DNA from: Thermotoga sp. SG1
Lineage (GTDB): Bacteria > Thermotogota > Thermotogae > Thermotogales > Thermotogaceae
Length of the DNA: 64,000 nt
Direction of reading: 5' to 3'
NCBI RefSeq assembly: GCF_002865985.1
Contig: NZ_LNDD01000001.1
Location: forward strand, 1-64,000
Shown here piece after piece: positions 1-64,000 of the stretch. Each line of letters starts with the position of its first letter. Within the stretch, counting starts at the first letter, position 1. A program made the position numbers and the translations under genes. The notes below the pieces were generated by a model, which made no database searches, was not told the DNA's origin, and saw only the letters and a program-made list of their open reading frames with translations.

Positions 1-314
1 TTGATGAGATAGCGGTGAAGGGGGAAGAGATCACAAAGAGGTTCAAAGAGATCCTTGGGAGGATAGAAGAGATCAACAGCATGATAGAGAACACGGCGGC
101 AACAGCTCAGGAGCAGGGAGCTGCGGCGGAAGAGATGGCGAGTGCCATGGACAACGTCACAAAGGTTGTGGAGAAAGTTGTGGAAAGTCTCTCAAGAATG
201 GAGTCCCTCATCGAAAACCAGACCAGCTCCTCTGCAAAAGTCAGTGAGGCAGCAGAGAGACTTTCTGAACTTTCCGAGAATCTTTCCTCGCTCGTTCAAA
301 AGTTCAGGGTGTGA
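1..314 (+). CDS. Methyl-accepting chemotaxis protein, C-terminal end (partial)
   Basis: The reading frame is open from the left edge (codons from base 3) to TGA at 312-314, so only the last ~104 residues of a chemoreceptor are present. The visible part is almost entirely helical with heptad spacing and carries the Gln/Glu/Ala-rich segment QEQGAAAEEMA, typical of methylation helices in the cytoplasmic signalling domain, then ends in the hydrophilic QKFRV tail. The internal GTG at 15 is not a believable start. It lies 10 bases before the OYE-like gene and on the same strand, so the receptor may sense a substrate of that cluster; this is inference from position only. Confidence 0.85.
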   Translation, partial: DEIAVKGEEITKRFKEILGRIEEINSMIENTAATAQEQGAAAEEMASAMDNVTKVVEKVVESLSRMESLIENQTSSSAKVSEAAERLSELSENLSSLVQKFRV

Positions 315-324
315 GGTGGACACT

Positions 325-1632
325 GTGAAAAAGAGGTTCAAATACAAAACACTGGATGAGATGCGATGGGAAGCGATCTCCCTTGGTATTGATATTCCCT
401 TTTCTGATGATTTCGATGTTTTCAAACAGCCTGTTGATCTTGGTTCAAAGACAATCCCGAACAGGTTCGTCGATCAGCCCATGGAAGGAAACGACGCCCA
501 GATCGATGGAACGCCCGGTCCTCTCACTCTGAGACGCTACAGAAGGCTCGCCGAAGGTGGAGCAGGTATCATTTGGGTTGAAGCCATCGCCATCTCCAAA
601 GAAGTGAGAGGAAACGATAAGCAACTGATGCTGATAGATGAAACAGTCGATGCTTTCAGAAGTTTTGTGGCCGAAATCAAAGATGTCTCTTTAAAAGTGA
701 ACGGTTTTGAACCCTACGTTGTAGCACAGCTCACTCATCCCGGAAGGTTTGGAAAGAACAAGAAGATCCTCTTTCATGACAAATTCCTGGACGAAAAGTA
801 CGGTATAACGAAAGACTTCCCGATTATGTCCGATGAAGAGTTGGAAAATCTGAAACAAGAATATCTGAAGGCGGCAAAACTTGCGGAGAAAGCAGGATTT
901 GACGCTGTGGATATAAAGGCATGCCACAGATACCTTCTTTCTGAACTTCTGGCGGCTCACACGAGAGAAGGAAAATACGGTGGTTCTTACGAAAACAGAA
1001 CAAAACTTTTGAAAGATATCATCAAATTGATAAAAGAGGGAACCAAGATAGACATAACGGTGAGACTGAACCTTTCCGATTTCATACCTTATCCGTATGG
1101 ATGGGGTTCAAATGAGGAAGGATCACTCAATTTCACCGAACCGAAAAGACTTCTCAGAGAACTGGAAGATCTCGAAGCGAAAATCATCAACGTCACCGCA
1201 TCCACACCATATCTGAAACCCCATATAAACAGACCTTACGATGAAATAGGAAAGTACAACCCTCCCGAACATCCCATCGTTGGGGTCGCACGCCTTTTGA
1301 ATCTAGCGAAACTGGCAAAGGAAACCCTCACGAAAACCCTCGTAGTTGCCAGCGGATTCACCTGGTTTAGACAGCTTGCACCTTATGTTGCGGCCGGTGT
1401 CTTGAAAAACTACTGGTGCGATTTCGTAGGATTCGGAAGGATGACCTTCGCATACCCAGACTATCCGAAGGATATCCTTCTCAAAGGAAGTCTCGATCCA
1501 AAGAGAGTCTGCATCACCTGTAACAAATGTGCAGAGTTGAAAGCCGCAGGAGAAAGCTGTGGATGTGTGATCAGAGACAGTGAGGTTTACCTTCCCATAT
1601 ACAAAAAGATGGAGGAGAGCCAGAAAAAATGA
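325..1632 (+). CDS. Old Yellow Enzyme-family NADH:flavin oxidoreductase with C-terminal Fe-S motif
   Basis: A protein of about 435 residues. The TIM-barrel FMN domain of the OYE family occupies most of it (N-terminal SKTIPNRFVDQPMEG, central ADK/VDIKACHRYLLSELLAAHTR region, C-terminal GFGRMTFAYPDYPKD). Near the C-terminus is a cysteine cluster C396-x2-C399-x2-C402-x9-C412 like the [4Fe-4S] site of multidomain OYE enzymes such as 2,4-dienoyl-CoA reductase. Those enzymes continue into FAD/NAD domains; this one stops and the next gene, overlapping by 4 nt, encodes a flavoprotein, so the two probably pass electrons between them (inference). The GTG at 325 is chosen because GAGGTG lies 6 nt upstream; the frame is open further upstream inside the chemoreceptor. 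Substrate unknown. Confidence 0.85.
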   Translation: MKKRFKYKTLDEMRWEAISLGIDIPFSDDFDVFKQPVDLGSKTIPNRFVDQPMEGNDAQIDGTPGPLTLRRYRRLAEGGAGIIWVEAIAISKEVRGNDKQLMLIDETVDAFRSFVAEIKDVSLKVNGFEPYVVAQLTHPGRFGKNKKILFHDKFLDEKYGITKDFPIMSDEELENLKQEYLKAAKLAEKAGFDAVDIKACHRYLLSELLAAHTREGKYGGSYENRTKLLKDIIKLIKEGTKIDITVRLNLSDFIPYPYGWGSNEEGSLNFTEPKRLLRELEDLEAKIINVTASTPYLKPHINRPYDEIGKYNPPEHPIVGVARLLNLAKLAKETLTKTLVVASGFTWFRQLAPYVAAGVLKNYWCDFVGFGRMTFAYPDYPKDILLKGSLDPKRVCITCNKCAELKAAGESCGCVIRDSEVYLPIYKKMEESQKK

Positions 1633-3623
1633 GAAAATCCACCGTGAAGTTGAACGGCCACACCGTCAGAGTTTTCTCGCTCAACACAGTTGTGGTGGGA
1701 TCTGGCGCTGCCGGCTTGAACGCAGCAGATAGGGTGTTTTCACTCGGGCAAAAAGACGTGGCTCTTGTGACCGAAAACCTCAAATGGGGAACTTCCAGAA
1801 ACACCGGCTCTGACAAGCAAACTTATTACAAACTCACACTTGCAGGAGACACACCGGATTCCGTTTACGATCTTGCAGAAACACTCTTCAACGGTGGAAG
1901 TATGGATGGAGACATCGCCCTCGTCGAGGCTGCCCTTTCCACACGTGCCTTCTTCAGACTTGTAGAGATCGGAGTGCCCTTTCCACATTCAAGATACGGA
2001 GAGTACGTGGGATACAAAACAGATCACGACCCTAAGCAGCGAGCAACTTCTGCTGGTCCTTTGACTTCCTATTACATGTGTGAGAGACTCCTTGAAGAGG
2101 TCAGAAGAAAAGGCATCAGAATCTTTGAAGGATACCAGGTGATAGGTGTTCTAACAGATAAAAACAAAGAAAAAGTAATCGGCTTGATCGCCCTCGATCT
2201 GAAAAACATCAACGATCCGGAGAAGAGGTACGTTCTTTTCAACACCAGAAACGTGATTTACGCCACGGGTGGACCCGCCGGGATGTTCTACTTCCATTCG
2301 GTCTATCCCCCCGTTCATTTCGGTGCCACAGGTGCTGCCTTGGAAGCGGGTGTCTGGGGAAAGAATCTCACGGAGTGGCAGTTCGGGATTGCCTCCAGAA
2401 AGTTCAGATGGAATCTCTCTGGTACGTACCAGCAGGTTATCCCAAGGTACGTTTCCACGGATGAGAACGGAAACGATGAAAAGGAGTTCCTTGAAGAATA
2501 CTTCCCCGACCCTTCAACGATGCTCACAGCTATCTTTCTGAAAGGTTATCAATGGCCGTTCGACGTAAGAAAAGTGAAAAACTACGGCTCCTCACTGATA
2601 GACATCCTCGTCTTTTACGAAACGGTGATCAAAGGAAGAAGAGTGTGGCTCGATTTCACAAGAAATCCGAGCTGGGGAAGCAAGAACGGTGAACTGGATT
2701 TTTCTCTCCTTGGAAAAGAGGCTTACGAGTATCTGAAAAACTCGGGAGCACTATTTGGACGCCCCATAGACAGACTCGAAAAAATGAACAGACCGGCCAT
2801 AGAGATCTATCTACAACATGGAATAGATCTGAGAAAGGATTATCTGGAAATCGGAGTGTGCGCCCAGCACAACAACGGAGGCCTTCATGGAAACATCTGG
2901 TGGGAAAGTAACTTGAAACACTTTTTCCCGGTGGGAGAGGTAAACGGAACCCACGGTGTTTACAGACCGGGCGGAAGCGCTCTAAATTCTGGACAGGTGG
3001 GCGGAATAAGGGCCGCCCAGTACGTGGTGGAAAACTATTCTGGTGATCCATTGAAAGAGGAAGAATTCTTGGAAGAAGCAAGGGAACAAATTCTCAAAAA
3101 GATCGAACTGGGTGAACGCTTTGCAAAAAGGATCATCGGAAGGTCGAACATATCGTTCATCCTCAAAGGAACAAGCGATCGTTCTATGAAAAGCATGGGG
3201 ATTGTAAGGTCTCTCGAAGAAGCAAGAAGGGGAAAGAACGAGGCACTGGAGGATCTCAACACTCTGGTCGACAGGATAGAAATTTCTTCGATAAAACAGC
3301 TTCCTTTCGCTTTCAGGTTACACGACATCCTTCTCACCCAGTACGTGTACATCTCTGCCGTTGAAAACTACATAGAGTCCGGTGGAAGAAGCAGAGGATC
3401 TTATATCGTCTACGATCCGAATGGAGAACTACCGGTTCCAAACCTGCCAGAGATGTTCAGATACAGTCTGGCGGATGAATCCTTCAACAGAAAGATTCAA
3501 AGAGTCGAATACAAAGATGGCAAGTGCGAGTTCTTCTGGGATCCAGTGAAGGAAATTCCAAGAGAAGATACCTGGTTCGAGACGGTGTGGAACAGCTTCA
3601 TGAGACGAGAGATTTTCAGGTAA
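1629..3623 (+). CDS. FAD-dependent fumarate reductase/succinate dehydrogenase-like flavoprotein
   Basis: A 664-residue protein. An N-terminal dinucleotide-binding motif (VVVGSGAAGLNAA, about residues 21-33) and a C-terminal FAD motif (RPGGSALNSGQVGGIRAA) place it in the FrdA/SdhA/L-aspartate oxidase superfamily. The TSAGPLTSYYM segment is the region where this family holds substrate-site residues, and an HNNGGLHGN motif lies further on. No signal peptide or heme motif is seen, so it is cytoplasmic and not a periplasmic flavocytochrome. The ATG overlaps the stop of the OYE gene (ATGA), implying translational coupling and a joint redox complex. Its physiological substrate cannot be read from sequence. 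Confidence 0.85.
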   Translation: MRKSTVKLNGHTVRVFSLNTVVVGSGAAGLNAADRVFSLGQKDVALVTENLKWGTSRNTGSDKQTYYKLTLAGDTPDSVYDLAETLFNGGSMDGDIALVEAALSTRAFFRLVEIGVPFPHSRYGEYVGYKTDHDPKQRATSAGPLTSYYMCERLLEEVRRKGIRIFEGYQVIGVLTDKNKEKVIGLIALDLKNINDPEKRYVLFNTRNVIYATGGPAGMFYFHSVYPPVHFGATGAALEAGVWGKNLTEWQFGIASRKFRWNLSGTYQQVIPRYVSTDENGNDEKEFLEEYFPDPSTMLTAIFLKGYQWPFDVRKVKNYGSSLIDILVFYETVIKGRRVWLDFTRNPSWGSKNGELDFSLLGKEAYEYLKNSGALFGRPIDRLEKMNRPAIEIYLQHGIDLRKDYLEIGVCAQHNNGGLHGNIWWESNLKHFFPVGEVNGTHGVYRPGGSALNSGQVGGIRAAQYVVENYSGDPLKEEEFLEEAREQILKKIELGERFAKRIIGRSNISFILKGTSDRSMKSMGIVRSLEEARRGKNEALEDLNTLVDRIEISSIKQLPFAFRLHDILLTQYVYISAVENYIESGGRSRGSYIVYDPNGELPVPNLPEMFRYSLADESFNRKIQRVEYKDGKCEFFWDPVKEIPREDTWFETVWNSFMRREIFR

Positions 3624-3636
3624 GGAGGAAAAAAGT

Positions 3637-4854
3637 ATGAAAGAAGTATCCGTTGTGCTTGTGGGTATTGGAGGATACGGAAACAAATACGTTGAACACA
3701 TTCTAAAAGAAGGAAGAGAAAGAGGAGTGCAGATAGCAGGGGCGGTCGATCCATCTCCTCAAAATTGCAGATTTTACGAGGAACTTAGATCTTTGAATGT
3801 TCCCATATATGATTCCCTTGAGGAATTCTACTCACACCACACAGTGGATCTTGCCATCGTATCTTCTCCCATACACTATCATTGTGAACAGACATGCCTT
3901 GCCGTCAAAAATGGCAGTCATGTACTCTGTGAAAAACCGGCCGCAGCAACGGTAAAAGAAGTCAAAAGAATGATCGAGTGTAGAGACAGATATAAAAAAA
4001 TCGTTGCGATAGGCTACCAGTGGTCCTACAATCCGGCGGTTCTCAGATTGAAGAAAGACATACTCTCAGGAAGATTCGGAAGGCCTGTTCTATTCAAAAC
4101 GATCGTTCTATGGCCCAGAGACACCGCTTACTACAGGAGAAATTCCTGGGCTGGAAAGATGAAAGTGAACGGCCGATGGGTTCTGGACAGTGTGGCAGGA
4201 AACGCGACAGCCCACTTCCTTCACAACATGTTCTTCCTGCTGGGTGAGAAAATGGAGGGCAGTGCTTACCCAGACAGCATCGTGGCAGAACTTTACAGGG
4301 CAAACGATATAGAGAGTTTCGATACGTGCGCTTTGAAGATGATGGTGAAAGATACACCGGTTTTCTTTTTTGCAACCCATGCGGTGAAGGAACGCATAGG
4401 ACCGGTCTTTGAGTACAGATTCGAAAAGGCACGCGTTCTTTGCAACTATCCAGAGTATCCAGAAAGCGCAGAAAACCTTCTGGTGGTTTACAACGACGGA
4501 AAAAAGGAGGTCTACGGACCCACAGATCATGGAAGTATGAGAAAGCTCTGGATCGCGGTGGAGGTTGCTAGGGGGAAAGAGGAATTCATCTGCACTCTCG
4601 AGTCGGCCATGGCTCACACGATCGCTATAAACGGAGCTCACATTTCCATGAAAGGGATACAGGATTTTCCAGACGAAATGAAGAGAGTTGAGGGCAACCC
4701 GCCTCTGATCTGGGTAGAAGGATTGAAAGAAGCGATGGAAAAGGCGTACAAAAATGAGAAGATCTTCTCAGAACTTGGTCTTCCCTGGGCAAAACGTGGA
4801 GAAGAAGTGAGACTTGGGAACTTCGAGGGTCTTGAAGGAGAGATAACATGCTGA
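3637..4854 (+). CDS. Gfo/Idh/MocA-family oxidoreductase (first of two)
   Basis: A 405-residue NAD(P)-dependent sugar or polyol dehydrogenase homologue. The N-terminal Rossmann motif is VLVGIGGYGNKY (residues 6-17) and the family signature CEKPAA follows at about 97-102, where the lysine is catalytic in characterised members. The C-terminal half is the alpha/beta substrate domain and is longer than usual for the family (~340). It starts 13 nt after the flavoprotein, behind GGAGGAAAAAAGT. The tandem pairing with a second, unrelated-looking family member suggests oxidation of one carbon and reduction of the same or another, as in known Gfo-dependent glycoside pathways (inference). Confidence 0.85.
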   Translation: MKEVSVVLVGIGGYGNKYVEHILKEGRERGVQIAGAVDPSPQNCRFYEELRSLNVPIYDSLEEFYSHHTVDLAIVSSPIHYHCEQTCLAVKNGSHVLCEKPAAATVKEVKRMIECRDRYKKIVAIGYQWSYNPAVLRLKKDILSGRFGRPVLFKTIVLWPRDTAYYRRNSWAGKMKVNGRWVLDSVAGNATAHFLHNMFFLLGEKMEGSAYPDSIVAELYRANDIESFDTCALKMMVKDTPVFFFATHAVKERIGPVFEYRFEKARVLCNYPEYPESAENLLVVYNDGKKEVYGPTDHGSMRKLWIAVEVARGKEEFICTLESAMAHTIAINGAHISMKGIQDFPDEMKRVEGNPPLIWVEGLKEAMEKAYKNEKIFSELGLPWAKRGEEVRLGNFEGLEGEITC

Positions 4855-5834
4855 AGATATGTATCGTAGGTTCCTCCGGTCACTTTGGCTACGTCCTGAA
4901 AGGCCTGGACGAGAGATGTAAAATCATAGGAATCTCCCCCGGAACGCCAGAGGAAGACATGTCGAAACTGGAAAAAACTCTGCTCGAGATGAACATCACC
5001 CCGAAAAGGTACGAAGATTGGAGAAGAATGTTAGATGAGGAAAAACCAGACATCCTTGTCATAAACACGATCTTCTCTCTGAACGGAAAGATTCTGCTCG
5101 AGGCTCTTGAAAGAGGTATTCATTCCTTCGTAGAAAAACCCATAGCCACAACCTTTGAGGATCTTGAAAGAATCAAAGATACATACCGGAAAGTGAAAGG
5201 CAGAGTCTTTTTTGCTGCCATGTTCGGTATTAGATACAGATCTCACTTTCTTACCGCTAAGAGGTTAGTCGATGAAGGTGCAATCGGTGAGATAAGGCTT
5301 GTGAACACGCAGAAATCCTATAAACTGGGCAAAAGACCGGATTTTTACAAAAAAAGAGAAACCTTCGGTGGTACGATTCCCTGGGTTGGGATACACGCGA
5401 TCGATTGGATACACTGGATCGTTGGAAAAAGGTTCCTTTCCGTCTATGCCACCCATTCACGCCGCCATAACCTGGACCACGGGGAATTGGAAACCACCGC
5501 ACTCTGTCACTTCACTTTGGAAGAAGAGATTTTTGCCTCACTCACTATAGATTATCTCAGACCCCAGGGGGCTCCCACCCATGACGATGATAGAATGAGA
5601 ATAGTGGGAACCGATGGAATTGTCGAAGTTATCCACGAAAGGGTTTTCCTGACCGATGACAAAGGCCACAGAGAAGTTCCCCTGGTGGAAGAAGGACAGA
5701 TCTTCAGGGATTTCCTGAAAGAAATACGTGGTCAGGGAAAGTGCATGGTGACACCAGAGGATTCAATTCTCACCACGGAAGTTGCTCTGAAAGCAAGACT
5801 TTCAGCGGACACGGGGCGGATCGTTCAGATCTAA
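4848..5834 (+). CDS. Gfo/Idh/MocA-family oxidoreductase (second of two)
   Basis: A 328-residue NAD(P)-dependent dehydrogenase homologue. It has an N-terminal Rossmann fold (IVGSSGHFGYVLKGL), the catalytic-lysine signature FVEKPIA near residue 92, and the middle motif GGTIPWVGIHAIDWIHW, which in this family holds the Asp/His pair of the active site. The ATG lies inside the end of the preceding gene (7-nt overlap), so the two dehydrogenases are translationally coupled. Substrate unknown. Confidence 0.85.
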   Translation: MLKICIVGSSGHFGYVLKGLDERCKIIGISPGTPEEDMSKLEKTLLEMNITPKRYEDWRRMLDEEKPDILVINTIFSLNGKILLEALERGIHSFVEKPIATTFEDLERIKDTYRKVKGRVFFAAMFGIRYRSHFLTAKRLVDEGAIGEIRLVNTQKSYKLGKRPDFYKKRETFGGTIPWVGIHAIDWIHWIVGKRFLSVYATHSRRHNLDHGELETTALCHFTLEEEIFASLTIDYLRPQGAPTHDDDRMRIVGTDGIVEVIHERVFLTDDKGHREVPLVEEGQIFRDFLKEIRGQGKCMVTPEDSILTTEVALKARLSADTGRIVQI

Positions 5835-5847
5835 AGGAGGAAAATAT

Positions 5848-6738
5848 ATGCTCTACACGACATTCACTGCCATTATTCCTTCCTTTCTAATCATCCTCAT
5901 CGGCTACACGGTGGGGAAGGTTTTTTCTAGAGAGGTCATGGGACTTGCTTCAAAGGTTGCAATCTGGGTGATGGTGCCAACGGTGACGTTCACTTTCATA
6001 AACGAGTACACTCCCAGCCTTTCAATCCTTGGAGAATTTGGTCTTGGAGTGGCCATAATTTTTGTTGTCTTCTATCTCTACTCCAGACTCTTTAAAGAGA
6101 AAAAAGAGGTGATTCACATCACCGCCGTGACAGCAAACGTAGGATATCTGGGATATCCCATCCTTCTTTCGCTGTGGGGGGAAGAAGCGCTCTCCCTGGG
6201 AGTGGTCTACGCCACTTTAAACATCATCATGTTTTCTGCCGTTCTTCCCATGTTTCTGGGAGAAAAAGTAAATGTCAAAAATCTTTTTAAACTTCCTTAC
6301 ATATACGCCTTGCTTGCTGGATTTCTCACAGGAAAGATGGGATGGAGTTATAGAGAACTTCCAGAGTGGATTGTAGATACCGTGCTCATGCTGAAACAAT
6401 CTGCCATACCGTATCTTCTTCTCTATGTGGGAATGTCTGTTTCCAGATTGAAACTGGGCAGACATCTCTCAAGGGTAGGAGGAATCATTGTTGTGAACAA
6501 ACTCTTTCTTGCACCACTTCTTGCACTGATCTTTGCGATGGTCTACGGACTCGAGGGACTCACCGCCAAGGTGTTCGTTCTGGAAACGGCCATGCCCGCT
6601 GCCGTGAACGCAGTTGTTCTCACCTCCGCTCTGGGTGGTGACAGCGAAACGGTGGGCTACGGTGTTACCCTCACCACCTTCTTTGCTATATTCACCCTTC
6701 CCATCTGGGCAGTTTTGCTCGAAAAGATCTTCGGTTGA
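5848..6738 (+). CDS. AEC-family (auxin efflux carrier-like) permease
   Basis: A 296-residue integral membrane protein with about ten hydrophobic segments arranged as two five-helix halves, the layout of the AEC/BASS transporter fold. The first helix begins directly at the N-terminus (FTAIIPSFLIILIGYTVG). Bacterial AEC members export or import small carboxylates such as malate or malonate. It is the last gene of the + strand cluster, 13 nt after the second dehydrogenase with an AAAGGAGG ribosome site, so it probably moves the substrate or an acidic end product of that pathway (inference). Confidence 0.8.
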   Translation: MLYTTFTAIIPSFLIILIGYTVGKVFSREVMGLASKVAIWVMVPTVTFTFINEYTPSLSILGEFGLGVAIIFVVFYLYSRLFKEKKEVIHITAVTANVGYLGYPILLSLWGEEALSLGVVYATLNIIMFSAVLPMFLGEKVNVKNLFKLPYIYALLAGFLTGKMGWSYRELPEWIVDTVLMLKQSAIPYLLLYVGMSVSRLKLGRHLSRVGGIIVVNKLFLAPLLALIFAMVYGLEGLTAKVFVLETAMPAAVNAVVLTSALGGDSETVGYGVTLTTFFAIFTLPIWAVLLEKIFG

Positions 6739-6762
6739 TCTTCCCGAAAAATTTTCCCCACA

Positions 6763-6792
6763 TTGTGAAATACGTAACATGTAGAGTTTAAA
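6763..6792 (+). promoter_or_regulatory. Possible promoter of gldA
   Basis: TTGTGA at 6763-6768 and TTTAAA at 6787-6792 with an 18-bp spacer, about 20 bases ahead of the gldA ribosome site GGGAGGTGAT. The match is modest; read-through from the upstream permease is equally possible. Confidence 0.35.
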
Positions 6793-6813
6793 ATGGAACC
6801 GGGAGGTGATGTG

Positions 6814-7908
6814 ATGATCACAACCACCATATTCCCGGGTAGGTACGTTCAGGGAGCAGGGGCGATTGATGTTCTGGAAGAAGAACTTTTCCGCTTTGGA
6901 GAGAGGGCGTTTGTGGTGATCGACGGTTTTGTAGACAAGAACGTGCTGGGAGAAGATTTCTTCGGTTCTTTCACAAGGGTCAGGGTAAACAAACAGATCT
7001 TCGGTGGAGAGTGTTCAGACGAAGAGATAGAAAGACTTTCAGGTCTCGCAAAAGAGGAAACAGACGTGGTGGTGGGCATAGGTGGCGGAAAAACTCTCGA
7101 TACAGCCAAAGCGGTCGCCTATGAGTTGAAAAGACCCGTTGTGATAGTTCCAACCATTGCCTCTACGGATGCTCCATGCAGCGCTCTTTCCGTGATTTAC
7201 ACACCGAGTGGTGAGTTCAAAAGATACTTGTTCTTGCCAAAAAATCCAGATGTCGTTCTTGTCGACACCAAGATCATAGCGAAAGCCCCTGCAAAATTTC
7301 TTGTTGCCGGAATGGGAGATGCCCTTGCCACGTGGTTTGAGGCAGAATCGTGCAAACAAAAGCACGCACCGAACATGACAGGAAGGATCGGTTCAATGAC
7401 CGCTTACGCACTGGCAAGGCTCTGCTACGAAACACTCCTCGAGTACGGCATGCTCGCAAAGAGATCTGTGGAGGAAAAGTCTGTCACACCGGCTCTTGAA
7501 AGGATCGTCGAGGCAAACACACTGTTGAGCGGTCTGGGGTTCGAAAGTGGAGGGCTGGCAGCTGCCCACGCCATACACAACGGCCTCACCGTTCTGGAAG
7601 AAACTCACAAGTATCTACACGGAGAGAAGGTTGCAATAGGGGTCCTCGCCTCGCTGTTTTTGACAGACAAACCCAGAGAGATGATCGAGGAAGTCTACTC
7701 CTTCTGTGAGGAAGTGGGACTGCCCACAACCCTGGCAGAGATAGGGCTCGGTGATGTTTCAGACGAGGATCTGATGAAAGTGGCAGAAAAGGCCTGCGAC
7801 AAGAACGAAACGATACACAACGAACCCCGTCCTGTGACACCAGAAGACGTGTTCTTTGCTCTGAAAGCAGCGGACAGATACGGAAAAATGAGGAAAAACC
7901 TCACTTGA
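6814..7908 (+). CDS. gldA: Glycerol dehydrogenase, Zn-dependent
   Basis: A 364-residue iron/zinc-containing alcohol dehydrogenase-family enzyme that oxidises glycerol to dihydroxyacetone with NAD+. The NAD site is VVVGIGGGKTLDTAKAVAY. Metal ligands are expected at the Asp of MGDALATWFEAES, the His of AAAHAIHNGL and the His of HKYLHGEKVAIG, as in the T. maritima GldA crystal structure, which this sequence closely resembles. The ATG at 6814 is used because GGGAGGTGAT lies just before it; the upstream in-frame ATG at 6793 lies before that site and has none of its own. The gene overlaps the convergent isomerase gene by 8 nt. Confidence 0.95.
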   Translation: MITTTIFPGRYVQGAGAIDVLEEELFRFGERAFVVIDGFVDKNVLGEDFFGSFTRVRVNKQIFGGECSDEEIERLSGLAKEETDVVVGIGGGKTLDTAKAVAYELKRPVVIVPTIASTDAPCSALSVIYTPSGEFKRYLFLPKNPDVVLVDTKIIAKAPAKFLVAGMGDALATWFEAESCKQKHAPNMTGRIGSMTAYALARLCYETLLEYGMLAKRSVEEKSVTPALERIVEANTLLSGLGFESGGLAAAHAIHNGLTVLEETHKYLHGEKVAIGVLASLFLTDKPREMIEEVYSFCEEVGLPTTLAEIGLGDVSDEDLMKVAEKACDKNETIHNEPRPVTPEDVFFALKAADRYGKMRKNLT

Positions 7909-8815
7909 CTTTTCTTCTTTTTTTCGTCTTGTTGTTGTTTGCCGCAAGAATCAGACGCCTTCTCAGAAGGTTGAGAGAGTCCGTGTACTCGTCTGCGAAC
8001 CTGTCCATGGAGTTTATCTCCAGAATGACGATCCCGCTAAAACCAGACTCTCTTATTGTCTTGAAGACTCTATTGTAGGGGATGTCCCCTTCCCCGATGG
8101 GGAGGTGGAGATCCCCTATTCCGTACACGAATCTGAATGCTTCAACATCGGGTATTTGCTGGTACGTTTGAGAAGACTCACCGAAATTGTCACTGACGTG
8201 GAGTTCCACAGCGTAGGGCAGGCCCTTTTTCAACTCCTCGTAGAAGTTAAGGCCTCGATAGCTTGTGAGTATGAACAAGTGCCCAATGTCTACGGTGAGT
8301 TTCACGTTCGGATGGTTCACCTGCTTCACCAGTTCCAGAACTTCGGAAACAGAATGCTGGACGTTCTCCACACCGATGACAATGCCTTTTTCTTTTGCCA
8401 AGTCCGCCAGTTCCCGAAGGGCCAGGATCTCCGCTCGATGCTGTATTCTCTCTGGGACGTCGATTGAATGATCCACTTCGTTGTAATGATAGACGATGAC
8501 TTCAGCGTTTATCTCTCCGGCAAACTCTATAACCGCTTCCATCACTTTGTAATGCCAGGGATTTGTCTTCCTCTTGAGGTTTATAACGTCCGGTGCGTGC
8601 ACCGTGTACCTGAAGTTGTAATTGGAGAGTATCTCTTTTACCCTCTCAAGCCTTTTCTTTATGATGCGCCCTCTTGCTATCACGTCAAGCCCGGCAGCGG
8701 GAATCTCCGCATAGTCAAATCCAATACTTTTGAAGAACTCCAGTTCACTCACCAGTCTCTTTATCGATCCGTTCACCCTTCTTGTATCAACGTTTGTTCC
8801 AATACCTTTTATCAT
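7901..8815 (-). CDS. Sugar phosphate isomerase/epimerase-like TIM-barrel protein
   Basis: A 304-residue member of the xylose isomerase-like/AP endonuclease 2 superfamily. Visible barrel-strand motifs include DYAEIPAAGLDV, YTVHAPDVINLKR, VIGVENVQHS, LTVDIGHLF and ELHVSDNFG, with Glu, Asp and His residues in the usual metal-binding positions. The basic tail (NNKTKKRRKVK) is unusual. It is the last gene after the inoEFGK importer, 17 nt downstream of inoK, so it probably isomerises an imported inositol- or sugar-derived intermediate. Its exact reaction cannot be assigned. Confidence 0.8.
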   Translation of the reverse strand: MIKGIGTNVDTRRVNGSIKRLVSELEFFKSIGFDYAEIPAAGLDVIARGRIIKKRLERVKEILSNYNFRYTVHAPDVINLKRKTNPWHYKVMEAVIEFAGEINAEVIVYHYNEVDHSIDVPERIQHRAEILALRELADLAKEKGIVIGVENVQHSVSEVLELVKQVNHPNVKLTVDIGHLFILTSYRGLNFYEELKKGLPYAVELHVSDNFGESSQTYQQIPDVEAFRFVYGIGDLHLPIGEGDIPYNRVFKTIRESGFSGIVILEINSMDRFADEYTDSLNLLRRRLILAANNNKTKKRRKVK

Positions 8816-8832
8816 CTTCTACACCTTCTTCT

Positions 8833-9912
8833 CTATAAGATCGTCTCCTCCGTTTCCGGGTTGAAAAGATGAATCTTTTCTAGGTGCGGAACAAGAAACA
8901 CCTTTTCTCCAACAGATGGAATCCGCTCTGGATTTCCGAACACCTTTATGAGTTCTCCTCTGTCGGTCTGAACGTTTACTATTATATCTCTCCCAAGGGG
9001 CTCGACCACGTAAACTGTACCGGGAATTGCGTTTTCTTGCTTAGTATAAATCACTTCACAGTGTTCCGGTCTTATACCAACGACCACCTCTTTCAGGTTC
9101 ACTTTCAACTCTTTTGGAATCTTCAAAACCACATCGTCTCTTTTCAGAATTGTCTGGCCTTTTTCCACTTCCACAGAAAAACCCTTCAGGAAATTCGTCG
9201 GGGGATTACCTATGAACGAGGCAACGAACATGTTCTTCGGGTTTTCGTATATCTCATCCGGTGTTCCGTACTGAACGAGTTTTCCCTGGTTGAAGACCGC
9301 AATTCTCGATGCCATCGTCATCGCCTCTGCCTGGTCATGTGTGACATATACAGATGTGATTCCTAGTTCCTGCTGAAGATGCTTAATTTCTGCCCTCATG
9401 AGCATTCTCAGGTTCGCATCGAGATTCGAGAGAGGCTCATCAAAAAGGAGCACCTTCGGTTGCTTCACCAATGCCCTTGCGAGTGCTACCCTCTGCTGCT
9501 GGCCACCGGAGAGTTGAGAAGGTTTTCTTTCGAGAAGGTTGTCTATGAGGAGTTTTTGAGCGATTTCAACGACTCTTTTTTCTATCTCTTCTTTTGGCAT
9601 CTTTCTTGCCCTCAGGGGAAAGGCGATGTTCTCAAAAACTGTCATGTGAGGATAGAGCGCATAGTTCTGGAAAACCATTCCCACTTCTCTGTATTTCGGT
9701 GGAACGTCGTTGACCAAAACATCGTCGAAGTATATCTCACCCGACGTGGGTTTGTAGATGCCAGCAAGCGTCAGAAGAGTGGTGGTTTTGCCACAGCCAG
9801 ACGGACCGAGCAACGCAACGAACTCTCCATCCTTCACCTCGAAACTCACACCGTCAACCGCTTTCACTTTCCCGAAATATTTCTTCAAATTCACAACCCT
9901 GATGCTGGGCAT
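8833..9912 (-). CDS. inoK: ABC importer ATP-binding protein (inositol transporter)
   Basis: A 359-residue MalK/UgpC-type ATPase that energises carbohydrate import. It has Walker A GPSGCGKTT, Q-loop FQNYALYPHM, signature LSGGQQQR, Walker B VLLFDEPLSNLD and the switch His in YVTHDQAEA. The C-terminal TOBE/OB domain (about 240-359) is present as in MalK-like proteins. The start is the ATG that overlaps the stop of inoG by one base (TAATG); the frame remains open upstream but lies inside inoG. The name follows the T. maritima inoEFGK cluster (TM0418-TM0421), recognised from gene order. Confidence 0.9.
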   Translation of the reverse strand: MPSIRVVNLKKYFGKVKAVDGVSFEVKDGEFVALLGPSGCGKTTTLLTLAGIYKPTSGEIYFDDVLVNDVPPKYREVGMVFQNYALYPHMTVFENIAFPLRARKMPKEEIEKRVVEIAQKLLIDNLLERKPSQLSGGQQQRVALARALVKQPKVLLFDEPLSNLDANLRMLMRAEIKHLQQELGITSVYVTHDQAEAMTMASRIAVFNQGKLVQYGTPDEIYENPKNMFVASFIGNPPTNFLKGFSVEVEKGQTILKRDDVVLKIPKELKVNLKEVVVGIRPEHCEVIYTKQENAIPGTVYVVEPLGRDIIVNVQTDRGELIKVFGNPERIPSVGEKVFLVPHLEKIHLFNPETEETIL

Positions 9913-10763
9913 TATCCCTTCACTCCCCCGATGGTTAGTTTTATCATGTGTTTGCTGACGAAGAAAAAGAAGATGATCGTTGGTATCATGTAGAACAATC
10001 CCACGGCGGTTACAAGACCGTAGTCTGCGAATCTGTAGTCTCCGATGAATCCCTTCACGTACTTTGAGAGCGTCCACAGGTTCTGCGAGAAGATGAAGGT
10101 GTTCACAAAAACAAATTCAGACCATCCGGAAAGGAAGGCAAAAATGGCAGTTACAGCGATCCCTGGCTTTACAAGTGGAAGAAGAATCTTTCTCCACACC
10201 TCGAATCTGCTGTAGCCATCAACAAGCCCTGCCCACTCGAGTTCCCAGGGGATACCATCGTAAAACCCCTTCATTATCCAGGTGCCCCACGGCACTTCCA
10301 GAGAGACTTTGAGGAGTATCACTCCCCAGAGGGTATCCAGCAGCCTAAGCGTCCAAAGAAGATAAAACACAGCCGTCATGAGAGATATTGCCGGAAAAGC
10401 ATGAAGTGCGAGAATGAACTTCATCATAGAGGATCTTCCCGGAAAGTCGTACCTGGAAAGGGCGTATCCACCAAGACTTGTGATCGACACCTCTACTCCC
10501 ATCACACCGAGTGCCAGCAAAGCGGTGTTCAGCGTAGTGTGCCAGATGTTCGGATATCCCTTGATCTCCTGCCAGAGGAATCTCCAGTTTTTCAGGGTGA
10601 GTTTTGTAGGAACAAAGCCGTTTACAAGATCTTCACTGAAAGATCTCAGAATGAGCCACACGTATCCCACCAGAATCGGTGAGGTTATGAGAAAAAGGAC
10701 AAGGATTATCACAAAATTTCTGATTTTTTCCGAATTTTTTTGCCAGAACGAGAGTTTCATCAT
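9912..10763 (-). CDS. inoG: ABC importer permease, MalG-like (inositol transporter)
   Basis: A 283-residue inner-membrane permease with six predicted membrane helices. The EAA loop that docks on the ATPase is EWAGLVDGYSRFEVWRKILLPLVKPG. Two adjacent ATGs (10763 and 10760) overlap the inoF stop; the ribosome site GAGGTGGA fits either. It pairs with InoF as the heterodimeric pore of the importer. Confidence 0.88.
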   Translation of the reverse strand: MMKLSFWQKNSEKIRNFVIILVLFLITSPILVGYVWLILRSFSEDLVNGFVPTKLTLKNWRFLWQEIKGYPNIWHTTLNTALLALGVMGVEVSITSLGGYALSRYDFPGRSSMMKFILALHAFPAISLMTAVFYLLWTLRLLDTLWGVILLKVSLEVPWGTWIMKGFYDGIPWELEWAGLVDGYSRFEVWRKILLPLVKPGIAVTAIFAFLSGWSEFVFVNTFIFSQNLWTLSKYVKGFIGDYRFADYGLVTAVGLFYMIPTIIFFFFVSKHMIKLTIGGVKG

Positions 10764-11644
10764 TCCACCTCGACCTTCGGTTTTTCCATAAGAGATTCAA
10801 AACCGAAAAACTTCATGTAAACGAGAGCGGAAACCACACCTATGATAACAAGGATGACCGAAAGGGCTGCACCGTATCCAAATCTGAAATGTGAAAAGGC
10901 GTTGTGGTATGTGTAGAGCGCCCACACCTCCGTTCTGTAAACAGGTCCACCGTCCGTGATGATGAGTATGTATTCGAAGGATGCGAGAAGGGAAAGTGTC
11001 TGGTATGCTGTCACGAAGAGAAGATGCCATTTTATCAGAGGAAGTGTGATTCTCCTCACCACCATGAACCAGCTTGCCCCATCGATGCAAGCTGCTCTGT
11101 AGTAATCCTCTGGTATGGATTTTATCGCCGCTGTGAAAACGAGCATTCCCATCGAAGCACCTATGAAACCGTTGGCAAAGATCACCATCCACATGGGAGC
11201 GCTGTGAAGCCAGTCCTGGGGAGGGAGACCGAAGAATCCCCGAAGAAAGTTCACAAGCCCGTATTCTGTAGGATCGAACATCCAGAGCCAGAGAAGTCCA
11301 TAGACAACAGATGGTGTGAGTCTGGGAAGCATCCAGAGAGTTCTGAAAAAGTTACCCCACCTATCGCTGATCGATGTGGTGAGAAGTGATATGAGTAGGG
11401 CCGTTCCAAGATTGAAAAGTCCCAGTGTACCAAAAGTGTATATGAAGGTGTTCGCAATCACACGTGGAATGATGAAATCCGTGGAGATATCCTTGAAATT
11501 CTGAAACCCCACAAAATTCCATACGAACGAATAGTCCATATCTGTGAACGCGATCACTATGGTGAGAACAACAGGAATCACAAAGAAGATGACTACAAGA
11601 ACAAGAAGAGGAGAGAGCAAAAGCAGCGGTTTCAATCTCTTCAC
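10760..11644 (-). CDS. inoF: ABC importer permease, MalF-like (inositol transporter)
   Basis: A permease of about 294 residues with a strongly hydrophobic first helix (LLLLSPLLVLVVIFFVIP) and an EAA loop YRAACIDGASWFMVVRRITLPLIK. GTG at 11644 is preferred because GAGGTG lies 6 nt upstream; an alternative GTG at 11653 overlaps that site. It lies 37 nt after inoE and overlaps inoG by 4 nt. Confidence 0.88.
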   Translation of the reverse strand: MKRLKPLLLLSPLLVLVVIFFVIPVVLTIVIAFTDMDYSFVWNFVGFQNFKDISTDFIIPRVIANTFIYTFGTLGLFNLGTALLISLLTTSISDRWGNFFRTLWMLPRLTPSVVYGLLWLWMFDPTEYGLVNFLRGFFGLPPQDWLHSAPMWMVIFANGFIGASMGMLVFTAAIKSIPEDYYRAACIDGASWFMVVRRITLPLIKWHLLFVTAYQTLSLLASFEYILIITDGGPVYRTEVWALYTYHNAFSHFRFGYGAALSVILVIIGVVSALVYMKFFGFESLMEKPKVEVE

Positions 11645-11681
11645 CCCGTTCACCTCGCAAAAAGAGTGAGGGAAAGCTCCC

Positions 11682-13013
11682 TCACTCCACGATCACAACC
11701 CGGTCTTTCAGCTGAGACTTCAACCTCTTTGCTACGTCCTCCGCTACTTTCTCTGGATCCATTCCACTTTCGGCCATTTGCATACCTTCGAAGATGATCT
11801 GGTTGTAGAGATTGAACATGTCATCGTTTGGAATGAAACCAGAGTACGGCAAAAGCTTTGTTCCTTCCACCATGATGAATTCTTTCGTATATTCAGGAAG
11901 CACTGTCTGCTGCCATCTGATTGGCAGGTGCCCACTCTCAACAGCGTGTCTCATGTTGAGTTCCGGTGCAGAAGCCAAGGTTATGAGCAAGAATGCTATG
12001 TCCGGATATTTACTCGTGCTTGGGATCATGTAAACGATTGGATGGGACAGGGTGTTCGGTCTTCCTCTGTCTCTGAACTTCGGAACGGGAGCAAGGATGA
12101 ACATATTCTGAAGTTCTTCTTCTGTTTTTCCATAATCTTTCTTCCATTCAGCCCAGTTCCACGTTCCACCCATCCACGCAAAGACTTTTCCGCTCGTGAA
12201 GTCTTTGTGGACGGAGGTCCACGGTGTTCCTATCATGTTTTTTGGAAGGATCTTGTAGGTGTTCGCAAGGTCGTAGAGGAGCTTGAAGTAGTCTTTCATC
12301 TCTTCCACGTTGTAAACGAACACAGCCTTTTCCTCATCGTAGAAGTCGATACCCATGCTGATCATGAGCTGGTAGTAATCGATACCTGCTTTCGGCCTGT
12401 GGTAAAGTCCCCATTCCACAAGACCCTTTTCAACGGCTTCTCTTGCCACTTCAATGAAGTCTTCAAAGGTGAACTCTCCTTTGGCAATCCTGTCCGGCAA
12501 AGAATTGATCTCTTCATCCGACCAGCCGAGCCTCTTCAGAACTTGCTTGTTGATGTAGAAGGGCCTTGCTTCTGTGTCCTGTGGTATTCCGTAGATCTTT
12601 CCCTTGTACTTTGTTGCCTCCCAAAGTGATGGGATGAAGTCGTAGTACACTTCGTCCCAGTACTTCTTCACGTAGTCGTCTAGAGGAATGATATAACCTG
12701 CTTTCGCCCAGGCTCCTATGTCGTCGTGTCCCGAACAGATGATGTCCACCGTCTGGCCAGATTTGATTCCAAAGACGACTTTTTGTTTAAAAGAACTCCA
12801 GTCTGTGGTGTCAAAATAACCGTCGACTTTGATCGTGAGATCGACGCCAAGATCTTTCAAAATCTTGTTCAACCTTTCTGCGGCTGTTTTCAGATTGTCG
12901 AACCTGTAGTAAGACGGATTGTCGGGTCCCACGGTCCACGCGGTGATGATGATCTCCTCTGCAAACATCAAAAGACTCACAGCCAAGATGATCAAAAGTA
13001 AAAGTTTCCTCAT
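11682..13013 (-). CDS. inoE: Extracellular solute-binding protein (inositol transporter)
   Basis: A 443-residue family-1 solute-binding protein. It starts with a classical signal peptide (MRKLLLLIILAVSLLMFA) cut near residue 18; there is no lipobox cysteine, so it is probably periplasmic. The mature protein begins EEIIITAWTVGPDNP and shows the two-lobe binding-protein pattern (DIICSGHDDIGAWAKAGYIIPLD, FTSGKVFAWMGGTWNW). In T. maritima the corresponding protein was reported to bind myo-inositol. It heads the importer genes and has an unusual all-G ribosome site, listed separately. Confidence 0.9.
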   Translation of the reverse strand: MRKLLLLIILAVSLLMFAEEIIITAWTVGPDNPSYYRFDNLKTAAERLNKILKDLGVDLTIKVDGYFDTTDWSSFKQKVVFGIKSGQTVDIICSGHDDIGAWAKAGYIIPLDDYVKKYWDEVYYDFIPSLWEATKYKGKIYGIPQDTEARPFYINKQVLKRLGWSDEEINSLPDRIAKGEFTFEDFIEVAREAVEKGLVEWGLYHRPKAGIDYYQLMISMGIDFYDEEKAVFVYNVEEMKDYFKLLYDLANTYKILPKNMIGTPWTSVHKDFTSGKVFAWMGGTWNWAEWKKDYGKTEEELQNMFILAPVPKFRDRGRPNTLSHPIVYMIPSTSKYPDIAFLLITLASAPELNMRHAVESGHLPIRWQQTVLPEYTKEFIMVEGTKLLPYSGFIPNDDMFNLYNQIIFEGMQMAESGMDPEKVAEDVAKRLKSQLKDRVVIVE

Positions 13014-13028
13014 GCTTTCACCCCCCCC
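13014..13028 (-). promoter_or_regulatory. Ribosome binding site made of an eight-G tract (inoE)
   Basis: On the minus strand the inoE start is preceded by eight consecutive G residues (13021-13028) and the 7-nt spacer TGAAAGC. The tract serves as the Shine-Dalgarno core. A homopolymer here can change length by slippage and so alter translation. Confidence 0.7.
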
Positions 13029-13074
13029 GTTTTATTAATTTTATCACTATTTTTTTAATTTTCGTTAAAAAACA

Positions 13075-13893
13075 TCAAATTTCTTTCCTGTAGGCCCGCA
13101 GAATCAGATAGAGCGCCACGATCAGATATCCAAACTGAACGAAAACTCTGCCCCATTCCATTTTTGTGGAGTATCCAAAAAGAACCGCCAGAATGGATCC
13201 CAAGAGTCCCTTGTGATGCCACACATTGTCTTCGGTAATTCCTAGATTGTAAGCCTCTTTCTGGAAAAAGCCAAGATCAACTCCTTCCTCTTCTGCCCAC
13301 TCAATGAATTCGTGCGTTCCATAACCAGCAAGTCCGGCAGCAACAAAAATCAACAGAATGGAACTGTAATAGAAGAACTTTCTCAGGTTGATCTTTAATC
13401 CCACAACGTAGGAAATAAAAGCGATTGCCATCGCGTTTATCAAACCTAGAACCACACCAAAAACAGTTCCTGCAAGATCCTGTGTCATGAAGGGTGTAAC
13501 AAATAACACCGTTTCAAAACCTTCTCTGAAGACAACAATAAAAGCAAATCCTATCAATGCCCATCTACTGATAGCCTTGCTAACTTTTTTCTCTATCTCT
13601 GACTTGATGTTTCTCCCTTTCGTAACCATCCAGTAGATCATACTTGTGAGTACCACCACCGCAATGTAAGAAGCCACACCTTCGAAAAGCTCTTTTTCTT
13701 CAATACCTCCGTAGAACCAGACAACGATTGCTCCAAGAACAATGCTTGCGAAAATGGAGAAAAATGTTCCCAGCCAGACGTCCTTTGCTTGAGATCCTCT
13801 ACCGGTTCTTTTCAAATAGGCAAGGATCACCGCAATGATAACACTGGCTTCCAGAGCCTCTCTGAGTGTTACCAGGAAGGCACCGGGATGCAT
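13075..13893 (-). CDS. FTR1-family high-affinity iron permease
   Basis: A 272-residue membrane protein with about seven helices. Both RExxE motifs of the FTR1/EfeU family are present: REALE in the first helix (about residues 11-15) and REGFE in the fourth (about 123-127); these bind Fe3+ in characterised members. A acidic loop (EFIEWAEEEGVDLG) lies near residue 200. It sits between iolO and inoE on the same strand but has its own promoter with a Fur-like box, so it looks like an independent iron-uptake gene inserted in the inositol cluster. No EfeO or EfeB partner is nearby. Confidence 0.88.
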   Translation of the reverse strand: MHPGAFLVTLREALEASVIIAVILAYLKRTGRGSQAKDVWLGTFFSIFASIVLGAIVVWFYGGIEEKELFEGVASYIAVVVLTSMIYWMVTKGRNIKSEIEKKVSKAISRWALIGFAFIVVFREGFETVLFVTPFMTQDLAGTVFGVVLGLINAMAIAFISYVVGLKINLRKFFYYSSILLIFVAAGLAGYGTHEFIEWAEEEGVDLGFFQKEAYNLGITEDNVWHHKGLLGSILAVLFGYSTKMEWGRVFVQFGYLIVALYLILRAYRKEI

Positions 13894-13937
13894 GGCTTTC
13901 TACCTCCTTCTCCGAATTTTGCAGGGATGGATGACGC

Positions 13938-13973
13938 GATAATTAGTTTATCATTATTCTCAATATTAATCAA
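13938..13973 (-). promoter_or_regulatory. Promoter of the iron permease with Fur-like box
   Basis: On the minus strand TTGATT (13968-13973), a 17-bp spacer and TAAACT (13945-13950). The segment 13938-13959 (GATAATTAGTTTATCATTATTC on the plus strand) carries GATAAT and ATCATTAT elements of the Fur box and covers the -10 region, so iron-bound Fur would block transcription. Assignment rests on similarity to the Fur consensus and on the gene downstream. Confidence 0.5.
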
Positions 13974-13989
13974 TACTGCCCATTCAATG

Positions 13990-14805
13990 TCATCTTAAGT
14001 TAACAATCAGTTCTTTCAGCACCCTGAGAGCAATTTTTGCTGCTCTTTCCATCCCTTCTGGGAGAGGAAGACACTCAACGGAGACGTATCCATCGTAGCC
14101 GAGTTCTTTCAGAGTCCTGAAAGTACTCAAAAAGTCAAAATGTCCGCATCCCGGTGCCCATCGGTTGCTGTCTGCCACATGGAAGTGGTACAGTTTCTTT
14201 CCCGCCACTTTCAGACTCTCTGAAACGTTTACCTCTTCTATGTTCATGTGGAAGGTGTCTGCGAGGATTCCCACCCTGTCGGAGTTGATTTTTTCAATCA
14301 CCCTCAGTGCCTCTTCAACGGTGTTTATGAAATCCGTCTCGTACCTGTTGAGAGGCTCTATGACGAATCTCACCTTCTGCGTATTCTTCAGTAGAGAGTC
14401 CATGCTCTCAAGAAAGATCTTCTCTACCTCTCGATACGACCTTCCATCTCTTTTTCCACGAACAAGGCCGATGATAACAAAAGCTTCAAATAACTCTGCA
14501 ACCTCCGCGTGCTTCTTGACCCTCTCAATCGACTTTTTTCTGACTTTATCATCTGGATGCGTCAGAGAAAGCCCGTCGGCGAGGAAGGCCTGACCGGTTC
14601 CTATGGCACAGATAGGAAGCTCCAGATCTTTTGAGAGCCTGGCCACTTCGCCCCAGTCCACAACGGATGGATCTCTGACAGCGATCTCCACTGCCTGATA
14701 GCCAATCTTTTTTGCAAGTTCCATTCCTTTTTTCAGGTCTCCTTTGAAAGCCAGTGCGTCGAAGGCTGCATCAGAGGTGCTGATCACCAAAGAGAGTTTC
14801 AACAT
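13990..14805 (-). CDS. iolO: 5-keto-L-gluconate epimerase (inositol pathway)
   Basis: A xylose-isomerase-like TIM-barrel protein of about 270 residues. Metal and acid/base residues are expected in [47 protein letters not shown] and VSVECLP. In T. maritima TM0416 (IolO) epimerises 5-keto-L-gluconate to D-tagaturonate. ATG 14808, ATG 14805 and TTG 14802 are all in frame after GAGGAGG; ATG 14805 and TTG 14802 have better spacing than ATG 14808. The start lies inside the upstream kinase gene (35-nt overlap), so the two are coupled. Confidence 0.85.
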
Positions 14806-15628
14806 CATCCCTCCTCAAAGGTCCTGGATGTCTCATCTTAACAGAAGTAACCCTTGCCGCAAATCGTGTGGCCTCATCCACACTCATTCCCTTGAAGAGA
14901 AAAGCAACGAGAAACGCGGCAGTACACGTGTCACCTCTTCCTGTTCGCCCTTCCATAGTCCATCCTTCAAAAGGTGCTTCATGGAACTCTCCATCGAACA
15001 CAAGAACACCGGCGGAGTGAGTTGCGAGTACAATCTTGGCACCGAAAGAGCCAATGATTCTACACGCATCTTTTAGATCCTTTGTTCCTGTCAGAACCGA
15101 TGCTTCTTTGATATCGACCTTGAAGAGATCAAAAAATCTCAGGTACTCTTTTTTTCTCCAGTCTCTGTAGACGAGTTTTTCGTTTTCTGGAACTCTGACG
15201 AAACCCTGTGCGTCTCCGGACAGAAAATCCACTTTTTTGCGCAGTTTTGTTATGAGTTTTTCTGGAAACTCACCGTACCACAGGGGATTCACGTGGCAAA
15301 CCTTTCCTTCAACGTGTAGAAGATCCTCCTCTGTGAACGGATCGGCTGTTGAAATCAGGAAACTTTCCCTCTCATCCGGACCGGCTTTGTATCTATTCTC
15401 TATACTGGTTGTCCTGGTACTTTCCAGAAAGACCACTTCAACACCATTTTCACGCAAAAATTCAAAGTGTACGACATCTTCCCTTGCACACTTTGTAACT
15501 ACCTTCGCTTTCACCCCAAGAAGTGCTGCGGTGATGGAACCAGCCACCACTCCTCCACCGTACGCTATTTCCTTTTTTCCACGTGTCACGTTAATGTCCT
15601 TCGACACGTGCCCCATGAAGGTTATCAT
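14771..15628 (-). CDS. iolK: PfkB/ribokinase-family carbohydrate kinase (inositol cluster)
   Basis: A 285-residue PfkB-family kinase. It has the N-terminal glycine pair ([12 protein letters not shown]) and the C-terminal anion-hole/catalytic motif [11 protein letters not shown] with the base Asp. The usual first lid strand region is short, as in smaller family members. It overlaps iolG by 4 nt upstream and iolO by 35 nt downstream. The published Thermotoga inositol route does not obviously need a kinase, so the substrate (inositol, an inositol derivative or a keto-sugar acid) is uncertain; the symbol follows usage for the cluster. Confidence 0.78.
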
Positions 15629-16629
15629 GTAATCACCTCTTCCAGTCTCACGGCCCTTTTTTCTTCCAGAGATCTCTTTGCGGCGTATCCCAGCAGAAGA
15701 GCCATTTTTCCGTCCTCGCCATTCACGGCCGGTGGTTCGTTCTCTGCCACATTTTTAACGAACGTTTTCAACTCTTCCAGATACGACTCTCTGTACCTTT
15801 CCAGGAAGAAATAAAGATACTTCGAACCGTGGTCACCCTGTTCATCTGTGAGCACGGTGGTGTCTTCTCTGACGTTGTCGACGATGATCTTTCCCTTTGT
15901 TCCAAAGACTTCCAGCCTCTGATCGTAGCCATAGGCGGCCTTTCTGGAGTTGTCTATCACACCAAGAGCACCGCTTCTAAAACGCAGAACAACCACGGCC
16001 GTGTCCACGTCCCCCGCTTTTCCTATCTCCCCATCCACAAGCACAGAACCACTTGCGTAGACCTCTTCCACTTCTTCACCCATTATGTAACGTGCCATAT
16101 CGAAGTCGTGTATGGTCATGTCGAGGAATATTCCCCCTGAAACTTTCACGTACTCTATCGGAGGTGGCTCGGGATCCCGACTCGTTATCTTCAAAACATG
16201 GGGTGTTCCTATCTTTCCTTCCTCTACTGCTTCTTTTACCCTTTTGAAATTCTTGTCGAATCTTCTGTTGAATCCAACAAAGAGGATCCTTCCAGCCTCT
16301 TTCATTGCCTCTATCATCCTGTCCACTTCCGCCAGATCCAGAGAGAGGGGTTTTTCGCAGAACACGTGTTTTCGTGCTCTGGCACATTCGAGAACAAGTG
16401 GTGCGTGCGTGTTGGTACTGGAACAGATCATCACCGCTTCCACTTCTGGATCATGTATAAGGTCTTCCGGGCTGGCAAAGACCTTTTTCACCTTCAGTTT
16501 CTCGGCCACTTCCTTTGCCCTTTCAAGCCTTATATCGGACACCGCCACCAGTTCAACGTCTTCTAAGAGTTTTGCGTTTTCGGCATGTATCGTTCCTATG
16601 CGACCCAAACCAATTATTCCAATTTTCAC
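15625..16629 (-). CDS. iolG: myo-Inositol 2-dehydrogenase
   Basis: A 334-residue Gfo/Idh/MocA-family enzyme that oxidises myo-inositol to 2-keto-myo-inositol with NAD+. The Rossmann motif IGIIGLGRIGTIHAEN is at the extreme N-terminus, the EKP signature is HVFCEKPLSLD (about 90-100), and the GGIFLDMTIHDFDMARY motif holds the active-site Asp and His. GTG at 16629 begins the protein directly at the Rossmann strand; the open frame upstream lies inside iolN. Confidence 0.92.
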   Translation of the reverse strand: MKIGIIGLGRIGTIHAENAKLLEDVELVAVSDIRLERAKEVAEKLKVKKVFASPEDLIHDPEVEAVMICSSTNTHAPLVLECARARKHVFCEKPLSLDLAEVDRMIEAMKEAGRILFVGFNRRFDKNFKRVKEAVEEGKIGTPHVLKITSRDPEPPPIEYVKVSGGIFLDMTIHDFDMARYIMGEEVEEVYASGSVLVDGEIGKAGDVDTAVVVLRFRSGALGVIDNSRKAAYGYDQRLEVFGTKGKIIVDNVREDTTVLTDEQGDHGSKYLYFFLERYRESYLEELKTFVKNVAENEPPAVNGEDGKMALLLGYAAKRSLEEKRAVRLEEVIT

Positions 16630-16633
16630 GGTC

Positions 16634-17605
16634 TCATCCCCACAGGTTCCCAGCCGTGTACAGATTCCTCCAGCCTTCCGTAAGGGGCTCTTTCGTAAGA
16701 GCATCGAGTTCTTCCTTTGGCCTCTGAGACAGCATCTCTGAAGGTGGCAGTTTCCCTGGCGGGAACCTTTCCATGATGTCCCTCACGAGTTTTTCCAGAT
16801 AATCGAGAAGGGCTTCAACTCCTTCTCTGGCCTTTTCTTCAGATGCGAGAGTTGCCTTTCCCACAACCCCCTCAGGATACGCCACGACCTCTATGGGACC
16901 TCCTCCCACGTGTCCGTACCACGCAATGGGTCTGTGGAGGAGATTTCCTGCCTTGTCTATGTGTCCTTCCGGTAGGAACCCTTTCGGCTCCGTGTCGACT
17001 GCCCATTCCTGGTGCATGAGTTCCGGAAAGAGTGCAAGGCTCCAGGACGTCTCCACTTCGTCTGCGTGGATGAACGGTGTTTCATAGGGGCCTCCTTCTT
17101 CCTTCGTCTTGAACTTGTCCTGTATGGCGTGATACCAGTTGAGGTTGATGATGATGGCAGGAACCTGGAAAATCTTTGCGAACTTGTGGATGGCCACAGG
17201 AATCACGAACTCCTGGCCGTGACCATTCAGAAGAATCTGCTTTCTGAAACCGGTGTTCCAGAATCCTGCTATGACGCTCACAAGATAGTCTATGAACGCC
17301 TCATCTTTCACAGGAACCGTTCCTGGCATTCCTATGTGGTGATATGGATGGTATCCATACCAGATGGGCTCTGCGACTGTGCAGCCTGTTTTCAATGCGA
17401 CCTGTTCGGCCATTCTCGTGACGAGGAAGGTATCTTCTCCTGTTGGTGCATTCGGTCCGTGGTTTTCCGTGCTTCCCACAGGAATTATTATGAGGTCGCA
17501 TTCTTTCAGTCTTTCCTTTATCTGCTTCATCGTCATCGTCTGGTAATAGACACCCGTTGGCCTTTCCATGTGACCTCCTTCAGGTGGAATTTGCCACTTA
17601 CCCAT
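16634..17605 (-). CDS. iolN: Creatininase-family hydrolase, inositol pathway
   Basis: A protein of about 323 residues in the creatinine amidohydrolase family. Metal-site motifs are IPVGSTENHGPNAPTGEDT, GYHPYHHIGMPGTVPV and LLNGHGQE, plus THIHADEVETSWSLALFPE-like ADEVETS. In T. maritima TM0413 (IolN) opens the ring of the IolM product to give 5-keto-L-gluconate. Two good starts exist: ATG 17605 behind GAGGTGAGAACT, and ATG 17569 behind GGAGGTCAC. The first lies right after the iolM stop and is used here. Confidence 0.87.
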   Translation of the reverse strand: MGKWQIPPEGGHMERPTGVYYQTMTMKQIKERLKECDLIIIPVGSTENHGPNAPTGEDTFLVTRMAEQVALKTGCTVAEPIWYGYHPYHHIGMPGTVPVKDEAFIDYLVSVIAGFWNTGFRKQILLNGHGQEFVIPVAIHKFAKIFQVPAIIINLNWYHAIQDKFKTKEEGGPYETPFIHADEVETSWSLALFPELMHQEWAVDTEPKGFLPEGHIDKAGNLLHRPIAWYGHVGGGPIEVVAYPEGVVGKATLASEEKAREGVEALLDYLEKLVRDIMERFPPGKLPPSEMLSQRPKEELDALTKEPLTEGWRNLYTAGNLWG

Positions 17606-17615
17606 AGTTCTCACC

Positions 17616-18800
17616 TCACTCGTTCACCATGGTAACCTTCACAAGGGACTTGTCGGTTTGGAGCCTCTTTATGTACTCAGGCACTTCCTCCAAGGAGATT
17701 GTTTTGGTGATGATCTTCGTCATATCCATCCCAGATGCCATGAGACTGATCACTCTTGGGAAGGTTCCATGACCTGAGTGTCCCTGAGAACCCACGATCT
17801 GCGCTCTTCTGACCTGAAACACCTCCCCGGTGAGGGGTATCTTCGCGTCTGCCCTTGCCACGATCACCACGGTGGCGTTTATACCGCGGGCTCTCCAGAT
17901 TACCTCTTCTATCTGTGGCCAGACGATCTGAGGAACACCTGTTGCTTCGAGGAAAAGCTTTGCCCCAAGGCCATTAGTGTAGTCAAGCACTGCCTCTGCG
18001 AAGTTCTCCTTTGTGGGATCTATCACGTGATCTGCCCCCAGCTCTCTGGCAAGGTTTCTTCTTGTTTCGGAAGGCTCCGACAGGATCACTTTCGCTGCTC
18101 CCGCATGTTTCAAAATTGCAACGGCCGCAAGTCCTATGGGGCCTCCTCCAAGTATCACCACGTTGTCCCCCGGCCTGATTCCTCCTCCCCTCACAATCAC
18201 CGCGTTGTAAGCAACGGAGGTGGGTTCCACAAGGCTTCCCGCAAGGAAGAGTCTGTCTCCGTATCTGTCCTCCAGTTCTCTGAGGCTCCAGGCGTATTTG
18301 GCATCGACCTTCACGTACTCTGCAAAAGCTCCATCGACGTTGAATCCCAGTTCGTTCAGGTTTTCGCAGTGGTTCGGAAAACCTTCCACACAGGGCCTGC
18401 AGTGGCCACACCAGAGCATTTCCTCCACACAGACTGGCTCTCCGATCTCGAATCTTTTGTTCGTTCTTCTGTTGATGGCTTCTGGTCCTGCCTCCACCAC
18501 AACACCGGAAAACTCGTGTCCCAAAGTGACGGGAAAGCCGGTAAGACCTGGGTAAAGAATGTAGCCTTCTTCATCGGTCTGGGCCATATGCACGTCACTG
18601 CCACAGATCCCACAAGCTTTCACTTTGATGATGATCTCCGTGGGCTTTTCGATCTTTGGCTCTGAAACTTCTTCCACCTTCACCTCCGGATATCTCCACA
18701 CTTTACTTCCAAGCCAGGTGAGTTTTCCTTCAACATCTTTGGGTCCCAGTTTGAAACCAGGCCTTGGGTCCCACTTTGCATGAAGTCTCACGGCCTTCAT
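17616..18800 (-). CDS. iolM: Zinc-dependent dehydrogenase, second inositol oxidation
   Basis: A 394-residue medium-chain alcohol dehydrogenase. Catalytic zinc residues are in KACGICGSDVHM and the GHEFSGVV motif; the structural-zinc loop is represented by CVEEMLWCGHCRPCVEGFPNHC. The NAD site is NVVILGGGPIGLAAVAILK. An N-terminal extension of about 45 residues precedes the GroES-like domain. In T. maritima TM0412 (IolM) oxidises 2-keto-myo-inositol. It is 13 nt downstream of iolR, with GGGGGTGG as ribosome site. Confidence 0.88.
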   Translation of the reverse strand: MKAVRLHAKWDPRPGFKLGPKDVEGKLTWLGSKVWRYPEVKVEEVSEPKIEKPTEIIIKVKACGICGSDVHMAQTDEEGYILYPGLTGFPVTLGHEFSGVVVEAGPEAINRRTNKRFEIGEPVCVEEMLWCGHCRPCVEGFPNHCENLNELGFNVDGAFAEYVKVDAKYAWSLRELEDRYGDRLFLAGSLVEPTSVAYNAVIVRGGGIRPGDNVVILGGGPIGLAAVAILKHAGAAKVILSEPSETRRNLARELGADHVIDPTKENFAEAVLDYTNGLGAKLFLEATGVPQIVWPQIEEVIWRARGINATVVIVARADAKIPLTGEVFQVRRAQIVGSQGHSGHGTFPRVISLMASGMDMTKIITKTISLEEVPEYIKRLQTDKSLVKVTMVNE

Positions 18801-18813
18801 AGAACCACCCCCT

Positions 18814-19905
18814 TCATTTCAATCCCAGAGCGTTTTCGATCACATACAGAGCTCCTCCGATCGCAACACCGTATTCTTCTATCTCCCCTCTTTTGATAAC
18901 AACGTCTTCCAAGATGTCTTTTGGAACTATTTGCTCTACGATCGATTTCACAATAGGTGTTATCTTATCGAACTGATGAAACCCTATTCCTCCCTTTATG
19001 ATCACCACATCTGGATCTAGTATCACCATGGCGTTTGCTATCGCAACTCCAAGGTGCTCAAGGCTCTTTCTCAATTCCTCTGGACTTCGGTCGAACACAG
19101 TCTCAACGGTTTTCCCAAACTTTTTCTTCAGAGAATAACCGGAGAACCACTCTTCAAGATGGCCAAAACCTTTCTCTGGTACCACTGTTTTGTCCATTGT
19201 CCAATCTGTTATCATGTGGCCGAACTCTCCTGCTTTTCCTCGCGCTCCTCTGAAGATTTTTCCCTCGTAGACAATACCAGAGCCAATACCCCAGCCTATG
19301 GATATGAGAAAAACACATTTAAAACCCTTCCCCGCCCCCACTCTGGTCTCTGCGAAAGCATCGAGATTTGCGTTGTTTTCAATGAAAACAGGATAACCGG
19401 TAGAATTTTCTAGTTCCTTTTTCAAATCCCAATTTGTGATACCGAACGCAGGTATGCGCTTTATCAGCTGGTTTTCATCGACCGTTCCCGGTATTCCTAT
19501 TCCGATTCCCAGAATTTTGTCGTACTTGAGAAGCGGATCCATGACCCTTTTAATTTCTTCAAGGAGTTTTTCTTTGTTCAGGTTGGAAGGAAGAACAACG
19601 TGTTCCTTTTTCAGGATGTTACCTGCTAGATCTGTGAGAACCGCATCAATCTTCGTTCCTCCAATATCCATTCCCACAACGTATCTACTCTCAGAAACAA
19701 AAGAAAGCAAAATCGGTCTTCTACCACCTTTTGAAGAGCTTTCTTTTTTACCTATTTCTTTCACGAAGCCCAGATCTATCAACTTGCTCACGACCTGAGA
19801 TACCACGGGTTTGCTGATGTTCAAAATCTTGCTTATTTCCACTCTCGATATTTGCCCTCTGTCTTTGATTGTCTGAAGAATCCTTCTTTCGACCTCACCC
19901 AGCAT
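18814..19905 (-). CDS. iolR: ROK-family transcriptional regulator of inositol genes
   Basis: A 363-residue NagC/XylR-type regulator. An N-terminal winged HTH (ISRVEISKILNISKPVVSQVVSKL, about 19-42) is followed by a ROK sugar-kinase-like domain from about residue 75 (GMDIGGTKIDAVLTDLAG, ENNANLDAFAE, GWGIGSGIVY, GEFGHM). The canonical CxCGxxGC zinc cluster of ROK proteins is not evident; the GEFGHM segment runs into TDWTMDKTVVPEKGFGH instead. As first gene of the iol operon it probably represses its own operon until an inositol-derived ligand binds. Confidence 0.88.
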   Translation of the reverse strand: MLGEVERRILQTIKDRGQISRVEISKILNISKPVVSQVVSKLIDLGFVKEIGKKESSSKGGRRPILLSFVSESRYVVGMDIGGTKIDAVLTDLAGNILKKEHVVLPSNLNKEKLLEEIKRVMDPLLKYDKILGIGIGIPGTVDENQLIKRIPAFGITNWDLKKELENSTGYPVFIENNANLDAFAETRVGAGKGFKCVFLISIGWGIGSGIVYEGKIFRGARGKAGEFGHMITDWTMDKTVVPEKGFGHLEEWFSGYSLKKKFGKTVETVFDRSPEELRKSLEHLGVAIANAMVILDPDVVIIKGGIGFHQFDKITPIVKSIVEQIVPKDILEDVVIKRGEIEEYGVAIGGALYVIENALGLK

Positions 19906-19948
19906 CGAAATCCCCCAGTAGGTTTGTTTTCATTTACTAACCAACCAT

Positions 19949-19977
19949 ATTATAATCAATTTGTCAACACAAGGAAA
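19949..19977 (-). promoter_or_regulatory. Promoter region of iolR-iolM operon
   Basis: The minus strand has TATAAT at 19949-19954 with a weak -35 (TTTCCT, 19972-19977) at 17-bp spacing, placing the start of transcription about 37 nt before iolR. The segment between the -10 and the gene carries TTTACTAACCAACC (plus strand), a plausible operator for the ROK regulator. Nothing else is seen in 19906-20047 apart from a weak TTTCCT/AGGAAA hairpin at 20004-20024. Confidence 0.45.
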
Positions 19978-20047
19978 AATAAGAAAAGAGAAAGAAACAA
20001 ACGTTTCCTCTCATTAAAAGGAAATAACTGTCTGAAAGGGCCGCTTT

Positions 20048-20509
20048 TCAAAGAAGATCATTGTTATTCACGAATACTTCGTCTTCTTCGAAGACTTTCA
20101 GTCCGTTTTTCTCCAGCAGAAAGGCTGTAACACCTTTTCCTGGAACAAGCCTTCCAGAAAAAGATCCATCGTACACGAGGTTCTTCCCGCAGGAGGGACT
20201 CTTTGACTTCAAGATGGCAAGATCCACGTTTAAAAGGCGGGCGATCTGGAGGGCGATCTCTGCTCCCTTGAGAAAATTTTCAGTCTTGTTGTTTCCAAAT
20301 TCGTCGACAACACGCTCGTTTCCTGTCCAGCCGTGTCCCCCGAGTATTTCACATCGAGGACGTGGTGTGGGAAGACCACCCAGTTGTTCTGGACATACTG
20401 GTATCAAGATATGGTCCTTGAGAAGTTCCAGAATCCTTCTGTTCGCCTTAGAACGAGCGTCGTATCTGGTAGGAAGACCAAGAAGGCATGCACTGACCAG
20501 TATCCTCAT
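20048..20509 (-). CDS. DUF523 family protein
   Basis: A 153-residue protein of the DUF523 family, recognised from SACLLGLPTRYDARSK near the N-terminus, PVCPEQLGGLPTPRPRCEI in the middle and LKSKSPSCGKNLVYDGSFSG. Cys residues in CLLG, VCPEQ and SPSCG are conserved in the family and suggest a metal or thiol chemistry, but its function is not established. It is the last gene of a seven-gene operon and overlaps the M23 peptidase gene by 4 nt. Confidence 0.85.
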   Translation of the reverse strand: MRILVSACLLGLPTRYDARSKANRRILELLKDHILIPVCPEQLGGLPTPRPRCEILGGHGWTGNERVVDEFGNNKTENFLKGAEIALQIARLLNVDLAILKSKSPSCGKNLVYDGSFSGRLVPGKGVTAFLLEKNGLKVFEEDEVFVNNNDLL

Positions 20510-21324
20510 TCTCCGCCTACACTTACGAACTCTTTCTTCAACACCCAGATTTTGTTTGGCAGGTAATTCATAGGATTTGTAGCTTTTTGATTTACCCTGA
20601 CCTCAAAATGAAGATGGGGACCTGTACTCAGGCCCGTGTTTCCAACTCGCCCTATGATCTGACCTTTCTTCACAAATTGTCCTTCATAAACGTCTATCTG
20701 AGAAAGATGTCCGTACACGTGTTCGTACGAGGAAGACTTTATCTTTATCATGAGACCGTATCCTCCGTTCTCTCCGGCAAATTCAACTATTCCGCTCTCT
20801 GCAGCAAATATGGGAGTTCCTTCGGGTGCAGCTATATCAATCCCCGAATGGTATGAGTACTTTCCAGTTATAGGATGTATCCTCCAGCCAAATCCAGAAG
20901 AGATGGCACCGTAAACAGGCCATATGAAAAATTTCTCATCGTTGAATGCCTTTCCTATGATGCTCTCAGGGATGAAGAGTTTCTGACCTGCGTAGATGAT
21001 GTCTGATACCAAGTTATTTGCTTTTTTTATCAAAGAAGCCACGGTGAAAAACCTCTTTGCAATTATGTCGAGGGTGTCACCTTTTTTCACTGTGTACAGA
21101 TAACCGGGAGGTTGAGGTATCACGATCTCCTGCCCTACTCTGAGACTTGCGGGAGTGATACCAGGATTCCAGTCAAGAATGAGAGAGGGAGAAACACCGA
21201 AATTCAAAGAGATACTGTACAGAGTGTCATTTTTCTGAACTCTATAGTGTATCAAAAAATAAGACGAAAACCCACAGACAGCAAGTGATGCAATGAGAAG
21301 AAAAAGAATGACTCTCCTTTTCAT
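20506..21324 (-). CDS. Membrane-anchored M23 peptidase with two LysM domains
   Basis: A protein of about 272 residues. An N-terminal hydrophobic segment (RVILFLLIASLAVCGFSSYFL) anchors or exports it. Two LysM modules follow (IHYRVQKNDTLYSISLNFGVSPSLILDWN and YTVKKGDTLDIIAKRFF), then an M23 domain with HSGIDIAAPEGTPI, YGHL and HLHFEV, which hold the zinc ligands and catalytic His. It cuts peptide bonds in the cell wall or acts as a divisome or morphology factor. ATG 21324 is preferred to ATG 21333 on ribosome-site spacing (AAGGAT, 8 nt). Confidence 0.88.
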   Translation of the reverse strand: MKRRVILFLLIASLAVCGFSSYFLIHYRVQKNDTLYSISLNFGVSPSLILDWNPGITPASLRVGQEIVIPQPPGYLYTVKKGDTLDIIAKRFFTVASLIKKANNLVSDIIYAGQKLFIPESIIGKAFNDEKFFIWPVYGAISSGFGWRIHPITGKYSYHSGIDIAAPEGTPIFAAESGIVEFAGENGGYGLMIKIKSSSYEHVYGHLSQIDVYEGQFVKKGQIIGRVGNTGLSTGPHLHFEVRVNQKATNPMNYLPNKIWVLKKEFVSVGGE

Positions 21325-21337
21325 TCTCCCCATCCTT

Positions 21338-22372
21338 TCACACGAGCTCTATCAACTTCTCTGGAATTTTGTACGCTGGAAGAACGTAATCTGCGTATCC
21401 CTCCTCTATCACCGACTTTGGCATACCAAAAACAACGCACGTTTCTTCGGACTCTGCTATCACCTTTCCACCGTAGAATTTGACTTTGAAAGCACCCTTG
21501 GTTCCATCCTTTCCCATTCCTGTGAGAATAACTGCTATAGTTTTGGATTTGTAGATCTCCGCTGCCTTGTCGAGTGTGAAATCAGCAGCAGGCCTTACGT
21601 TGTTTATTTTATCAGATCTGTCGAGGTAAAAAGAAACCTTACCGTTTTGTACTTTCAACCCAAGGTGGTAGTCACCAGGAGCGATGTAAACGTAACCTGG
21701 TTTTGGCTCTTCACCTTCTTCTGCTTCCTTTACGGAAAGTTCAGAAGAACTGTCAAGCCTCATAGCAAGCGATTTTGTAAATCCAGGTGGCATGTGCTGA
21801 ACAACAACGATTGGAGCAGGAAAATTCTTTGGAAGGTTCGGAATGATCATATCCAGAGATCTGGGTCCTCCTGTTGAGGAACCGATGACGACTATCTTTC
21901 CGCCCACAGCGGGTTTGTTTATAGTAAGACGTGAAACCTTCGGTCTGAAAAGGAGCGTACGTGGATCCACGTTCATAGCTTGCCTGATCTTCTCCAAGAG
22001 TTCCGGTGCAACCTGTCTGAAGGTCATTGAAACTGAACCATGAGGTTTGGTGATGAAATCAACTGCACCGTTTCTGAGGGCTTCTATCGTAATGGCTGCA
22101 CCCTCTTCGGTGAGACTGCTCACCATTATGACACGGGTTGGTGCCTTTCTCATTATGAGTTTCAGGGCTTCTATACCGTTCAGGTTTGGCATCTCAACGT
22201 CCATGGTGATCACATCTGGTTTCAACTCGATGGCCTTCTCAACTGCTTCAAGCCCGTCTTTGGCAAAGCCCACCACCTTCATGTCGGGCTGAGAGTCTAT
22301 GATATCCTTCAAAACCATCCTCATGAAGGCGGAATCATCTACCACCAGAACTCTTATCGTTTTTTCCGACAT
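21338..22372 (-). CDS. cheB: Chemotaxis protein-glutamate methylesterase CheB
   Basis: A 344-residue response regulator-methylesterase that removes methyl groups from chemoreceptors. The receiver domain (residues 1-120) has VLVVDDSAFMR and the phospho-acceptor in DVITMDVEMPNLNG. The C-terminal esterase domain has VVIGSSTGGPRSLDMI with the catalytic Ser, VVQHMPPGFT with the His and AVILTGMGKDGTKG with the Asp. GAGGAGG lies 8 nt before the ATG. There is no cheR or other che gene adjacent; it is embedded in an operon of unrelated functions. Confidence 0.95.
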   Translation of the reverse strand: MSEKTIRVLVVDDSAFMRMVLKDIIDSQPDMKVVGFAKDGLEAVEKAIELKPDVITMDVEMPNLNGIEALKLIMRKAPTRVIMVSSLTEEGAAITIEALRNGAVDFITKPHGSVSMTFRQVAPELLEKIRQAMNVDPRTLLFRPKVSRLTINKPAVGGKIVVIGSSTGGPRSLDMIIPNLPKNFPAPIVVVQHMPPGFTKSLAMRLDSSSELSVKEAEEGEEPKPGYVYIAPGDYHLGLKVQNGKVSFYLDRSDKINNVRPAADFTLDKAAEIYKSKTIAVILTGMGKDGTKGAFKVKFYGGKVIAESEETCVVFGMPKSVIEEGYADYVLPAYKIPEKLIELV

Positions 22373-22817
22373 TCCTATACCTCCTCGCAACAGCAGAGAA
22401 CAATGGGAAGAATATCAGAACTCCAGAGACAAATAACTTCACAAAGGATGGAGACCACGAAAAAAGAGCCCTTCCCAGTATCAGAATTCCCACGACCACG
22501 GAGAACAAAGAGTACCAGAGAACGACACCGGCCGCTATATCCTTCACCAGTTTCACAGATTCACTGTAGTCCTCGAAGAACAGATCGAGAAACTTCTCGA
22601 TAACCGTGTTCAGAAGTTCTGCACCTATGACCGAAAAGATAGCAAAATACACCCACAGCAGGTCTTTCTCACTCAAGGGCAAAAAAAGAGAAAAAACAGC
22701 CACAGCGATTCCTATGAGGAAATGTATCTTGAGATTCCTCTCAAGTTTTAAGGCACTCTCTATACCTTCGAAGGCATTTCTGAAGGACTTCAGGATATTA
22801 TTCGAATCCCGCCGCAA
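22335..22817 (-). CDS. dgkA: Diacylglycerol kinase / undecaprenol kinase family, C-terminally extended
   Basis: A protein of about 160 residues with four hydrophobic helices. The family catalytic signature is GAELLNTVIEKFLDL (about 65-79). Typical DgkA proteins are ~120 residues; this one has an additional C-terminal hydrophobic segment (FVKLFVSGVLIFFPLFSAVARRY). It phosphorylates diacylglycerol or undecaprenol in the inner membrane. A TTG start is the only candidate before the conserved N-terminus. It overlaps the upstream gene by 20 nt and cheB by 38 nt. Confidence 0.85.
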   Translation of the reverse strand: MRRDSNNILKSFRNAFEGIESALKLERNLKIHFLIGIAVAVFSLFLPLSEKDLLWVYFAIFSVIGAELLNTVIEKFLDLFFEDYSESVKLVKDIAAGVVLWYSLFSVVVGILILGRALFSWSPSFVKLFVSGVLIFFPLFSAVARRYRNVGKNDKSSGGR

Positions 22818-23400
22818 GTCTCTTCCACACCCTCTCTGTCTTTATCTTGAACTGCTTGTCGAACATGTTGTAGCCCATCTCCAGGGCTTTCAAATTCATC
22901 TCCCAAAGGGGTCTCTTCACATAGTCTTTCAAAGATCTTTTCAGAGATTCCAGTTTCACTATGTTGCAAACCTTCGCAAGGACTCCCACCATTATCATGT
23001 TGGAAACCAGAGGGGTTTTGAAATTCGATATGGCTTTCTCTGTTGCAGGAACAAACAGTATCTTTCGGGTGATTCGCTTCACAAAATCGGGAACGTTCTT
23101 CACCAACGTTTGATCCAGAATCAGTACCCCGTTCACCTTGAGCGAGCGATGAAGTTCGTCCATCGCCTTCTGGTGCATCACGCACAGAACATCGAAGTAC
23201 TCGGCCTCCGGGTAATCTATGGGATTGTCGTCGAACAGCACGTCACAGTAACTCACGTCACCTCTCACCTGAGCGGTGTAGGACTGCGTCTGAACAACCC
23301 ACTTTCCTTCATAAACGAGGGCCTTTGAGAGAATCAAACCAGCGAGGATGTTTCCCTGCCCACTGATTCCCGCTATTCTGATAGAAACAGGCTCTGTCAT
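22798..23400 (-). CDS. 2-oxoacid:ferredoxin oxidoreductase, gamma subunit
   Basis: A 200-residue POR/KOR gamma-type subunit. The N-terminal motif RIAGISGQGNILAGLILSKA and SYTAQVRGDVSYCDV are characteristic of this domain, which contributes to the CoA/TPP interface. It overlaps the beta subunit by 4 nt. The enzyme class decarboxylates a 2-oxoacid to an acyl-CoA and reduces ferredoxin; an alpha subunit is needed but none is present here. Confidence 0.87.
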   Translation of the reverse strand: MTEPVSIRIAGISGQGNILAGLILSKALVYEGKWVVQTQSYTAQVRGDVSYCDVLFDDNPIDYPEAEYFDVLCVMHQKAMDELHRSLKVNGVLILDQTLVKNVPDFVKRITRKILFVPATEKAISNFKTPLVSNMIMVGVLAKVCNIVKLESLKRSLKDYVKRPLWEMNLKALEMGYNMFDKQFKIKTERVWKRLAAGFE

Positions 23401-24197
23401 TCCATCGCACCCTCTCGCCTCGTCAATCGCTTGTAAACGGTTAGAAAATCCTCTTTCTCTTCATCCCTGAAGATTCCTATTCTTATTTTACCTTCCTCAG
23501 ATCGCTCAAGGAAGCAGGTATTGTTCTTGAAATATTCCATCATCTGATAAGGCTCTGGCATGCCGTTGTACCTTCCAAAGTAAGTATGACAATTCGTCAA
23601 AACATCGACCACAGATATTCCTCTATGTCTGAGAGCTTTCTTCAGTATCTCCACGAGATGATCGTAATGGTACACGGTGCTTCTTGCAACAAAAGTGGCC
23701 CCAGCTGAAAGGGCCAACTCAACCACATCGAGCGGTTCCACAAACGATCCCATTGGTGTAGTAGAGGTCTGATGATAGATAGGAGTAGTGGAGGAAACCT
23801 GTCCTCCTGTCATACCGTAGATCATGTTGTTGAAGACGATGACGGTTATGTCTATGTTCCTTCTGCAAGCATGGATGAAATGGTTTCCCCCTATAGACAG
23901 TAAATCCCCGTCTCCTCCCATGACCACCACTTCAAAATCTGGTTTTGCCAGTTTCACCCCGGTTGCGAACGCGATTGCTCTTCCGTGGAGGGTGTGCAAT
24001 GTATTGAAATCGAGATACCCTGTTGCCCTGGAAGAACATCCGATCCCTGAGACGACAGCAACTTTTTCTTTTGGAAGAGAAAGAGCGTCGACCGCTTCGA
24101 GGAACGCTCTCAGAACGATTCCGTTTCCACAACCCGGACACCAGACACTGGGCCATCTGCCGGGTCTCAGATAGGAAACGAGCCTTCTGGTTTTCAC
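23397..24197 (-). CDS. 2-oxoacid:ferredoxin oxidoreductase, beta subunit (TPP-binding)
   Basis: A 266-residue subunit binding thiamine pyrophosphate and a [4Fe-4S] cluster. Cluster ligands are in [10 protein letters not shown] and GIGCSS; the TPP/Mg2+ motif is [11 protein letters not shown] followed by [13 protein letters not shown]. The size matches KorB/VorB proteins of archaeal type. GTG at 24197 overlaps the dCMP deaminase stop by 4 nt. The catalytic substrate (2-oxoglutarate, branched-chain or other) cannot be told without the alpha subunit. Confidence 0.88.
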
Positions 24198-24700
24198 CTC
24201 TGATCACCTTCGAAGCGAACACTTTCCACACCCGTGAATTTGAAGAAGAAATCCGTCAGAGGGTCCGGGTAGTCTTTTTCATAGACTACACGCTTTATTC
24301 CAGCATTCACAAGAAGCCTTGCACAGATGGAACAAGGCTTGTGCGTCACATAGATGGTGGCACCGTTTACAGCAATTCCAAACTTTGCAGCCTGCATGAG
24401 GGCGTTTTGCTCTGCGTGGAGTGCGTAGCATATCTCCTGATGTTCTCCGGAATTTATTCCAAGATCATCACGAATACATCCCACTTCGTTGCAGTGAGGG
24501 AATTTCGAGGGAGGTTGATTGTATCCAGTGGCGAGGATTCGATGGTCTTTCACGATCACAGCTCCCACTTTTCTGTGGAAGCACGTGGATCTTTCGCTGA
24601 CCATCCTGGCGATTCTCATGAAGTAAGAGTCCCAGGATTCTCTATCGTCGGGCTTTTTCTCTACTTTCAGGTTGTTCAGGTACTCTTCCAGTCTGCCCAC
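24194..24700 (-). CDS. dCMP/cytidine deaminase family protein (ComEB-like)
   Basis: A protein of about 168 residues in the zinc-dependent deoxycytidylate deaminase family. The zinc site is ALHAEQNAL (His and catalytic Glu) and [11 protein letters not shown] (two Cys). It probably turns dCMP into dUMP for dTMP synthesis, in line with thymidine kinase nearby. GTG 24700 is preferred because it begins the conserved region, although the AGGGTG ahead of it is only 3 nt away; upstream in-frame codons lie before the promoter-like elements. It heads a seven-gene operon. Confidence 0.82.
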
Positions 24701-24734
24701 ACGCTCACCCTTATGAGATTGTATCACAGTAAAA

Positions 24735-24770
24735 GCGAGGGCTTTACATGCCCCCGCTCTCTGTAGTATA
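24735..24770 (-). promoter_or_regulatory. -10-like element and 5' hairpin ahead of the dCMP deaminase operon
   Basis: On the minus strand a TATACT (24765-24770) precedes an 8-bp hairpin with one mismatch (arms 24735-24742 and 24750-24757, loop of 7) and then TTTTAC. The hairpin would sit in the 5' leader about 35 nt before the start codon. It may stabilise the message or attenuate it; no clear -35 is visible. Confidence 0.35.
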
Positions 24771-24803
24771 ATTTCAGTCCCGGACGTCATACGAGGAGGG
24801 CGG

Positions 24804-24831
24804 GAAAAAAGGGGAGGAGGTGTCTCCTCCC
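24804..24831 (-). terminator. Rho-independent terminator after glnB
   Basis: Minus strand: stem GGGAGGAG / CTCCTCCC (24824-24831 with 24812-24819), 4-nt loop, then a C and six T residues (24805-24810). It closes the amt-glnB transcript 10 nt after the glnB stop. Confidence 0.85.
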
Positions 24832-24841
24832 GAGAGCAAAT

Positions 24842-25183
24842 CTACCCTATGGCCTCCCGTCCTCTCTCCCCCGTTCTGATTCTGATACAGTCCAGAAGGT
24901 CCAGAACGAAAATCTTCCCGTCTCCTATGTTTCCCGTTCTTGCCCCCTTTTGAATCGCTTCAATGGTTGGTTCAACAAAATCTTCGTTGACCGCTATGAG
25001 AAGCATCACTTTCTTGAGAAGGTTCACTTCTTCTATTTCACCTCTGTATGTCTCTGTGTAGCCTTTCTGCTGCCCACATCCAAGAACGTTCATCACGGTC
25101 ATCTTGTGAACCTGAGCGTCGAAGAGTGCCTTTTTCACGTCCGGTAACCTGTGAGGCTGTACAACGGCCATGATCAGTTTCAT
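24842..25183 (-). CDS. glnB: Nitrogen regulatory protein PII (GlnB/GlnK family)
   Basis: A 113-residue PII signal protein that senses 2-oxoglutarate and ATP/ADP and normally plugs the Amt channel. The T-loop region reads [20 protein letters not shown]. Tyr46 is present but position 51, the uridylylated Tyr of enterobacterial PII, is Glu, so control by GlnD is unlikely. The C-terminal part ([26 protein letters not shown]) holds the nucleotide-binding B- and C-loop residues. It is 13 nt after amt with GGAGGTGACAGC as ribosome site. The pairing with amt argues for a GlnK role. Confidence 0.92.
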
Positions 25184-25196
25184 GCTGTCACCTCCT

Positions 25197-26504
25197 TCAT
25201 CTTGTGGTGAAGATTTCAAAGTCGGCGTACCCTTCCATACCGTGTTCGTCTATGTCCAGCCCCTTCAGTTCTGTGTCTCTGTCCACCCTCAAACCGATGG
25301 TCTTTTTGATGAACCAGAACACGAGGAAACTGGTCACAATCGTCCAGGCGAACACACTGATAACTCCCAGAAACTGTACTCCAAGTTGGTGTACTCCTCC
25401 ACCGAAGAAGAGACCCTTCACATCCCCCATTCCACTTGCGAGAGCATACTTACTCTCCGCAAAAAGCCCCACGGCGAGCGTTCCCCAGGCACCGTTGACA
25501 CCGTGAACAGATATGGCACCAACGGGATCATCGATCTTCAAAATCTTGTCAAAGAATTCAACTGCAAAGACAACTACCACACCACCGATCGCTCCTATGA
25601 TCAGTGAACTCACGGGAGACACCACAGCACACGGTGCGGTGATGGCAACAAGACCAGCCAGGGCACCGTTCATCGTCATACTCGCATCTGGTTTGCCATA
25701 CCTCATCCACACGGTGATCATCGCAGTGAGTGCCCCGGCGGCAGCGGCGAGGTTGGTGTTCAGTATGATCATTCCTATTGCACCGTTTGTTCCGGCAAGG
25801 GTGCTTCCTCCGTTGAACCCGAACCATCCAAACCAAAGGATGAAGGTTCCGAGTGCCGCAAGGGGAATGTTGTGGCCAGGAATGGGCCTGGGATTTCCCT
25901 GACTGTCGTACTTTCCAAACCTGGGACCAAGAAGGGCAGCACCTATCATGGCAGCCCAGCCACCAACAGAGTGAACAACGGTGGAACCCGCAAAATCGAT
26001 GAAGCCTCTCTGGGCGAGCCATCCACCACCCCATGTCCACCTTCCAACGACCGAGTAGATGATACCCGTTATGAAACCCGTGTAGGCAAGGTATGCGGAA
26101 AATTTGGTGCGCTCCGCCATCGCCCCCGACACGATCGTTGCTGCCGTTCCAGCAAAGGCCATTTGAAACATCCACATGGCAAATTCCCACAAGCCCTCTT
26201 TCGTGGAAGGATCGAAAGTGAGAGGATGTGTGCCGAACATGACCCAGTAGCCGAACAAGAAGTAGATCACAGATCCGATCGAAAAATCCATGAGGTTCTT
26301 CATGACGATGTTCACTGTGTTCTTTGCACGAGTGAAACCTGACTCCACCATGGCGAAACCTGCCTGCATGAAGAAGACCAGTGCTGCAGAAACAAGAAGC
26401 CAGACCATATCCAGGGACCATTCAACATCCACGCTGCTGCTCTGAGCGAAACCGAGGGAGAGCAGAACAAAGGCGAGCATCAAAAAGAGTAACTTCCTCC
26501 GCAT
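25197..26504 (-). CDS. amt: Ammonium transporter Amt
   Basis: A 435-residue channel of the Amt/Mep/Rh family. A signal peptide ([21 protein letters not shown]) is followed by eleven membrane helices. The twin pore histidines lie in [11 protein letters not shown] and [10 protein letters not shown]. Other family motifs are [17 protein letters not shown] and [12 protein letters not shown]. The cytoplasmic tail ([28 protein letters not shown]) is the usual docking region near PII. The ATG is preceded by AGGAGGAGGTG; the frame is open upstream but lies in the leader. Confidence 0.95.
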
Positions 26505-26683
26505 GAGAACACCTCCTCCTAATAGTGTTGATTTATATATTAATGTGAATATAAATAACTTCTTTTTAGAAACGCAAAAAACAAATACCCTATGGAGTCC
26601 GCCTTTTGAGGGCACGAACCCCATACATGGTTGGATATTTTGTTGTGGATTTCCGGGAAAAATTCTCTGGATGTCTTTTATAT
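26505..26683 (-). promoter_or_regulatory. Long amt leader with terminator-like hairpin
   Basis: Transcription from the promoter at 26690-26718 would give a leader of about 180 nt before amt. Within it, 26618-26625 pairs with 26591-26598 (8 bp, one G-U), enclosing an inner GCC/GGC stem, and is followed by GGGTATTTGTTTTTT (26576-26590 on the minus strand). This is the shape of an intrinsic terminator inside the leader, so an attenuator or riboswitch is possible. I do not recognise a known riboswitch class. Confidence 0.5.
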
Positions 26684-26689
26684 GCTCTA

Positions 26690-26718
26690 ATAGTATCAGC
26701 CTCAAAGTACACTGTCAA
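26690..26718 (-). promoter_or_regulatory. amt-glnB promoter
   Basis: Minus strand: perfect -35 TTGACA (26713-26718), 17-bp spacer, -10 TACTAT (26690-26695). It is the only strong promoter in the 288-base divergent gap between amt and tdk. Confidence 0.75.
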
Positions 26719-26756
26719 TTATGAGAATGTTTCAGTTTAGGTGAGCAGAGTGTTAA

Positions 26757-28528
<1,772 letters not shown>

Positions 28529-28536
<8 letters not shown>

Positions 28537-29200
28537 CACGGACGACATAACCAATTCCCCTCACAGTGTGGATAATTTTTCTTTTGAAACCCTTATCGAT
28601 CTTTTTTCTCAGGTTCTTTATGTGACTTCTGAGTGTATCAGAAAAGACGGTGTCATCGAAACTCCAGAGATGTTCCTGCAGTTCCTCCTTTGTAACCACC
28701 CTGTTTTTGTTCATCATGAGATACTCCAGTATCTGATATTCCTTTTTCGTAAGATCGATCTCTTTTCCTCCCCTGAAAACTTTCCTGGCAGCAGTGTCCA
28801 GAATCAAGTCCCCACAAACTAGTTTGACATTTTTGTTCTCTGCTTTTCTTCTGATCAAGGCTTTCACCCGGGCAATGAGTTCTCTGAGATCGAAAGGTTT
28901 TGGAAGATAATCATCGGCTCCCATGTTGAGACCTTTCACCCGATATTCCACATCTGAAAGCGCTGTGAGCATCAAAACAGGCGTATCGATGCCTTTTTCT
29001 CTCATGGCCTTTAAAATCTCCCAACCATCATGAACAGGAAGCATGATGTCCAAAATCACCACATCGAACTCTTCGTTCAAAGCCATATACATTCCCTCTT
29101 CACCGTCGTAGCAGACATCAACGGTGAATATCTCCCTTTTCAATGCTTCGGCGATCAAATCAGCGAGATCTTTTTCGTCTTCCACAAGGAGAACTCTCAT
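28529..29200 (-). CDS. drrD: OmpR/PhoB-family response regulator DrrD
   Basis: A 223-residue two-domain regulator. The receiver domain (1-120) has the acidic pocket VEDEKDL, the phospho-acceptor Asp in FDVVILDIMLPVHDG and the Lys in DDYLPKPFDL. The winged-helix domain (about 125-223) has LTKKEYQILEYLMMNKNRVVTKEELQEHLW and ends HTVRGIGYVVRDE. It is very similar to the T. maritima DrrD of known structure. It heads the two-gene operon with the kinase. Target genes are not visible. Confidence 0.92.
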
Positions 29201-29264
29201 TCTATCACCCCGATATGAAAATTCTATCAGTTTGAACGTGAAAAAGTCGTGGAGATTCTCTCCC

Positions 29265-29293
29265 TTGAAATTCCATCATCTTTATTGTATAAT
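29265..29293 (+). promoter_or_regulatory. Promoter of tRNA-Gln
   Basis: TTGAAA (29265-29270), 17-bp spacer, TATAAT (29288-29293); the tRNA starts 16 bases after the -10. Confidence 0.85.
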
Positions 29294-29308
29294 TGAAAAG
29301 CAGGAGTT

Positions 29309-29382
29309 TGGGAGGTCGTCTAACGGTAGGACGGCGGACTCTGGATCCGCTGGTGGAGGTTCGAGTCCTCCCCTCCCAGCCA
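29309..29382 (+). tRNA. tRNA-Gln (anticodon CTG)
   Basis: A complete cloverleaf with encoded CCA. The acceptor TGGGAGG (29309-29315) pairs with CCTCCCA (29372-29378). The D arm is GTC...GAC. The anticodon stem GCGGA/TCCGC encloses loop CTCTGGA with anticodon CTG at 29341-29343, which reads CAG. The T arm is GGAGG-TTCGAGT-CCTCC. Discriminator G then CCA. Confidence 0.97.
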
Positions 29383-29388
29383 TACATC

Positions 29389-29420
29389 AAAAGGGGAACT
29401 CAGTTCCCCTTTTCTTTTTT
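29389..29420 (+). terminator. Terminator of tRNA-Gln
   Basis: AAAAGGGGAA / TTCCCCTTTT stem (10 bp), loop CTCAG, then CTTTTTT. It directly follows the tRNA. Confidence 0.9.
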
Positions 29421-29446
29421 CACTGAAAAATATCCTTAACATGAAA

Positions 29447-29484
29447 ATGGTATTTTTTTAAACACGACATGGTATTTTTTTAAA
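29447..29484 (+). repeat. Two perfect 16-bp direct repeats upstream of the metal ATPase
   Basis: ATGGTATTTTTTTAAA occurs at 29447-29462 and 29469-29484, spaced 22 bp start to start, so both copies lie on the same face of the helix. They sit just upstream of the ATPase -10 and could bind a regulator or bend DNA. Confidence 0.75.
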
Positions 29485-29488
29485 TAGG

Positions 29489-29515
29489 TATGATGAACAT
29501 TTGAACATTTGTTCA
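29489..29515 (+). promoter_or_regulatory. ATPase promoter -10 and SmtB/ArsR-type operator
   Basis: TATGAT (29489-29494) is followed by the palindrome TGAACA-TT-TGTTCA (29502-29515), with a further half-site TGAACA at 29494-29499. The form matches operators of the zinc/cadmium SmtB-ZiaR-CadC repressors. Such a repressor is encoded next to the ATPase. Confidence 0.65.
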
Positions 29516-29538
29516 TATGAGCAATTAGAGGTGAAATT

Positions 29539-31643
29539 GTGTACAACGAAAAAATTCACGGAGAAAATAGTGAAGAATTTCTTCTTAAAGGTTTAAACTG
29601 CCCAAAATGTGCCGCCAGAATCCAGAAGGAAGTATCAAACCTTCCGGGAATTAAATCTGTGAATCTAGATTTTGCAACCGGTAAACTGAAGATATCTGGC
29701 TACGATGTGGATGTTAAGCAAATAGAAAAAATCGTGAAAAATATAGAACCAAGCGTGAAAGTTCAAAGAGAAACAAAAGATCCCAAAGAATCTAATGAGC
29801 TTTCAACTCAAAGACCTTTCATTGTAGGAGCTCTCATGTTCATATTTTCGATCACAGTATTTGAATTTAAACTCTTCGATTTTCCTGAATGGTTTCGAGC
29901 AGTTATCTACATTCTCAGTTATTTATTCACGGGTTGGGAAATTTTGAGAGCAGCAATTGTGAACATCACCAAAGGTCAAATCTTTGACGAAAACTTCTTA
30001 ATGACAGTGGCTACTGTTGGAGCTCTTTTCATAAAACAGTTTCCAGAAGCAGTTTCCGTCATGATCTTTTACAAAATAGGAGAAATGCTTCAAGAAAAAG
30101 CAGTTGATAGATCTCGCAGATCCATAGAAAAGTTGATGGATATAAAACCAGAGTATGCCAATTTGAAAGTTTGGAAATACAACAAAACGAGTTCATCCAA
30201 GTGAAATAAAAGTAGGTGATTTGATAATAGTGAAACCTGGTGAGAAAATACCTCTTGACGGAAAAGTGGTTGATGGACATTCGGTGATCGATACGTCAGT
30301 TCTCACCGGTGAATCCATTCCATGTGAAGTGAGACAAGGAGATACCGTTTTAAGCGGTTCTATCAACATGCATGGTGTTATCACTTTACAGGTAACCAAA
30401 GATTTCTCCCATTCTACAGTATCCAAAATTATCGAACTGGTTGAAAATGCTTCCTCCAGAAAAGCACGCGTAGAGCGCTTTATAACCAAATTTTCACGTT
30501 ACTACTCTCCTTTCGTAGTTTTCTCAGCACTTGCCATCGCAGTGTTCCCACCCCTGGTCATTCCTGGGGCAAAAATGACTACATGGGTATACAGAGCTCT
30601 CGTTTTTCTCGTGATCTCTTGCCCTTGCGCACTGGTTCTATCTGTCCCTCTTACATTCTTCAGCGCAATAGGAAAAGCTGCTCGTCAGGGAATTTTGGTC
30701 AAAGGAGGAAACTACCTTGATGCTCTTAATACTGTGAAAGTGATTGCTCTTGATAAAACAGGTACTTTGACTAAAGGTGTTTTCAAGGTAATAAAAATGG
30801 TCTCCAAAAATGGTTTTGAAGAGAAAGAAGTTCTAGAAACAGCAGCGTATGCAGAGTTTTTCTCAAACCATCCAGTTGCCAAGGCAATACTTGAAAAATA
30901 CAATGGTGCTATCGACAGTTCAAAAATTGAAGATTTTCACGAATCACCAGGTTTTGGTGTAACAGCCAGAATCGAATCTAAAGAGGTGCTGGTGGGCAAC
31001 TATAAGTTAATGAAAAAATCTGGTGTAGAAATTGAAAAGGTTGAAGACACTGGCATAATCACTTTTGTTGCTATAAACAGGAAGTTGGCAGGCTACATAG
31101 TAGTATCCGACGAAATAAAAGAAGATGCCAGAGAAACTATAGAAACTCTGAAAAAACGCAACATAAAAGTTGTTATGTTGACTGGTGATAGAGAAGAGGT
31201 AGCCAGAAAAGTAGCAGATGAACTTGGAATAGAAGAGTTTTTCAGTGAACTTCTTCCTCACGAGAAATTAGAAAAAATAGAGAGTCTGTTGAAAAAAAAC
31301 GGATGGAAAACTCGCGTTTGTTGGTGATGGAGTGAACGATGCACCCACTCTAGCAAGGGCAGATGTGGGTATAGCCATGGGTGCTCTTGGAACTGACGCA
31401 GCCATAGAAACTGCCGACATTGTGATAATGACAGATGAACTAAAGAAAATCATCACAGCTTTAGACATTGCTCGTTTCACAAGGAAGAACGTTTTAGAAA
31501 ACATAATCTTCTCAATAGGAGTAAAGCTTCTTTTCCTCGGCCTTGGTACTTTTGGATTGGCCAACATGTGGGAAGCTGTGTTTTCCGATGTAGGAGTAGC
31601 ATTGATTGCTATTTTCAACAGCCTTAGAATAATCAAAAGCTGA
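29539..31643 (+). pseudogene. Zn/Cd-type P1B ATPase, interrupted by two frameshifts
   Basis: Three consecutive open frames make up one heavy-metal exporter of about 700 residues. The first (29539-30204) has an HMA domain with CPKC and the first helices; the second (30221-31327) has SCPCALVLSVP (metal site), DKTGTLTKG (phosphorylation site) and SNHPVA; the third (to 31643) has GDGVNDAPTLARADVGIAMG and the last helices with FSDVGVALIAIFNSLR, whose DxG fits the Zn2+/Cd2+/Pb2+ subgroup. Continuity is restored by removing one T from TTT near 30170 and one A from the AAAA run near 31310. Either a decaying gene or homopolymer sequencing errors. Start GTG 29539 follows AGAGGTG. The block looks more AT-rich than its neighbours. 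Confidence 0.85.
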
Positions 31644-31678
31644 AGTGTGTAGGACTCATTTGAAACAAATGTTCAAAA

Positions 31679-32056
31679 TCATTTTTCCTCCATCACATGT
31701 TGAAGTCCTTGAATGAAAAGACAAAGGACATGATCATCATCGAGCGAATAATAAGCAGACTTTCCTGATCGTCTTCGTTTAACCAAACGTTTGTCTCGGA
31801 GGATCCTGAGCTGGTGTGAAACGGCCGAAGGACTCATTCCGAGAATTTTTGCGATATCGTGCACACAATACTCTGAATCCTTTAAAACATAAAGTATTTT
31901 TACCCGAGTAGGATCTGAAAGAGTTTTAAATAGCTCCGCCAAGGCATACACCGTTTCTTCTTCAAGAGGGGTACTTTTAAGAAAAAATCTTGCTTCTTCC
32001 GTTAATTGACACAACTCACAAAAATCTTCCGAAATTTTTTCATTTTTCTCTTTCAT
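31679..32056 (-). CDS. ArsR/SmtB-family zinc-sensing repressor
   Basis: A 125-residue winged-helix metalloregulator. The recognition helix region is YCVHDIAKILGMSPSAVSHQLRILRDKRLV. The C-terminal helix has D-x-H...H-x2-E with the exact spacing of the SmtB alpha-5 zinc site (DDHVLCLFIQGLQHVMEE). Additional Cys in DFCELCQ and YCVHD could form an alpha-3N site for thiophilic metals. It converges on the ATPase gene, whose promoter has a matching operator. ATG 32056 follows AGGGGTGATCTG. Confidence 0.9.
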   Translation of the reverse strand: MKEKNEKISEDFCELCQLTEEARFFLKSTPLEEETVYALAELFKTLSDPTRVKILYVLKDSEYCVHDIAKILGMSPSAVSHQLRILRDKRLVKRRRSGKSAYYSLDDDHVLCLFIQGLQHVMEEK

Positions 32057-32170
32057 CAGATCACCCCTCAAAGTCCTAATCTGTACCAATACTTTAGGAT
32101 ATCACATTTCTCATAGATTTATTTTTATGCTGTATTTGGAATAATTACGGTCATTTTTCACAATCTCACC

Positions 32171-32235
32171 CTACATTTCTCAAATGAAAAATTTATGCTA
32201 CATTTATTGCAAATAGAACTCCTCTATGGTATAAA
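32171..32235 (+). promoter_or_regulatory. Glutamate synthase operon promoter with tandem upstream elements
   Basis: TTGCAA (32207-32212), 17-bp spacer, extended -10 TGG-TATAAA (32227-32235). CTACATTT occurs at 32171-32178 and 32198-32205, each followed by an AAAT-containing stretch; the second copy abuts the -35. These are candidate binding sites for a nitrogen or amino-acid regulator. The 233-base gap upstream holds nothing else recognisable. Confidence 0.65.
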
Positions 32236-32290
32236 TGTTATACACAAGATTTTATATTCATGCCTTTCCGCTCGTTAGGAGGTGAATACC

Positions 32291-33424
32291 TTGCCCTATG
32301 ACCTCCCCCGTTTGATACCCGACAGGGATTTTAAGGTTCCATCCGCGTGTGGTGTCTCTGGAATAATGAACACATCTGGAAAAAGATTCAGCGGAAGCAC
32401 AATAGTTGAAACAATGGTTTTAATGCGCGAAAGAGGAAACGGCCTTGGAGCAGGTTATGCTGCCTACGGCATATATCCTGAGCTCAAAGATTTTTACTGC
32501 TTTCACATGCTCTACGACAGTGATATGGACAAGAAAAACGCAGAAGAGTACATAAAATCCCACTACGAAATCATCGAAAGCGAACCCATTCCCACCAGAA
32601 AGAACCCCCATATCAAAGAAGTTCACATCCTCTGGCGATACTTCTTGAAACCAAAGGGTATACCAGAGGGCGCCACCGAAGAAGATTTTGTTGTTGATAC
32701 GGTTATGTTCATAAACGAAAAGATCAAAGGCGCCTTTGTGATGTCCAGTGGTAAGAACATGGGAGTCTTCAAAGGTGTTGGTTTCCCTGAAGACATAGCT
32801 GACTTTTACAGGATAGACGAGTACAAGGGTTACATCTGGACAGCACACAACAGATTTCCAACGAACACCGTCGGTTGGTGGGGTGGGGCCCATCCTTTCG
32901 GAATTCTCGACTGGACAGTTGTTCACAACGGAGAGATCTCGTCCTATGGTATAAACAGAAGATTTCTGGAAGCATACGGCTACAAGTGTACTCTCATGAC
33001 GGATACCGAAGTTGTGGCCTATCTTGTGGATCTGTTCATGAGAAGATTTGGATACAGTCCAAGAATCACCGCTAAAATACTCGCTGCCCCTCTGTGGAAA
33101 GACATAGATCTCATGCCAGAAGAAGAAAGAAAACTCTACACCGCTTTGAGGATGAATTACGGTGGAGCACTCCTCAACGGTCCCTTTGCTATTATTGTGG
33201 CAAACAACAACATGATGATGGGACTGAACGACAGAATAAAACTCAGACCCCTTGTAGCTGCTACAAAAGATGATTTCCTCTATATAGCCTCCGAGGAGTC
33301 TGCCATAAGGGCTGTTTGTCCCGATCCAGACGAGGTATGGGCTCCCAAGGCGGGAGAACCCGTTGTGGGAGTTCTGAAATCCGCCGAAAAAGTCCGGGTG
33401 GCATTGGAGGGAGAAAATGGCTAA
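32291..33424 (+). CDS. Glutamate synthase, glutamine amidotransferase subunit (domain 1 protein)
   Basis: A 377-residue class II glutamine amidotransferase that releases ammonia from glutamine for the synthase. The catalytic Cys is in SACGVSGIM at residue 20, implying removal of a 19-residue propeptide to expose it. Further motifs are [20 protein letters not shown] and [14 protein letters not shown] at 32291 is the start because TAGGAGGTG lies 5 nt ahead; the upstream GTG at 32282 is inside that site. In bacteria this domain is fused to the large GltB; here it is separate, as in archaea. Confidence 0.9.
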
Positions 33425-34940
33425 GAGGAAAGTACCAGCGGAATTTGTGGTGGAACGTGATGATTATAAATGTATAAGGTGTCTTGCCTGTGTCAGAGTG
33501 TGCTCATATGGAGCAAATTATTACGATGAAAATGCCAACAAAGTTTACACGGAAAATTACAAATGTGTTGGATGTCACTTCTGTGAAGCCATTTGTCCAA
33601 CTGAAGCCATAACGGTTCGAAGGAACAATTTCGACATCAGACCCCTTGCACACTGGACCCCTGAACACCTTATAGGCATCATGAAGCAAGCAGACACCGG
33701 TGGAGTTTTACTCACCAGCATGGGAAACGATCGTCCTTACTTCAGCTACTTTGATAGGATCGTTCTCAACGCAAGTCAGGTGACAAATCCATCGATAGAT
33801 CCTCTCAGAGAACCGATGGAGATCAGAACCTACATAGGAAGAAAAGAGGCAAGACTGGAAATAGAAGAAGATTCAGATGGAAACGTAGCTCTCAAAACAG
33901 AGATAGCCCCCCAGTTGAAACTAGAAGTTCCCGTCATGTTCACCGCTATGTCCTACGGTTCGATCAGTTTGAACGCCCTTCTGTCTCTGGCGAGGGCAGC
34001 AAGAACAATTGGAACCTTCTTCAACACAGGTGAAGGAGGCCTCCCAAAAGAGCTCAGAGAGTTCAAGGACAACATGATCGTTCAAGTTGCCTCCGGGCGT
34101 TTCGGTGTGAGTGCAGATTATCTGAACGCAGGATCGGCCGTCGAGATAAAGATAGGACAGGGTGCAAAACCAGGTATCGGAGGGCACCTTCCTGGTGAAA
34201 AGGTCACAGAACCCATTTCTGAAACCAGGATGATTCCCGTTGGAACCGATGCTCTATCTCCCGCCCCACACCACGATATCTACTCCATAGAAGATCTCAG
34301 ACAGCTTATCTACGCCATAAAAGAAGCCACAAGGTACGAAAAGCCGGTCGGAGTCAAGATTGCAGCGGTGCACAACGTGGCTCCCATAGCAGCCGGTATG
34401 GTCAGAGCAGGGGCAGACTACATCGTGATAGACGGTATCAGAGGGGGAACAGGTGCTGCTCCCAAGGTGACAAGAGACCACGTAGGAATTCCCATAGAAT
34501 TTGCCATCGCTGTGGTTGACCAGAGGCTCAGAGAAGAGGGTATAAGACACATGGCATCGATCGTTGTGGCAGGAGGTATCAGGAACAGTGCGGACGTTAT
34601 AAAAGCAATCGCACTTGGAGCGGACGCGGTCTACATAGGAACAGCGGCACTGGTTGCTCTTGGTTGTCATCTATGTCAGACGTGTTACCTTGGAAAGTGT
34701 AACTGGGGTATAGCCACTCAGGATCCAAAGCTCACAAAGAGACTCAACCCGGAGATAGGAGCAAGGAGGGCAGCAAACCTCCTGAGGGCCTGGGCTCACG
34801 AGATAAAAGAGATCCTCGGTGGAATGGGAATCAACGCCATAGAGTCCCTCAGGGGTAACAGGGAGGCACTCAGGGGAGTTGGACTTCACGAATACGAATT
34901 GAAACTCCTAGGAATCAAACCCGCGGGAGAGGCGTGGTGA
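33417..34940 (+). CDS. gltB: Glutamate synthase, ferredoxin-FMN domain protein (GltB domain 2)
   Basis: A 507-residue catalytic subunit. The N-terminal ~70 residues hold two [4Fe-4S] motifs ([11 protein letters not shown] and [11 protein letters not shown]). The rest is the FMN TIM barrel of glutamate synthase with [39 protein letters not shown] and the Cys-rich [12 protein letters not shown] that binds the 3Fe-4S cluster. It turns 2-oxoglutarate plus ammonia into glutamate. It overlaps the amidotransferase gene by 8 nt. Confidence 0.93.
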
Positions 34941-35392
34941 TAACTGTGAGGAGAATTCTCATCAGAGAAGAGTACTGTATGGGGTGCAAACTCTGTGAAA
35001 TAAACTGTGTGGCGGCCCAGGTGGGGACGGGAAATCTCATAAAGGTTTACAAATATGTCCCGGAACTTCCTGAACCGAATGTGATCATTGAAGAGCACGA
35101 CTACGTCACTTTCGCACTTCAGTGCAGAAATTGTGATGATCCTTCGTGTCTGAAGGCCTGTATGACAGGGGCAATGCACAGAGACCCAGAAACGGGAGCC
35201 ATAAAGGTGAACCAGGAAAAATGTGTTGGATGCTGGATGTGTATCATGGCATGTCCGTTTGGTGCTGTAAGGAGAAGTACGAAGGAGAAGAAGGTGGCTT
35301 CCAAATGTGATCTCTGCATCGACAGAGGAACCCCTGCTTGTGTTGAAGGTTGTCCGAACGAAGCCCTTGTTCTTGTTGAGGTGAGAGTATGA
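34934..35392 (+). CDS. Multi-cluster ferredoxin subunit of glutamate synthase
   Basis: A 152-residue electron carrier with four cysteine groups: CMGCKLCEINC, CRNCDDPSCLKAC, CVGCWMCIMAC and CDLCIDRGTPACVEGC, enough for up to four [4Fe-4S] clusters as in HycB/NrfC-like proteins. It probably conducts electrons from the next gene's flavoprotein to the FMN subunit. Either of two adjacent GTGs (34934 or 34937) may start it; both overlap the previous gene. Confidence 0.9.
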   Translation: MVITVRRILIREEYCMGCKLCEINCVAAQVGTGNLIKVYKYVPELPEPNVIIEEHDYVTFALQCRNCDDPSCLKACMTGAMHRDPETGAIKVNQEKCVGCWMCIMACPFGAVRRSTKEKKVASKCDLCIDRGTPACVEGCPNEALVLVEVRV

Positions 35393-36666
35393 GGTACGTT
35401 GTGGTCGGATCAGGACCAGCCGGTTTGAATGCGATAGAGGCGATCAGGGAACTCGATAAAGATGGAGAAATTCTCCTCATAACTACAGAAAAGTACGTTG
35501 GATACTCCAGACCTCTCATCACCTATCTTCTAGGAAGAAAAGTCACAGAAGAGAAGATGTACTACAGAACAGAGGATTATCTGAAAGAAATGGGAGTTTT
35601 GTTAAAACCTGCCACGAGGGTAGAGAAGGTGATCCCAAAAGAAAAAATCATTGTAACCAGCCAGGGGGAAAGGATAGCATACGATAAACTTCTTCTTGCC
35701 GTAGGCGGAAAACCCTTTGTTCCAAAGATAGAGGGCCTTGAGGGAAAGAAAGGAGTTTTCACCTTCACCACCTGGGAAGACGAAGAAGAAGTAGAAAGAT
35801 ATATAAAAGAAAGCAACGTGAAAGAAGCTGTTGTGCTTGGTGGAGGATTGATCGGTCTTAAGACGACAGAGGCGTTGATGGAACTTGGAGTGAAGGTGAC
35901 CATCGTTGAGCTTGCAGATAGAATTCTCTCCGTTACGTTCGACAAAAAAGCCTCTGAGATCATCACCAATGCGCTAAAAAGAGAGGGATGCGATGTAATC
36001 ACAAACGACACCGTTGTGGCAGTGAGAGGTGAAAACACAGTATCTTCTGTTGTTCTGAGAAGTGGAAAGGAAATTCCCACCAAACTTCTCATCGTTGCTA
36101 TAGGTGTTAGGCCAAATGTAGATTTTCTCAAAGATTCTGGTATAGAGATCAACAGGGGTATCGTGGTGAACGAAAAAATGGAAACAAGTGAAAAGGATAT
36201 CTACGCGGCAGGAGACTGCGCAGAGTTCTACGACTTGATCGATGGTCAGCGAAAAACGATAGCCATCTGGCCCGTTGCCGTTGCTCAGGGAAGAGTCGCA
36301 GGCTATAACATGGCAGGTGGGAACGTGAGATACCCCGGTGGTATTCCTATGAACTCTGTCGAACTTGCAGGAATTCCCACCATATCCGTTGGACACACCA
36401 ACGTCGAAGGTGACGAGTATGAGATCCTCACTTACGAAGAAGGAAACACCTACAAAAAGATGGTCATAAAGGACAACAAACTCATAGGTGCTGTTCTCGT
36501 TAACGATATAGACAGGGCGGGAATTTACACAGGACTCATTCTTCAGAAACTGGATGTGTCTTCTTTCAAAGACAAACTACTCAACGAAAACTTTGGCCTT
36601 GTGTACCTTCCGAAGGAGTTCAGAAAGAAGATGCTGGAGGGGGAAGTCAAGATATGGTTAGAATAG
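35389..36666 (+). CDS. Pyridine nucleotide-disulfide family NAD(P)H oxidoreductase (glutamate synthase small-subunit role)
   Basis: A 425-residue FAD enzyme. FAD motif VVVGSGPAGLNAIEAI at the N-terminus, NAD motif VVLGGGLIGLKTTEALMELG about residue 147, and the second FAD motif DIYAAGDCAEF. It resembles nitrite reductase/NADH oxidase proteins but lacks the active-site Cys of NADH oxidases in the GYSRPLITYLLG region. It overlaps its neighbours by 4 and 13 nt, so it is part of the complex and supplies electrons from NAD(P)H. Confidence 0.88.
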   Translation: MRYVVVGSGPAGLNAIEAIRELDKDGEILLITTEKYVGYSRPLITYLLGRKVTEEKMYYRTEDYLKEMGVLLKPATRVEKVIPKEKIIVTSQGERIAYDKLLLAVGGKPFVPKIEGLEGKKGVFTFTTWEDEEEVERYIKESNVKEAVVLGGGLIGLKTTEALMELGVKVTIVELADRILSVTFDKKASEIITNALKREGCDVITNDTVVAVRGENTVSSVVLRSGKEIPTKLLIVAIGVRPNVDFLKDSGIEINRGIVVNEKMETSEKDIYAAGDCAEFYDLIDGQRKTIAIWPVAVAQGRVAGYNMAGGNVRYPGGIPMNSVELAGIPTISVGHTNVEGDEYEILTYEEGNTYKKMVIKDNKLIGAVLVNDIDRAGIYTGLILQKLDVSSFKDKLLNENFGLVYLPKEFRKKMLEGEVKIWLE

Positions 36667-37391
36667 ACGCAAAAGGAGTTCACTACAAAAAGCTGAACGA
36701 CATGATATGGGAAGCGATAGAAAACGGTGAGACAGAGATCATTCTCGATAACGTCTGTGGACAGAGATACATAGGAGCAGGTATCAGAAAGAAGGTCAAG
36801 ATAGAGATAAATGGGGTCCCAGGGAACGATCTTGGTGTTTTCATGGATGGTCCGGAGATCGTGGTGAACGGAAACGCTCAAGACGGTGTAGGAAACACCA
36901 TGAACGCCGGCAAGATCGTGGTACACGGCCATGCGGGAGACATCATAGGATACGCCATGAGAGGCGGACATATCTACATAAAAGGAAGCGCTGGATATCG
37001 AGTGGGTATACACATGAAGGCTTACAAGGAGAACTATCCCGTAATTGTGATTGGAGGGTTCGCAAGAGACTTTCTGGGAGAATACATGGCAGGAGGTCTA
37101 CTCATAGTTCTGGGTTTGGAAAAAGATGAGGATGAAAGCATCGCTGGCAACTATGTTGGAACGGGAATGCACGGCGGAGAAATATTTTTGAGAGGAACCA
37201 TAGAAGAACACAAACTAGGGAAAGAAGTGAAGATCTTCCAGCCCTCTGAAGAAGATATGAAACGAATCAGACCGTATATTGAAGAATTCTGCAAACTCTT
37301 CGGATACGATCTAGAAGAAATACTGAGTGAGGAATTCATACTCCTAAAACCATACACCCACAGGCCTTATGGAAGGTTGTATGCTTATTAA
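36654..37391 (+). CDS. Glutamate synthase, GXGXG domain protein (domain 3)
   Basis: A 245-residue protein with the repeated glycine pattern of the GltB C-terminal beta-helix: NAQDGVGNTMNAGKIVVHGHAGDIIGYAMRGGHIYIKGSAGYRVG and NYVGTGMHGGEIFLRG. In bacterial enzymes this domain is structural, tying amidotransferase and FMN domains together. Last gene of the operon, followed at once by a terminator. Confidence 0.92.
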   Translation: MVRIDAKGVHYKKLNDMIWEAIENGETEIILDNVCGQRYIGAGIRKKVKIEINGVPGNDLGVFMDGPEIVVNGNAQDGVGNTMNAGKIVVHGHAGDIIGYAMRGGHIYIKGSAGYRVGIHMKAYKENYPVIVIGGFARDFLGEYMAGGLLIVLGLEKDEDESIAGNYVGTGMHGGEIFLRGTIEEHKLGKEVKIFQPSEEDMKRIRPYIEEFCKLFGYDLEEILSEEFILLKPYTHRPYGRLYAY

Positions 37392-37420
37392 AAATACTCC
37401 CGGCAGATGCCGGGAGTTTT
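37392..37420. terminator. Bidirectional terminator between glutamate synthase and treT operons
   Basis: A 10-bp perfect stem ACTCCCGGCA / TGCCGGGAGT (37396-37405 and 37408-37417). On + it is followed by TTTTCATTT; on - by ATTTTTA. It separates two convergent operons. Confidence 0.92.
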
Positions 37421-38535
37421 CATTTCAAAATGTCGGAAAGGTACCTCTCAACAACCGCCCGAGCCGCGCCGAGCATCCAGCTTGCGCTCGCCAAATGATA
37501 TTCCACTTCGTCTATGAACTCTCGATTGAAACGCTCTTTAATCATTTTCTCTAGCAACTTTGCCATGTCTTCACTCACAGCACCTTCTCCTACAAGAAAA
37601 ACCTGAGAAACACCCGTGCTCATGAGAACATCGCCCACAGCAACAGAAAGATGTTTGAAAGCTTCTTCGTAGTGTTTCTTCACCGACTCAAAATTCTCCT
37701 TCGCCTTTTTTCTTATCTCTTCAATGAAGGATCTGTATTTTTCCTCTTCGTTCGAAATGAAATCCTCAAAATCAATCTCTGATCCAAGATAGGACTTCAA
37801 GACAGCGTACTCAGACGAGTGATACTCCAGACATCCTGTCTGTCCACAATAACATTTCCCGTCGGATGATACTATCACGTGGCCCATTTCCAGATGCTCG
37901 ATCCTTCCGTTTTTGAAAAGACTTGCACCTATTCCCACTCCGTAGCTTATGAGAAGAAAGTCAGAATCTGTTCTTTGAGAAATCTCACGACACAAAGCGT
38001 CAGCATCGTTCATTACAATTACTCTTTCAAAATCTTCCAGAACATCCTTTGGCCTCCAGTTTCTCACGTTCATCACATGAGAAACGACTACCTCTTGATC
38101 CTTCACAAGTCCAGAAGAGCAAATACCTATTCCAAGCAGATTCTCCGAGAAAAGATTCTCAACCGTTTCTCTGAGTGCTTCCGTGTAACCTTCGTTGTTT
38201 CTCATCGGTGCGAGAATACTTACTCTATGCTCTCTAATAGGATTCAGGAATGCATCAAAGAGCACACCGCGCACTTCCTCTCGACCAACTTTCACTCCGA
38301 TCACACTGAATCTTTCAGGATTTACACTCAAAATCTGATAAGGTCTTCCTTTTTTTGATTTGACTTCCTCGATTAAGAGAAAGTTTTCTTCGTTCAACTC
38401 ATCGATAATGTAACTCAAAGTGCTGTGGGCAAGTCCCAGTTCTTGCGAAAGATCGCTCCGGGTAACCTTTCCACTTTCCAGTATGTGTTTTATAACCTTC
38501 AACTTGTTCTCTTTTCGAAGCAAAGGAGAGGGCAC
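37420..38535 (-). CDS. ROK-family transcriptional regulator downstream of treT
   Basis: A 371-residue NagC/XylR-like regulator. HTH at residues 23-48 (VTRSDLSQELGLAHSTLSYIIDELNE), ROK domain from about 70. The zinc signature is present as CYCGQTGCLEYHSS with the preceding GHVIV, so it keeps the structural metal site. GTG at 38535 lies 4 nt after the treT stop, so it is co-transcribed with treT and probably controls it through the palindrome upstream of treT. Ligand unknown (trehalose or glucose is a guess from context). Confidence 0.85.
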   Translation of the reverse strand: MPSPLLRKENKLKVIKHILESGKVTRSDLSQELGLAHSTLSYIIDELNEENFLLIEEVKSKKGRPYQILSVNPERFSVIGVKVGREEVRGVLFDAFLNPIREHRVSILAPMRNNEGYTEALRETVENLFSENLLGIGICSSGLVKDQEVVVSHVMNVRNWRPKDVLEDFERVIVMNDADALCREISQRTDSDFLLISYGVGIGASLFKNGRIEHLEMGHVIVSSDGKCYCGQTGCLEYHSSEYAVLKSYLGSEIDFEDFISNEEEKYRSFIEEIRKKAKENFESVKKHYEEAFKHLSVAVGDVLMSTGVSQVFLVGEGAVSEDMAKLLEKMIKERFNREFIDEVEYHLASASWMLGAARAVVERYLSDILK

Positions 38536-38539
38536 ACTC

Positions 38540-39760
38540 TCACCTCAGAAGGTCCAGAAAAGTTTTCAGGTAATTCTTAAGATGCACGGTGATGATGAAG
38601 TTCTCAACGACGGTTTTCTTTCCGTTTTCTCCCATTCTTTTTCGAAGCTCTTCATCTTTTATAAGCTTTATCACATATTCTGCCAGCTTTTCTTTTTCCC
38701 ATGCCAGATAACCATTCTCTCCGTGCTTCACTTGTATCTTAACTCCTCCAACAGGTCTTGCAACAACCGGAACCTTCTTGTAAAGTGCTTCACTTATCAC
38801 AAGACCGAAACCTTCCCTTGTTGCCGTGTGTAATGCGACAGTTGTAGCCCTTTGGATGGCGTTCACTTCTATGTTTCCAACCCCTTTCAAGTTGGTGCAG
38901 AACTTTATATCTTCGTCAATTCCTGCGTAACGAAGCACTTTCTCGTAGAAAAACCAGCCCTCCGGATCATCCGTTGCCATAGCGGAAACTATAGCAAGTT
39001 GAACCTCGGGAATTTCCTTTTTCACGAGCCTGTAAACATCTATAGCACTGAAAAGATCTTTCCAAGGGTCAAAACGCGCAACGACTGTGATCAGTGGCCT
39101 TGTTGAATCTATTTCCAATCTTTCAAGAACACTCTTTATCGTATCTTCGTCAAGATCGCGGTTTTTTTCACTCAGTGGATCTATGCTCGGTGGGAAAGCA
39201 ATGCTTTTCTCTTTCCAGTCTTCTGGAAAGTATTCTTCCAGATGAAACACGAGTTTGTCGTATCCTTTCAGATAATGGGAAAATCTCTCCCAGATCTTTT
39301 TGTTTGGAGTGGAAAGATCGATATGGCACCTCCAGATCCACTTTTTATCGTTCGAATCTACATACTTTCTCACTGCGGCGGGCTGAGGATCGTGTATCAC
39401 TATCACTTCTTCATCTTGGATTAAACCAATGTTCTCTTGACAAACCTTCTCGTAGAAGTCCCATTCTTCGTCTGAAATTTCTATCTCTGCACCCTGCAAA
39501 GTGTTATGGAATTTCTTTGTGACGTTGAAAAACTCATCAGGTGCTTCTATAACTCTCCATTTAGCGTCAAGACCCACCGATTTCATTAATGGAACGAGGT
39601 TGTGGAGAATTTCAGCGACTCCTCCTCCGTAGGCCGTTGCGTTCACGTGGAGTATCTTCATACCTTTCAATGGTTCTGCGAGTTTTCTGATCGTGTCCAC
39701 TTCGTTGTGAATTATTGGCCTGTATTCTTCTATACTTCTTTCCCTCAGTTTGACATCCAT
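38540..39760 (-). CDS. treT: Trehalose glycosyltransferring synthase (GT4)
   Basis: A 406-residue GT4 glycosyltransferase. N-terminal KILHVNATAYGGGVAEIL and C-terminal EGFGLVISEALYKKVPVVARPVGG (E-x7-E) fit TreT, which makes trehalose from glucose and an NDP-glucose reversibly. The HDPQPAAVRKY and RCHIDLSTPNKK segments are typical of archaeal/Thermotoga TreT. Trehalose is an osmolyte or carbon source in this group. AAGGAGGAGT lies before the ATG. Confidence 0.9.
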   Translation of the reverse strand: MDVKLRERSIEEYRPIIHNEVDTIRKLAEPLKGMKILHVNATAYGGGVAEILHNLVPLMKSVGLDAKWRVIEAPDEFFNVTKKFHNTLQGAEIEISDEEWDFYEKVCQENIGLIQDEEVIVIHDPQPAAVRKYVDSNDKKWIWRCHIDLSTPNKKIWERFSHYLKGYDKLVFHLEEYFPEDWKEKSIAFPPSIDPLSEKNRDLDEDTIKSVLERLEIDSTRPLITVVARFDPWKDLFSAIDVYRLVKKEIPEVQLAIVSAMATDDPEGWFFYEKVLRYAGIDEDIKFCTNLKGVGNIEVNAIQRATTVALHTATREGFGLVISEALYKKVPVVARPVGGVKIQVKHGENGYLAWEKEKLAEYVIKLIKDEELRKRMGENGKKTVVENFIITVHLKNYLKTFLDLLR

Positions 39761-39806
39761 ACCGACTCCTCCTTATTTATTCGTAACCTGAATTAATACA
39801 CATTTA

Positions 39807-39834
39807 ATCATATCACACTGAAGAAAAAGTTCAA
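39807..39834 (-). promoter_or_regulatory. Promoter of treT
   Basis: Minus strand: TTGAAC (39829-39834), 16-bp spacer, TATGAT (39807-39812), giving a leader of about 40 nt. Confidence 0.75.
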
Positions 39835-39848
39835 TAGGGTATTTCTAC

Positions 39849-39865
39849 TTGTCTGTATTAGACAA
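39849..39865. promoter_or_regulatory. Palindromic operator candidate upstream of treT
   Basis: TTGTCT-GTATT-AGACAA, a perfect 6-bp inverted repeat with a 5-nt centre, lies 14 bp upstream of the treT -35. It may be the binding site of the co-transcribed ROK regulator or of another factor. Confidence 0.5.
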
Positions 39866-39975
39866 AATATTGTAAGAATAACAAATTATAGTTTTATTCA
39901 CTAAACCATGGTAAGTTCCATTCATTCACAAAGTAGGGTATGTTTGTATTTAGCATTAGAAAGGAGATACAGAGT

Positions 39976-40047
39976 ATGCAATTACCGGTAACGAAAAATT
40001 TCATGCGCCTTTGTGGTACCGGAAGCTATGCAATAAAAAAGGAATAA
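39976..40047 (+). CDS. Possible 23-residue small protein
   Basis: An ATG follows AAGGAGATACAGAGT, a near-perfect ribosome site, and opens a 24-codon frame (MQLPVTKNF...GSYAIKKE) containing one Cys. No family is recognised. It lies alone between treT (opposite strand) and the CRISPR leader, so it may be a leader peptide, a small protein or chance. Its stop overlaps the next small frame (TAATG). Confidence 0.3.
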   Translation: MQLPVTKNFMRLCGTGSYAIKKE

Positions 40048-40100
40048 TGAGCGAAAAAGGAAAACAACTACTCAGAAATAACTTGAACATAAACTTATGA
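40047..40100 (+). CDS. Possible 17-residue small protein, coupled
   Basis: Starts at the ATG of the TAATG junction with AAGGA upstream and encodes a basic peptide of 17 residues (MSEKGKQLLRNN...). Support is only the coupling and ribosome site. Confidence 0.2.
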   Translation: MSEKGKQLLRNNLNINL

Positions 40101-40424
40101 TTTGACGACAAATAAAGAAGCGACATACTTATCCTTTAACACTTTAAGGTAGACCTTTTTACGAGAATTTGTGAAAACAAGAACTAGTTGATTTTCCCCT
40201 GAAACACCCCAAAATGGCCTGACCTAGGTTAGGGTAATTTATCTTTTGTTTTTGCTATGGTTTAGGCTTTTCATTGACTATGCAATTATTCCATTTTTCC
40301 AAACAGTACTTGACTGACCCTTTCTGTGTGTTAGAATCACTTATGATGAAACACCCTCTCTATCTTCTTATATACTCTTGCTTTCTGATATGTTCTGTGG
40401 TATAATTTCTTTGAAATCCAATGG
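40101..40424 (+). promoter_or_regulatory. CRISPR leader with two promoters
   Basis: An AT-rich stretch without genes. The strongest promoter is TTGCTT (40378-40383), 17 bp, extended -10 TGG-TATAAT (40401-40406), which would start transcription about 12 bases before the first repeat. A second lies upstream: TTGACT (40310-40315), 16 bp, TAGAAT (40332-40337). A near-palindrome CCTGACC-TA-GGTTAGG is at 40218-40233. The degenerate repeat is at the far end of the array, which agrees with this side being the leader. Confidence 0.75.
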
Positions 40425-41980
40425 GTTTCAATACTTCCTTAGAGGTATGGAAACACATTAATGGAAAGAGGGTTTTGGTAACACCACCTACGTTTCAATA
40501 CTTCCTTAGAGGTATGGAAACCTTGCGCTTCCAAAAAGATCGAAGAACGATCATTATAGTTTCAATACTTCCTTAGAGGTATGGAAACTTCTGCTTCTTC
40601 TACCCATTCTACTACCTCCTCAAGTGTTTCAATACTTCCTTAGAGGTATGGAAACCATTTTTGCATACCCCGAGCTTGAAGAATGGGAGGAGTTTCAATA
40701 CTTCCTTAGAGGTATGGAAACCCAAAGAGGGAACATTTTTTGGCAGATGTCCCCCGTTTCAATACTTCCTTAGAGGTATGGAAACATAGTACTTTCCCAA
40801 TCTGATACTCCTCGTATTCTGGTTTCAATACTTCCTTAGAGGTATGGAAACGGTGACAAACAAAAAGCTGAAGGTCTTGCACAACAGGTTTCAATACTTC
40901 CTTAGAGGTATGGAAACACCAGTCGTGACCGTATTTGGAGTTGAGTATGAACACGTTTCAATACTTCCTTAGAGGTATGGAAACTCATATTTCCCGCCGG
41001 TTGCCTGTTGTACCTGGTGATGTTTCAATACTTCCTTAGAGGTATGGAAACCATATACTCCAGAGAGCAGTTAGAAAGAGAAGTAGAGTTTCAATACTTC
41101 CTTAGAGGTATGGAAACAAAAACAGAAGGGGCAAGAATAAAAAAAGCGGGTACCGTTTCAATACTTCCTTAGAGGTATGGAAACACCGTTGTCCACTGCG
41201 GTATTTTCTGCGCAAATTTGCGTTTCAATACTTCCTTAGAGGTATGGAAACGTGTCTATATAATATGTATCCTCCTCTGGATCCTCAAGTTTCAATACTT
41301 CCTTAGAGGTATGGAAACTGTCCTCTTGTGTGACTTCCAGTAGCAAAGATTCCTTGTTTCAATACTTCCTTAGAGGTATGGAAACACTCCCCGGCGGAGA
41401 TACTTCCGCTTGTGTCTATGAGTTTCAATACTTCCTTAGAGGTATGGAAACCTACTGCTTCGGCGTAGTTCGGCATAAGTTTGGCATGTTTCAATACTTC
41501 CTTAGAGGTATGGAAACAGGATATAGTCCTCGGCATCTGAGCAGTCGAGAAAGGTTTCAATACTTCCTTAGAGGTATGGAAACCCTGAGATCAGAATCCA
41601 AATCCTCGAGCAAGCCCTGTTTCAATACTTCCTTAGAGGTATGGAAACAATTCCTGCGGTGACATTGAAAGGGGCTTCCAGTCAAGTTTCAATACTTCCT
41701 TAGAGGTATGGAAACTGTAATAGCCATCTAACCATCCCCCCTTCCCACAATCGTTTCAATACTTCCTTAGAGGTATGGAAACGGAATCATGTTCTCACCC
41801 CCACGCGATGAACTTTTTGGTTTCAATACTTCCTTAGAGGTATGGAAACATGGGTTCGTTTTGCGGGGAAAGGGAGTTGAGCATGGTTTCAATACTTCCT
41901 TAGAGGTATGGAAACTCTCCTTTTCTGAAACGCTGATTAAATGTGCCTATGTTTCAATCCTTCCTTAGAAGTAGTACAGA
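40425..41980 (+). CRISPR. CRISPR array, 24 repeats and 23 spacers
   Basis: Repeat unit 30 bp beginning GTTTCAATACTTCC and ending GGTATGGAAAC. Copies start at 40425, 40492, 40559, 40626, 40692, 40756, 40822, 40888, 40955, 41022, 41088, 41155, 41222, 41289, 41356, 41422, 41488, 41554, 41619, 41686, 41753, 41820, 41886 and 41951. The first 23 are identical; the last is decayed (differences in its second half). Spacers are 34-37 bp and all differ by eye. The repeat is that of the Thermotoga arrays. No cas gene lies in this window, so processing and interference must use genes elsewhere. No gene is called in this stretch. Confidence 0.98.
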
Positions 41981-42010
41981 GTCCCACCTTTTTTTCGCTT
42001 GCTGCACTGT

Positions 42011-42075
42011 GTTTCGATAATGCATGTAAACGCTTTTCTTTCGGTTTCATTTCAATGTTTCTATACTCCTTATGG
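42011..42075 (+). repeat. Eroded CRISPR repeat remnants beyond the array
   Basis: Two fragments resemble the repeat: 42011-42031 begins GTTTCGATAA and ends TGTAAAC (internal deletion), and 42057-42075 reads GTTTCTATACTCCTTATGG, close to the first part of the repeat with one base missing. They lie at roughly array-like spacing after the last repeat. Confidence 0.45.
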
Positions 42076-42136
42076 TTCCCTCATTTTTCATTAATTTGCT
42101 AAAATTTGAGAAAAAAGCATTCAAGGGGGATATAAG

Positions 42137-43102
42137 ATGAGATTTTTCATCCTCGGTGCTGGGAGTTGGGGAACGGTTTTTGCACAGATGTTGAAGGAAA
42201 ACAACGAAGAAGTGGTGTTGTGGGCAAGAAGAAGAGAAATTGCGGATTTGATAAACAATTATCATACAAGTCCCTATCTCGAAGGGTTAAAAATCACTGT
42301 TCGAGCAACGAACGATCTTGAAGAACTGAAAAGTAGCGATATTCTGGTTATTGCCACACCTGTACAACACGTAAGAGAGTACCTTAACAAACTTTCTGTG
42401 AAACCATACATGGTGTTGAATCTTTCCAAGGGAATTGAGATAGAATCAGGAAAAAGAGTTTCTCAAATTGTCGAAGAGATCTTAGGGTGTCCTTACGCGG
42501 TTCTTTCTGGACCTTCCCACGCTGAAGAGGTTGCCAGAAAACTTCCAACAGCCGTCACACTCGCTGGAGAGAATGCCAAAGAGCTTCAGAGGAGGATTTC
42601 GAACGAATATTTCAGAGTTTATACCAGTGAAGACGTCGTGGGGGTGGAAATTGCTGGCGCGCTGAAAAATGTCATAGCGATAGCCTCAGGGATTCTCGAC
42701 GGACTCGGCGGTTGGGACAATGCAAAGGCTGCCCTCGAAACGCGAGGAATCTATGAGATAGCAAGATTTGGGATTCATTTTGGAGCAGATCAGAAAACCT
42801 TCATGGGACTTGCAGGTATTGGAGACCTTATGGTTACATGTAACAGTAAATACAGTAGAAACAGACGGTTTGGTGAGTTGATTGCAAAAGGATTCGATCC
42901 ACAAAAGCTTCTCGAAAGTTCCCATCAAATTGTAGAAGGTGCCTTCACAGTGAAAGCTGTGGTGAAAGAGGCTAGAAAAGAAAAAATAGAGATGCCTATT
43001 TCGGAGGAAGTGTATCGTGTCATTTATGAAGGAAAATCTCCTTTTCAATCGATGAAAGATCTGATGGGAAGAAGCCTGAAAGAAGAATTTTGGAGTGATT
43101 GA
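42137..43102 (+). CDS. gpsA: Glycerol-3-phosphate dehydrogenase [NAD(P)+]
   Basis: A 321-residue enzyme reducing dihydroxyacetone phosphate to sn-glycerol 3-phosphate for lipid synthesis. NAD motif FILGAGSWGTVFAQML; catalytic Lys in GALKNVIAIASGILDGLG; substrate region GLAGIGDLMVTCNSKYSRNRRFG. GGGGGAT precedes the ATG. Single-gene unit between the CRISPR tail and the NADH oxidase. Confidence 0.95.
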   Translation: MRFFILGAGSWGTVFAQMLKENNEEVVLWARRREIADLINNYHTSPYLEGLKITVRATNDLEELKSSDILVIATPVQHVREYLNKLSVKPYMVLNLSKGIEIESGKRVSQIVEEILGCPYAVLSGPSHAEEVARKLPTAVTLAGENAKELQRRISNEYFRVYTSEDVVGVEIAGALKNVIAIASGILDGLGGWDNAKAALETRGIYEIARFGIHFGADQKTFMGLAGIGDLMVTCNSKYSRNRRFGELIAKGFDPQKLLESSHQIVEGAFTVKAVVKEARKEKIEMPISEEVYRVIYEGKSPFQSMKDLMGRSLKEEFWSD

Positions 43103-43138
43103 TGCCAGGAACTTCAAGAAAAATTTCTACCTTTTATG

Positions 43139-43167
43139 TTGAAATTTAACTTGAAAACCCTTATAAT
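43139..43167 (+). promoter_or_regulatory. Promoter of the NADH oxidase operon
   Basis: TTGAAA (43139-43144), 17-bp spacer, TATAAT (43162-43167), fifty bases before the start codon. Confidence 0.8.
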
Positions 43168-43216
43168 GTTTTATGGTTGATTGTGAAAATTTTCTCTTTA
43201 TATGGGAGGTGAAAAT

Positions 43217-44548
43217 ATGAAATACGATGTGGTTGTTATCGGTGGAGGACCTGCAGGACTCGTGGCAGCGTTCACCACCAGAAGGTTCTACAAAGACAAA
43301 AAGGTTCTCGTTGTGAAGAAAACAGAAAAAGAAATGGTCCCGTGCGGGATTCCCTACATATTCCACACACTCGGTGGTGTTGAGAATGACTACATGGGTA
43401 TTGAAGAGCGCTTCAGAAGCGCAGGTGTGGACCTTCTGATAGACGAAGTTGTTGATGGAAACGTTGACGAAAAGAAAATCTTCACAAAGAGTGGAAAAGA
43501 GATCTCTTATGAAAAACTGATCATCGCAACCGGTTCTGTACCGAATGTTCCAAACATTCCTGGTGTCGATCTGGAAGGTGTGTTTACTGTGCCAAAGGAT
43601 GAAAATTACCTTAAACTATTGCACGAAAAGATAAGGAACTCAAAGAACGTGATCATCATCGGTGGCGGATTCATAGGAGTCGAAGTGGCAGACGAGTTGA
43701 AGAAATCCGGAAAGAACGTCACACTGGTTGAGATCATGGACAGTTTGCTTCCTGTGTCCTTTGATCCCGACTTCGGTGAGATCGCAAGAAAAGAAATCGA
43801 AGCGGAAAACCTGAAGGTTCTGACAGGAAGAAAAGTAACGGAAATCTACGGATCAGGAAAAGTAGAGGGTGTCAGGCTCGATAGCGGAGAAACGATACCG
43901 GCCGATTTTGTCATACTTGCAACGGGATACCGGCCCAATTCCGATCTTGCGAAGAAACTGGACCTGAAAGTGACAGAGTACGGCTTCATAGAAACAGACG
44001 AATACATGAGAACATCCAAACCGGATGTGTTCGCCGCAGGAGATTGTGTGCAGCACAGAGATTTTCTTACTGGAAAACCCTCCAGACTCATGCTTGCTTC
44101 TGCCGCCGTGTTCGATGCAAGGATCGCCGCATCAAACCTCTACGGACTGAAAGTCATAAGAACAAACAAAGGCTCACTGAACGCCTACTCAACGGTCATC
44201 GGAAACAAGGCGTTCGGCTCCGTTGGTATAACTGAAAGGGTCGCAAAGGAAGAAGGCTTTGAAATCGTTGTTGGAAAAGCAGAAGCACCAGATAGACACC
44301 CCGGAAAGTTCGAAGACACCACCAAACTTATCGTGAAACTGATCTTTTCAGAAGACAGCAAGATATTGCTCGGTGCACAGGTGTGTGGAGGAAAAAGCGT
44401 TGGAGAGATCGTGAACATCCTCAGCCTTGGAATGCAGAAAGGAGTCACAGCGAACGATCTGTTCACCATGCAGATAGGAACTCATCCACTTCTGACCTCT
44501 GCCCCAACGGTTTATCCTCTCGCAAAGGCGTCCGAAATGGTCCTGTGA
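43217..44548 (+). CDS. NADH oxidase (CoA-disulfide reductase-like flavoprotein)
   Basis: A 443-residue FAD protein. FAD motif VVVIGGGPAGLVAAFTTRRF; redox-active Cys near residue 45 in KEMVPCGIPYIFHTLGG; NAD motif VIIIGGGFIGVEVADELKKSGK; second FAD motif DVFAAGDCVQHRDF. In T. maritima the homologue reduces O2 with NADH, mainly to peroxide. Start ATG 43217 follows GGAGGTGA; an in-frame ATG at 43202 lies before that site. Likely operon with the AhpD-like gene and dihydrolipoamide dehydrogenase. Confidence 0.9.
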   Translation: MKYDVVVIGGGPAGLVAAFTTRRFYKDKKVLVVKKTEKEMVPCGIPYIFHTLGGVENDYMGIEERFRSAGVDLLIDEVVDGNVDEKKIFTKSGKEISYEKLIIATGSVPNVPNIPGVDLEGVFTVPKDENYLKLLHEKIRNSKNVIIIGGGFIGVEVADELKKSGKNVTLVEIMDSLLPVSFDPDFGEIARKEIEAENLKVLTGRKVTEIYGSGKVEGVRLDSGETIPADFVILATGYRPNSDLAKKLDLKVTEYGFIETDEYMRTSKPDVFAAGDCVQHRDFLTGKPSRLMLASAAVFDARIAASNLYGLKVIRTNKGSLNAYSTVIGNKAFGSVGITERVAKEEGFEIVVGKAEAPDRHPGKFEDTTKLIVKLIFSEDSKILLGAQVCGGKSVGEIVNILSLGMQKGVTANDLFTMQIGTHPLLTSAPTVYPLAKASEMVL

Positions 44549-44575
44549 TAAATCTTTTATTGGGAGGTGTTTTAA

Positions 44576-44910
44576 ATGGCAGCGAAGGAAAAACTCAGCA
44601 GATCAGAAAACAACTCCAGGAAGTTATAGGCAAAGCCCCTGAGATTGGAAAGTTCGCAGAGTACGTCCATGTAGCAGAGAGTCCAAAGGCACTCGATACG
44701 AAGACAAAGGAACTCATCTCTCTTGGCATTGCCCTAGCAGTCAGATGTGAACCCTGCATCGTATGGCATACAGAAGCAGCCGTGAGGGTCGGTACAACAG
44801 AAGAGGAAATCCTCGACACGATAAAGGTGGCAGTTTGTATGGGTGGAGGTCCTGCCCTGATGTACGGCCTGAAGGCTTACGAAGTGGCTCTGGAATTTCT
44901 CGAAAAATAA
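44576..44910 (+). CDS. AhpD-like/carboxymuconolactone decarboxylase-family protein, start frameshifted
   Basis: A protein of about 110 residues with the AhpD motif RCEPCIVWHTEAA (CxxC plus His) and the GGGPALMYG tail. These proteins are small disulfide reductants or peroxidases. The natural start is ATG 44576 behind GGGAGGTG, but that frame (MAAKEKLSRS...) ends at TAG after 17 codons; the conserved frame begins at KTQQIRKQLQ. One additional A in the A5 run at 44588-44592 joins them. No start codon with a ribosome site exists in the conserved frame. Lesion, -1 recoding or sequencing error cannot be told apart. Confidence 0.75.
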
Positions 44911-44914
44911 CCTC

Positions 44915-44940
44915 ACCCCTCCCACACGAGAGGGGTTTTC
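44915..44940 (+). terminator. Terminator or attenuator before dihydrolipoamide dehydrogenase
   Basis: CCCCTC (44916-44921) pairs with GAGGGG (44930-44935), loop of 8, then TTTTC. It lies between two genes that otherwise look co-transcribed, so it may only reduce read-through. Confidence 0.6.
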
Positions 44941-44955
44941 TCAGGAGGGAAAAGC

Positions 44956-46302
44956 ATGTACGATGCCGTAATTATCGGTGGTGGTCCTGGAGGATACGTC
45001 TGTGCCATAAAACTCGCCCAGTTTGGAAAGAAAGTGGCACTCGTGGAAAAAGAGGCTCTTGGTGGAACGTGCACCAACAAAGGGTGTATCCCAACGAAAG
45101 CGATGCTCACGGTATCTCACCTGATGAGTGAAATAAAGGATAAGGCTTCAAAGTACGGATTGAAGATCTCCGGTGTGGAGTTTGATGTCCCCTCCATAAT
45201 GAAGCACGTGGAAAAGAGCGTTCTGATGTCAAGAAAGGGAATAGAGTATCTTATGAAGAAAAACAACGTGGACGTGTTCATGGGAACAGGAGTAATTGAA
45301 AACAGAAACACCGTCGTTGTTGAAGAAACAGGGACAAAACTGGAGACCAAGAACCTTGTTCTTGCACACGGTTCTGTTCCCAGTGTTTTTCCTCCCTTCG
45401 ATGTGGAAGACGTCTGGACAAGCGATGATGTTTTCAATCTGAAAGAATTTCCCAAGTCTCTTCTGATAGTGGGCGGTGGTGTCATAGGTGTGGAGTTTGC
45501 AACGTTCTTCAGCAGTTTTGGAGTGAACGTCATCGTAGTGGAGGTTGCCGATCACATTCTTCCCTACGAAGACGTAGACGTGGCAGAAGAAGTCAAAAAA
45601 TCTCTAAAACGAAATGGCGTGAAAATCCTCGAAAAAGCAAAGATAACTTCACTGAAGAAAATAGAGAGTGGTTTTGAAGCAACCCTGGAAACGGGAGAGA
45701 CGCTGGAGGCAGAAAAGGTTCTGCTTGCTGTGGGAAGAAAGCCAAACATTCCAGAGGACGTGAAGGCCCTCGGAGTGGAAATAAAAAGAGGTGTTGTGAC
45801 CGACAGGAAAATGAGAACGAACATCGAGGGGGTCTACGCGATAGGGGACATCCGCGGAGAGATCATGCTGGCACACGTTGCCATGTACGAAGGAATAGTT
45901 GCTGCAAAAAACATAGCAGAGATGGAAGAAGAGATGGATTACTCGGCAGTTCCGAACATAATATTCTCCTCACCGGAAGTGGCCTCAGTTGGTTTGAAGG
46001 AAAAAGATGTGAATCCGGAAGAAGTTGTGATCTCCAAGTTTCCCGTGTCTGCCAACGGTAGAGCAAGAACGATGCTGGAAAACATCGGGTTCGTCAAAGT
46101 CGTTGCCGACAAAAACGGTGTTGTCCTTGGAATGAGCATCGTTTCTCCATCGGCAACGGATATGATCATGGAAGGGGTCATAGCGGTGAAATACAAAATG
46201 AAGGCAGAAGACCTCGAAAAGGCCATTCATCCCCATCCAACACTCACCGAAACGATCCTTGGAGCCCTGGAGGGAGTCTCAGGAAAGCCCATTCATCTGT
46301 GA
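44956..46302 (+). CDS. lpdA: Dihydrolipoamide dehydrogenase (E3)
   Basis: A 448-residue flavoprotein disulfide reductase. Motifs: GGGPGGYVCAIKLAQFG (FAD), redox pair in GGTCTNKGCIPTKAM, NAD motif IVGGGVIGVEFATFFSSFG, and the C-terminal active-site HPHPTLTE. No E1, E2 or glycine-cleavage gene is near, so its partner here may be the AhpD-like protein, as E3 supports AhpD in mycobacteria (family knowledge; link inferred). It overlaps the convergent DNA glycosylase gene by 24 nt. Confidence 0.93.
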   Translation: MYDAVIIGGGPGGYVCAIKLAQFGKKVALVEKEALGGTCTNKGCIPTKAMLTVSHLMSEIKDKASKYGLKISGVEFDVPSIMKHVEKSVLMSRKGIEYLMKKNNVDVFMGTGVIENRNTVVVEETGTKLETKNLVLAHGSVPSVFPPFDVEDVWTSDDVFNLKEFPKSLLIVGGGVIGVEFATFFSSFGVNVIVVEVADHILPYEDVDVAEEVKKSLKRNGVKILEKAKITSLKKIESGFEATLETGETLEAEKVLLAVGRKPNIPEDVKALGVEIKRGVVTDRKMRTNIEGVYAIGDIRGEIMLAHVAMYEGIVAAKNIAEMEEEMDYSAVPNIIFSSPEVASVGLKEKDVNPEEVVISKFPVSANGRARTMLENIGFVKVVADKNGVVLGMSIVSPSATDMIMEGVIAVKYKMKAEDLEKAIHPHPTLTETILGALEGVSGKPIHL

Positions 46303-46938
46303 ATAAAAACACTCTTTATTCAACGGACACTCTCCGCATTTTGGTTTTTTGCTACAGAATCTTTTGGCGTGTTCCACTATGAGACCGTGCAGTTCCTGAT
46401 AGAGGAAAACATCGGGCGGATAGTAAGACATGAAGAGTTTCTGTATTTCGTCGTAGTCTTTCAACTCGATGTTGAAAATACGCAACAGAAGCCTTTTAGT
46501 GTAACTGTCGACAACGAAGATGGGTTTCTCAAGGGCATAGAGCAGTATGGCATCGGCTGTTTCTTTGCCGATGCCTTTTATTTTTAAAAGCAACTCTCGA
46601 AGATTCTCTAGAGGCATTTCTCTCAGAAGTTCCAAGTTGAAGTTGTATTCTTTCAAAAACTCAAGCAGGGTCTTCAATCTCTCAGCCTTTATGTTGAAAA
46701 ATCCCGCAGGTTTTATGAGATGTGCTATCCTTTCAGTGGAGAGGGAGGACAGTTTTCTTAGAATATCGTTCTTTCCGAGAGTTTTTTCTATGTTCTTCAT
46801 TGCGCGCTCGACGTTTTTCCAGTTTGTGTTCTGGGTGAGAATGGCGGTCACCATGATTTCTTCGGGTGTTCCCGGCCACCATTTACCGACCGAACCGTGG
46901 ATCGATCTCAGTTTCTCATAGAGTTTTTCCAGTTTCAT
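46279..46938 (-). CDS. HhH-GPD DNA glycosylase, endonuclease III family (MpgII-like)
   Basis: A 219-residue base-excision repair protein. The helix-hairpin-helix is LLKIKGIGKETADAILL, the catalytic Asp lies in FVVDSYTKR, and the C-terminal [4Fe-4S] motif is C-x6-C-x2-C-x5-C. The Lys that gives endonuclease III its lyase activity (GxGxKTA) is replaced by Glu (GIGKETA), so it should be a monofunctional glycosylase. A T. maritima protein of this family, MpgII, removes 3-methyladenine and 7-methylguanine. The ATG at 46938 has no ribosome site and follows TATAAT by 7 nt, so its message may be leaderless. Confidence 0.87.
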   Translation of the reverse strand: MKLEKLYEKLRSIHGSVGKWWPGTPEEIMVTAILTQNTNWKNVERAMKNIEKTLGKNDILRKLSSLSTERIAHLIKPAGFFNIKAERLKTLLEFLKEYNFNLELLREMPLENLRELLLKIKGIGKETADAILLYALEKPIFVVDSYTKRLLLRIFNIELKDYDEIQKLFMSYYPPDVFLYQELHGLIVEHAKRFCSKKPKCGECPLNKECFYSQMNGLS

Positions 46939-46941
46939 ACT

Positions 46942-46951
46942 TAAAATTATA
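46942..46951. promoter_or_regulatory. Overlapping divergent -10 elements
   Basis: The 27-base gap between the glycosylase and nitroreductase genes holds TATAAT on the minus strand (46946-46951) and TAAAAT on the plus strand (46942-46947). The minus element predicts a start of transcription at or next to the glycosylase ATG. Confidence 0.45.
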
Positions 46952-46965
46952 ACGGGGGTGATTCT

Positions 46966-47466
46966 ATGAGCATCGTATACAAACGAAGGAGCATCAGAAA
47001 ATACCAGAAAAAGGACGTACCAGACGAACTGGTAAAAGAAGTCATAAGGGCGGCCATGCACGCACCTTCTGCCTGCAACCAGCAGCCCTGGCACTTTGTT
47101 GTGATCAAAGATGCCGAGACCAGGAAGAAAGTGGCGGAGATACATCCTCATGCAAAGATGATACTGGAGGCACCGGTTGCCATTCTGGTTTGCGGAGATC
47201 CCTCTCTTGAAAAGTGCAAGGGGTTCTGGGTTCAGGACTGTTCTGCTGCGGTGGAAAATCTCCTTTTGAGAGCGGCAGAACTCGGCCTTGGTGCTGTGTG
47301 GTGCGGTGTGTATCCGAGAGAAGACAGGGTGAAAAGTTTCCAGAAACTTCTTGGAATACCGGATCATGTGATCCCCTTTGCACTCGTTCCTATGGGATAT
47401 CCTGCAGAGCAACCCATCTTAGAGGACAGGTTCAAGCCCGAGAGGATCCACTACGAAAAATGGTAA
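46966..47466 (+). CDS. Nitroreductase-family FMN protein
   Basis: A 166-residue, short nitroreductase. FMN-binding RRSIRKYQKKDVPDE at the N-terminus, AMHAPSACNQQPWHFVVI and GLGAVWCGVYPRED in the middle. This family uses NAD(P)H to reduce nitro compounds, quinones or flavins. ATG follows GGGGGTGATT. Its true substrate is not known. Confidence 0.88.
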   Translation: MSIVYKRRSIRKYQKKDVPDELVKEVIRAAMHAPSACNQQPWHFVVIKDAETRKKVAEIHPHAKMILEAPVAILVCGDPSLEKCKGFWVQDCSAAVENLLLRAAELGLGAVWCGVYPREDRVKSFQKLLGIPDHVIPFALVPMGYPAEQPILEDRFKPERIHYEKW

Positions 47467-47506
47467 CAAACATTAACAAAAAGAGCCACCATCTTAGAAT
47501 CTCCAT

Positions 47507-47558
47507 CAACAATTTATTGAGATGTAACTCATAATACCACAACATATTGTGGTATAAT
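47507..47558 (+). promoter_or_regulatory. nrdGD promoter with NrdR boxes
   Basis: The inverted repeat TACCACAA-CATA-TTGTGGTA (47535-47554) fits the NrdR box of Thermotogales and overlaps the -10 TATAAT (47553-47558). A weaker copy (11 of 16 positions) is at 47507-47522, 30 bp upstream, matching the paired-box arrangement of NrdR targets. NrdR would repress the operon when dATP is high. Confidence 0.75.
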
Positions 47559-47590
47559 CTCCTCAGAACCCGCCGAAAGGGGGATCTTCC

Positions 47591-48136
47591 TTGTACATAA
47601 ACAGAATCGGTACTCTCCGGGATCATCCAGATCTCTACGGGGTGTCTGTTTACTTTCAAGGTTGTGATGCAAAGCCCAAGTGTCACATGTGCCACAATCC
47701 GGAAACGTGGTACCTCTCTGAGAGATTCAAAAGAGATCCAGAAGATGTGGTGAAAACCATCGACGAGAAACTCTCAGATCTTCTGAGGTACTTTCCAAAG
47801 GTTGCACTCGTTCTTCTGGGTGGTGAGCCCCTTGCGCCTTACAACAGGGAGGATGCTCTTTTTCTTTCGAAGACCTTCAAAGAAAAGTTCAAGAACAGAC
47901 TGGTCGTTGTTCTTTTCACCTGGAGACTTCCAAAAGACATCGTGAAAGAGAACCTTCTAAAATACGTTCAGTACGTGGATGAATTTGTCATGGGAAGATA
48001 CCTTCACACCTATCGCAGAGAAGGCTTTCCTGCTTCCCAAAATCAACTTCACGTAAACAGAGAAACCTTTGAGAAGATGATCAGTGCTGTGAAGAGGAGG
48101 GAACATCATGGTAGTTCGTTATTCGTTCGAAAGTGA
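47591..48136 (+). CDS. nrdG: Anaerobic ribonucleotide reductase activating protein (radical SAM)
   Basis: A 181-residue activase that creates the glycyl radical on NrdD. The cysteine motif is GCDAKPKCHMCHNP, i.e. C-x5-C-x2-C rather than the C-x3-C-x2-C of most radical SAM enzymes; the glycine-rich SAM region is VALVLLGGEPLAP. A TTG start follows AAGGGGGAT. It overlaps nrdD by 29 nt, so the two are translationally coupled. Confidence 0.88.
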   Translation: MYINRIGTLRDHPDLYGVSVYFQGCDAKPKCHMCHNPETWYLSERFKRDPEDVVKTIDEKLSDLLRYFPKVALVLLGGEPLAPYNREDALFLSKTFKEKFKNRLVVVLFTWRLPKDIVKENLLKYVQYVDEFVMGRYLHTYRREGFPASQNQLHVNRETFEKMISAVKRREHHGSSLFVRK

Positions 48137-50060
48137 TTTCGAAGAGTTGTTGAAGGAACTCCTTTCCAGATACGGCTACGAGATGTTCCAGATGGATGGC
48201 CTGGGTGATCAACTGGATGTGGTGAAATTCACAGAAAACTTCGTAAAGCAAGGAATCATCGAATCCACCATCGACGCTAATGCAAACGTCAGGGTTACCA
48301 ACATCAGCACTTATTTCATCGAGATCTCAAAACCTCACACCTACCTGTACTCACTCTACAGAATCTGGCAGAAGATGAAGGAGATGTACGGCAAAAGCGT
48401 AGCAGACGAGTTCGTAGAGTCACAGATAAACGGTGCCATATACCTTCACGACAGGCACCATGCAGCACTCATGCCTTATTGTTTTGCCTACACCTTGAAG
48501 CCGATCGTGGAGAGGGGGCTTCCCTTCATAAAGACGATAAAGTCCGAGCCAGCAAAACATCTTTCCACGTTTATTCAGCATGTGATACAGTTTGTCATGT
48601 TCGCCTCGAATCAGAGTTCAGGAGCGGTTGGCCTTCCTGACTTTTTCGTGTGGATGTGGTATTTCGTCAAGAAAGACCTTGAAGAGGAAATCATTCCAAA
48701 GGACAAACTGGACTGGTACATCGAGCAGCACTTCCAGATACTCACCTACTCTCTGAACCAGCCGATCAGAACAACACAGTCTCCATACACGAACTTCACC
48801 TACCTTGACAGAAACTACATAAAGGCCATCTTCGAAGGTGAAAGATACCCAGATGGCTCTCTGATCACGGATCATGTGGAGGACATAATAAAACTTCAAA
48901 AGCACTATTGGGAGTGGGTGTCAAAGGAAAGAGAACGTCAGATGTTCACCTTCCCGGTTCTGACTGCAAGCCTTCTCTACAAAGATGGAAAGTTCCTCGA
49001 TGAAGACAGTGCCCGTTTCATAAACAGAGTGAACATGAAATGGCAAGACACGAACTGGTACATCTCCGACTCAATCGACGCGGTGGCCTCTTGCTGCAGA
49101 CTCACCTCTTCCACACAGACGCTGAAGAAATTTTCTCTCTCCAGTGAAAATGAGAAACTCAAGGGAAGAATGAACTCCATCGGTGGCTCAGACCTGAACA
49201 TAGGATCTTTCAAAGTCATCACTATCAACCTTCCAAGGATCGCTCTCGAAAGCAAAGGAGACAAAGACAGGTTCCTTCAGATACTGAAACGAAGAGTTGA
49301 TCTTGTCAAGAAGTCACTTGCTTCGATCAGGGAGATCATAAAAGAGAGAATATCAGAAGGTCTTCTTCCTCTCTACGAGAACGAACTCATGCTTTTGAGC
49401 AGGCAGTACGGAACGATCGGTATCACCGGTGTGTGGGAGAGCGCCACTATCATGGGTTTGACAACAGAAGACGTCGACGGCCTCAAATACACGAAAGAAG
49501 GAGAAAGATTCGTGAACACCGTCCTCGATCTGATAAGAGAAGAGGCAGAAAAAGGGTACAGCGAATACGGCTTCACCTTCAACATAGAACAGGTTCCGGC
49601 AGAGAAAGCCGCGGTGACACTTGCACAGAAAGATAGATTTCTCTTTGGTGAAAAACAACCGTTTGAGATTTACTCCAACCAATGGGTACCGCTTGCCGCA
49701 AACACCGATGTTTTGAACAGAATACGCTACTCTGGCATGTGGGACAGAAAGGTCAGCGGCGGAGCGATCCTTCATATCAACCTTGGAGAACCTTTCAAAA
49801 CGGAAGAGGAATCCTTCAACATGGTGAAGATGATCGCCGACATGGGTGTGATGTACTTTGCGTTCAACACGAAGATCAGCGTCTGCGAACACAACCATGC
49901 GTTCTACGGAGAAAGATGTCCCGTCTGTGGAAAAAAGAAGGTAGATGAGTACGTGAGGATCGTTGGGTATCTTGTTCCTGTCTCGGCCTTCAACAAAGAA
50001 AGAAGAGAGATAGAATATCCCAGAAGACAATTCTACAGTTCAACGATCGTGAGAAAGTGA
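48108..50060 (+). CDS. nrdD: Anaerobic ribonucleoside-triphosphate reductase (class III)
   Basis: A 650-residue glycyl-radical enzyme making deoxynucleotides without oxygen. No ATP-cone is seen at the N-terminus. Active-site cysteines are in VASCCRLTSS; the finger loops with GAVGLPD and NIEQVPAEKAA are recognisable. The C-terminal zinc site is CEHN...ERCPVCGKKK and the glycyl-radical loop RIVGYLVPVSAF. The T. maritima enzyme has a crystal structure in which the radical cysteine is not pre-positioned. GAGGAGGG precedes the ATG; a terminator follows 6 bases after the stop. Confidence 0.93.
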   Translation: MVVRYSFESDFEELLKELLSRYGYEMFQMDGLGDQLDVVKFTENFVKQGIIESTIDANANVRVTNISTYFIEISKPHTYLYSLYRIWQKMKEMYGKSVADEFVESQINGAIYLHDRHHAALMPYCFAYTLKPIVERGLPFIKTIKSEPAKHLSTFIQHVIQFVMFASNQSSGAVGLPDFFVWMWYFVKKDLEEEIIPKDKLDWYIEQHFQILTYSLNQPIRTTQSPYTNFTYLDRNYIKAIFEGERYPDGSLITDHVEDIIKLQKHYWEWVSKERERQMFTFPVLTASLLYKDGKFLDEDSARFINRVNMKWQDTNWYISDSIDAVASCCRLTSSTQTLKKFSLSSENEKLKGRMNSIGGSDLNIGSFKVITINLPRIALESKGDKDRFLQILKRRVDLVKKSLASIREIIKERISEGLLPLYENELMLLSRQYGTIGITGVWESATIMGLTTEDVDGLKYTKEGERFVNTVLDLIREEAEKGYSEYGFTFNIEQVPAEKAAVTLAQKDRFLFGEKQPFEIYSNQWVPLAANTDVLNRIRYSGMWDRKVSGGAILHINLGEPFKTEEESFNMVKMIADMGVMYFAFNTKISVCEHNHAFYGERCPVCGKKKVDEYVRIVGYLVPVSAFNKERREIEYPRRQFYSSTIVRK

Positions 50061-50066
50061 AGTGCG

Positions 50067-50090
50067 CCCCGCCATCGGCGGGGTATTTTT
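50067..50090 (+). terminator. Terminator of nrdGD
   Basis: CCCCGCC-ATC-GGCGGGG stem-loop, then TATTTTT. Confidence 0.95.
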
Positions 50091-50094
50091 GTGG

Positions 50095-50100
50095 TACAAT
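50095..50100 (+). promoter_or_regulatory. Extended -10 of the Prx-nitroreductase gene
   Basis: TGG-TACAAT at 50092-50100, just after the nrdGD terminator and 42 bases before the gene; its -35 would fall inside the terminator stem. Confidence 0.45.
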
Positions 50101-50141
50101 AATTATTGAGAATTAGTTTCAACTTTCTGGAGGTGAGTACC

Positions 50142-51107
50142 ATGAGAGTGAAACCTTTCGAACTTCTGACGGACGAAGGAAAGCCTTTCACCCATGTCGA
50201 TCTTTATGGAAAGTACACGATCCTATTTTTCTTCCCAAAGGCAGGAACGAGTGGTTGCACAAGAGAGGCCGTTGAATTTTCCAGGGAAAACTTCGAAAAA
50301 GCCCAGGTTGTGGGCATTTCAAGGGATAGTGTTGAGTCTCTGAAAAGGTTCAGAGAGAGAAACAACCTGAAGATCGTTCTTCTTTCAGACCCAGAAGGAG
50401 AACTCCACGAATTCTTCAACGTTCTAGAAAACGGAAAAACAGTGAGATCCACGTTCATTCTGGACAGATGGGGGTTTGTGAGAAGAGAGTGGAGAAAGGT
50501 GAAGGTCGAAGGACACGTTCAGGAAGTGAAAGAGACACTTGATCAAATGCTAAAAGAAGACCTTTCACTCAACAGACACATAGAATGGAGAAGGGCAAGA
50601 AGGGCTTTAAAGAAAGACAGGATACCAAGGGACGAGATAGAAACACTCATAAGGGCTGCACACCTTGCTCCATCCTGTATGAACAACCAACCCTGGAGAT
50701 TTGTCGTGGTGGACAACGAAGATGTTCTCAGAAGATTACACGAAGCTCTGCCGGGTGGAAACTACTGGATGAAAAACGCCCCCGTTCTGATAGCAGTCCA
50801 CAGCAAAAGAGATTTCGACTGTGTTCTCTCGGACAACAGGGAGTATTTCCTATTCGACACAGGCCTTGCTGTTGGTAACCTTCTTGTTCAGGCAACACAG
50901 ATGGGACTTGTGGCACATCCCGTCGCAGGCTACGATCCTGTGAAGGTAAAAGAGATTCTTGGGATACCAGAAGACCATGTCCTTATAACTCTGATCGCTG
51001 TGGGGTATCTGGGAGACGAAAACGAACTTTCAGAGAAACACAGGGAAATTGAACACTCAGAAAGGGTGAGAAAAGATCTTTCCGAGATTGTAAGATGGAA
51101 TCTCTAA
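50142..51107 (+). CDS. Peroxiredoxin-nitroreductase fusion protein
   Basis: A 321-residue two-domain protein. Residues 1-140 are a Bcp-type peroxiredoxin with the peroxidatic Cys in [11 protein letters not shown]; the usual resolving Cys five residues later is Val, so it is 1-Cys-like. Residues ~155-321 are an FMN nitroreductase ([48 protein letters not shown]). The T. maritima homologue was described as a Prx-Ntr hybrid; the flavin domain may regenerate the peroxidase. ATG 50142 follows GGAGGTGAGTACC. The stop overlaps the convergent ABC permease by 4 nt. Confidence 0.92.
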
Positions 51108-52114
51108 TCCTCCTTTCTCAGGATGAGAGAAGAAGTGTAGAAAACAAAGACAAGACCCGCACCAAACATGATGGAGACGGTGAAAAGATACCTAGTGAAC
51201 GGAAAGATCTCAAAGCCAAGTGAGTATCTGATGACCTCCACACCGTACTTCACCGGAAGAAAGAGAGCAACTGTTCTCAGATAAGCGGGAAGGAACGAGA
51301 TCGGAAAGTAAACTCCTGAAAGGAACATCATTATGGTGAACAGGATAATGGAAACCTGTGTTGTAACCTCTGATTTTTTGAACAGAATAGAAATCAGAGC
51401 ACCGAATGCTATAAAACACAGAACAGAACTCATGACTGACAGCAAAAATAAAGGGACGTTCAACTCGTATCTGGCTTTGAAGAGAAGCACTCCAAGGATC
51501 ATTATGATAGTTGTGCTCAAGATGCCGTACGCCATCCTTGCCGATACAAGACCAAAGACAAAAGAAAAGTTTCCAACGGGTGTTGCCCTGAGTCTTTTCA
51601 GAAATCCTCTCTCCCGATAGTGAGAAAACACATCCACCGTGCCAAAAAGCCCGATGGAGAGCAAAGAGATGGCTATAACACCCGTGAGAGTGTAATCGAA
51701 GGCCGCGAGTTGCCTTGTGGTTTCCAAAGGTTTCTTTTTCACCACGATCACAGGATTCAGCCCGTTGAGGAGCCGTTCTACCTTGTTTTTGAGTGACATC
51801 TCCCAGGAATCAAGAAGAGATTGGTAGTATTCGTCCGTGGTGTTTCTTATGAAGACGATTCTGTCTCTCTCCACCACGGCCACTTCATGATAGTAACCTT
51901 CCACTTCCTCCAGAGAAAGGTACACGTCCCCAAAGTCTGAAAGATCGTATTCGACAGCCACAACGGCCGTCTTCACCGACTCTCCAGATCCACCGAAGAT
52001 GAAGCCAAATATCAAAAGAAACATCACAGGAAAAGCAACGCTGAAAAAAGTGGCGATTCTGTCCCTCCACGATTCTTTCCACATCGCCGAAAAGAGCGAG
52101 AGAAATTCACTCAA
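51104..52114 (-). CDS. ABC-2 type exporter permease (second)
   Basis: A 336-residue membrane protein. One N-terminal helix, an extracytoplasmic region of ~140 residues, then five helices ([16 protein letters not shown] onward) in the ABC-2/YhgE pattern. A TTG start lies inside the end of the upstream permease gene (8-nt overlap). It is the last gene of the ABC exporter operon. Confidence 0.85.
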
Positions 52115-53189
52115 CTACCATCACCCGCCTCCAGTTCAACGAAAAGAGGACAAGAGACACGACAATCCAGAGGATAGGAACCAGAAAGTGATTTGTGTAA
52201 GCCATTTTGTAACCAAGACACCCTCTCAAATAGTCCACAAGGTAGGTCGCTGGATTTCCAACAACGATCGCCTTCAGCGGCCAGGAGATGTTTGAAACAT
52301 CGAAGTAGAACCCTCCCATGAACATGAACACCTGATTGAAGACCTGGGAAGCAGCGTTCAGTGCAGAAAAACTTTTAAAAAGAGAAACCATGAGCAAAGA
52401 AACACTCAGAAACGTCAAAAAGGAAATCACTGTTCCGATCAGAAAGGAAGAACCAGAAACTGAAACTCCGTACAGTATCTTCGCAAAGACGATTATAAGG
52501 GAAGAAGATATCACCATCGCAAAAAAGCCGCAGGTTATGGTCGAAATGAGATAGTGATAGCTTTTCAGATGAGAGGCGAAGAACCTTTTCATAACACCCT
52601 GTTCCCTATGAAGGGCGATCTGGTATGGAACGGTGAAAAGACCTACGGACATCACACCCACAAGCAGTATGGCAGGAAACACGTAGTGTGAATAGTTGAA
52701 ATCTTGCTTTTCTTTCCTTCTGTACTCCACCTTCACCTCGCTTGCTTTTCTGATGTAGAGATCGAGTGACTCCAAGATGTTCGCCACAACGTTTGCAAGG
52801 ATCACAGATTCCCTTCTTTCTGGAGCGTAGAGAACCTCCACTTCAACCGGCACGGAAAGTTTCGTTCTGGAAAGAAGAAGCGCTCTTGTAAAAATAAAGT
52901 CAAAACTCTCAGGCAAAACGATGCACACATCTACTTTTCCATACTTCAGATCCTGCTCTACATCCTTCACTTCGACGACTTCTATGCCGGAGGGAAGGCT
53001 TCTGAGGACACTCTCCAGCGTTTCACTTTTTCCCACAACACCGATTTTCAGGTTCATGTTCGAACCCATGTTCCCGAAAATCGACACAAGGATCAGATAG
53101 AGAAGCAGCGGAAACAGAAAGTTCCAGAAGATAGCGCCTTTGTCTCTGAAGTAGTCGTTCTTGAGAATGGAAACAATCAGAGCCTTCAT
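52107..53189 (-). CDS. ABC-2 type exporter permease (first)
   Basis: A 360-residue membrane protein with the same topology as its downstream partner: one N-terminal helix (GAIFWNFLFPLLLYLILVSIFG), a soluble region of ~150 residues, then five or six helices. ATG 53189 overlaps the ATPase gene by 4 nt. The two permeases probably form a heterodimer exporting a drug, lipid or peptide. Confidence 0.85.
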   Translation of the reverse strand: MKALIVSILKNDYFRDKGAIFWNFLFPLLLYLILVSIFGNMGSNMNLKIGVVGKSETLESVLRSLPSGIEVVEVKDVEQDLKYGKVDVCIVLPESFDFIFTRALLLSRTKLSVPVEVEVLYAPERRESVILANVVANILESLDLYIRKASEVKVEYRRKEKQDFNYSHYVFPAILLVGVMSVGLFTVPYQIALHREQGVMKRFFASHLKSYHYLISTITCGFFAMVISSSLIIVFAKILYGVSVSGSSFLIGTVISFLTFLSVSLLMVSLFKSFSALNAASQVFNQVFMFMGGFYFDVSNISWPLKAIVVGNPATYLVDYLRGCLGYKMAYTNHFLVPILWIVVSLVLFSLNWRRVMVVE

Positions 53190-54058
53190 TCTCTCAAATC
53201 CCTGCCTGTGAGTTTCAGAAAGACGTCTTCGAGGTTGGGTTTTCTTATCACTATGTTCGAGACATTCCATCTTCTCAAAAGTTCTTTTATGAGGTCTTCG
53301 GGAGTGTCTGTCTCAACAACGTAATGACCGTCTTTTTTCTCCAGATATTTCACATCCACGTTCTGATCACTGTCGAATTCAACTACGGTTTTCAACCCGG
53401 AAGAGTTTATGAGGGAAGACGGCGATCCTTCTGCTATGATCTTTCCGTGGTCCATTATGCAAACGTGATCGGAGAGTTTTTCTGCTTCTTCCATGTAGTG
53501 AGTTGTGAGAAAGATCGTTTTTCCCTGATTTTTGAAGTGTTCTATGACGCTCCAGATCTGTCTTCTTGCCTGTGGATCAAGCCCTGTTGTTGGCTCATCT
53601 AGGAACACGATCTCAGGATCGTTGATGAAGGCAACGGCAACAGCCAGTCTCTGAAGTTGACCTCCAGAGAGTGTCTTAACTCTTCTTCTTTCGATCTTTT
53701 CCATTTGAAATAGATCCACCACCTCTGACAGTTTCAGCCCTTTTCCGTAAAGGCCACGGAAGAGTTTCAGCGTTTCCAGAACGGTAAGGTTGTCGAAAAA
53801 AGCACTTTTCTGAAGACACACACCGATTTTTCTTTTGGTTTCACTGTCTAGAGACTCTTTCTTTTCCCCGAAATAGTAGATCTCCCCCTCATCTTTCTTT
53901 CTGAGACCCTCAAGGATTTCCACAGTTGTGGTCTTTCCAGCACCGTTGGGGCCAAGAAGGGAAAAAACAGTCCCGCGTTCCACTGTGAAACTTATTCCAT
54001 CTACCGCTTTCACATCACCATAGTACTTCTTGAGGTTTACAACCTTCAGAATTTCCAA
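53186..54058 (-). CDS. ABC exporter ATP-binding protein
   Basis: A 290-residue DrrA/CcmA-type ATPase. Walker A GPNGAGKTTTVEIL, signature LSGGQLQRLAVAVAF, Walker B EIVFLDEPTTGLD, switch His TTHYMEEAE, and a C-terminal extension with a regulatory-looking alpha/beta segment. A TTG start (54058) is chosen because AAAGGAGGG lies 6 nt ahead; upstream in-frame ATGs lack a site. It heads the three-gene exporter operon and is divergent from the TauE/SafE gene. Confidence 0.88.
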   Translation of the reverse strand: MEILKVVNLKKYYGDVKAVDGISFTVERGTVFSLLGPNGAGKTTTVEILEGLRKKDEGEIYYFGEKKESLDSETKRKIGVCLQKSAFFDNLTVLETLKLFRGLYGKGLKLSEVVDLFQMEKIERRRVKTLSGGQLQRLAVAVAFINDPEIVFLDEPTTGLDPQARRQIWSVIEHFKNQGKTIFLTTHYMEEAEKLSDHVCIMDHGKIIAEGSPSSLINSSGLKTVVEFDSDQNVDVKYLEKKDGHYVVETDTPEDLIKELLRRWNVSNIVIRKPNLEDVFLKLTGRDLRE

Positions 54059-54127
54059 ACGTATCCCTCCTTTGAACATAATGCTATCATAACTACTGTG
54101 ATACATCAAAAGAGGAGGTGCCTGACT

Positions 54128-54853
54128 GTGCTATTTCTGGCTTTTCTTGGAGGAATCCTCGCTGGGTTTTTGAACGTGATGGCAGGTGGTGGTTCCATGA
54201 TAACACTTCCTATCCTCACAGCACTCGGCCTGGGAATAGACGTGGCAAACGGCACGAACAGAATAGCAATCATTCTCCAAAACCTCGTTGCCATCGAAAG
54301 ATTCAGATCGAAAAATGTCCTGAAAGCAAAAGAGGCACTTCTGGTTTCCATACCAACCATCGCAGGAGCACTGATCGGAAGTTCCATAGCGGCTCAGATA
54401 GAAAAGGAAGTCCTTCAGAGAATTGTGGGTGTTATCTTTCTTGTCATGGCGTTTTCGCTGGTGTGGAAACCAAAAATCTGGGTGGAAGACAGGGAGGTTA
54501 AAAGAAACTGGATTCTCATATACATCGTCTTCTTTTTGATAGGAATATACGGTGGATTCATACAGGCGGGAGTGGGTTTTCTTCTCATGCCGGCGATTGC
54601 GCTACTTCTTGGATATGAACTGGTCAAAACGAACGCTGTGAAGGTGTTCATCGTGGCCTCTTACAACTTGGTGTCGCTGGTAATATTCTTTTTGAACGGG
54701 AAGGTGAACGTTCCATACGGTCTGGTCCTTGCCCTTGGAAACATGACGGGAGCCTGGATTGCAGCCAGTTTTTCTGTTAAAAAGGGAGCAAAGTGGGTGA
54801 GATGGATCGTCTTTGCAGCAGTGATCGTCGTTGGAATAAGATACGTTTTTTAA
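54128..54853 (+). CDS. TauE/SafE-family (DUF81) membrane transporter
   Basis: A 241-residue protein with about eight membrane helices. Family features are LGGILAGFLNVMAGGGSMITLPILTALG at the N-terminus and GIYGGFIQAGVGFLLMPAIALLLG after the midpoint, two related halves. Members export or import sulfonates, sulfite or other anions. GTG 54128 follows GAGGAGGTG. The 69-base gap to the divergent exporter holds an imperfect TATCA...TGATA repeat. Confidence 0.85.
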   Translation: MLFLAFLGGILAGFLNVMAGGGSMITLPILTALGLGIDVANGTNRIAIILQNLVAIERFRSKNVLKAKEALLVSIPTIAGALIGSSIAAQIEKEVLQRIVGVIFLVMAFSLVWKPKIWVEDREVKRNWILIYIVFFLIGIYGGFIQAGVGFLLMPAIALLLGYELVKTNAVKVFIVASYNLVSLVIFFLNGKVNVPYGLVLALGNMTGAWIAASFSVKKGAKWVRWIVFAAVIVVGIRYVF

Positions 54854-54932
54854 TTAACTTTCAACCAGAAAGAAATAGAAAAGTGAGATGATAACGGATG
54901 GAATAATGCATAAGGTTAGGGAGGTGCATCAA

Positions 54933-55520
54933 TTGCTCAAGAAAGAACCAGGGATAATCGTTGGAGTGAGCAACAGACACGTCCATCTTTCCAGAGAGGA
55001 CCTAGAAACACTCTTTGGAAAAGGTTACGAGCTAACACCGGTGAAAGAACTCAGACAGCCCGGTCAGTACGCTGCGAAGGAAACCGTCACCATAGTTGGT
55101 CCAAAAGGTGCTATTGAGAACGTTCGTGTGCTTGGTCCCGTTAGAAAAGAAACTCAGGTGGAGATCTCCAGAACGGATGCCTTCAGGCTCGGTGTGAGAC
55201 CTCCCGTTAGAGACTCTGGGGATCTTGAAGGAACCCCGGGAATCGTCATCATAGGCCCAAACGGAATCCTGGTGAAGGAAAAAGGAGTCATCATAGCAAA
55301 AAGACACATACACATGCACCCAAAGGACGCAGAACACTACGGTGTGAAAGACAAGGACATAGTAAAGGTGATCGTTGAAAACGGAGACAGAAGGTTGATA
55401 TTCGACGATGTTCTCATAAGGGTGAGAGAAGATTTTGCTCTGGAATTCCATGTGGACACGGACGAGGCAAACGCCGCCATGCTCAACACAGGAGATTTTG
55501 TCTACATTGTGGAGTTCTAG
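54933..55520 (+). CDS. pduL: Phosphate acyltransferase PduL (phosphotransacylase)
   Basis: A 195-residue PduL-family enzyme moving an acyl group between CoA and phosphate. Zinc-ligand motifs are VSNRHVHLSREDLETLFG and AKRHIHMHPKDAEHYG, and the PVRDSGDLEGTPG segment lies between the two barrels. There is no microcompartment gene nearby and no N-terminal encapsulation peptide, so it is cytosolic and may link acyl-CoA to ATP formation through acetate kinase. A TTG start at 54933 fits GGGAGGTG; earlier in-frame ATG codons lack a site. Confidence 0.9.
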   Translation: MLKKEPGIIVGVSNRHVHLSREDLETLFGKGYELTPVKELRQPGQYAAKETVTIVGPKGAIENVRVLGPVRKETQVEISRTDAFRLGVRPPVRDSGDLEGTPGIVIIGPNGILVKEKGVIIAKRHIHMHPKDAEHYGVKDKDIVKVIVENGDRRLIFDDVLIRVREDFALEFHVDTDEANAAMLNTGDFVYIVEF

Positions 55521-55524
55521 AAAG

Positions 55525-55550
55525 TGAAAAGGGGAGCGCACGCTCCCCTT
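55525..55550 (-). terminator. Terminator of dnaK-hsp20
   Basis: A 10-bp perfect stem AAGGGGAGCG / CGCTCCCCTT (55529-55538 and 55541-55550). On the minus strand it starts at the hsp20 stop codon and is followed by TTTTC. It also lies just after the pduL stop, where the T tract is lacking. Confidence 0.75.
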
Positions 55551-55992
55551 ACTCCTGAACCTCCACCTCGATCACTTTCTTTTTCCTCTCTTCTTTCTTC
55601 GGTATTCTGACTGTGAGGACTCCGTTCTTGTACTCTGCCTTGATTTTTTCCACGTCTACGTAATCTGGAAGCCTTATGGCCCTTTCGAACTTACCTGCGC
55701 TTCTTTCGACGAAGTAGTAGTTCCTGCCTTTTTGTTCTCTTTCGATCTTCTTCTCTCCAGAGATCTTCAAAATGTTTTCCTCAACTGTTATTTTGATGTC
55801 TTTTCTGTCAAGACCTGGCACTTCCACTTCCACCACTACTTCGTCGTCTGTTTCGTACACATCCATGTCCGGTGCAAAGACCTCCCTGGATGGTCTGATC
55901 TCAGTTTTGAAGAAGTCCTCGAAGAGTCTATCTATCTCCCTCTGGAGTTCCCTGAACGGCCTGAAGATGTCTTCCCTTCTTCCAAGGAGCAT
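55549..55992 (-). CDS. Small heat shock protein (Hsp20/alpha-crystallin)
   Basis: A 147-residue chaperone. The alpha-crystallin domain runs from about residue 40 (DMDVYETDDEVVVEVEVPGLDRKDIKITVEEN) to AEYKNGVLTVRIPK, which carries the conserved GVL motif, and the C-terminal VIEVEVQE tail holds the V-x-V anchor. ATG 55992 follows GGGGGGTGACACG. It is 14 nt downstream of dnaK and must share its promoter. Confidence 0.93.
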   Translation of the reverse strand: MLLGRREDIFRPFRELQREIDRLFEDFFKTEIRPSREVFAPDMDVYETDDEVVVEVEVPGLDRKDIKITVEENILKISGEKKIEREQKGRNYYFVERSAGKFERAIRLPDYVDVEKIKAEYKNGVLTVRIPKKEERKKKVIEVEVQE

Positions 55993-56006
55993 CGTGTCAC
56001 CCCCCT

Positions 56007-57797
56007 TCACTGGTTTGTTGCCTCTCCTCCTGTTGCAGACTTGTAGAGGTATTCTCCTATCTTCATGCTTTCTTTCTGGAGATCATCGAAGAGCATCTTC
56101 ACCCTTGGTATGTCGTTTCTGTTGATGGCGTCTCTGAGTTCTCTGATCATATCTTCAAGCCTGGACTTGAGATCTACCGGTATTTTGTCTCCATGTTCTC
56201 TGAGGGTCTTTTCCACACTGTACGCGAGGTCGTCTGCTCTGTTTTTGAGTTCGATCTCCTCTTTGAGTCGCCTGTCCTGTTCTTCGTATCTTTTCGCGTC
56301 CTCTATCATTCTCTTTATGTCTTCTTCAGAAAGTTTGTGTCTTCCCGTTACCACCATGGATTGCTCTTTTCCAGAACCGAGGTCTTTTGCTGAAACATGG
56401 ACTATTCCATCGCTGTCTATGTCGAACGTGACTTCTATCTGAGGAACACCTCTTGGTGCCGGTGGTATACCAACAAGCTTGAAGCTTCCAAGGAAGATGT
56501 TTTCTCTTGCGATCGGCCTTTCACCCTGATAGACTCTGATCTCAACCTCGGTCTGTCCGTCTTCAACAGTGGTGAAGATCTTGCTCTTTCTCACAGGGAT
56601 CTTTGTGTTTCTCGGTATGATCGGTTCAAACAGACCTCCTTTAACCTCTATTCCAAGCGTGAGCGGTGTGACATCCACGAGGACGATATCTCTTCCCTTG
56701 GCACCCTCTGTTCCTGCAAGGATGGCTGCCTGAATTGCTGCACCGATGGCAACCGCTTCATCCGGATTGACACTCTTGTTCGGCTCTTTTCCGAAGAACT
56801 CTTTTATAAACCTCTGGACCATCGGAACCCTGGTCATTCCACCAACGAGTATGATCTCGTCTATGTCCTTTGGTGAGAGTTTTGCGTCGTTGAGTGCCTG
56901 TTCTATCGGACCCCTTGTCATCTCGACGAGGTCCTTCGTCAGCGACTCAAAGAGACTTCTGGTGATCCTCATTTCGAGGTGAAGTGGCTGTCCACTTGGA
57001 GAAACCGCTATGAACGGAAGACTCACGTCTGTCTCCATCTTCGTCGAGAGTTCTATCTTGGCTTTCTCTGCAGCGTCCCTCAATCTCTGCAGGGCCTGCC
57101 TGTCCTCTCTGAGATCTATTCCATGCTGTTTCTTGAATTCCTCAGCCATCCAGTCTATGAGCCTTTGATCGAAATCATCTCCTCCGAGGTGGTTGTTACC
57201 CGCGGTTGCGATAACTTCAATGACACCATCTCCGATTTCCAGGATTGATACATCGAACGTACCACCACCGAGGTCGTAGACTAGAACTTTTTGCTCCTTT
57301 CCCGATTTGTCCAGACCGTACGCGAGAGCGGCTGCGGTGGGTTCGTTGATGATCCTCAACACTTCAAGCCCGGCTATGATTCCTGCCTCTTTTGTGGCCT
57401 GCCTCTGAGCATCGTTGAAGTAGGCAGGACAGGTGATGACAGCCTTCTTTATTTCGCCACCGAGGTACGCTTCAGCATCGTTCTTGAGTTTCTTCAGGAT
57501 AAGTGCGCTGATCTCCTGCGGTGTGTACTCTTTGTCATCTATTTTGACCTTGTAGTCGGTACCCATTTTTCTCTTTATAGACTTTATTGTTCTTTCGGGA
57601 TTGAGAATCATCTGTCTTTTTGCGGGTTCTCCCACAAGAATTTCTCCACTCTTTGTGAAGGCAACGATGGATGGTGTTATCCTGCTTCCCTCTGCGTTTG
57701 GTATCACTTCAACTGTACCATCTGGTTTCATCCAGGCAATCACGGAGTTCGTCGTTCCAAGGTCTATACCAACAACGAATTCTTTCTTTTCCGCCAT
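56007..57797 (-). CDS. dnaK: Molecular chaperone DnaK (Hsp70)
   Basis: A 596-residue Hsp70. ATPase motifs are [30 protein letters not shown] and [10 protein letters not shown]; the substrate-binding beta-domain begins about residue 370 ([14 protein letters not shown]). The region present in Gram-negative DnaK after the first ATPase lobe (~24 residues) is missing, giving the short form found in Gram-positives and archaea. grpE and dnaJ are not here. GAGGAGG precedes the ATG. Confidence 0.97.
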
Positions 57798-57831
57798 CGT
57801 TCCACCTCCTCGATTTCTTTCTCCGTGTGAA

Positions 57832-57860
57832 ATTATAGAAAGCCTTGAACGATGTGTCAA
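57832..57860 (-). promoter_or_regulatory. Consensus promoter of dnaK
   Basis: Minus strand: TTGACA (57855-57860), 17-bp spacer, TATAAT (57832-57837), a perfect match. No CIRCE inverted repeat is found between it and the gene. Confidence 0.92.
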
Positions 57861-57971
57861 GATTCCGGTTGATAATTCGTTCGTTTTTGAATTGTGTTTT
57901 TTATCTATTAATGAGATGTCATAATTTATTTGTAATTATATCGTATAGCAAACGAAACTTATGAATGATAA

Positions 57972-58001
57972 TGAGTTTTCCTTCAAGGAATGATATATAA
58001 T
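57972..58001 (+). promoter_or_regulatory. RND transporter promoter with palindrome in the spacer
   Basis: TATAAT at 57996-58001 with a weak -35 (TGAGTT, 57972-57977). The palindrome TTCCTT-C-AAGGAA (57978-57990) fills the spacer between them, where a bound repressor would block RNA polymerase. Confidence 0.5.
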
Positions 58002-58025
58002 TGAACCGGCCGGGGAGGGATCCAG

Positions 58026-61000
58026 ATGAAACTAGCAGAGATATCATCGAAAAGACCAGTAACAATATTGATGCTGTTGACCGCTATAGTGTTCCTCGGA
58101 TTCATATCTTTCCAGCACCTCAAATTAGATCTTCTTCCACAGATCGAATATCCCTATGCGGTTGTTCTGACTACTTACATGGGTGCAGGTGCGGAAGAGG
58201 TAGAAGAACTCGTGACTTTTCCTCTTGAAGAGTACATCTCGTCCACACCGGGTGTTAGAAGGTTTACCTCTATGTCCATGGATTCTGTTTCCTTCATCCT
58301 TGTAGAGTTTGAGTGGAATGTGAAAACAACCGATGCTGTGGGAAGGTTGTCCAGGTATGTGGAACTTGCTTCTCGAGAACTCCCGGAAGAAGCCAAGCCA
58401 GTCGTTGTGGAATTCGATCCGTCTCTGCTTCCGGTGTATGCTTTCTCAACTGAAGAAGATTACGAAGAGGTTGTCTCAAAGATCAGAAGACTTCCGGATG
58501 TTGCCAGCGTTGAAGTGATGGGCGAACCGAAGAAAATCGTCGAAATCGTTCTGAATCACGAGAAGATAAAGAAGTTCGACGCTGATCCTTCACTGATAGA
58601 AACCATTCTCTCAGGAAATCTGGTTTATCCGTTTGGATACGTGAAGGATTCTGAGGGAAACATCTATCCTGTTTCTGTCGATGGGCGTTTCGAGAACCTC
58701 GAGGATCTGAAAAACACCATCGTGGGTTTCAGAGGAGTGAAATACCAGTCCCTGCTTCGAGGTGAAATACCAAAACTTTTGATTCCAGTTCGCCTGAAAA
58801 ACATAGCAGAGGTGAAGATAGCAGAAGAGAGCGCTCAGGGAGAAGTCAGGGTCAACGGGAAAAAGGCATCTCTCATCGCCATCTACAAAAGAAGCGGTGC
58901 GAACACCGTCAAGACCGTTCGTGAGATAAAGAAAATACTGAGTGATTCCAAAATAGGTTACATAGAGGCCATGAACCAGGCTTACTACACGGAAAGAGCC
59001 ATCGACAACCTTCTCAAGAATCTGTTCTATGGATTCATAGCAGCATTCGCTGTGGTCCTGATCTTCCTGAAGGATTTCATCTCCACACTCGTCACGTCCT
59101 TTTCTATACCGCTTTCTCTCACCGTCACCTTCGTCTTTCTGTACGCGTTCGGGTTAAACCTTGACACACTGACCCTCGGTGGTCTCATCATGGCACTGGG
59201 AATGCTGGTGGACAACTCCATCGTTGTCTTTGAGAATATATACCGCCATCGTTCTCTGGGAAGGTCCATTCCAGATGCCGCAAGAGAAGGAACGGGAGAA
59301 GTCTGGCTGGCAATTCTTGCTTCCACACTCACCACCGTTTCTGTGTTTTTACCCATAGTGTTCTTCACCGGCTTTGTGGTGAGGCTGTTCAAATACTTTG
59401 CTCTCGCTTTTGTTCTTGCCCTTTCTTCTTCTCTTTTCGTTTCAACCGTCATCGTTCCAGCCGGTACAAGATGGATAAGACCAAGGAAAGGAAAACTCAC
59501 CGAAAAGCTTCAGGAGTCCTATCGAAAAGCTTTGGAATGGTGTATGAATAGAGAGGGCCTGGTTCTTGCAGTGGCTTTCACCCTCGTTATCGTGTCGGCT
59601 GTGTTTCTACTTTCAAAACCCATGGGATTTCTTCCTTCCTTCCAGACAAACCTTCTGGTTATAGACGTGAAACTGCCACCTCAAGCTTCCTACGAAAGAA
59701 CATCCGAAGTGGTTCAGAAAATAGAAGAATATCTTAACGAACATAGATCCACCTACAACATTTCTTCTTTCTACTCAGAAGTGGGAATAACCAGTGAGTA
59801 CTCACAAATAATGGGGCGAGGACAGAACGAAGCAAGAATAATGGTGAACCTCGGAGGAAGCAGAAAAGAGTTTGCAAAAAACAGAGAAAGGTTGAAAGAA
59901 GCCATCACATCTCTGAAGATCCCCGGTACAAAGATAGAGGTTCTGGAACAGTCACAGCAGTTGTACGAGGTTCTGGGCTATCCGATAACGGTTGAGGTAA
60001 GAGGAGAAGACCTCTCTCTCATTCAGGAAAAAGCCGAGGAGATATTCGAACGCTTGAAGAACCTTCCCGAGGTTAAAAAAATCCAGATCCGGAACTCTTA
60101 TGAAAAGAGCGTTTTACACGTGAGGATAGACAGGAACAAATCCCTCATGAACGGTGTGGTGGCAGGCCAGGTTTTCCTGGACCTGCAAACCTACATGCTT
60201 GGGAAAAACATTGGAACTTTGAAAACGAGTCAAGGAACATTGCCGATCGTTCTTAAAAAAGCAGAGTCGTTATCCTTGGAGGATCTTCCCAGAACACCCC
60301 TTGAGGGATTGAAGGGAGAAGTTCCGCTCGGAGCCATTGCGACCGTCACTCAAAAGGATGTTCCTTCGATGATTGACCATTCTGATGGCGAGCGTGTTAT
60401 TTACGTGGATCTAGTGAGTATAGATGGTGCGATAGGTGATGTTTCAAGGAAGGTAGAAGAAGTTCTGAGTGAAATAAACCTCTCAGGCGTTAAAGTGGAT
60501 ATTTCAGGACAGAAAGAATTCATGGATGAAGCCTTTTCAGAGCTCAAATCTGTGGTCTATATGGCAGTAGCCCTTGTCTACATGATCCTTGCAGCTCAGT
60601 TCGAATCCTTTGTGCTGCCTTTTGTCATATTTTTCACCGTTCCTTTCGCGATCGTTGGAGTTGCTTTTGCCGTACTCGTGAACGGATATTCTCTCGACGT
60701 TCCTGTTCTTGTAGGGCTTTTGACCCTCTCTGGAACGGTTGTGAACAACGCCATCGTGATGTTAACGAGAATAGAACAGATAAGAAGGGAAAAAGACCTG
60801 TTGGAATCCGTTTTTGAGGGTGCTCAGAGCAGATTGAGACCCATTCTTATGACCACCTTCACCACCATCGTGGCCTTGCTTCCCACCGCGTTGAGTCAGG
60901 GAGAGGGTGCAGAGATAGAATCACCCATTTCGTGGGTTGTGGTCTTTGGTTTGTTAATATCCATGCTGTTCACACTCTTTGTAATACCCGTGATCTACAC

Positions 61001-61028
61001 CCTTGTGAGAAAGAAAATCAGAGTATAG
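58026..61028 (+). CDS. RND-family efflux transporter
   Basis: A 1000-residue inner-membrane pump with twelve helices and two large extracytoplasmic loops (about 35-325 and 540-815). Helix 4 carries GGLIMALGMLVDNSIVVFENIYRH: the first Asp of the AcrB proton relay is kept, the second is Asn. The helix 10 Lys of AcrB is replaced (LSGTVVNNAIVMLTRIEQ). No membrane fusion protein or outer membrane channel gene is adjacent. It may act alone on lipids or hydrophobic compounds. The gene overlaps the convergent argR by 11 nt. Confidence 0.9.
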   Translation: MKLAEISSKRPVTILMLLTAIVFLGFISFQHLKLDLLPQIEYPYAVVLTTYMGAGAEEVEELVTFPLEEYISSTPGVRRFTSMSMDSVSFILVEFEWNVKTTDAVGRLSRYVELASRELPEEAKPVVVEFDPSLLPVYAFSTEEDYEEVVSKIRRLPDVASVEVMGEPKKIVEIVLNHEKIKKFDADPSLIETILSGNLVYPFGYVKDSEGNIYPVSVDGRFENLEDLKNTIVGFRGVKYQSLLRGEIPKLLIPVRLKNIAEVKIAEESAQGEVRVNGKKASLIAIYKRSGANTVKTVREIKKILSDSKIGYIEAMNQAYYTERAIDNLLKNLFYGFIAAFAVVLIFLKDFISTLVTSFSIPLSLTVTFVFLYAFGLNLDTLTLGGLIMALGMLVDNSIVVFENIYRHRSLGRSIPDAAREGTGEVWLAILASTLTTVSVFLPIVFFTGFVVRLFKYFALAFVLALSSSLFVSTVIVPAGTRWIRPRKGKLTEKLQESYRKALEWCMNREGLVLAVAFTLVIVSAVFLLSKPMGFLPSFQTNLLVIDVKLPPQASYERTSEVVQKIEEYLNEHRSTYNISSFYSEVGITSEYSQIMGRGQNEARIMVNLGGSRKEFAKNRERLKEAITSLKIPGTKIEVLEQSQQLYEVLGYPITVEVRGEDLSLIQEKAEEIFERLKNLPEVKKIQIRNSYEKSVLHVRIDRNKSLMNGVVAGQVFLDLQTYMLGKNIGTLKTSQGTLPIVLKKAESLSLEDLPRTPLEGLKGEVPLGAIATVTQKDVPSMIDHSDGERVIYVDLVSIDGAIGDVSRKVEEVLSEINLSGVKVDISGQKEFMDEAFSELKSVVYMAVALVYMILAAQFESFVLPFVIFFTVPFAIVGVAFAVLVNGYSLDVPVLVGLLTLSGTVVNNAIVMLTRIEQIRREKDLLESVFEGAQSRLRPILMTTFTTIVALLPTALSQGEGAEIESPISWVVVFGLLISMLFTLFVIPVIYTLVRKKIRV

Positions 61029-61476
61029 ACGAGAGTTTTTCCACGATTTTCTCACAACTTTCCGGATCTCGTACGGCAACGAATATGGTGTCGTCTCCTG
61101 CCAGCGTTCCAACGATTTCGTCTATGTCGAGTCTGTCTATGACACGGGCGATTCCACTGGCGGTTCCCGGTATCGTTTTTATGACTATGAGGTTCCCAGC
61201 CCTGTCTATGCTTTCAACAAAGGACTTGAAGTTTCTCTTCAACTCTTTCCAGGGATCGATCACCGGTGTTTCATCCAAGAGTCTGTAAACGTAATTACCG
61301 CTTTCATCCATTATCTTCACCGCTCCGATTTCTTTCAGATCCCGAGCGATGGTGGGTTGAACGGCCTTTATACCGTATTTTTTCAGTTCCTCGACGATTT
61401 GAAACTGGTTGCTTATTCTTTTTTCGTGTATGATCTTCTTTATGAGTTCCTGTCTTCTTTTTTTCGACACCTTCAA
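61018..61476 (-). CDS. argR: Arginine repressor ArgR
   Basis: A 152-residue regulator of arginine genes. The winged HTH is SNQFQIVEELKKYGIKAVQPTIARDLKEIGAVKI; the C-terminal hexamer/arginine domain has GTASGIARVIDRLDIDEIVGTLAGDDTIFV. The TTG start at 61476 has TGGAGG upstream and gives MKVSKKRRQEL. A TATAAT lies on the minus strand at 61515-61520. No clear ARG box is seen in the upstream gap. Confidence 0.93.
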   Translation of the reverse strand: MKVSKKRRQELIKKIIHEKRISNQFQIVEELKKYGIKAVQPTIARDLKEIGAVKIMDESGNYVYRLLDETPVIDPWKELKRNFKSFVESIDRAGNLIVIKTIPGTASGIARVIDRLDIDEIVGTLAGDDTIFVAVRDPESCEKIVEKLSSIL

Positions 61477-61642
61477 GTCGAACACCTCCATCTTTCAGAT
61501 TGAAAACACATACAATTATACAGCATAAATATAACACAGTTGGAAGAAAAATTCATTTGTTTTTGTTTTGGTAATTAAAGAGTAACATTTACTTTTATCA
61601 ATCGATACTAATGAGTGCTAATATATCTTAGGGGTGAAAAGA

Positions 61643-62371
61643 ATGATCAAGAGGGTCAAAACGGGTATACCGGGGATGGATGAGATCCTTCATGGGGGAA
61701 TTCCAGAAAGAAATATAGTTCTCATTTCCGGAGGGCCAGGTACCGGCAAGACGATCTTTTCACAGCAGTTCATATGGAACGGACTTCAGATGGGAGAGCC
61801 TGGAATATACGTGGCTCTCGAAGAACATCCGGTGCAGGTGAAAAAGAACATGGAAGTCTTCGGCTGGAAGGTTGATGATTTTGAAAAGGAAGGAAAGTTC
61901 GCCATAGTGGATGCGTTCACAGGAGGGATAGGTGAGTACGCAGAGAAAGAAAAGTACGTGTTGAAAGACATAGACGATGTCAGGGAACTCGCTGAAGTTT
62001 TGAAAAGAGCGATAAGAGAAACCCAGGCCAAAAGGGTGGTGATCGATTCTGTCACGACCCTTTACATAACAAAGCCGGCGATGGCAAGGAGCATCATATT
62101 CCAGCTCAAAAGAATCCTTTCAGGACTTGGCTGCACCTCACTCTTTGTGAGTCAGGTGTCAGTAACGGAGAAGGGCTTTGGTGGACCCGGTGTCGAACAT
62201 GGTGTGGATGGAATCATCAGGCTCGATCTGGACGAAATAGACGGTGAACTCAAAAGAAGCCTGATAGTCTGGAAGATGAGAGGAACGTCACATTCCATGA
62301 GAAGGCACCCGTTCGAAATAACCGACAGAGGTATCGTCATACATCCCTCGGAGGGGGGTGAAGAGAAATGA
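61643..62371 (+). CDS. KaiC-like RecA-superfamily ATPase
   Basis: A 242-residue single-domain KaiC/RadA-type protein. Walker [17 protein letters not shown] (about 28-43), the adjacent catalytic Glu pair in VALEEHP, Walker [14 protein letters not shown]. The C-terminal half has [26 protein letters not shown] as in archaeal KaiC homologues. Such proteins are signalling ATPases, common in archaea and Thermotogae. ATG follows AGGGGTGA. It overlaps the next gene by 4 nt. Confidence 0.88.
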
Positions 62372-62802
62372 AGCTCAACTTCAACCCGTTGACGAAAGAG
62401 GAAATTCATCAGCTCGAAACGGCTCTGCTTGTCGGAACTCTTTTCAGAAAGGAAGTGCTTGAGGAGATCAGGAACTCCTCTGAAAGGCTCACCTGGGTGG
62501 ATAGCCTGGCGGTTGCGGCAGGAGCACTTGCAAGGGCAAAAGCAGGAATGACTGTTTCTGAAATCGCAGAAGAGCTCGGAAGAACCGAAACAACGATCAG
62601 AGAGCACGTGAAAGGAGAAACCAAAGCTGGAAAGTTGGTGAACGAAACCTACGAACTTCTGAAAGAAGGAAAACTGAGCGCGGAAGGATTGATAGGTGAA
62701 GGTATTTCGGCAACGACCACAAGCGACGAAAAACTCCAGGAGATCAAAAAAGAACTCGAAGAGGTGAAACAAAAATTGGAAAACGTCATTCAGAAACTTT
62801 AA
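62368..62802 (+). CDS. HTH and coiled-coil protein coupled to the KaiC-like ATPase
   Basis: A 144-residue protein of no named family. Residues ~62-85 ([24 protein letters not shown]) look like a helix-turn-helix and the C-terminal ~35 residues ([26 protein letters not shown]) form a coiled coil with clear heptads. It starts in the stop of the ATPase gene (ATGA), so the two are made together. A DNA-binding output partner for the ATPase is a reasonable reading but not shown. Confidence 0.75.
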
Positions 62803-62804
62803 GG

Positions 62805-62827
62805 CGGGGATTCATTCCCCGTCTTTT
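62805..62827 (+). terminator. Terminator after the KaiC-like operon
   Basis: CGGGGA-TTCAT-TCCCCG stem-loop (62805-62821), then TCTTTT. It also spans the end of the convergent MFS gene. Confidence 0.8.
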
Positions 62828-63918
62828 GTAAACAACAGAACAACTACTCCTCCAGAGAGAATGGCAATTCCCAGAACCAGAAACATGAGTGAATACGACT
62901 TTTCTGCGAGAACACCTGCCAGGAAAGGACCCAGTGTGGCTCCAAAAAACCTTGCAGAACTCAAAAGTCCGAGTGCTCTTCCCCTCTGAAGATAATGGAA
63001 TCTTCTGCCAAGAAAGTTACTTGAGCCGTTCATAAACGCACCAAAGCTTGCCCCTAGGAAGGCATAAGCCAGTATCGGTGCCCAGGTTTTCGGTACCATC
63101 ATGAGAAAAGGAGTCAGAGAGGACATGAAAATTCCAAGAGCGCTTATGAATTTCGGTTCTACCTTCTCGACTAGCTTTCCGAAGAAAAAGTGAGAGGGTA
63201 TCTGTATGAGCGGGTTGACGGCGGTGATAAAACCGATGGTTGAAGCGCTATAATGAAACGTGTCGTTCAGATAAACAGCAATCAAAGACATGGATCCAGA
63301 AGTCCCCATCTGCCTCAAAAGACTTCCCAGATACAGTGCCCATGTTCCGTGTTTCAAGATCTGTTTTCTAAAGTGTGTTTTCTCCTTTTTTTTCTGAACA
63401 CCTTCCTCTTTTATCCTGAGGGCAGGAATCACCGCCGTCGCTACAACTATCGAAAAGAAAACGAAAGCAAGCTTCAAATCCATGAACACCAACAGAAAAC
63501 CAATGAAGAGTCTGCTGAGAAACATTCCAAGTGAATTCGAAGAGTTGTAAAGTGAAAACCCAAGTGACATTTTCTTTGCAGTACTGCTGAGTGCCATCGC
63601 GGCAGGAGGATACATTCCGTTGAAAAAGGCTATGATCATGGAAACGATCAGAATGGCAAAGGGAACATCTATGACCGCGTACAGAGGATAAAAGGCAGAT
63701 GCCAGAACAAGGCTTGATATGATGAACACTTTTCTTTTTCCAGTTCTGTCCGAAATTCTTCCCCAGAATACGTTTGAAAAGGTGTTCACCGCTCCCCTGA
63801 GGCTGGAAAGAAGGCCTATCAAAAAGAGGGTTGCTCCTATTTCTTTCATGCGAAGTTGAATCAAGAGATTGAAGCTCATCGTACCCATCGATCGAAGGAC
63901 ATTGGTGAGAAAAAGCAT
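62812..63918 (-). CDS. Major facilitator superfamily transporter
   Basis: A 368-residue membrane protein with about twelve helices. The loop 2-3 signature of MFS is GRISDRTGKRKVF; the central loop is RIKEEGVQKKKEKTHFRKQ. It belongs to a drug/sugar efflux-like group, but the substrate is not evident. ATG 63918 follows GGAGG; upstream in-frame TTG and GTG codons fall before or in that site. Confidence 0.85.
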   Translation of the reverse strand: MLFLTNVLRSMGTMSFNLLIQLRMKEIGATLFLIGLLSSLRGAVNTFSNVFWGRISDRTGKRKVFIISSLVLASAFYPLYAVIDVPFAILIVSMIIAFFNGMYPPAAMALSSTAKKMSLGFSLYNSSNSLGMFLSRLFIGFLLVFMDLKLAFVFFSIVVATAVIPALRIKEEGVQKKKEKTHFRKQILKHGTWALYLGSLLRQMGTSGSMSLIAVYLNDTFHYSASTIGFITAVNPLIQIPSHFFFGKLVEKVEPKFISALGIFMSSLTPFLMMVPKTWAPILAYAFLGASFGAFMNGSSNFLGRRFHYLQRGRALGLLSSARFFGATLGPFLAGVLAEKSYSLMFLVLGIAILSGGVVVLLFTKDGE

Positions 63919-63956
63919 TCGCACGACCTCCAGCAATTTAGTTCGGTATGTGAATT

Positions 63957-63984
63957 ATTTTACCACAACAAAGACAAACATCAA
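63957..63984 (-). promoter_or_regulatory. Promoter of the MFS transporter
   Basis: Minus strand: TTGATG (63979-63984), 16-bp spacer, TGG-extended TAAAAT (63957-63962). Confidence 0.65.
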
Positions 63985-64000
63985 ACATCAGAAGAGCAGA

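Follow-up and report, generated by a model that had tools for sequence, protein, structure and literature searches.

A run of flavoenzyme and sugar-dehydrogenase genes at the start of a contig of Thermotoga sp. SG1 raises the question of which substrate the run serves and whether its genes form a system of their own. The run lies at positions 325 to 6738 (+ strand) of the window, by which we mean the whole stretch of 64,000 nucleotides analyzed. An initial annotation described it as a five-gene cluster behind a chemoreceptor, with no assigned substrate, and read it as a probably undescribed pathway that oxidizes a sugar, reduces a C=C bond and then exports an acid. The logic of sugar oxidation coupled to C=C reduction fits the enzyme families, and no published characterization of the module was found in the open-access literature. 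The reading lacked the substrate class, for which the neighboring genes and synteny point to pectin and galacturonate, and its acid export is not supported. Four of the genes, encoding an Old-yellow-enzyme-family protein (OYE), an FrdA-like flavoprotein and two Gfo/Idh/MocA dehydrogenases (GfoA and GfoB), are a conserved set in pectin and galacturonic-acid operons of anaerobes from several phyla. They probably represent an unrecognized side-branch of pectin sugar-acid metabolism.

Gene Run and Operon Context

The open reading frames, Pfam families and junctions of all five genes have been confirmed. The first gene (325–1632, +, GTG start at 325) encodes the OYE (Pfam Oxidored_FMN) and is followed by genes for the FrdA/SdhA-like FAD flavoprotein (1629–3623, +; FAD_binding_2), GfoA (3637–4854, +) and GfoB (4848–5834, +; both GFO_IDH_MocA), and an AEC-family permease (5848–6738, +; Mem_trans) that belongs to the Thermotoga run and lies outside the conserved module. 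Immediately upstream, 15–314 (+) encodes the C-terminal end of a chemoreceptor (methyl-accepting chemotaxis protein) truncated by the contig end. The junctions from the chemoreceptor through OYE, FrdA-like, GfoA and GfoB to AEC are +10, -4, +13, -7 and +13 nt. A glycerol dehydrogenase gene (GldA; 6793–7908, +) follows AEC after a gap of 54 nt and is a boundary gene outside the module. None of the five genes of the run matches an NCBIfam model above any cut-off. The run is not a chance arrangement, because three other Thermotoga genomes carry the five genes in the same order at 82–90% identity. The divergent stretch at 7901–19905 of the window holds a complete inositol regulon consisting of a TIM-barrel protein, an InoEFGK-type ABC transporter, IolO, a kinase, IolG, IolN, IolM and a ROK regulator.

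Contigs C2, C3 and C4 of the same genome (G000) each carry at an end a full or partial copy of bases 1–318 of the window, so that the assembly broke inside a chemoreceptor repeat shared by four contig ends. The missing upstream piece was located by searching the DNA with the sequence that precedes the corresponding gene run in genome G091. On its counterpart (G000:C3:1-6161, minus strand) lie pelA, the genes for the three AguEFG transporter proteins and the remaining part of the chemoreceptor gene. The order in the Thermotoga sp. SG1 genome is thus likely to be aguE-aguF-aguG-MCP-OYE-FrdA-GfoA-GfoB-AEC, and since the end of C3 continues into the window, the gene set would be the 3' part of an operon for pectin transport. 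The same nine genes lie on one strand in G091, where the top promoter-like site of that strand (11 of 12 positions matching) is found just 5' of aguE, with a terminator-like hairpin separating aguE from aguF. A single transcript from aguE through AEC is plausible there. Two Thermotoga loci (L023, 1–7000, and L024, 1–3100) carry oligopeptide-type ABC transporter genes directly 5' of OYE in place of the AguEFG and chemoreceptor part.

The five genes lie directly 3' of aguEFG and the chemoreceptor, beside genes of the UxaR regulon. The UxaR pectin/galacturonate regulon of T. maritima comprises the same AguEFG, pelA, aldH-pelB and uxa genes, and its members aguEFG, pelA and aldH-pelB were upregulated >17-fold on pectin (main text of PMC3750489). 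The main text of that report does not mention the OYE, FrdA-like, GfoA, GfoB or AEC genes and assigns none of the first four to the regulon (PMC3750489). No reaction of the classical galacturonate route requires these four proteins. A further connection comes from the protein at the aldH position of the Thermotoga sp. SG1 genome (L139, 2161–3267, directly 5' of a GH28 gene), which is 59% identical to a Zn-dehydrogenase encoded beside OYE-FrdA-KdgK at locus L060. Thus a gene of T. maritima that is among those most strongly induced by pectin has as its counterpart a dehydrogenase that elsewhere belongs to the OYE-FrdA set.

Distribution of the Module

The OYE gene is present in 9 of 103 Thermotogota genomes, and an FrdA-like gene adjoins it in all nine. 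A more distant FrdA-like gene occurs in 8 of the 94 genomes without OYE (Fisher 1e-8). FrdA-like flavoproteins of the f2 Thermotogota (L029–L036; 27–32% identity) have no OYE neighbor and were excluded for lack of that partner. A second Thermotogota family (G047, G050 and G036) carries OYE (50% identity), GfoB (53–56%), GfoA (28–30%) and FrdA (28–31%) together, with an AguEFG-type transporter immediately 5' of OYE-FrdA. The locus of G047 reads GH4-UxaC-ROK regulator-UxaE-GH28-GfoA-GfoB-PL1-ABC (AguEFG homologue)-OYE-FrdA-KdgA-KdgK-IclR. Near the pectin locus of G036, a chemoreceptor (L138, 11838–13847) is 38% identical to that of T. maritima, a likeness that may reflect the common signaling domain only.

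Outside the Thermotogota, the OYE alignment was used for a genome-wide scan, which returned at least 487 loci, from which 80 were taken. FrdA was found in 38 and a Gfo gene in 28 of the 77 loci with an intact OYE open reading frame, as counted within the fetched stretch and with many contigs short. The same 77 loci include 20 with at least one hexuronate or pectin gene and 57 with none of the scored hexuronate genes, again with many contigs short. Among 34 genomes tested, 28 have FrdA, with one match each; they include Halanaerobium, in which the gene is about 7–9 kb away from a UxaC gene. The locus of Halanaerobium saccharolyticum (L127) reads ABC-GfoA-OYE-UxaB-UxaE-UxaC-UxaA-GfoB-GH28-esterase-ANKH-FrdA, that of H. 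congolense (L040/L130) LacI-OYE-SDR-FrdA-TctC..TctA-UxaB-UxaE-UxaC-UxaA, and that of Phycisphaerae OYE-SDR-KdgA-FrdA-KdgK-GH28-GH28. OYE, FrdA and the Gfo pair also recur in single MAGs. In the Halanaerobium pectin operons, an ANKH-family membrane protein is encoded directly 5' of FrdA (L127, 14663–16027; L125, 14823–16187). The distance between FrdA and OYE in some Halanaerobium operons means that a physical complex of the two proteins is not implied.

Linkage to genes for oligogalacturonide uptake, GH28 or PL enzymes, and Uxa and Kdg proteins was thus found in independent lineages. Of 22 genomes with UxaC, 10 carry it no more than 15 kb from OYE or FrdA, where about 2% would be expected for each (binomial 5e-12), yet these genomes represent only 3–4 independent lineages. 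KdgK is the commonest hexuronate gene adjoining OYE-FrdA, including in genomes G115 and G118, which have OYE, FrdA, SDR and KdgK and lack UxaC and KduI. The co-occurrence of the run thus extends across phyla for OYE, FrdA-like, GfoA and GfoB, and the scattered occurrence that would have counted against the initial reading applies to AEC alone.

Many relatives carry a KduD-like SDR or a Zn-dehydrogenase in place of the Gfo pair. Some OYE relatives are also found in non-pectin loci, with GH51/rhamnulokinase, GH31 or GH9/GH10 genes, and these loci, together with the 57 without scored hexuronate genes, suggest that the wider OYE family may serve several sugars. In Caldicoprobacter and relatives (L054, L055, L058, L061 and L068), the order OYE-FrdA-LacI-Zn-dehydrogenase is conserved; four of these five loci adjoin a gene for a GH94-type protein of about 1970 aa, and two of the genomes were tested and have neither UxaC nor KduI.

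Features of the Encoded Proteins

The OYE consists of an FMN barrel and a C-x2-C-x2-C-x11-C set of Fe-S ligands (C393, C396, C399 and C411, with cysteine numbering counted from codon 334), which are kept in 83–86 of about 86 aligned relatives. Its AlphaFold model (pLDDT 93.7) was compared by VIA-align, where a fold missing from the list was not counted as an absence. The closest structures were 2-naphthoyl-CoA reductase (residues 13–400; Z 43, rmsd 2.3 over 356), trimethylamine dehydrogenase (Z 40.6, rmsd 2.7 over 358) and 2,4-dienoyl-CoA reductase (Z 40.3, rmsd 2.3 over 353). These enzymes share the FMN barrel and 4Fe-4S segment with the OYE (Z 40–43) but continue into C-terminal FAD/NAD(P) domains; no such FAD/NAD(P)H domain was found in the window OYE, which stops after the Fe-S segment. 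The active site is K195-x-x-H198, and Lys-x-x-His occurs in 87 of 87 alignment rows, whereas the classical His-x-x-His/Asn pair at the flavin is absent from the window OYE. Where YqjM has its first active-site His and Cys26, the window OYE has Lys195 and Glu51, respectively. The possibility that the invariant lysine was an artefact of the search pattern was rejected, as Lys is also present in 13 relatives found only by a Lys-free pattern. The conserved pocket, rich in Lys, Glu and Arg, suggests a charged substrate.

A group of relatives (cluster 8: L062, L063, L073, L078, L079, L094, L100 and L101) encodes proteins of about 880 aa in which a Lys-type OYE is fused to a Fer4_20 + Pyr_redox_2 NAD(P)H module, and an FrdA partner is lacking in some of the genomes concerned. 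Pairing with FrdA is also seen among long OYE relatives that have the NAD(P)H domain, which argues that the OYE is normally a reductase.

The AlphaFold model of the FrdA-like protein (pLDDT 92.7) matches E. coli FrdA over the whole fold (Z 44.8, rmsd 3.7 over 549), and the fold, including the helical domain, is shared with fumarate reductase and L-aspartate oxidase flavoproteins in general (Z 37–45). In the FAD domain, the His and Arg of the substrate site are retained. Unlike those enzymes, the FrdA-like protein has no His for covalent FAD and no TEGxRGEGG motif with the capping-domain Glu and Arg, the corresponding region being RWNLSGTYQQVIPRY, which is not alignable, and no FrdB or FrdC partner gene adjoins it, FrdB being absent from the orthologous loci as well. 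The divergent capping domain without the usual Glu/Arg motif makes fumarate or succinate unlikely as its substrate. A GSDKQTYY signature is invariant in a 30-row alignment from Thermotoga to Phycisphaerae. A profile of 30 FrdA rows matched no PDB sequence at 1e-20, and a 7-row profile did obtain a PDB match.

Both Gfo proteins have a Rossmann domain and the EKP lysine (K100 in GfoA, K97 in GfoB), together with N189-x3-H193 in GfoA and H183 in GfoB. Alignments show several invariant Arg residues in each, which would suit an acidic sugar. GfoB is close to a solved structure, 3ip3 (632.9 bits), labeled only as a putative oxidoreductase; we take this entry to be TM_0425, for which, to our knowledge, no function has been published.

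Comparison with Known Systems

In bile-acid 7-dehydroxylation, the Fe-S OYEs BaiCD and BaiH, FrdA-like reductases and an SDR alter C=C bonds beside a ketone, and the window set resembles this combination. The window OYE differs from BaiCD in lacking the FAD/NAD(P) half, in its score (66 bits against a cut-off of 825) and in its sugar context. A second comparison is offered by the levoglucosan pathway (LgdA, LgdB1, LgdB2 and LgdC), in which a sugar is dehydrogenated, undergoes elimination and has its keto form reduced again (PMC7676230), steps that resemble those proposed for the module. Unlike the module, that pathway uses no flavoenzymes, has other partner genes and acts on a neutral substrate (PMC7676230). 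In a comparison with C3-oxidation/elimination cleavage of glycosides (Lgd, Dgp type), which uses a 3-keto intermediate and an eliminase partner, TIM-barrel partners were seen beside related OYE and Gfo genes and were absent from the Thermotoga cluster.

Proposed Role and Alternatives

The reading that we favor, with somewhat better than even confidence, is that OYE, FrdA-like, GfoA and GfoB constitute an accessory redox branch of pectin and hexuronate catabolism. We infer strongly that the substrate is a galacturonic-acid derivative, moderately that 2-keto-3-deoxygluconate (KDG) is where the product enters the hexuronate pathway, and only weakly in which direction and sequence the redox steps run. 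Entry at KDG is suggested because KdgK is the commonest hexuronate neighbor even where UxaC and KduI are missing. The Halanaerobium operon holds a complete UxaCBA/UxaE route, so that the use of plain galacturonate in these organisms cannot depend on the module. In the accessory branch, uronic-acid (oligo)saccharides would be imported via AguEFG-type transporters, and GfoA and GfoB would use NAD to oxidize a ring or chain hydroxyl of the galacturonic-acid-derived substrate and would later reduce a ketone again. The 4Fe-4S OYE and the FrdA-like protein would then act, by C=C reduction or its reverse, on unsaturated or alpha-hydroxy-acid intermediates enabled by the keto group, and the product would enter the hexuronate pathway at or before KDG.

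In one tentative form of this branch, a tagaturonate-level keto acid would lose water to give an enone, which the OYE would reduce; FrdA would then turn the alpha-hydroxy acid at C5 into 2,5-diketo-3-deoxygluconate by oxidation, and an SDR or Gfo enzyme would reduce this to KDG. A bolder reading, which we consider rather unlikely, is a new flavin-dependent uronic-acid route, widespread in anaerobes, in which KDG is made from a galacturonate-derived intermediate by a Lys-type 4Fe-4S OYE and an FrdA-like protein, together with a Gfo pair, an SDR or a Zn-dehydrogenase. Such a route, if it exists, could bypass UxaC or KduI in genomes without them (G115 and G118). Pectin is a major plant polymer whose anaerobic breakdown is usually drawn as hydrolysis or lysis followed by a short hexuronate route, and a conserved, single-copy flavoenzyme pair in pectin operons of Thermotogota, Halanaerobium and relatives, other Bacillota and Planctomycetes points to a step missing from that picture. 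The module proteins of Thermotoga should be thermostable.

Several Thermotoga genomes encode a pectate lyase that should yield unsaturated oligogalacturonides, yet they have neither GH88/GH105 nor KduI. The module might accordingly replace GH88/GH105 and KduI in processing delta-4,5-unsaturated galacturonyl residues, with GfoA oxidizing the allylic C3-OH to an enone that is then reduced or hydrated to KDG, a possibility that we consider improbable. KduI and GH88/GH105 are indeed absent from 6 of 6 module-bearing Thermotogota tested, PL1 pectate lyase is encoded in five module-bearing genomes (inside the operon in two), and C3 oxidation would give exactly an OYE-type substrate. Gfo enzymes, such as YjhC, are known to act on unsaturated sugar acids (PMC7315737). 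The occurrence of PL1 does not track the module, however, and the explanation is kept only as a rival for this reason: PL1 was not found in G093, G094 or G036, in Halanaerobium or in several further carriers, and it occurs in four Thermotogota that lack the module. KDG, moreover, requires a C5 ketone, which reduction of C4=C5 would not provide.

The initial reading as an electron sink, with a polyol or sugar oxidized, electrons passed onto an enone and an acid exported by AEC, fits the enzyme families, and Thermotoga is a fermenter. Against it, AEC occurs within the module only in Thermotoga; it is missing in the second Thermotogota family, a single 26%-identical homologue is found in Orenia, and elsewhere AguEFG-type ABC, TctABC or TRAP importers take its place. 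Galacturonate, being already oxidized, would leave little electron surplus in fermentation, and no neighboring gene indicates an acid product, so this reading is very unlikely to hold.

Fe-S OYEs and FrdA-like enzymes also include enoate and cinnamate-type reductases, and an esterase or arabinofuranosidase gene is present in some loci. The OYE and FrdA might act on hydroxycinnamates (ferulate, coumarate) that are ester-linked to the side chains of pectin and reduce the double bond of their own side chain, an explanation to which we give little credence: it does not account for the Gfo pair, the SDR or KdgK, no signature of a feruloyl esterase was found, and the charged character of the conserved OYE pocket would fit it poorly.

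An extra inositol or inositol-derivative branch of the neighboring regulon (IolR, IolG, IolM, IolN, IolO and InoEFGK), whose genes begin 1.2 kb downstream, is scarcely credible and was dropped as an identity for the module: the inositol genes are on the opposite strand, the conserved neighbors in the G091, f10 and Halanaerobium loci are pectin and hexuronate rather than inositol genes, and the weak matches of GfoA and GfoB to inositol 2-dehydrogenase (IolG) models (62.0 and 73.2 bits) fall far under the cut-off of 355.
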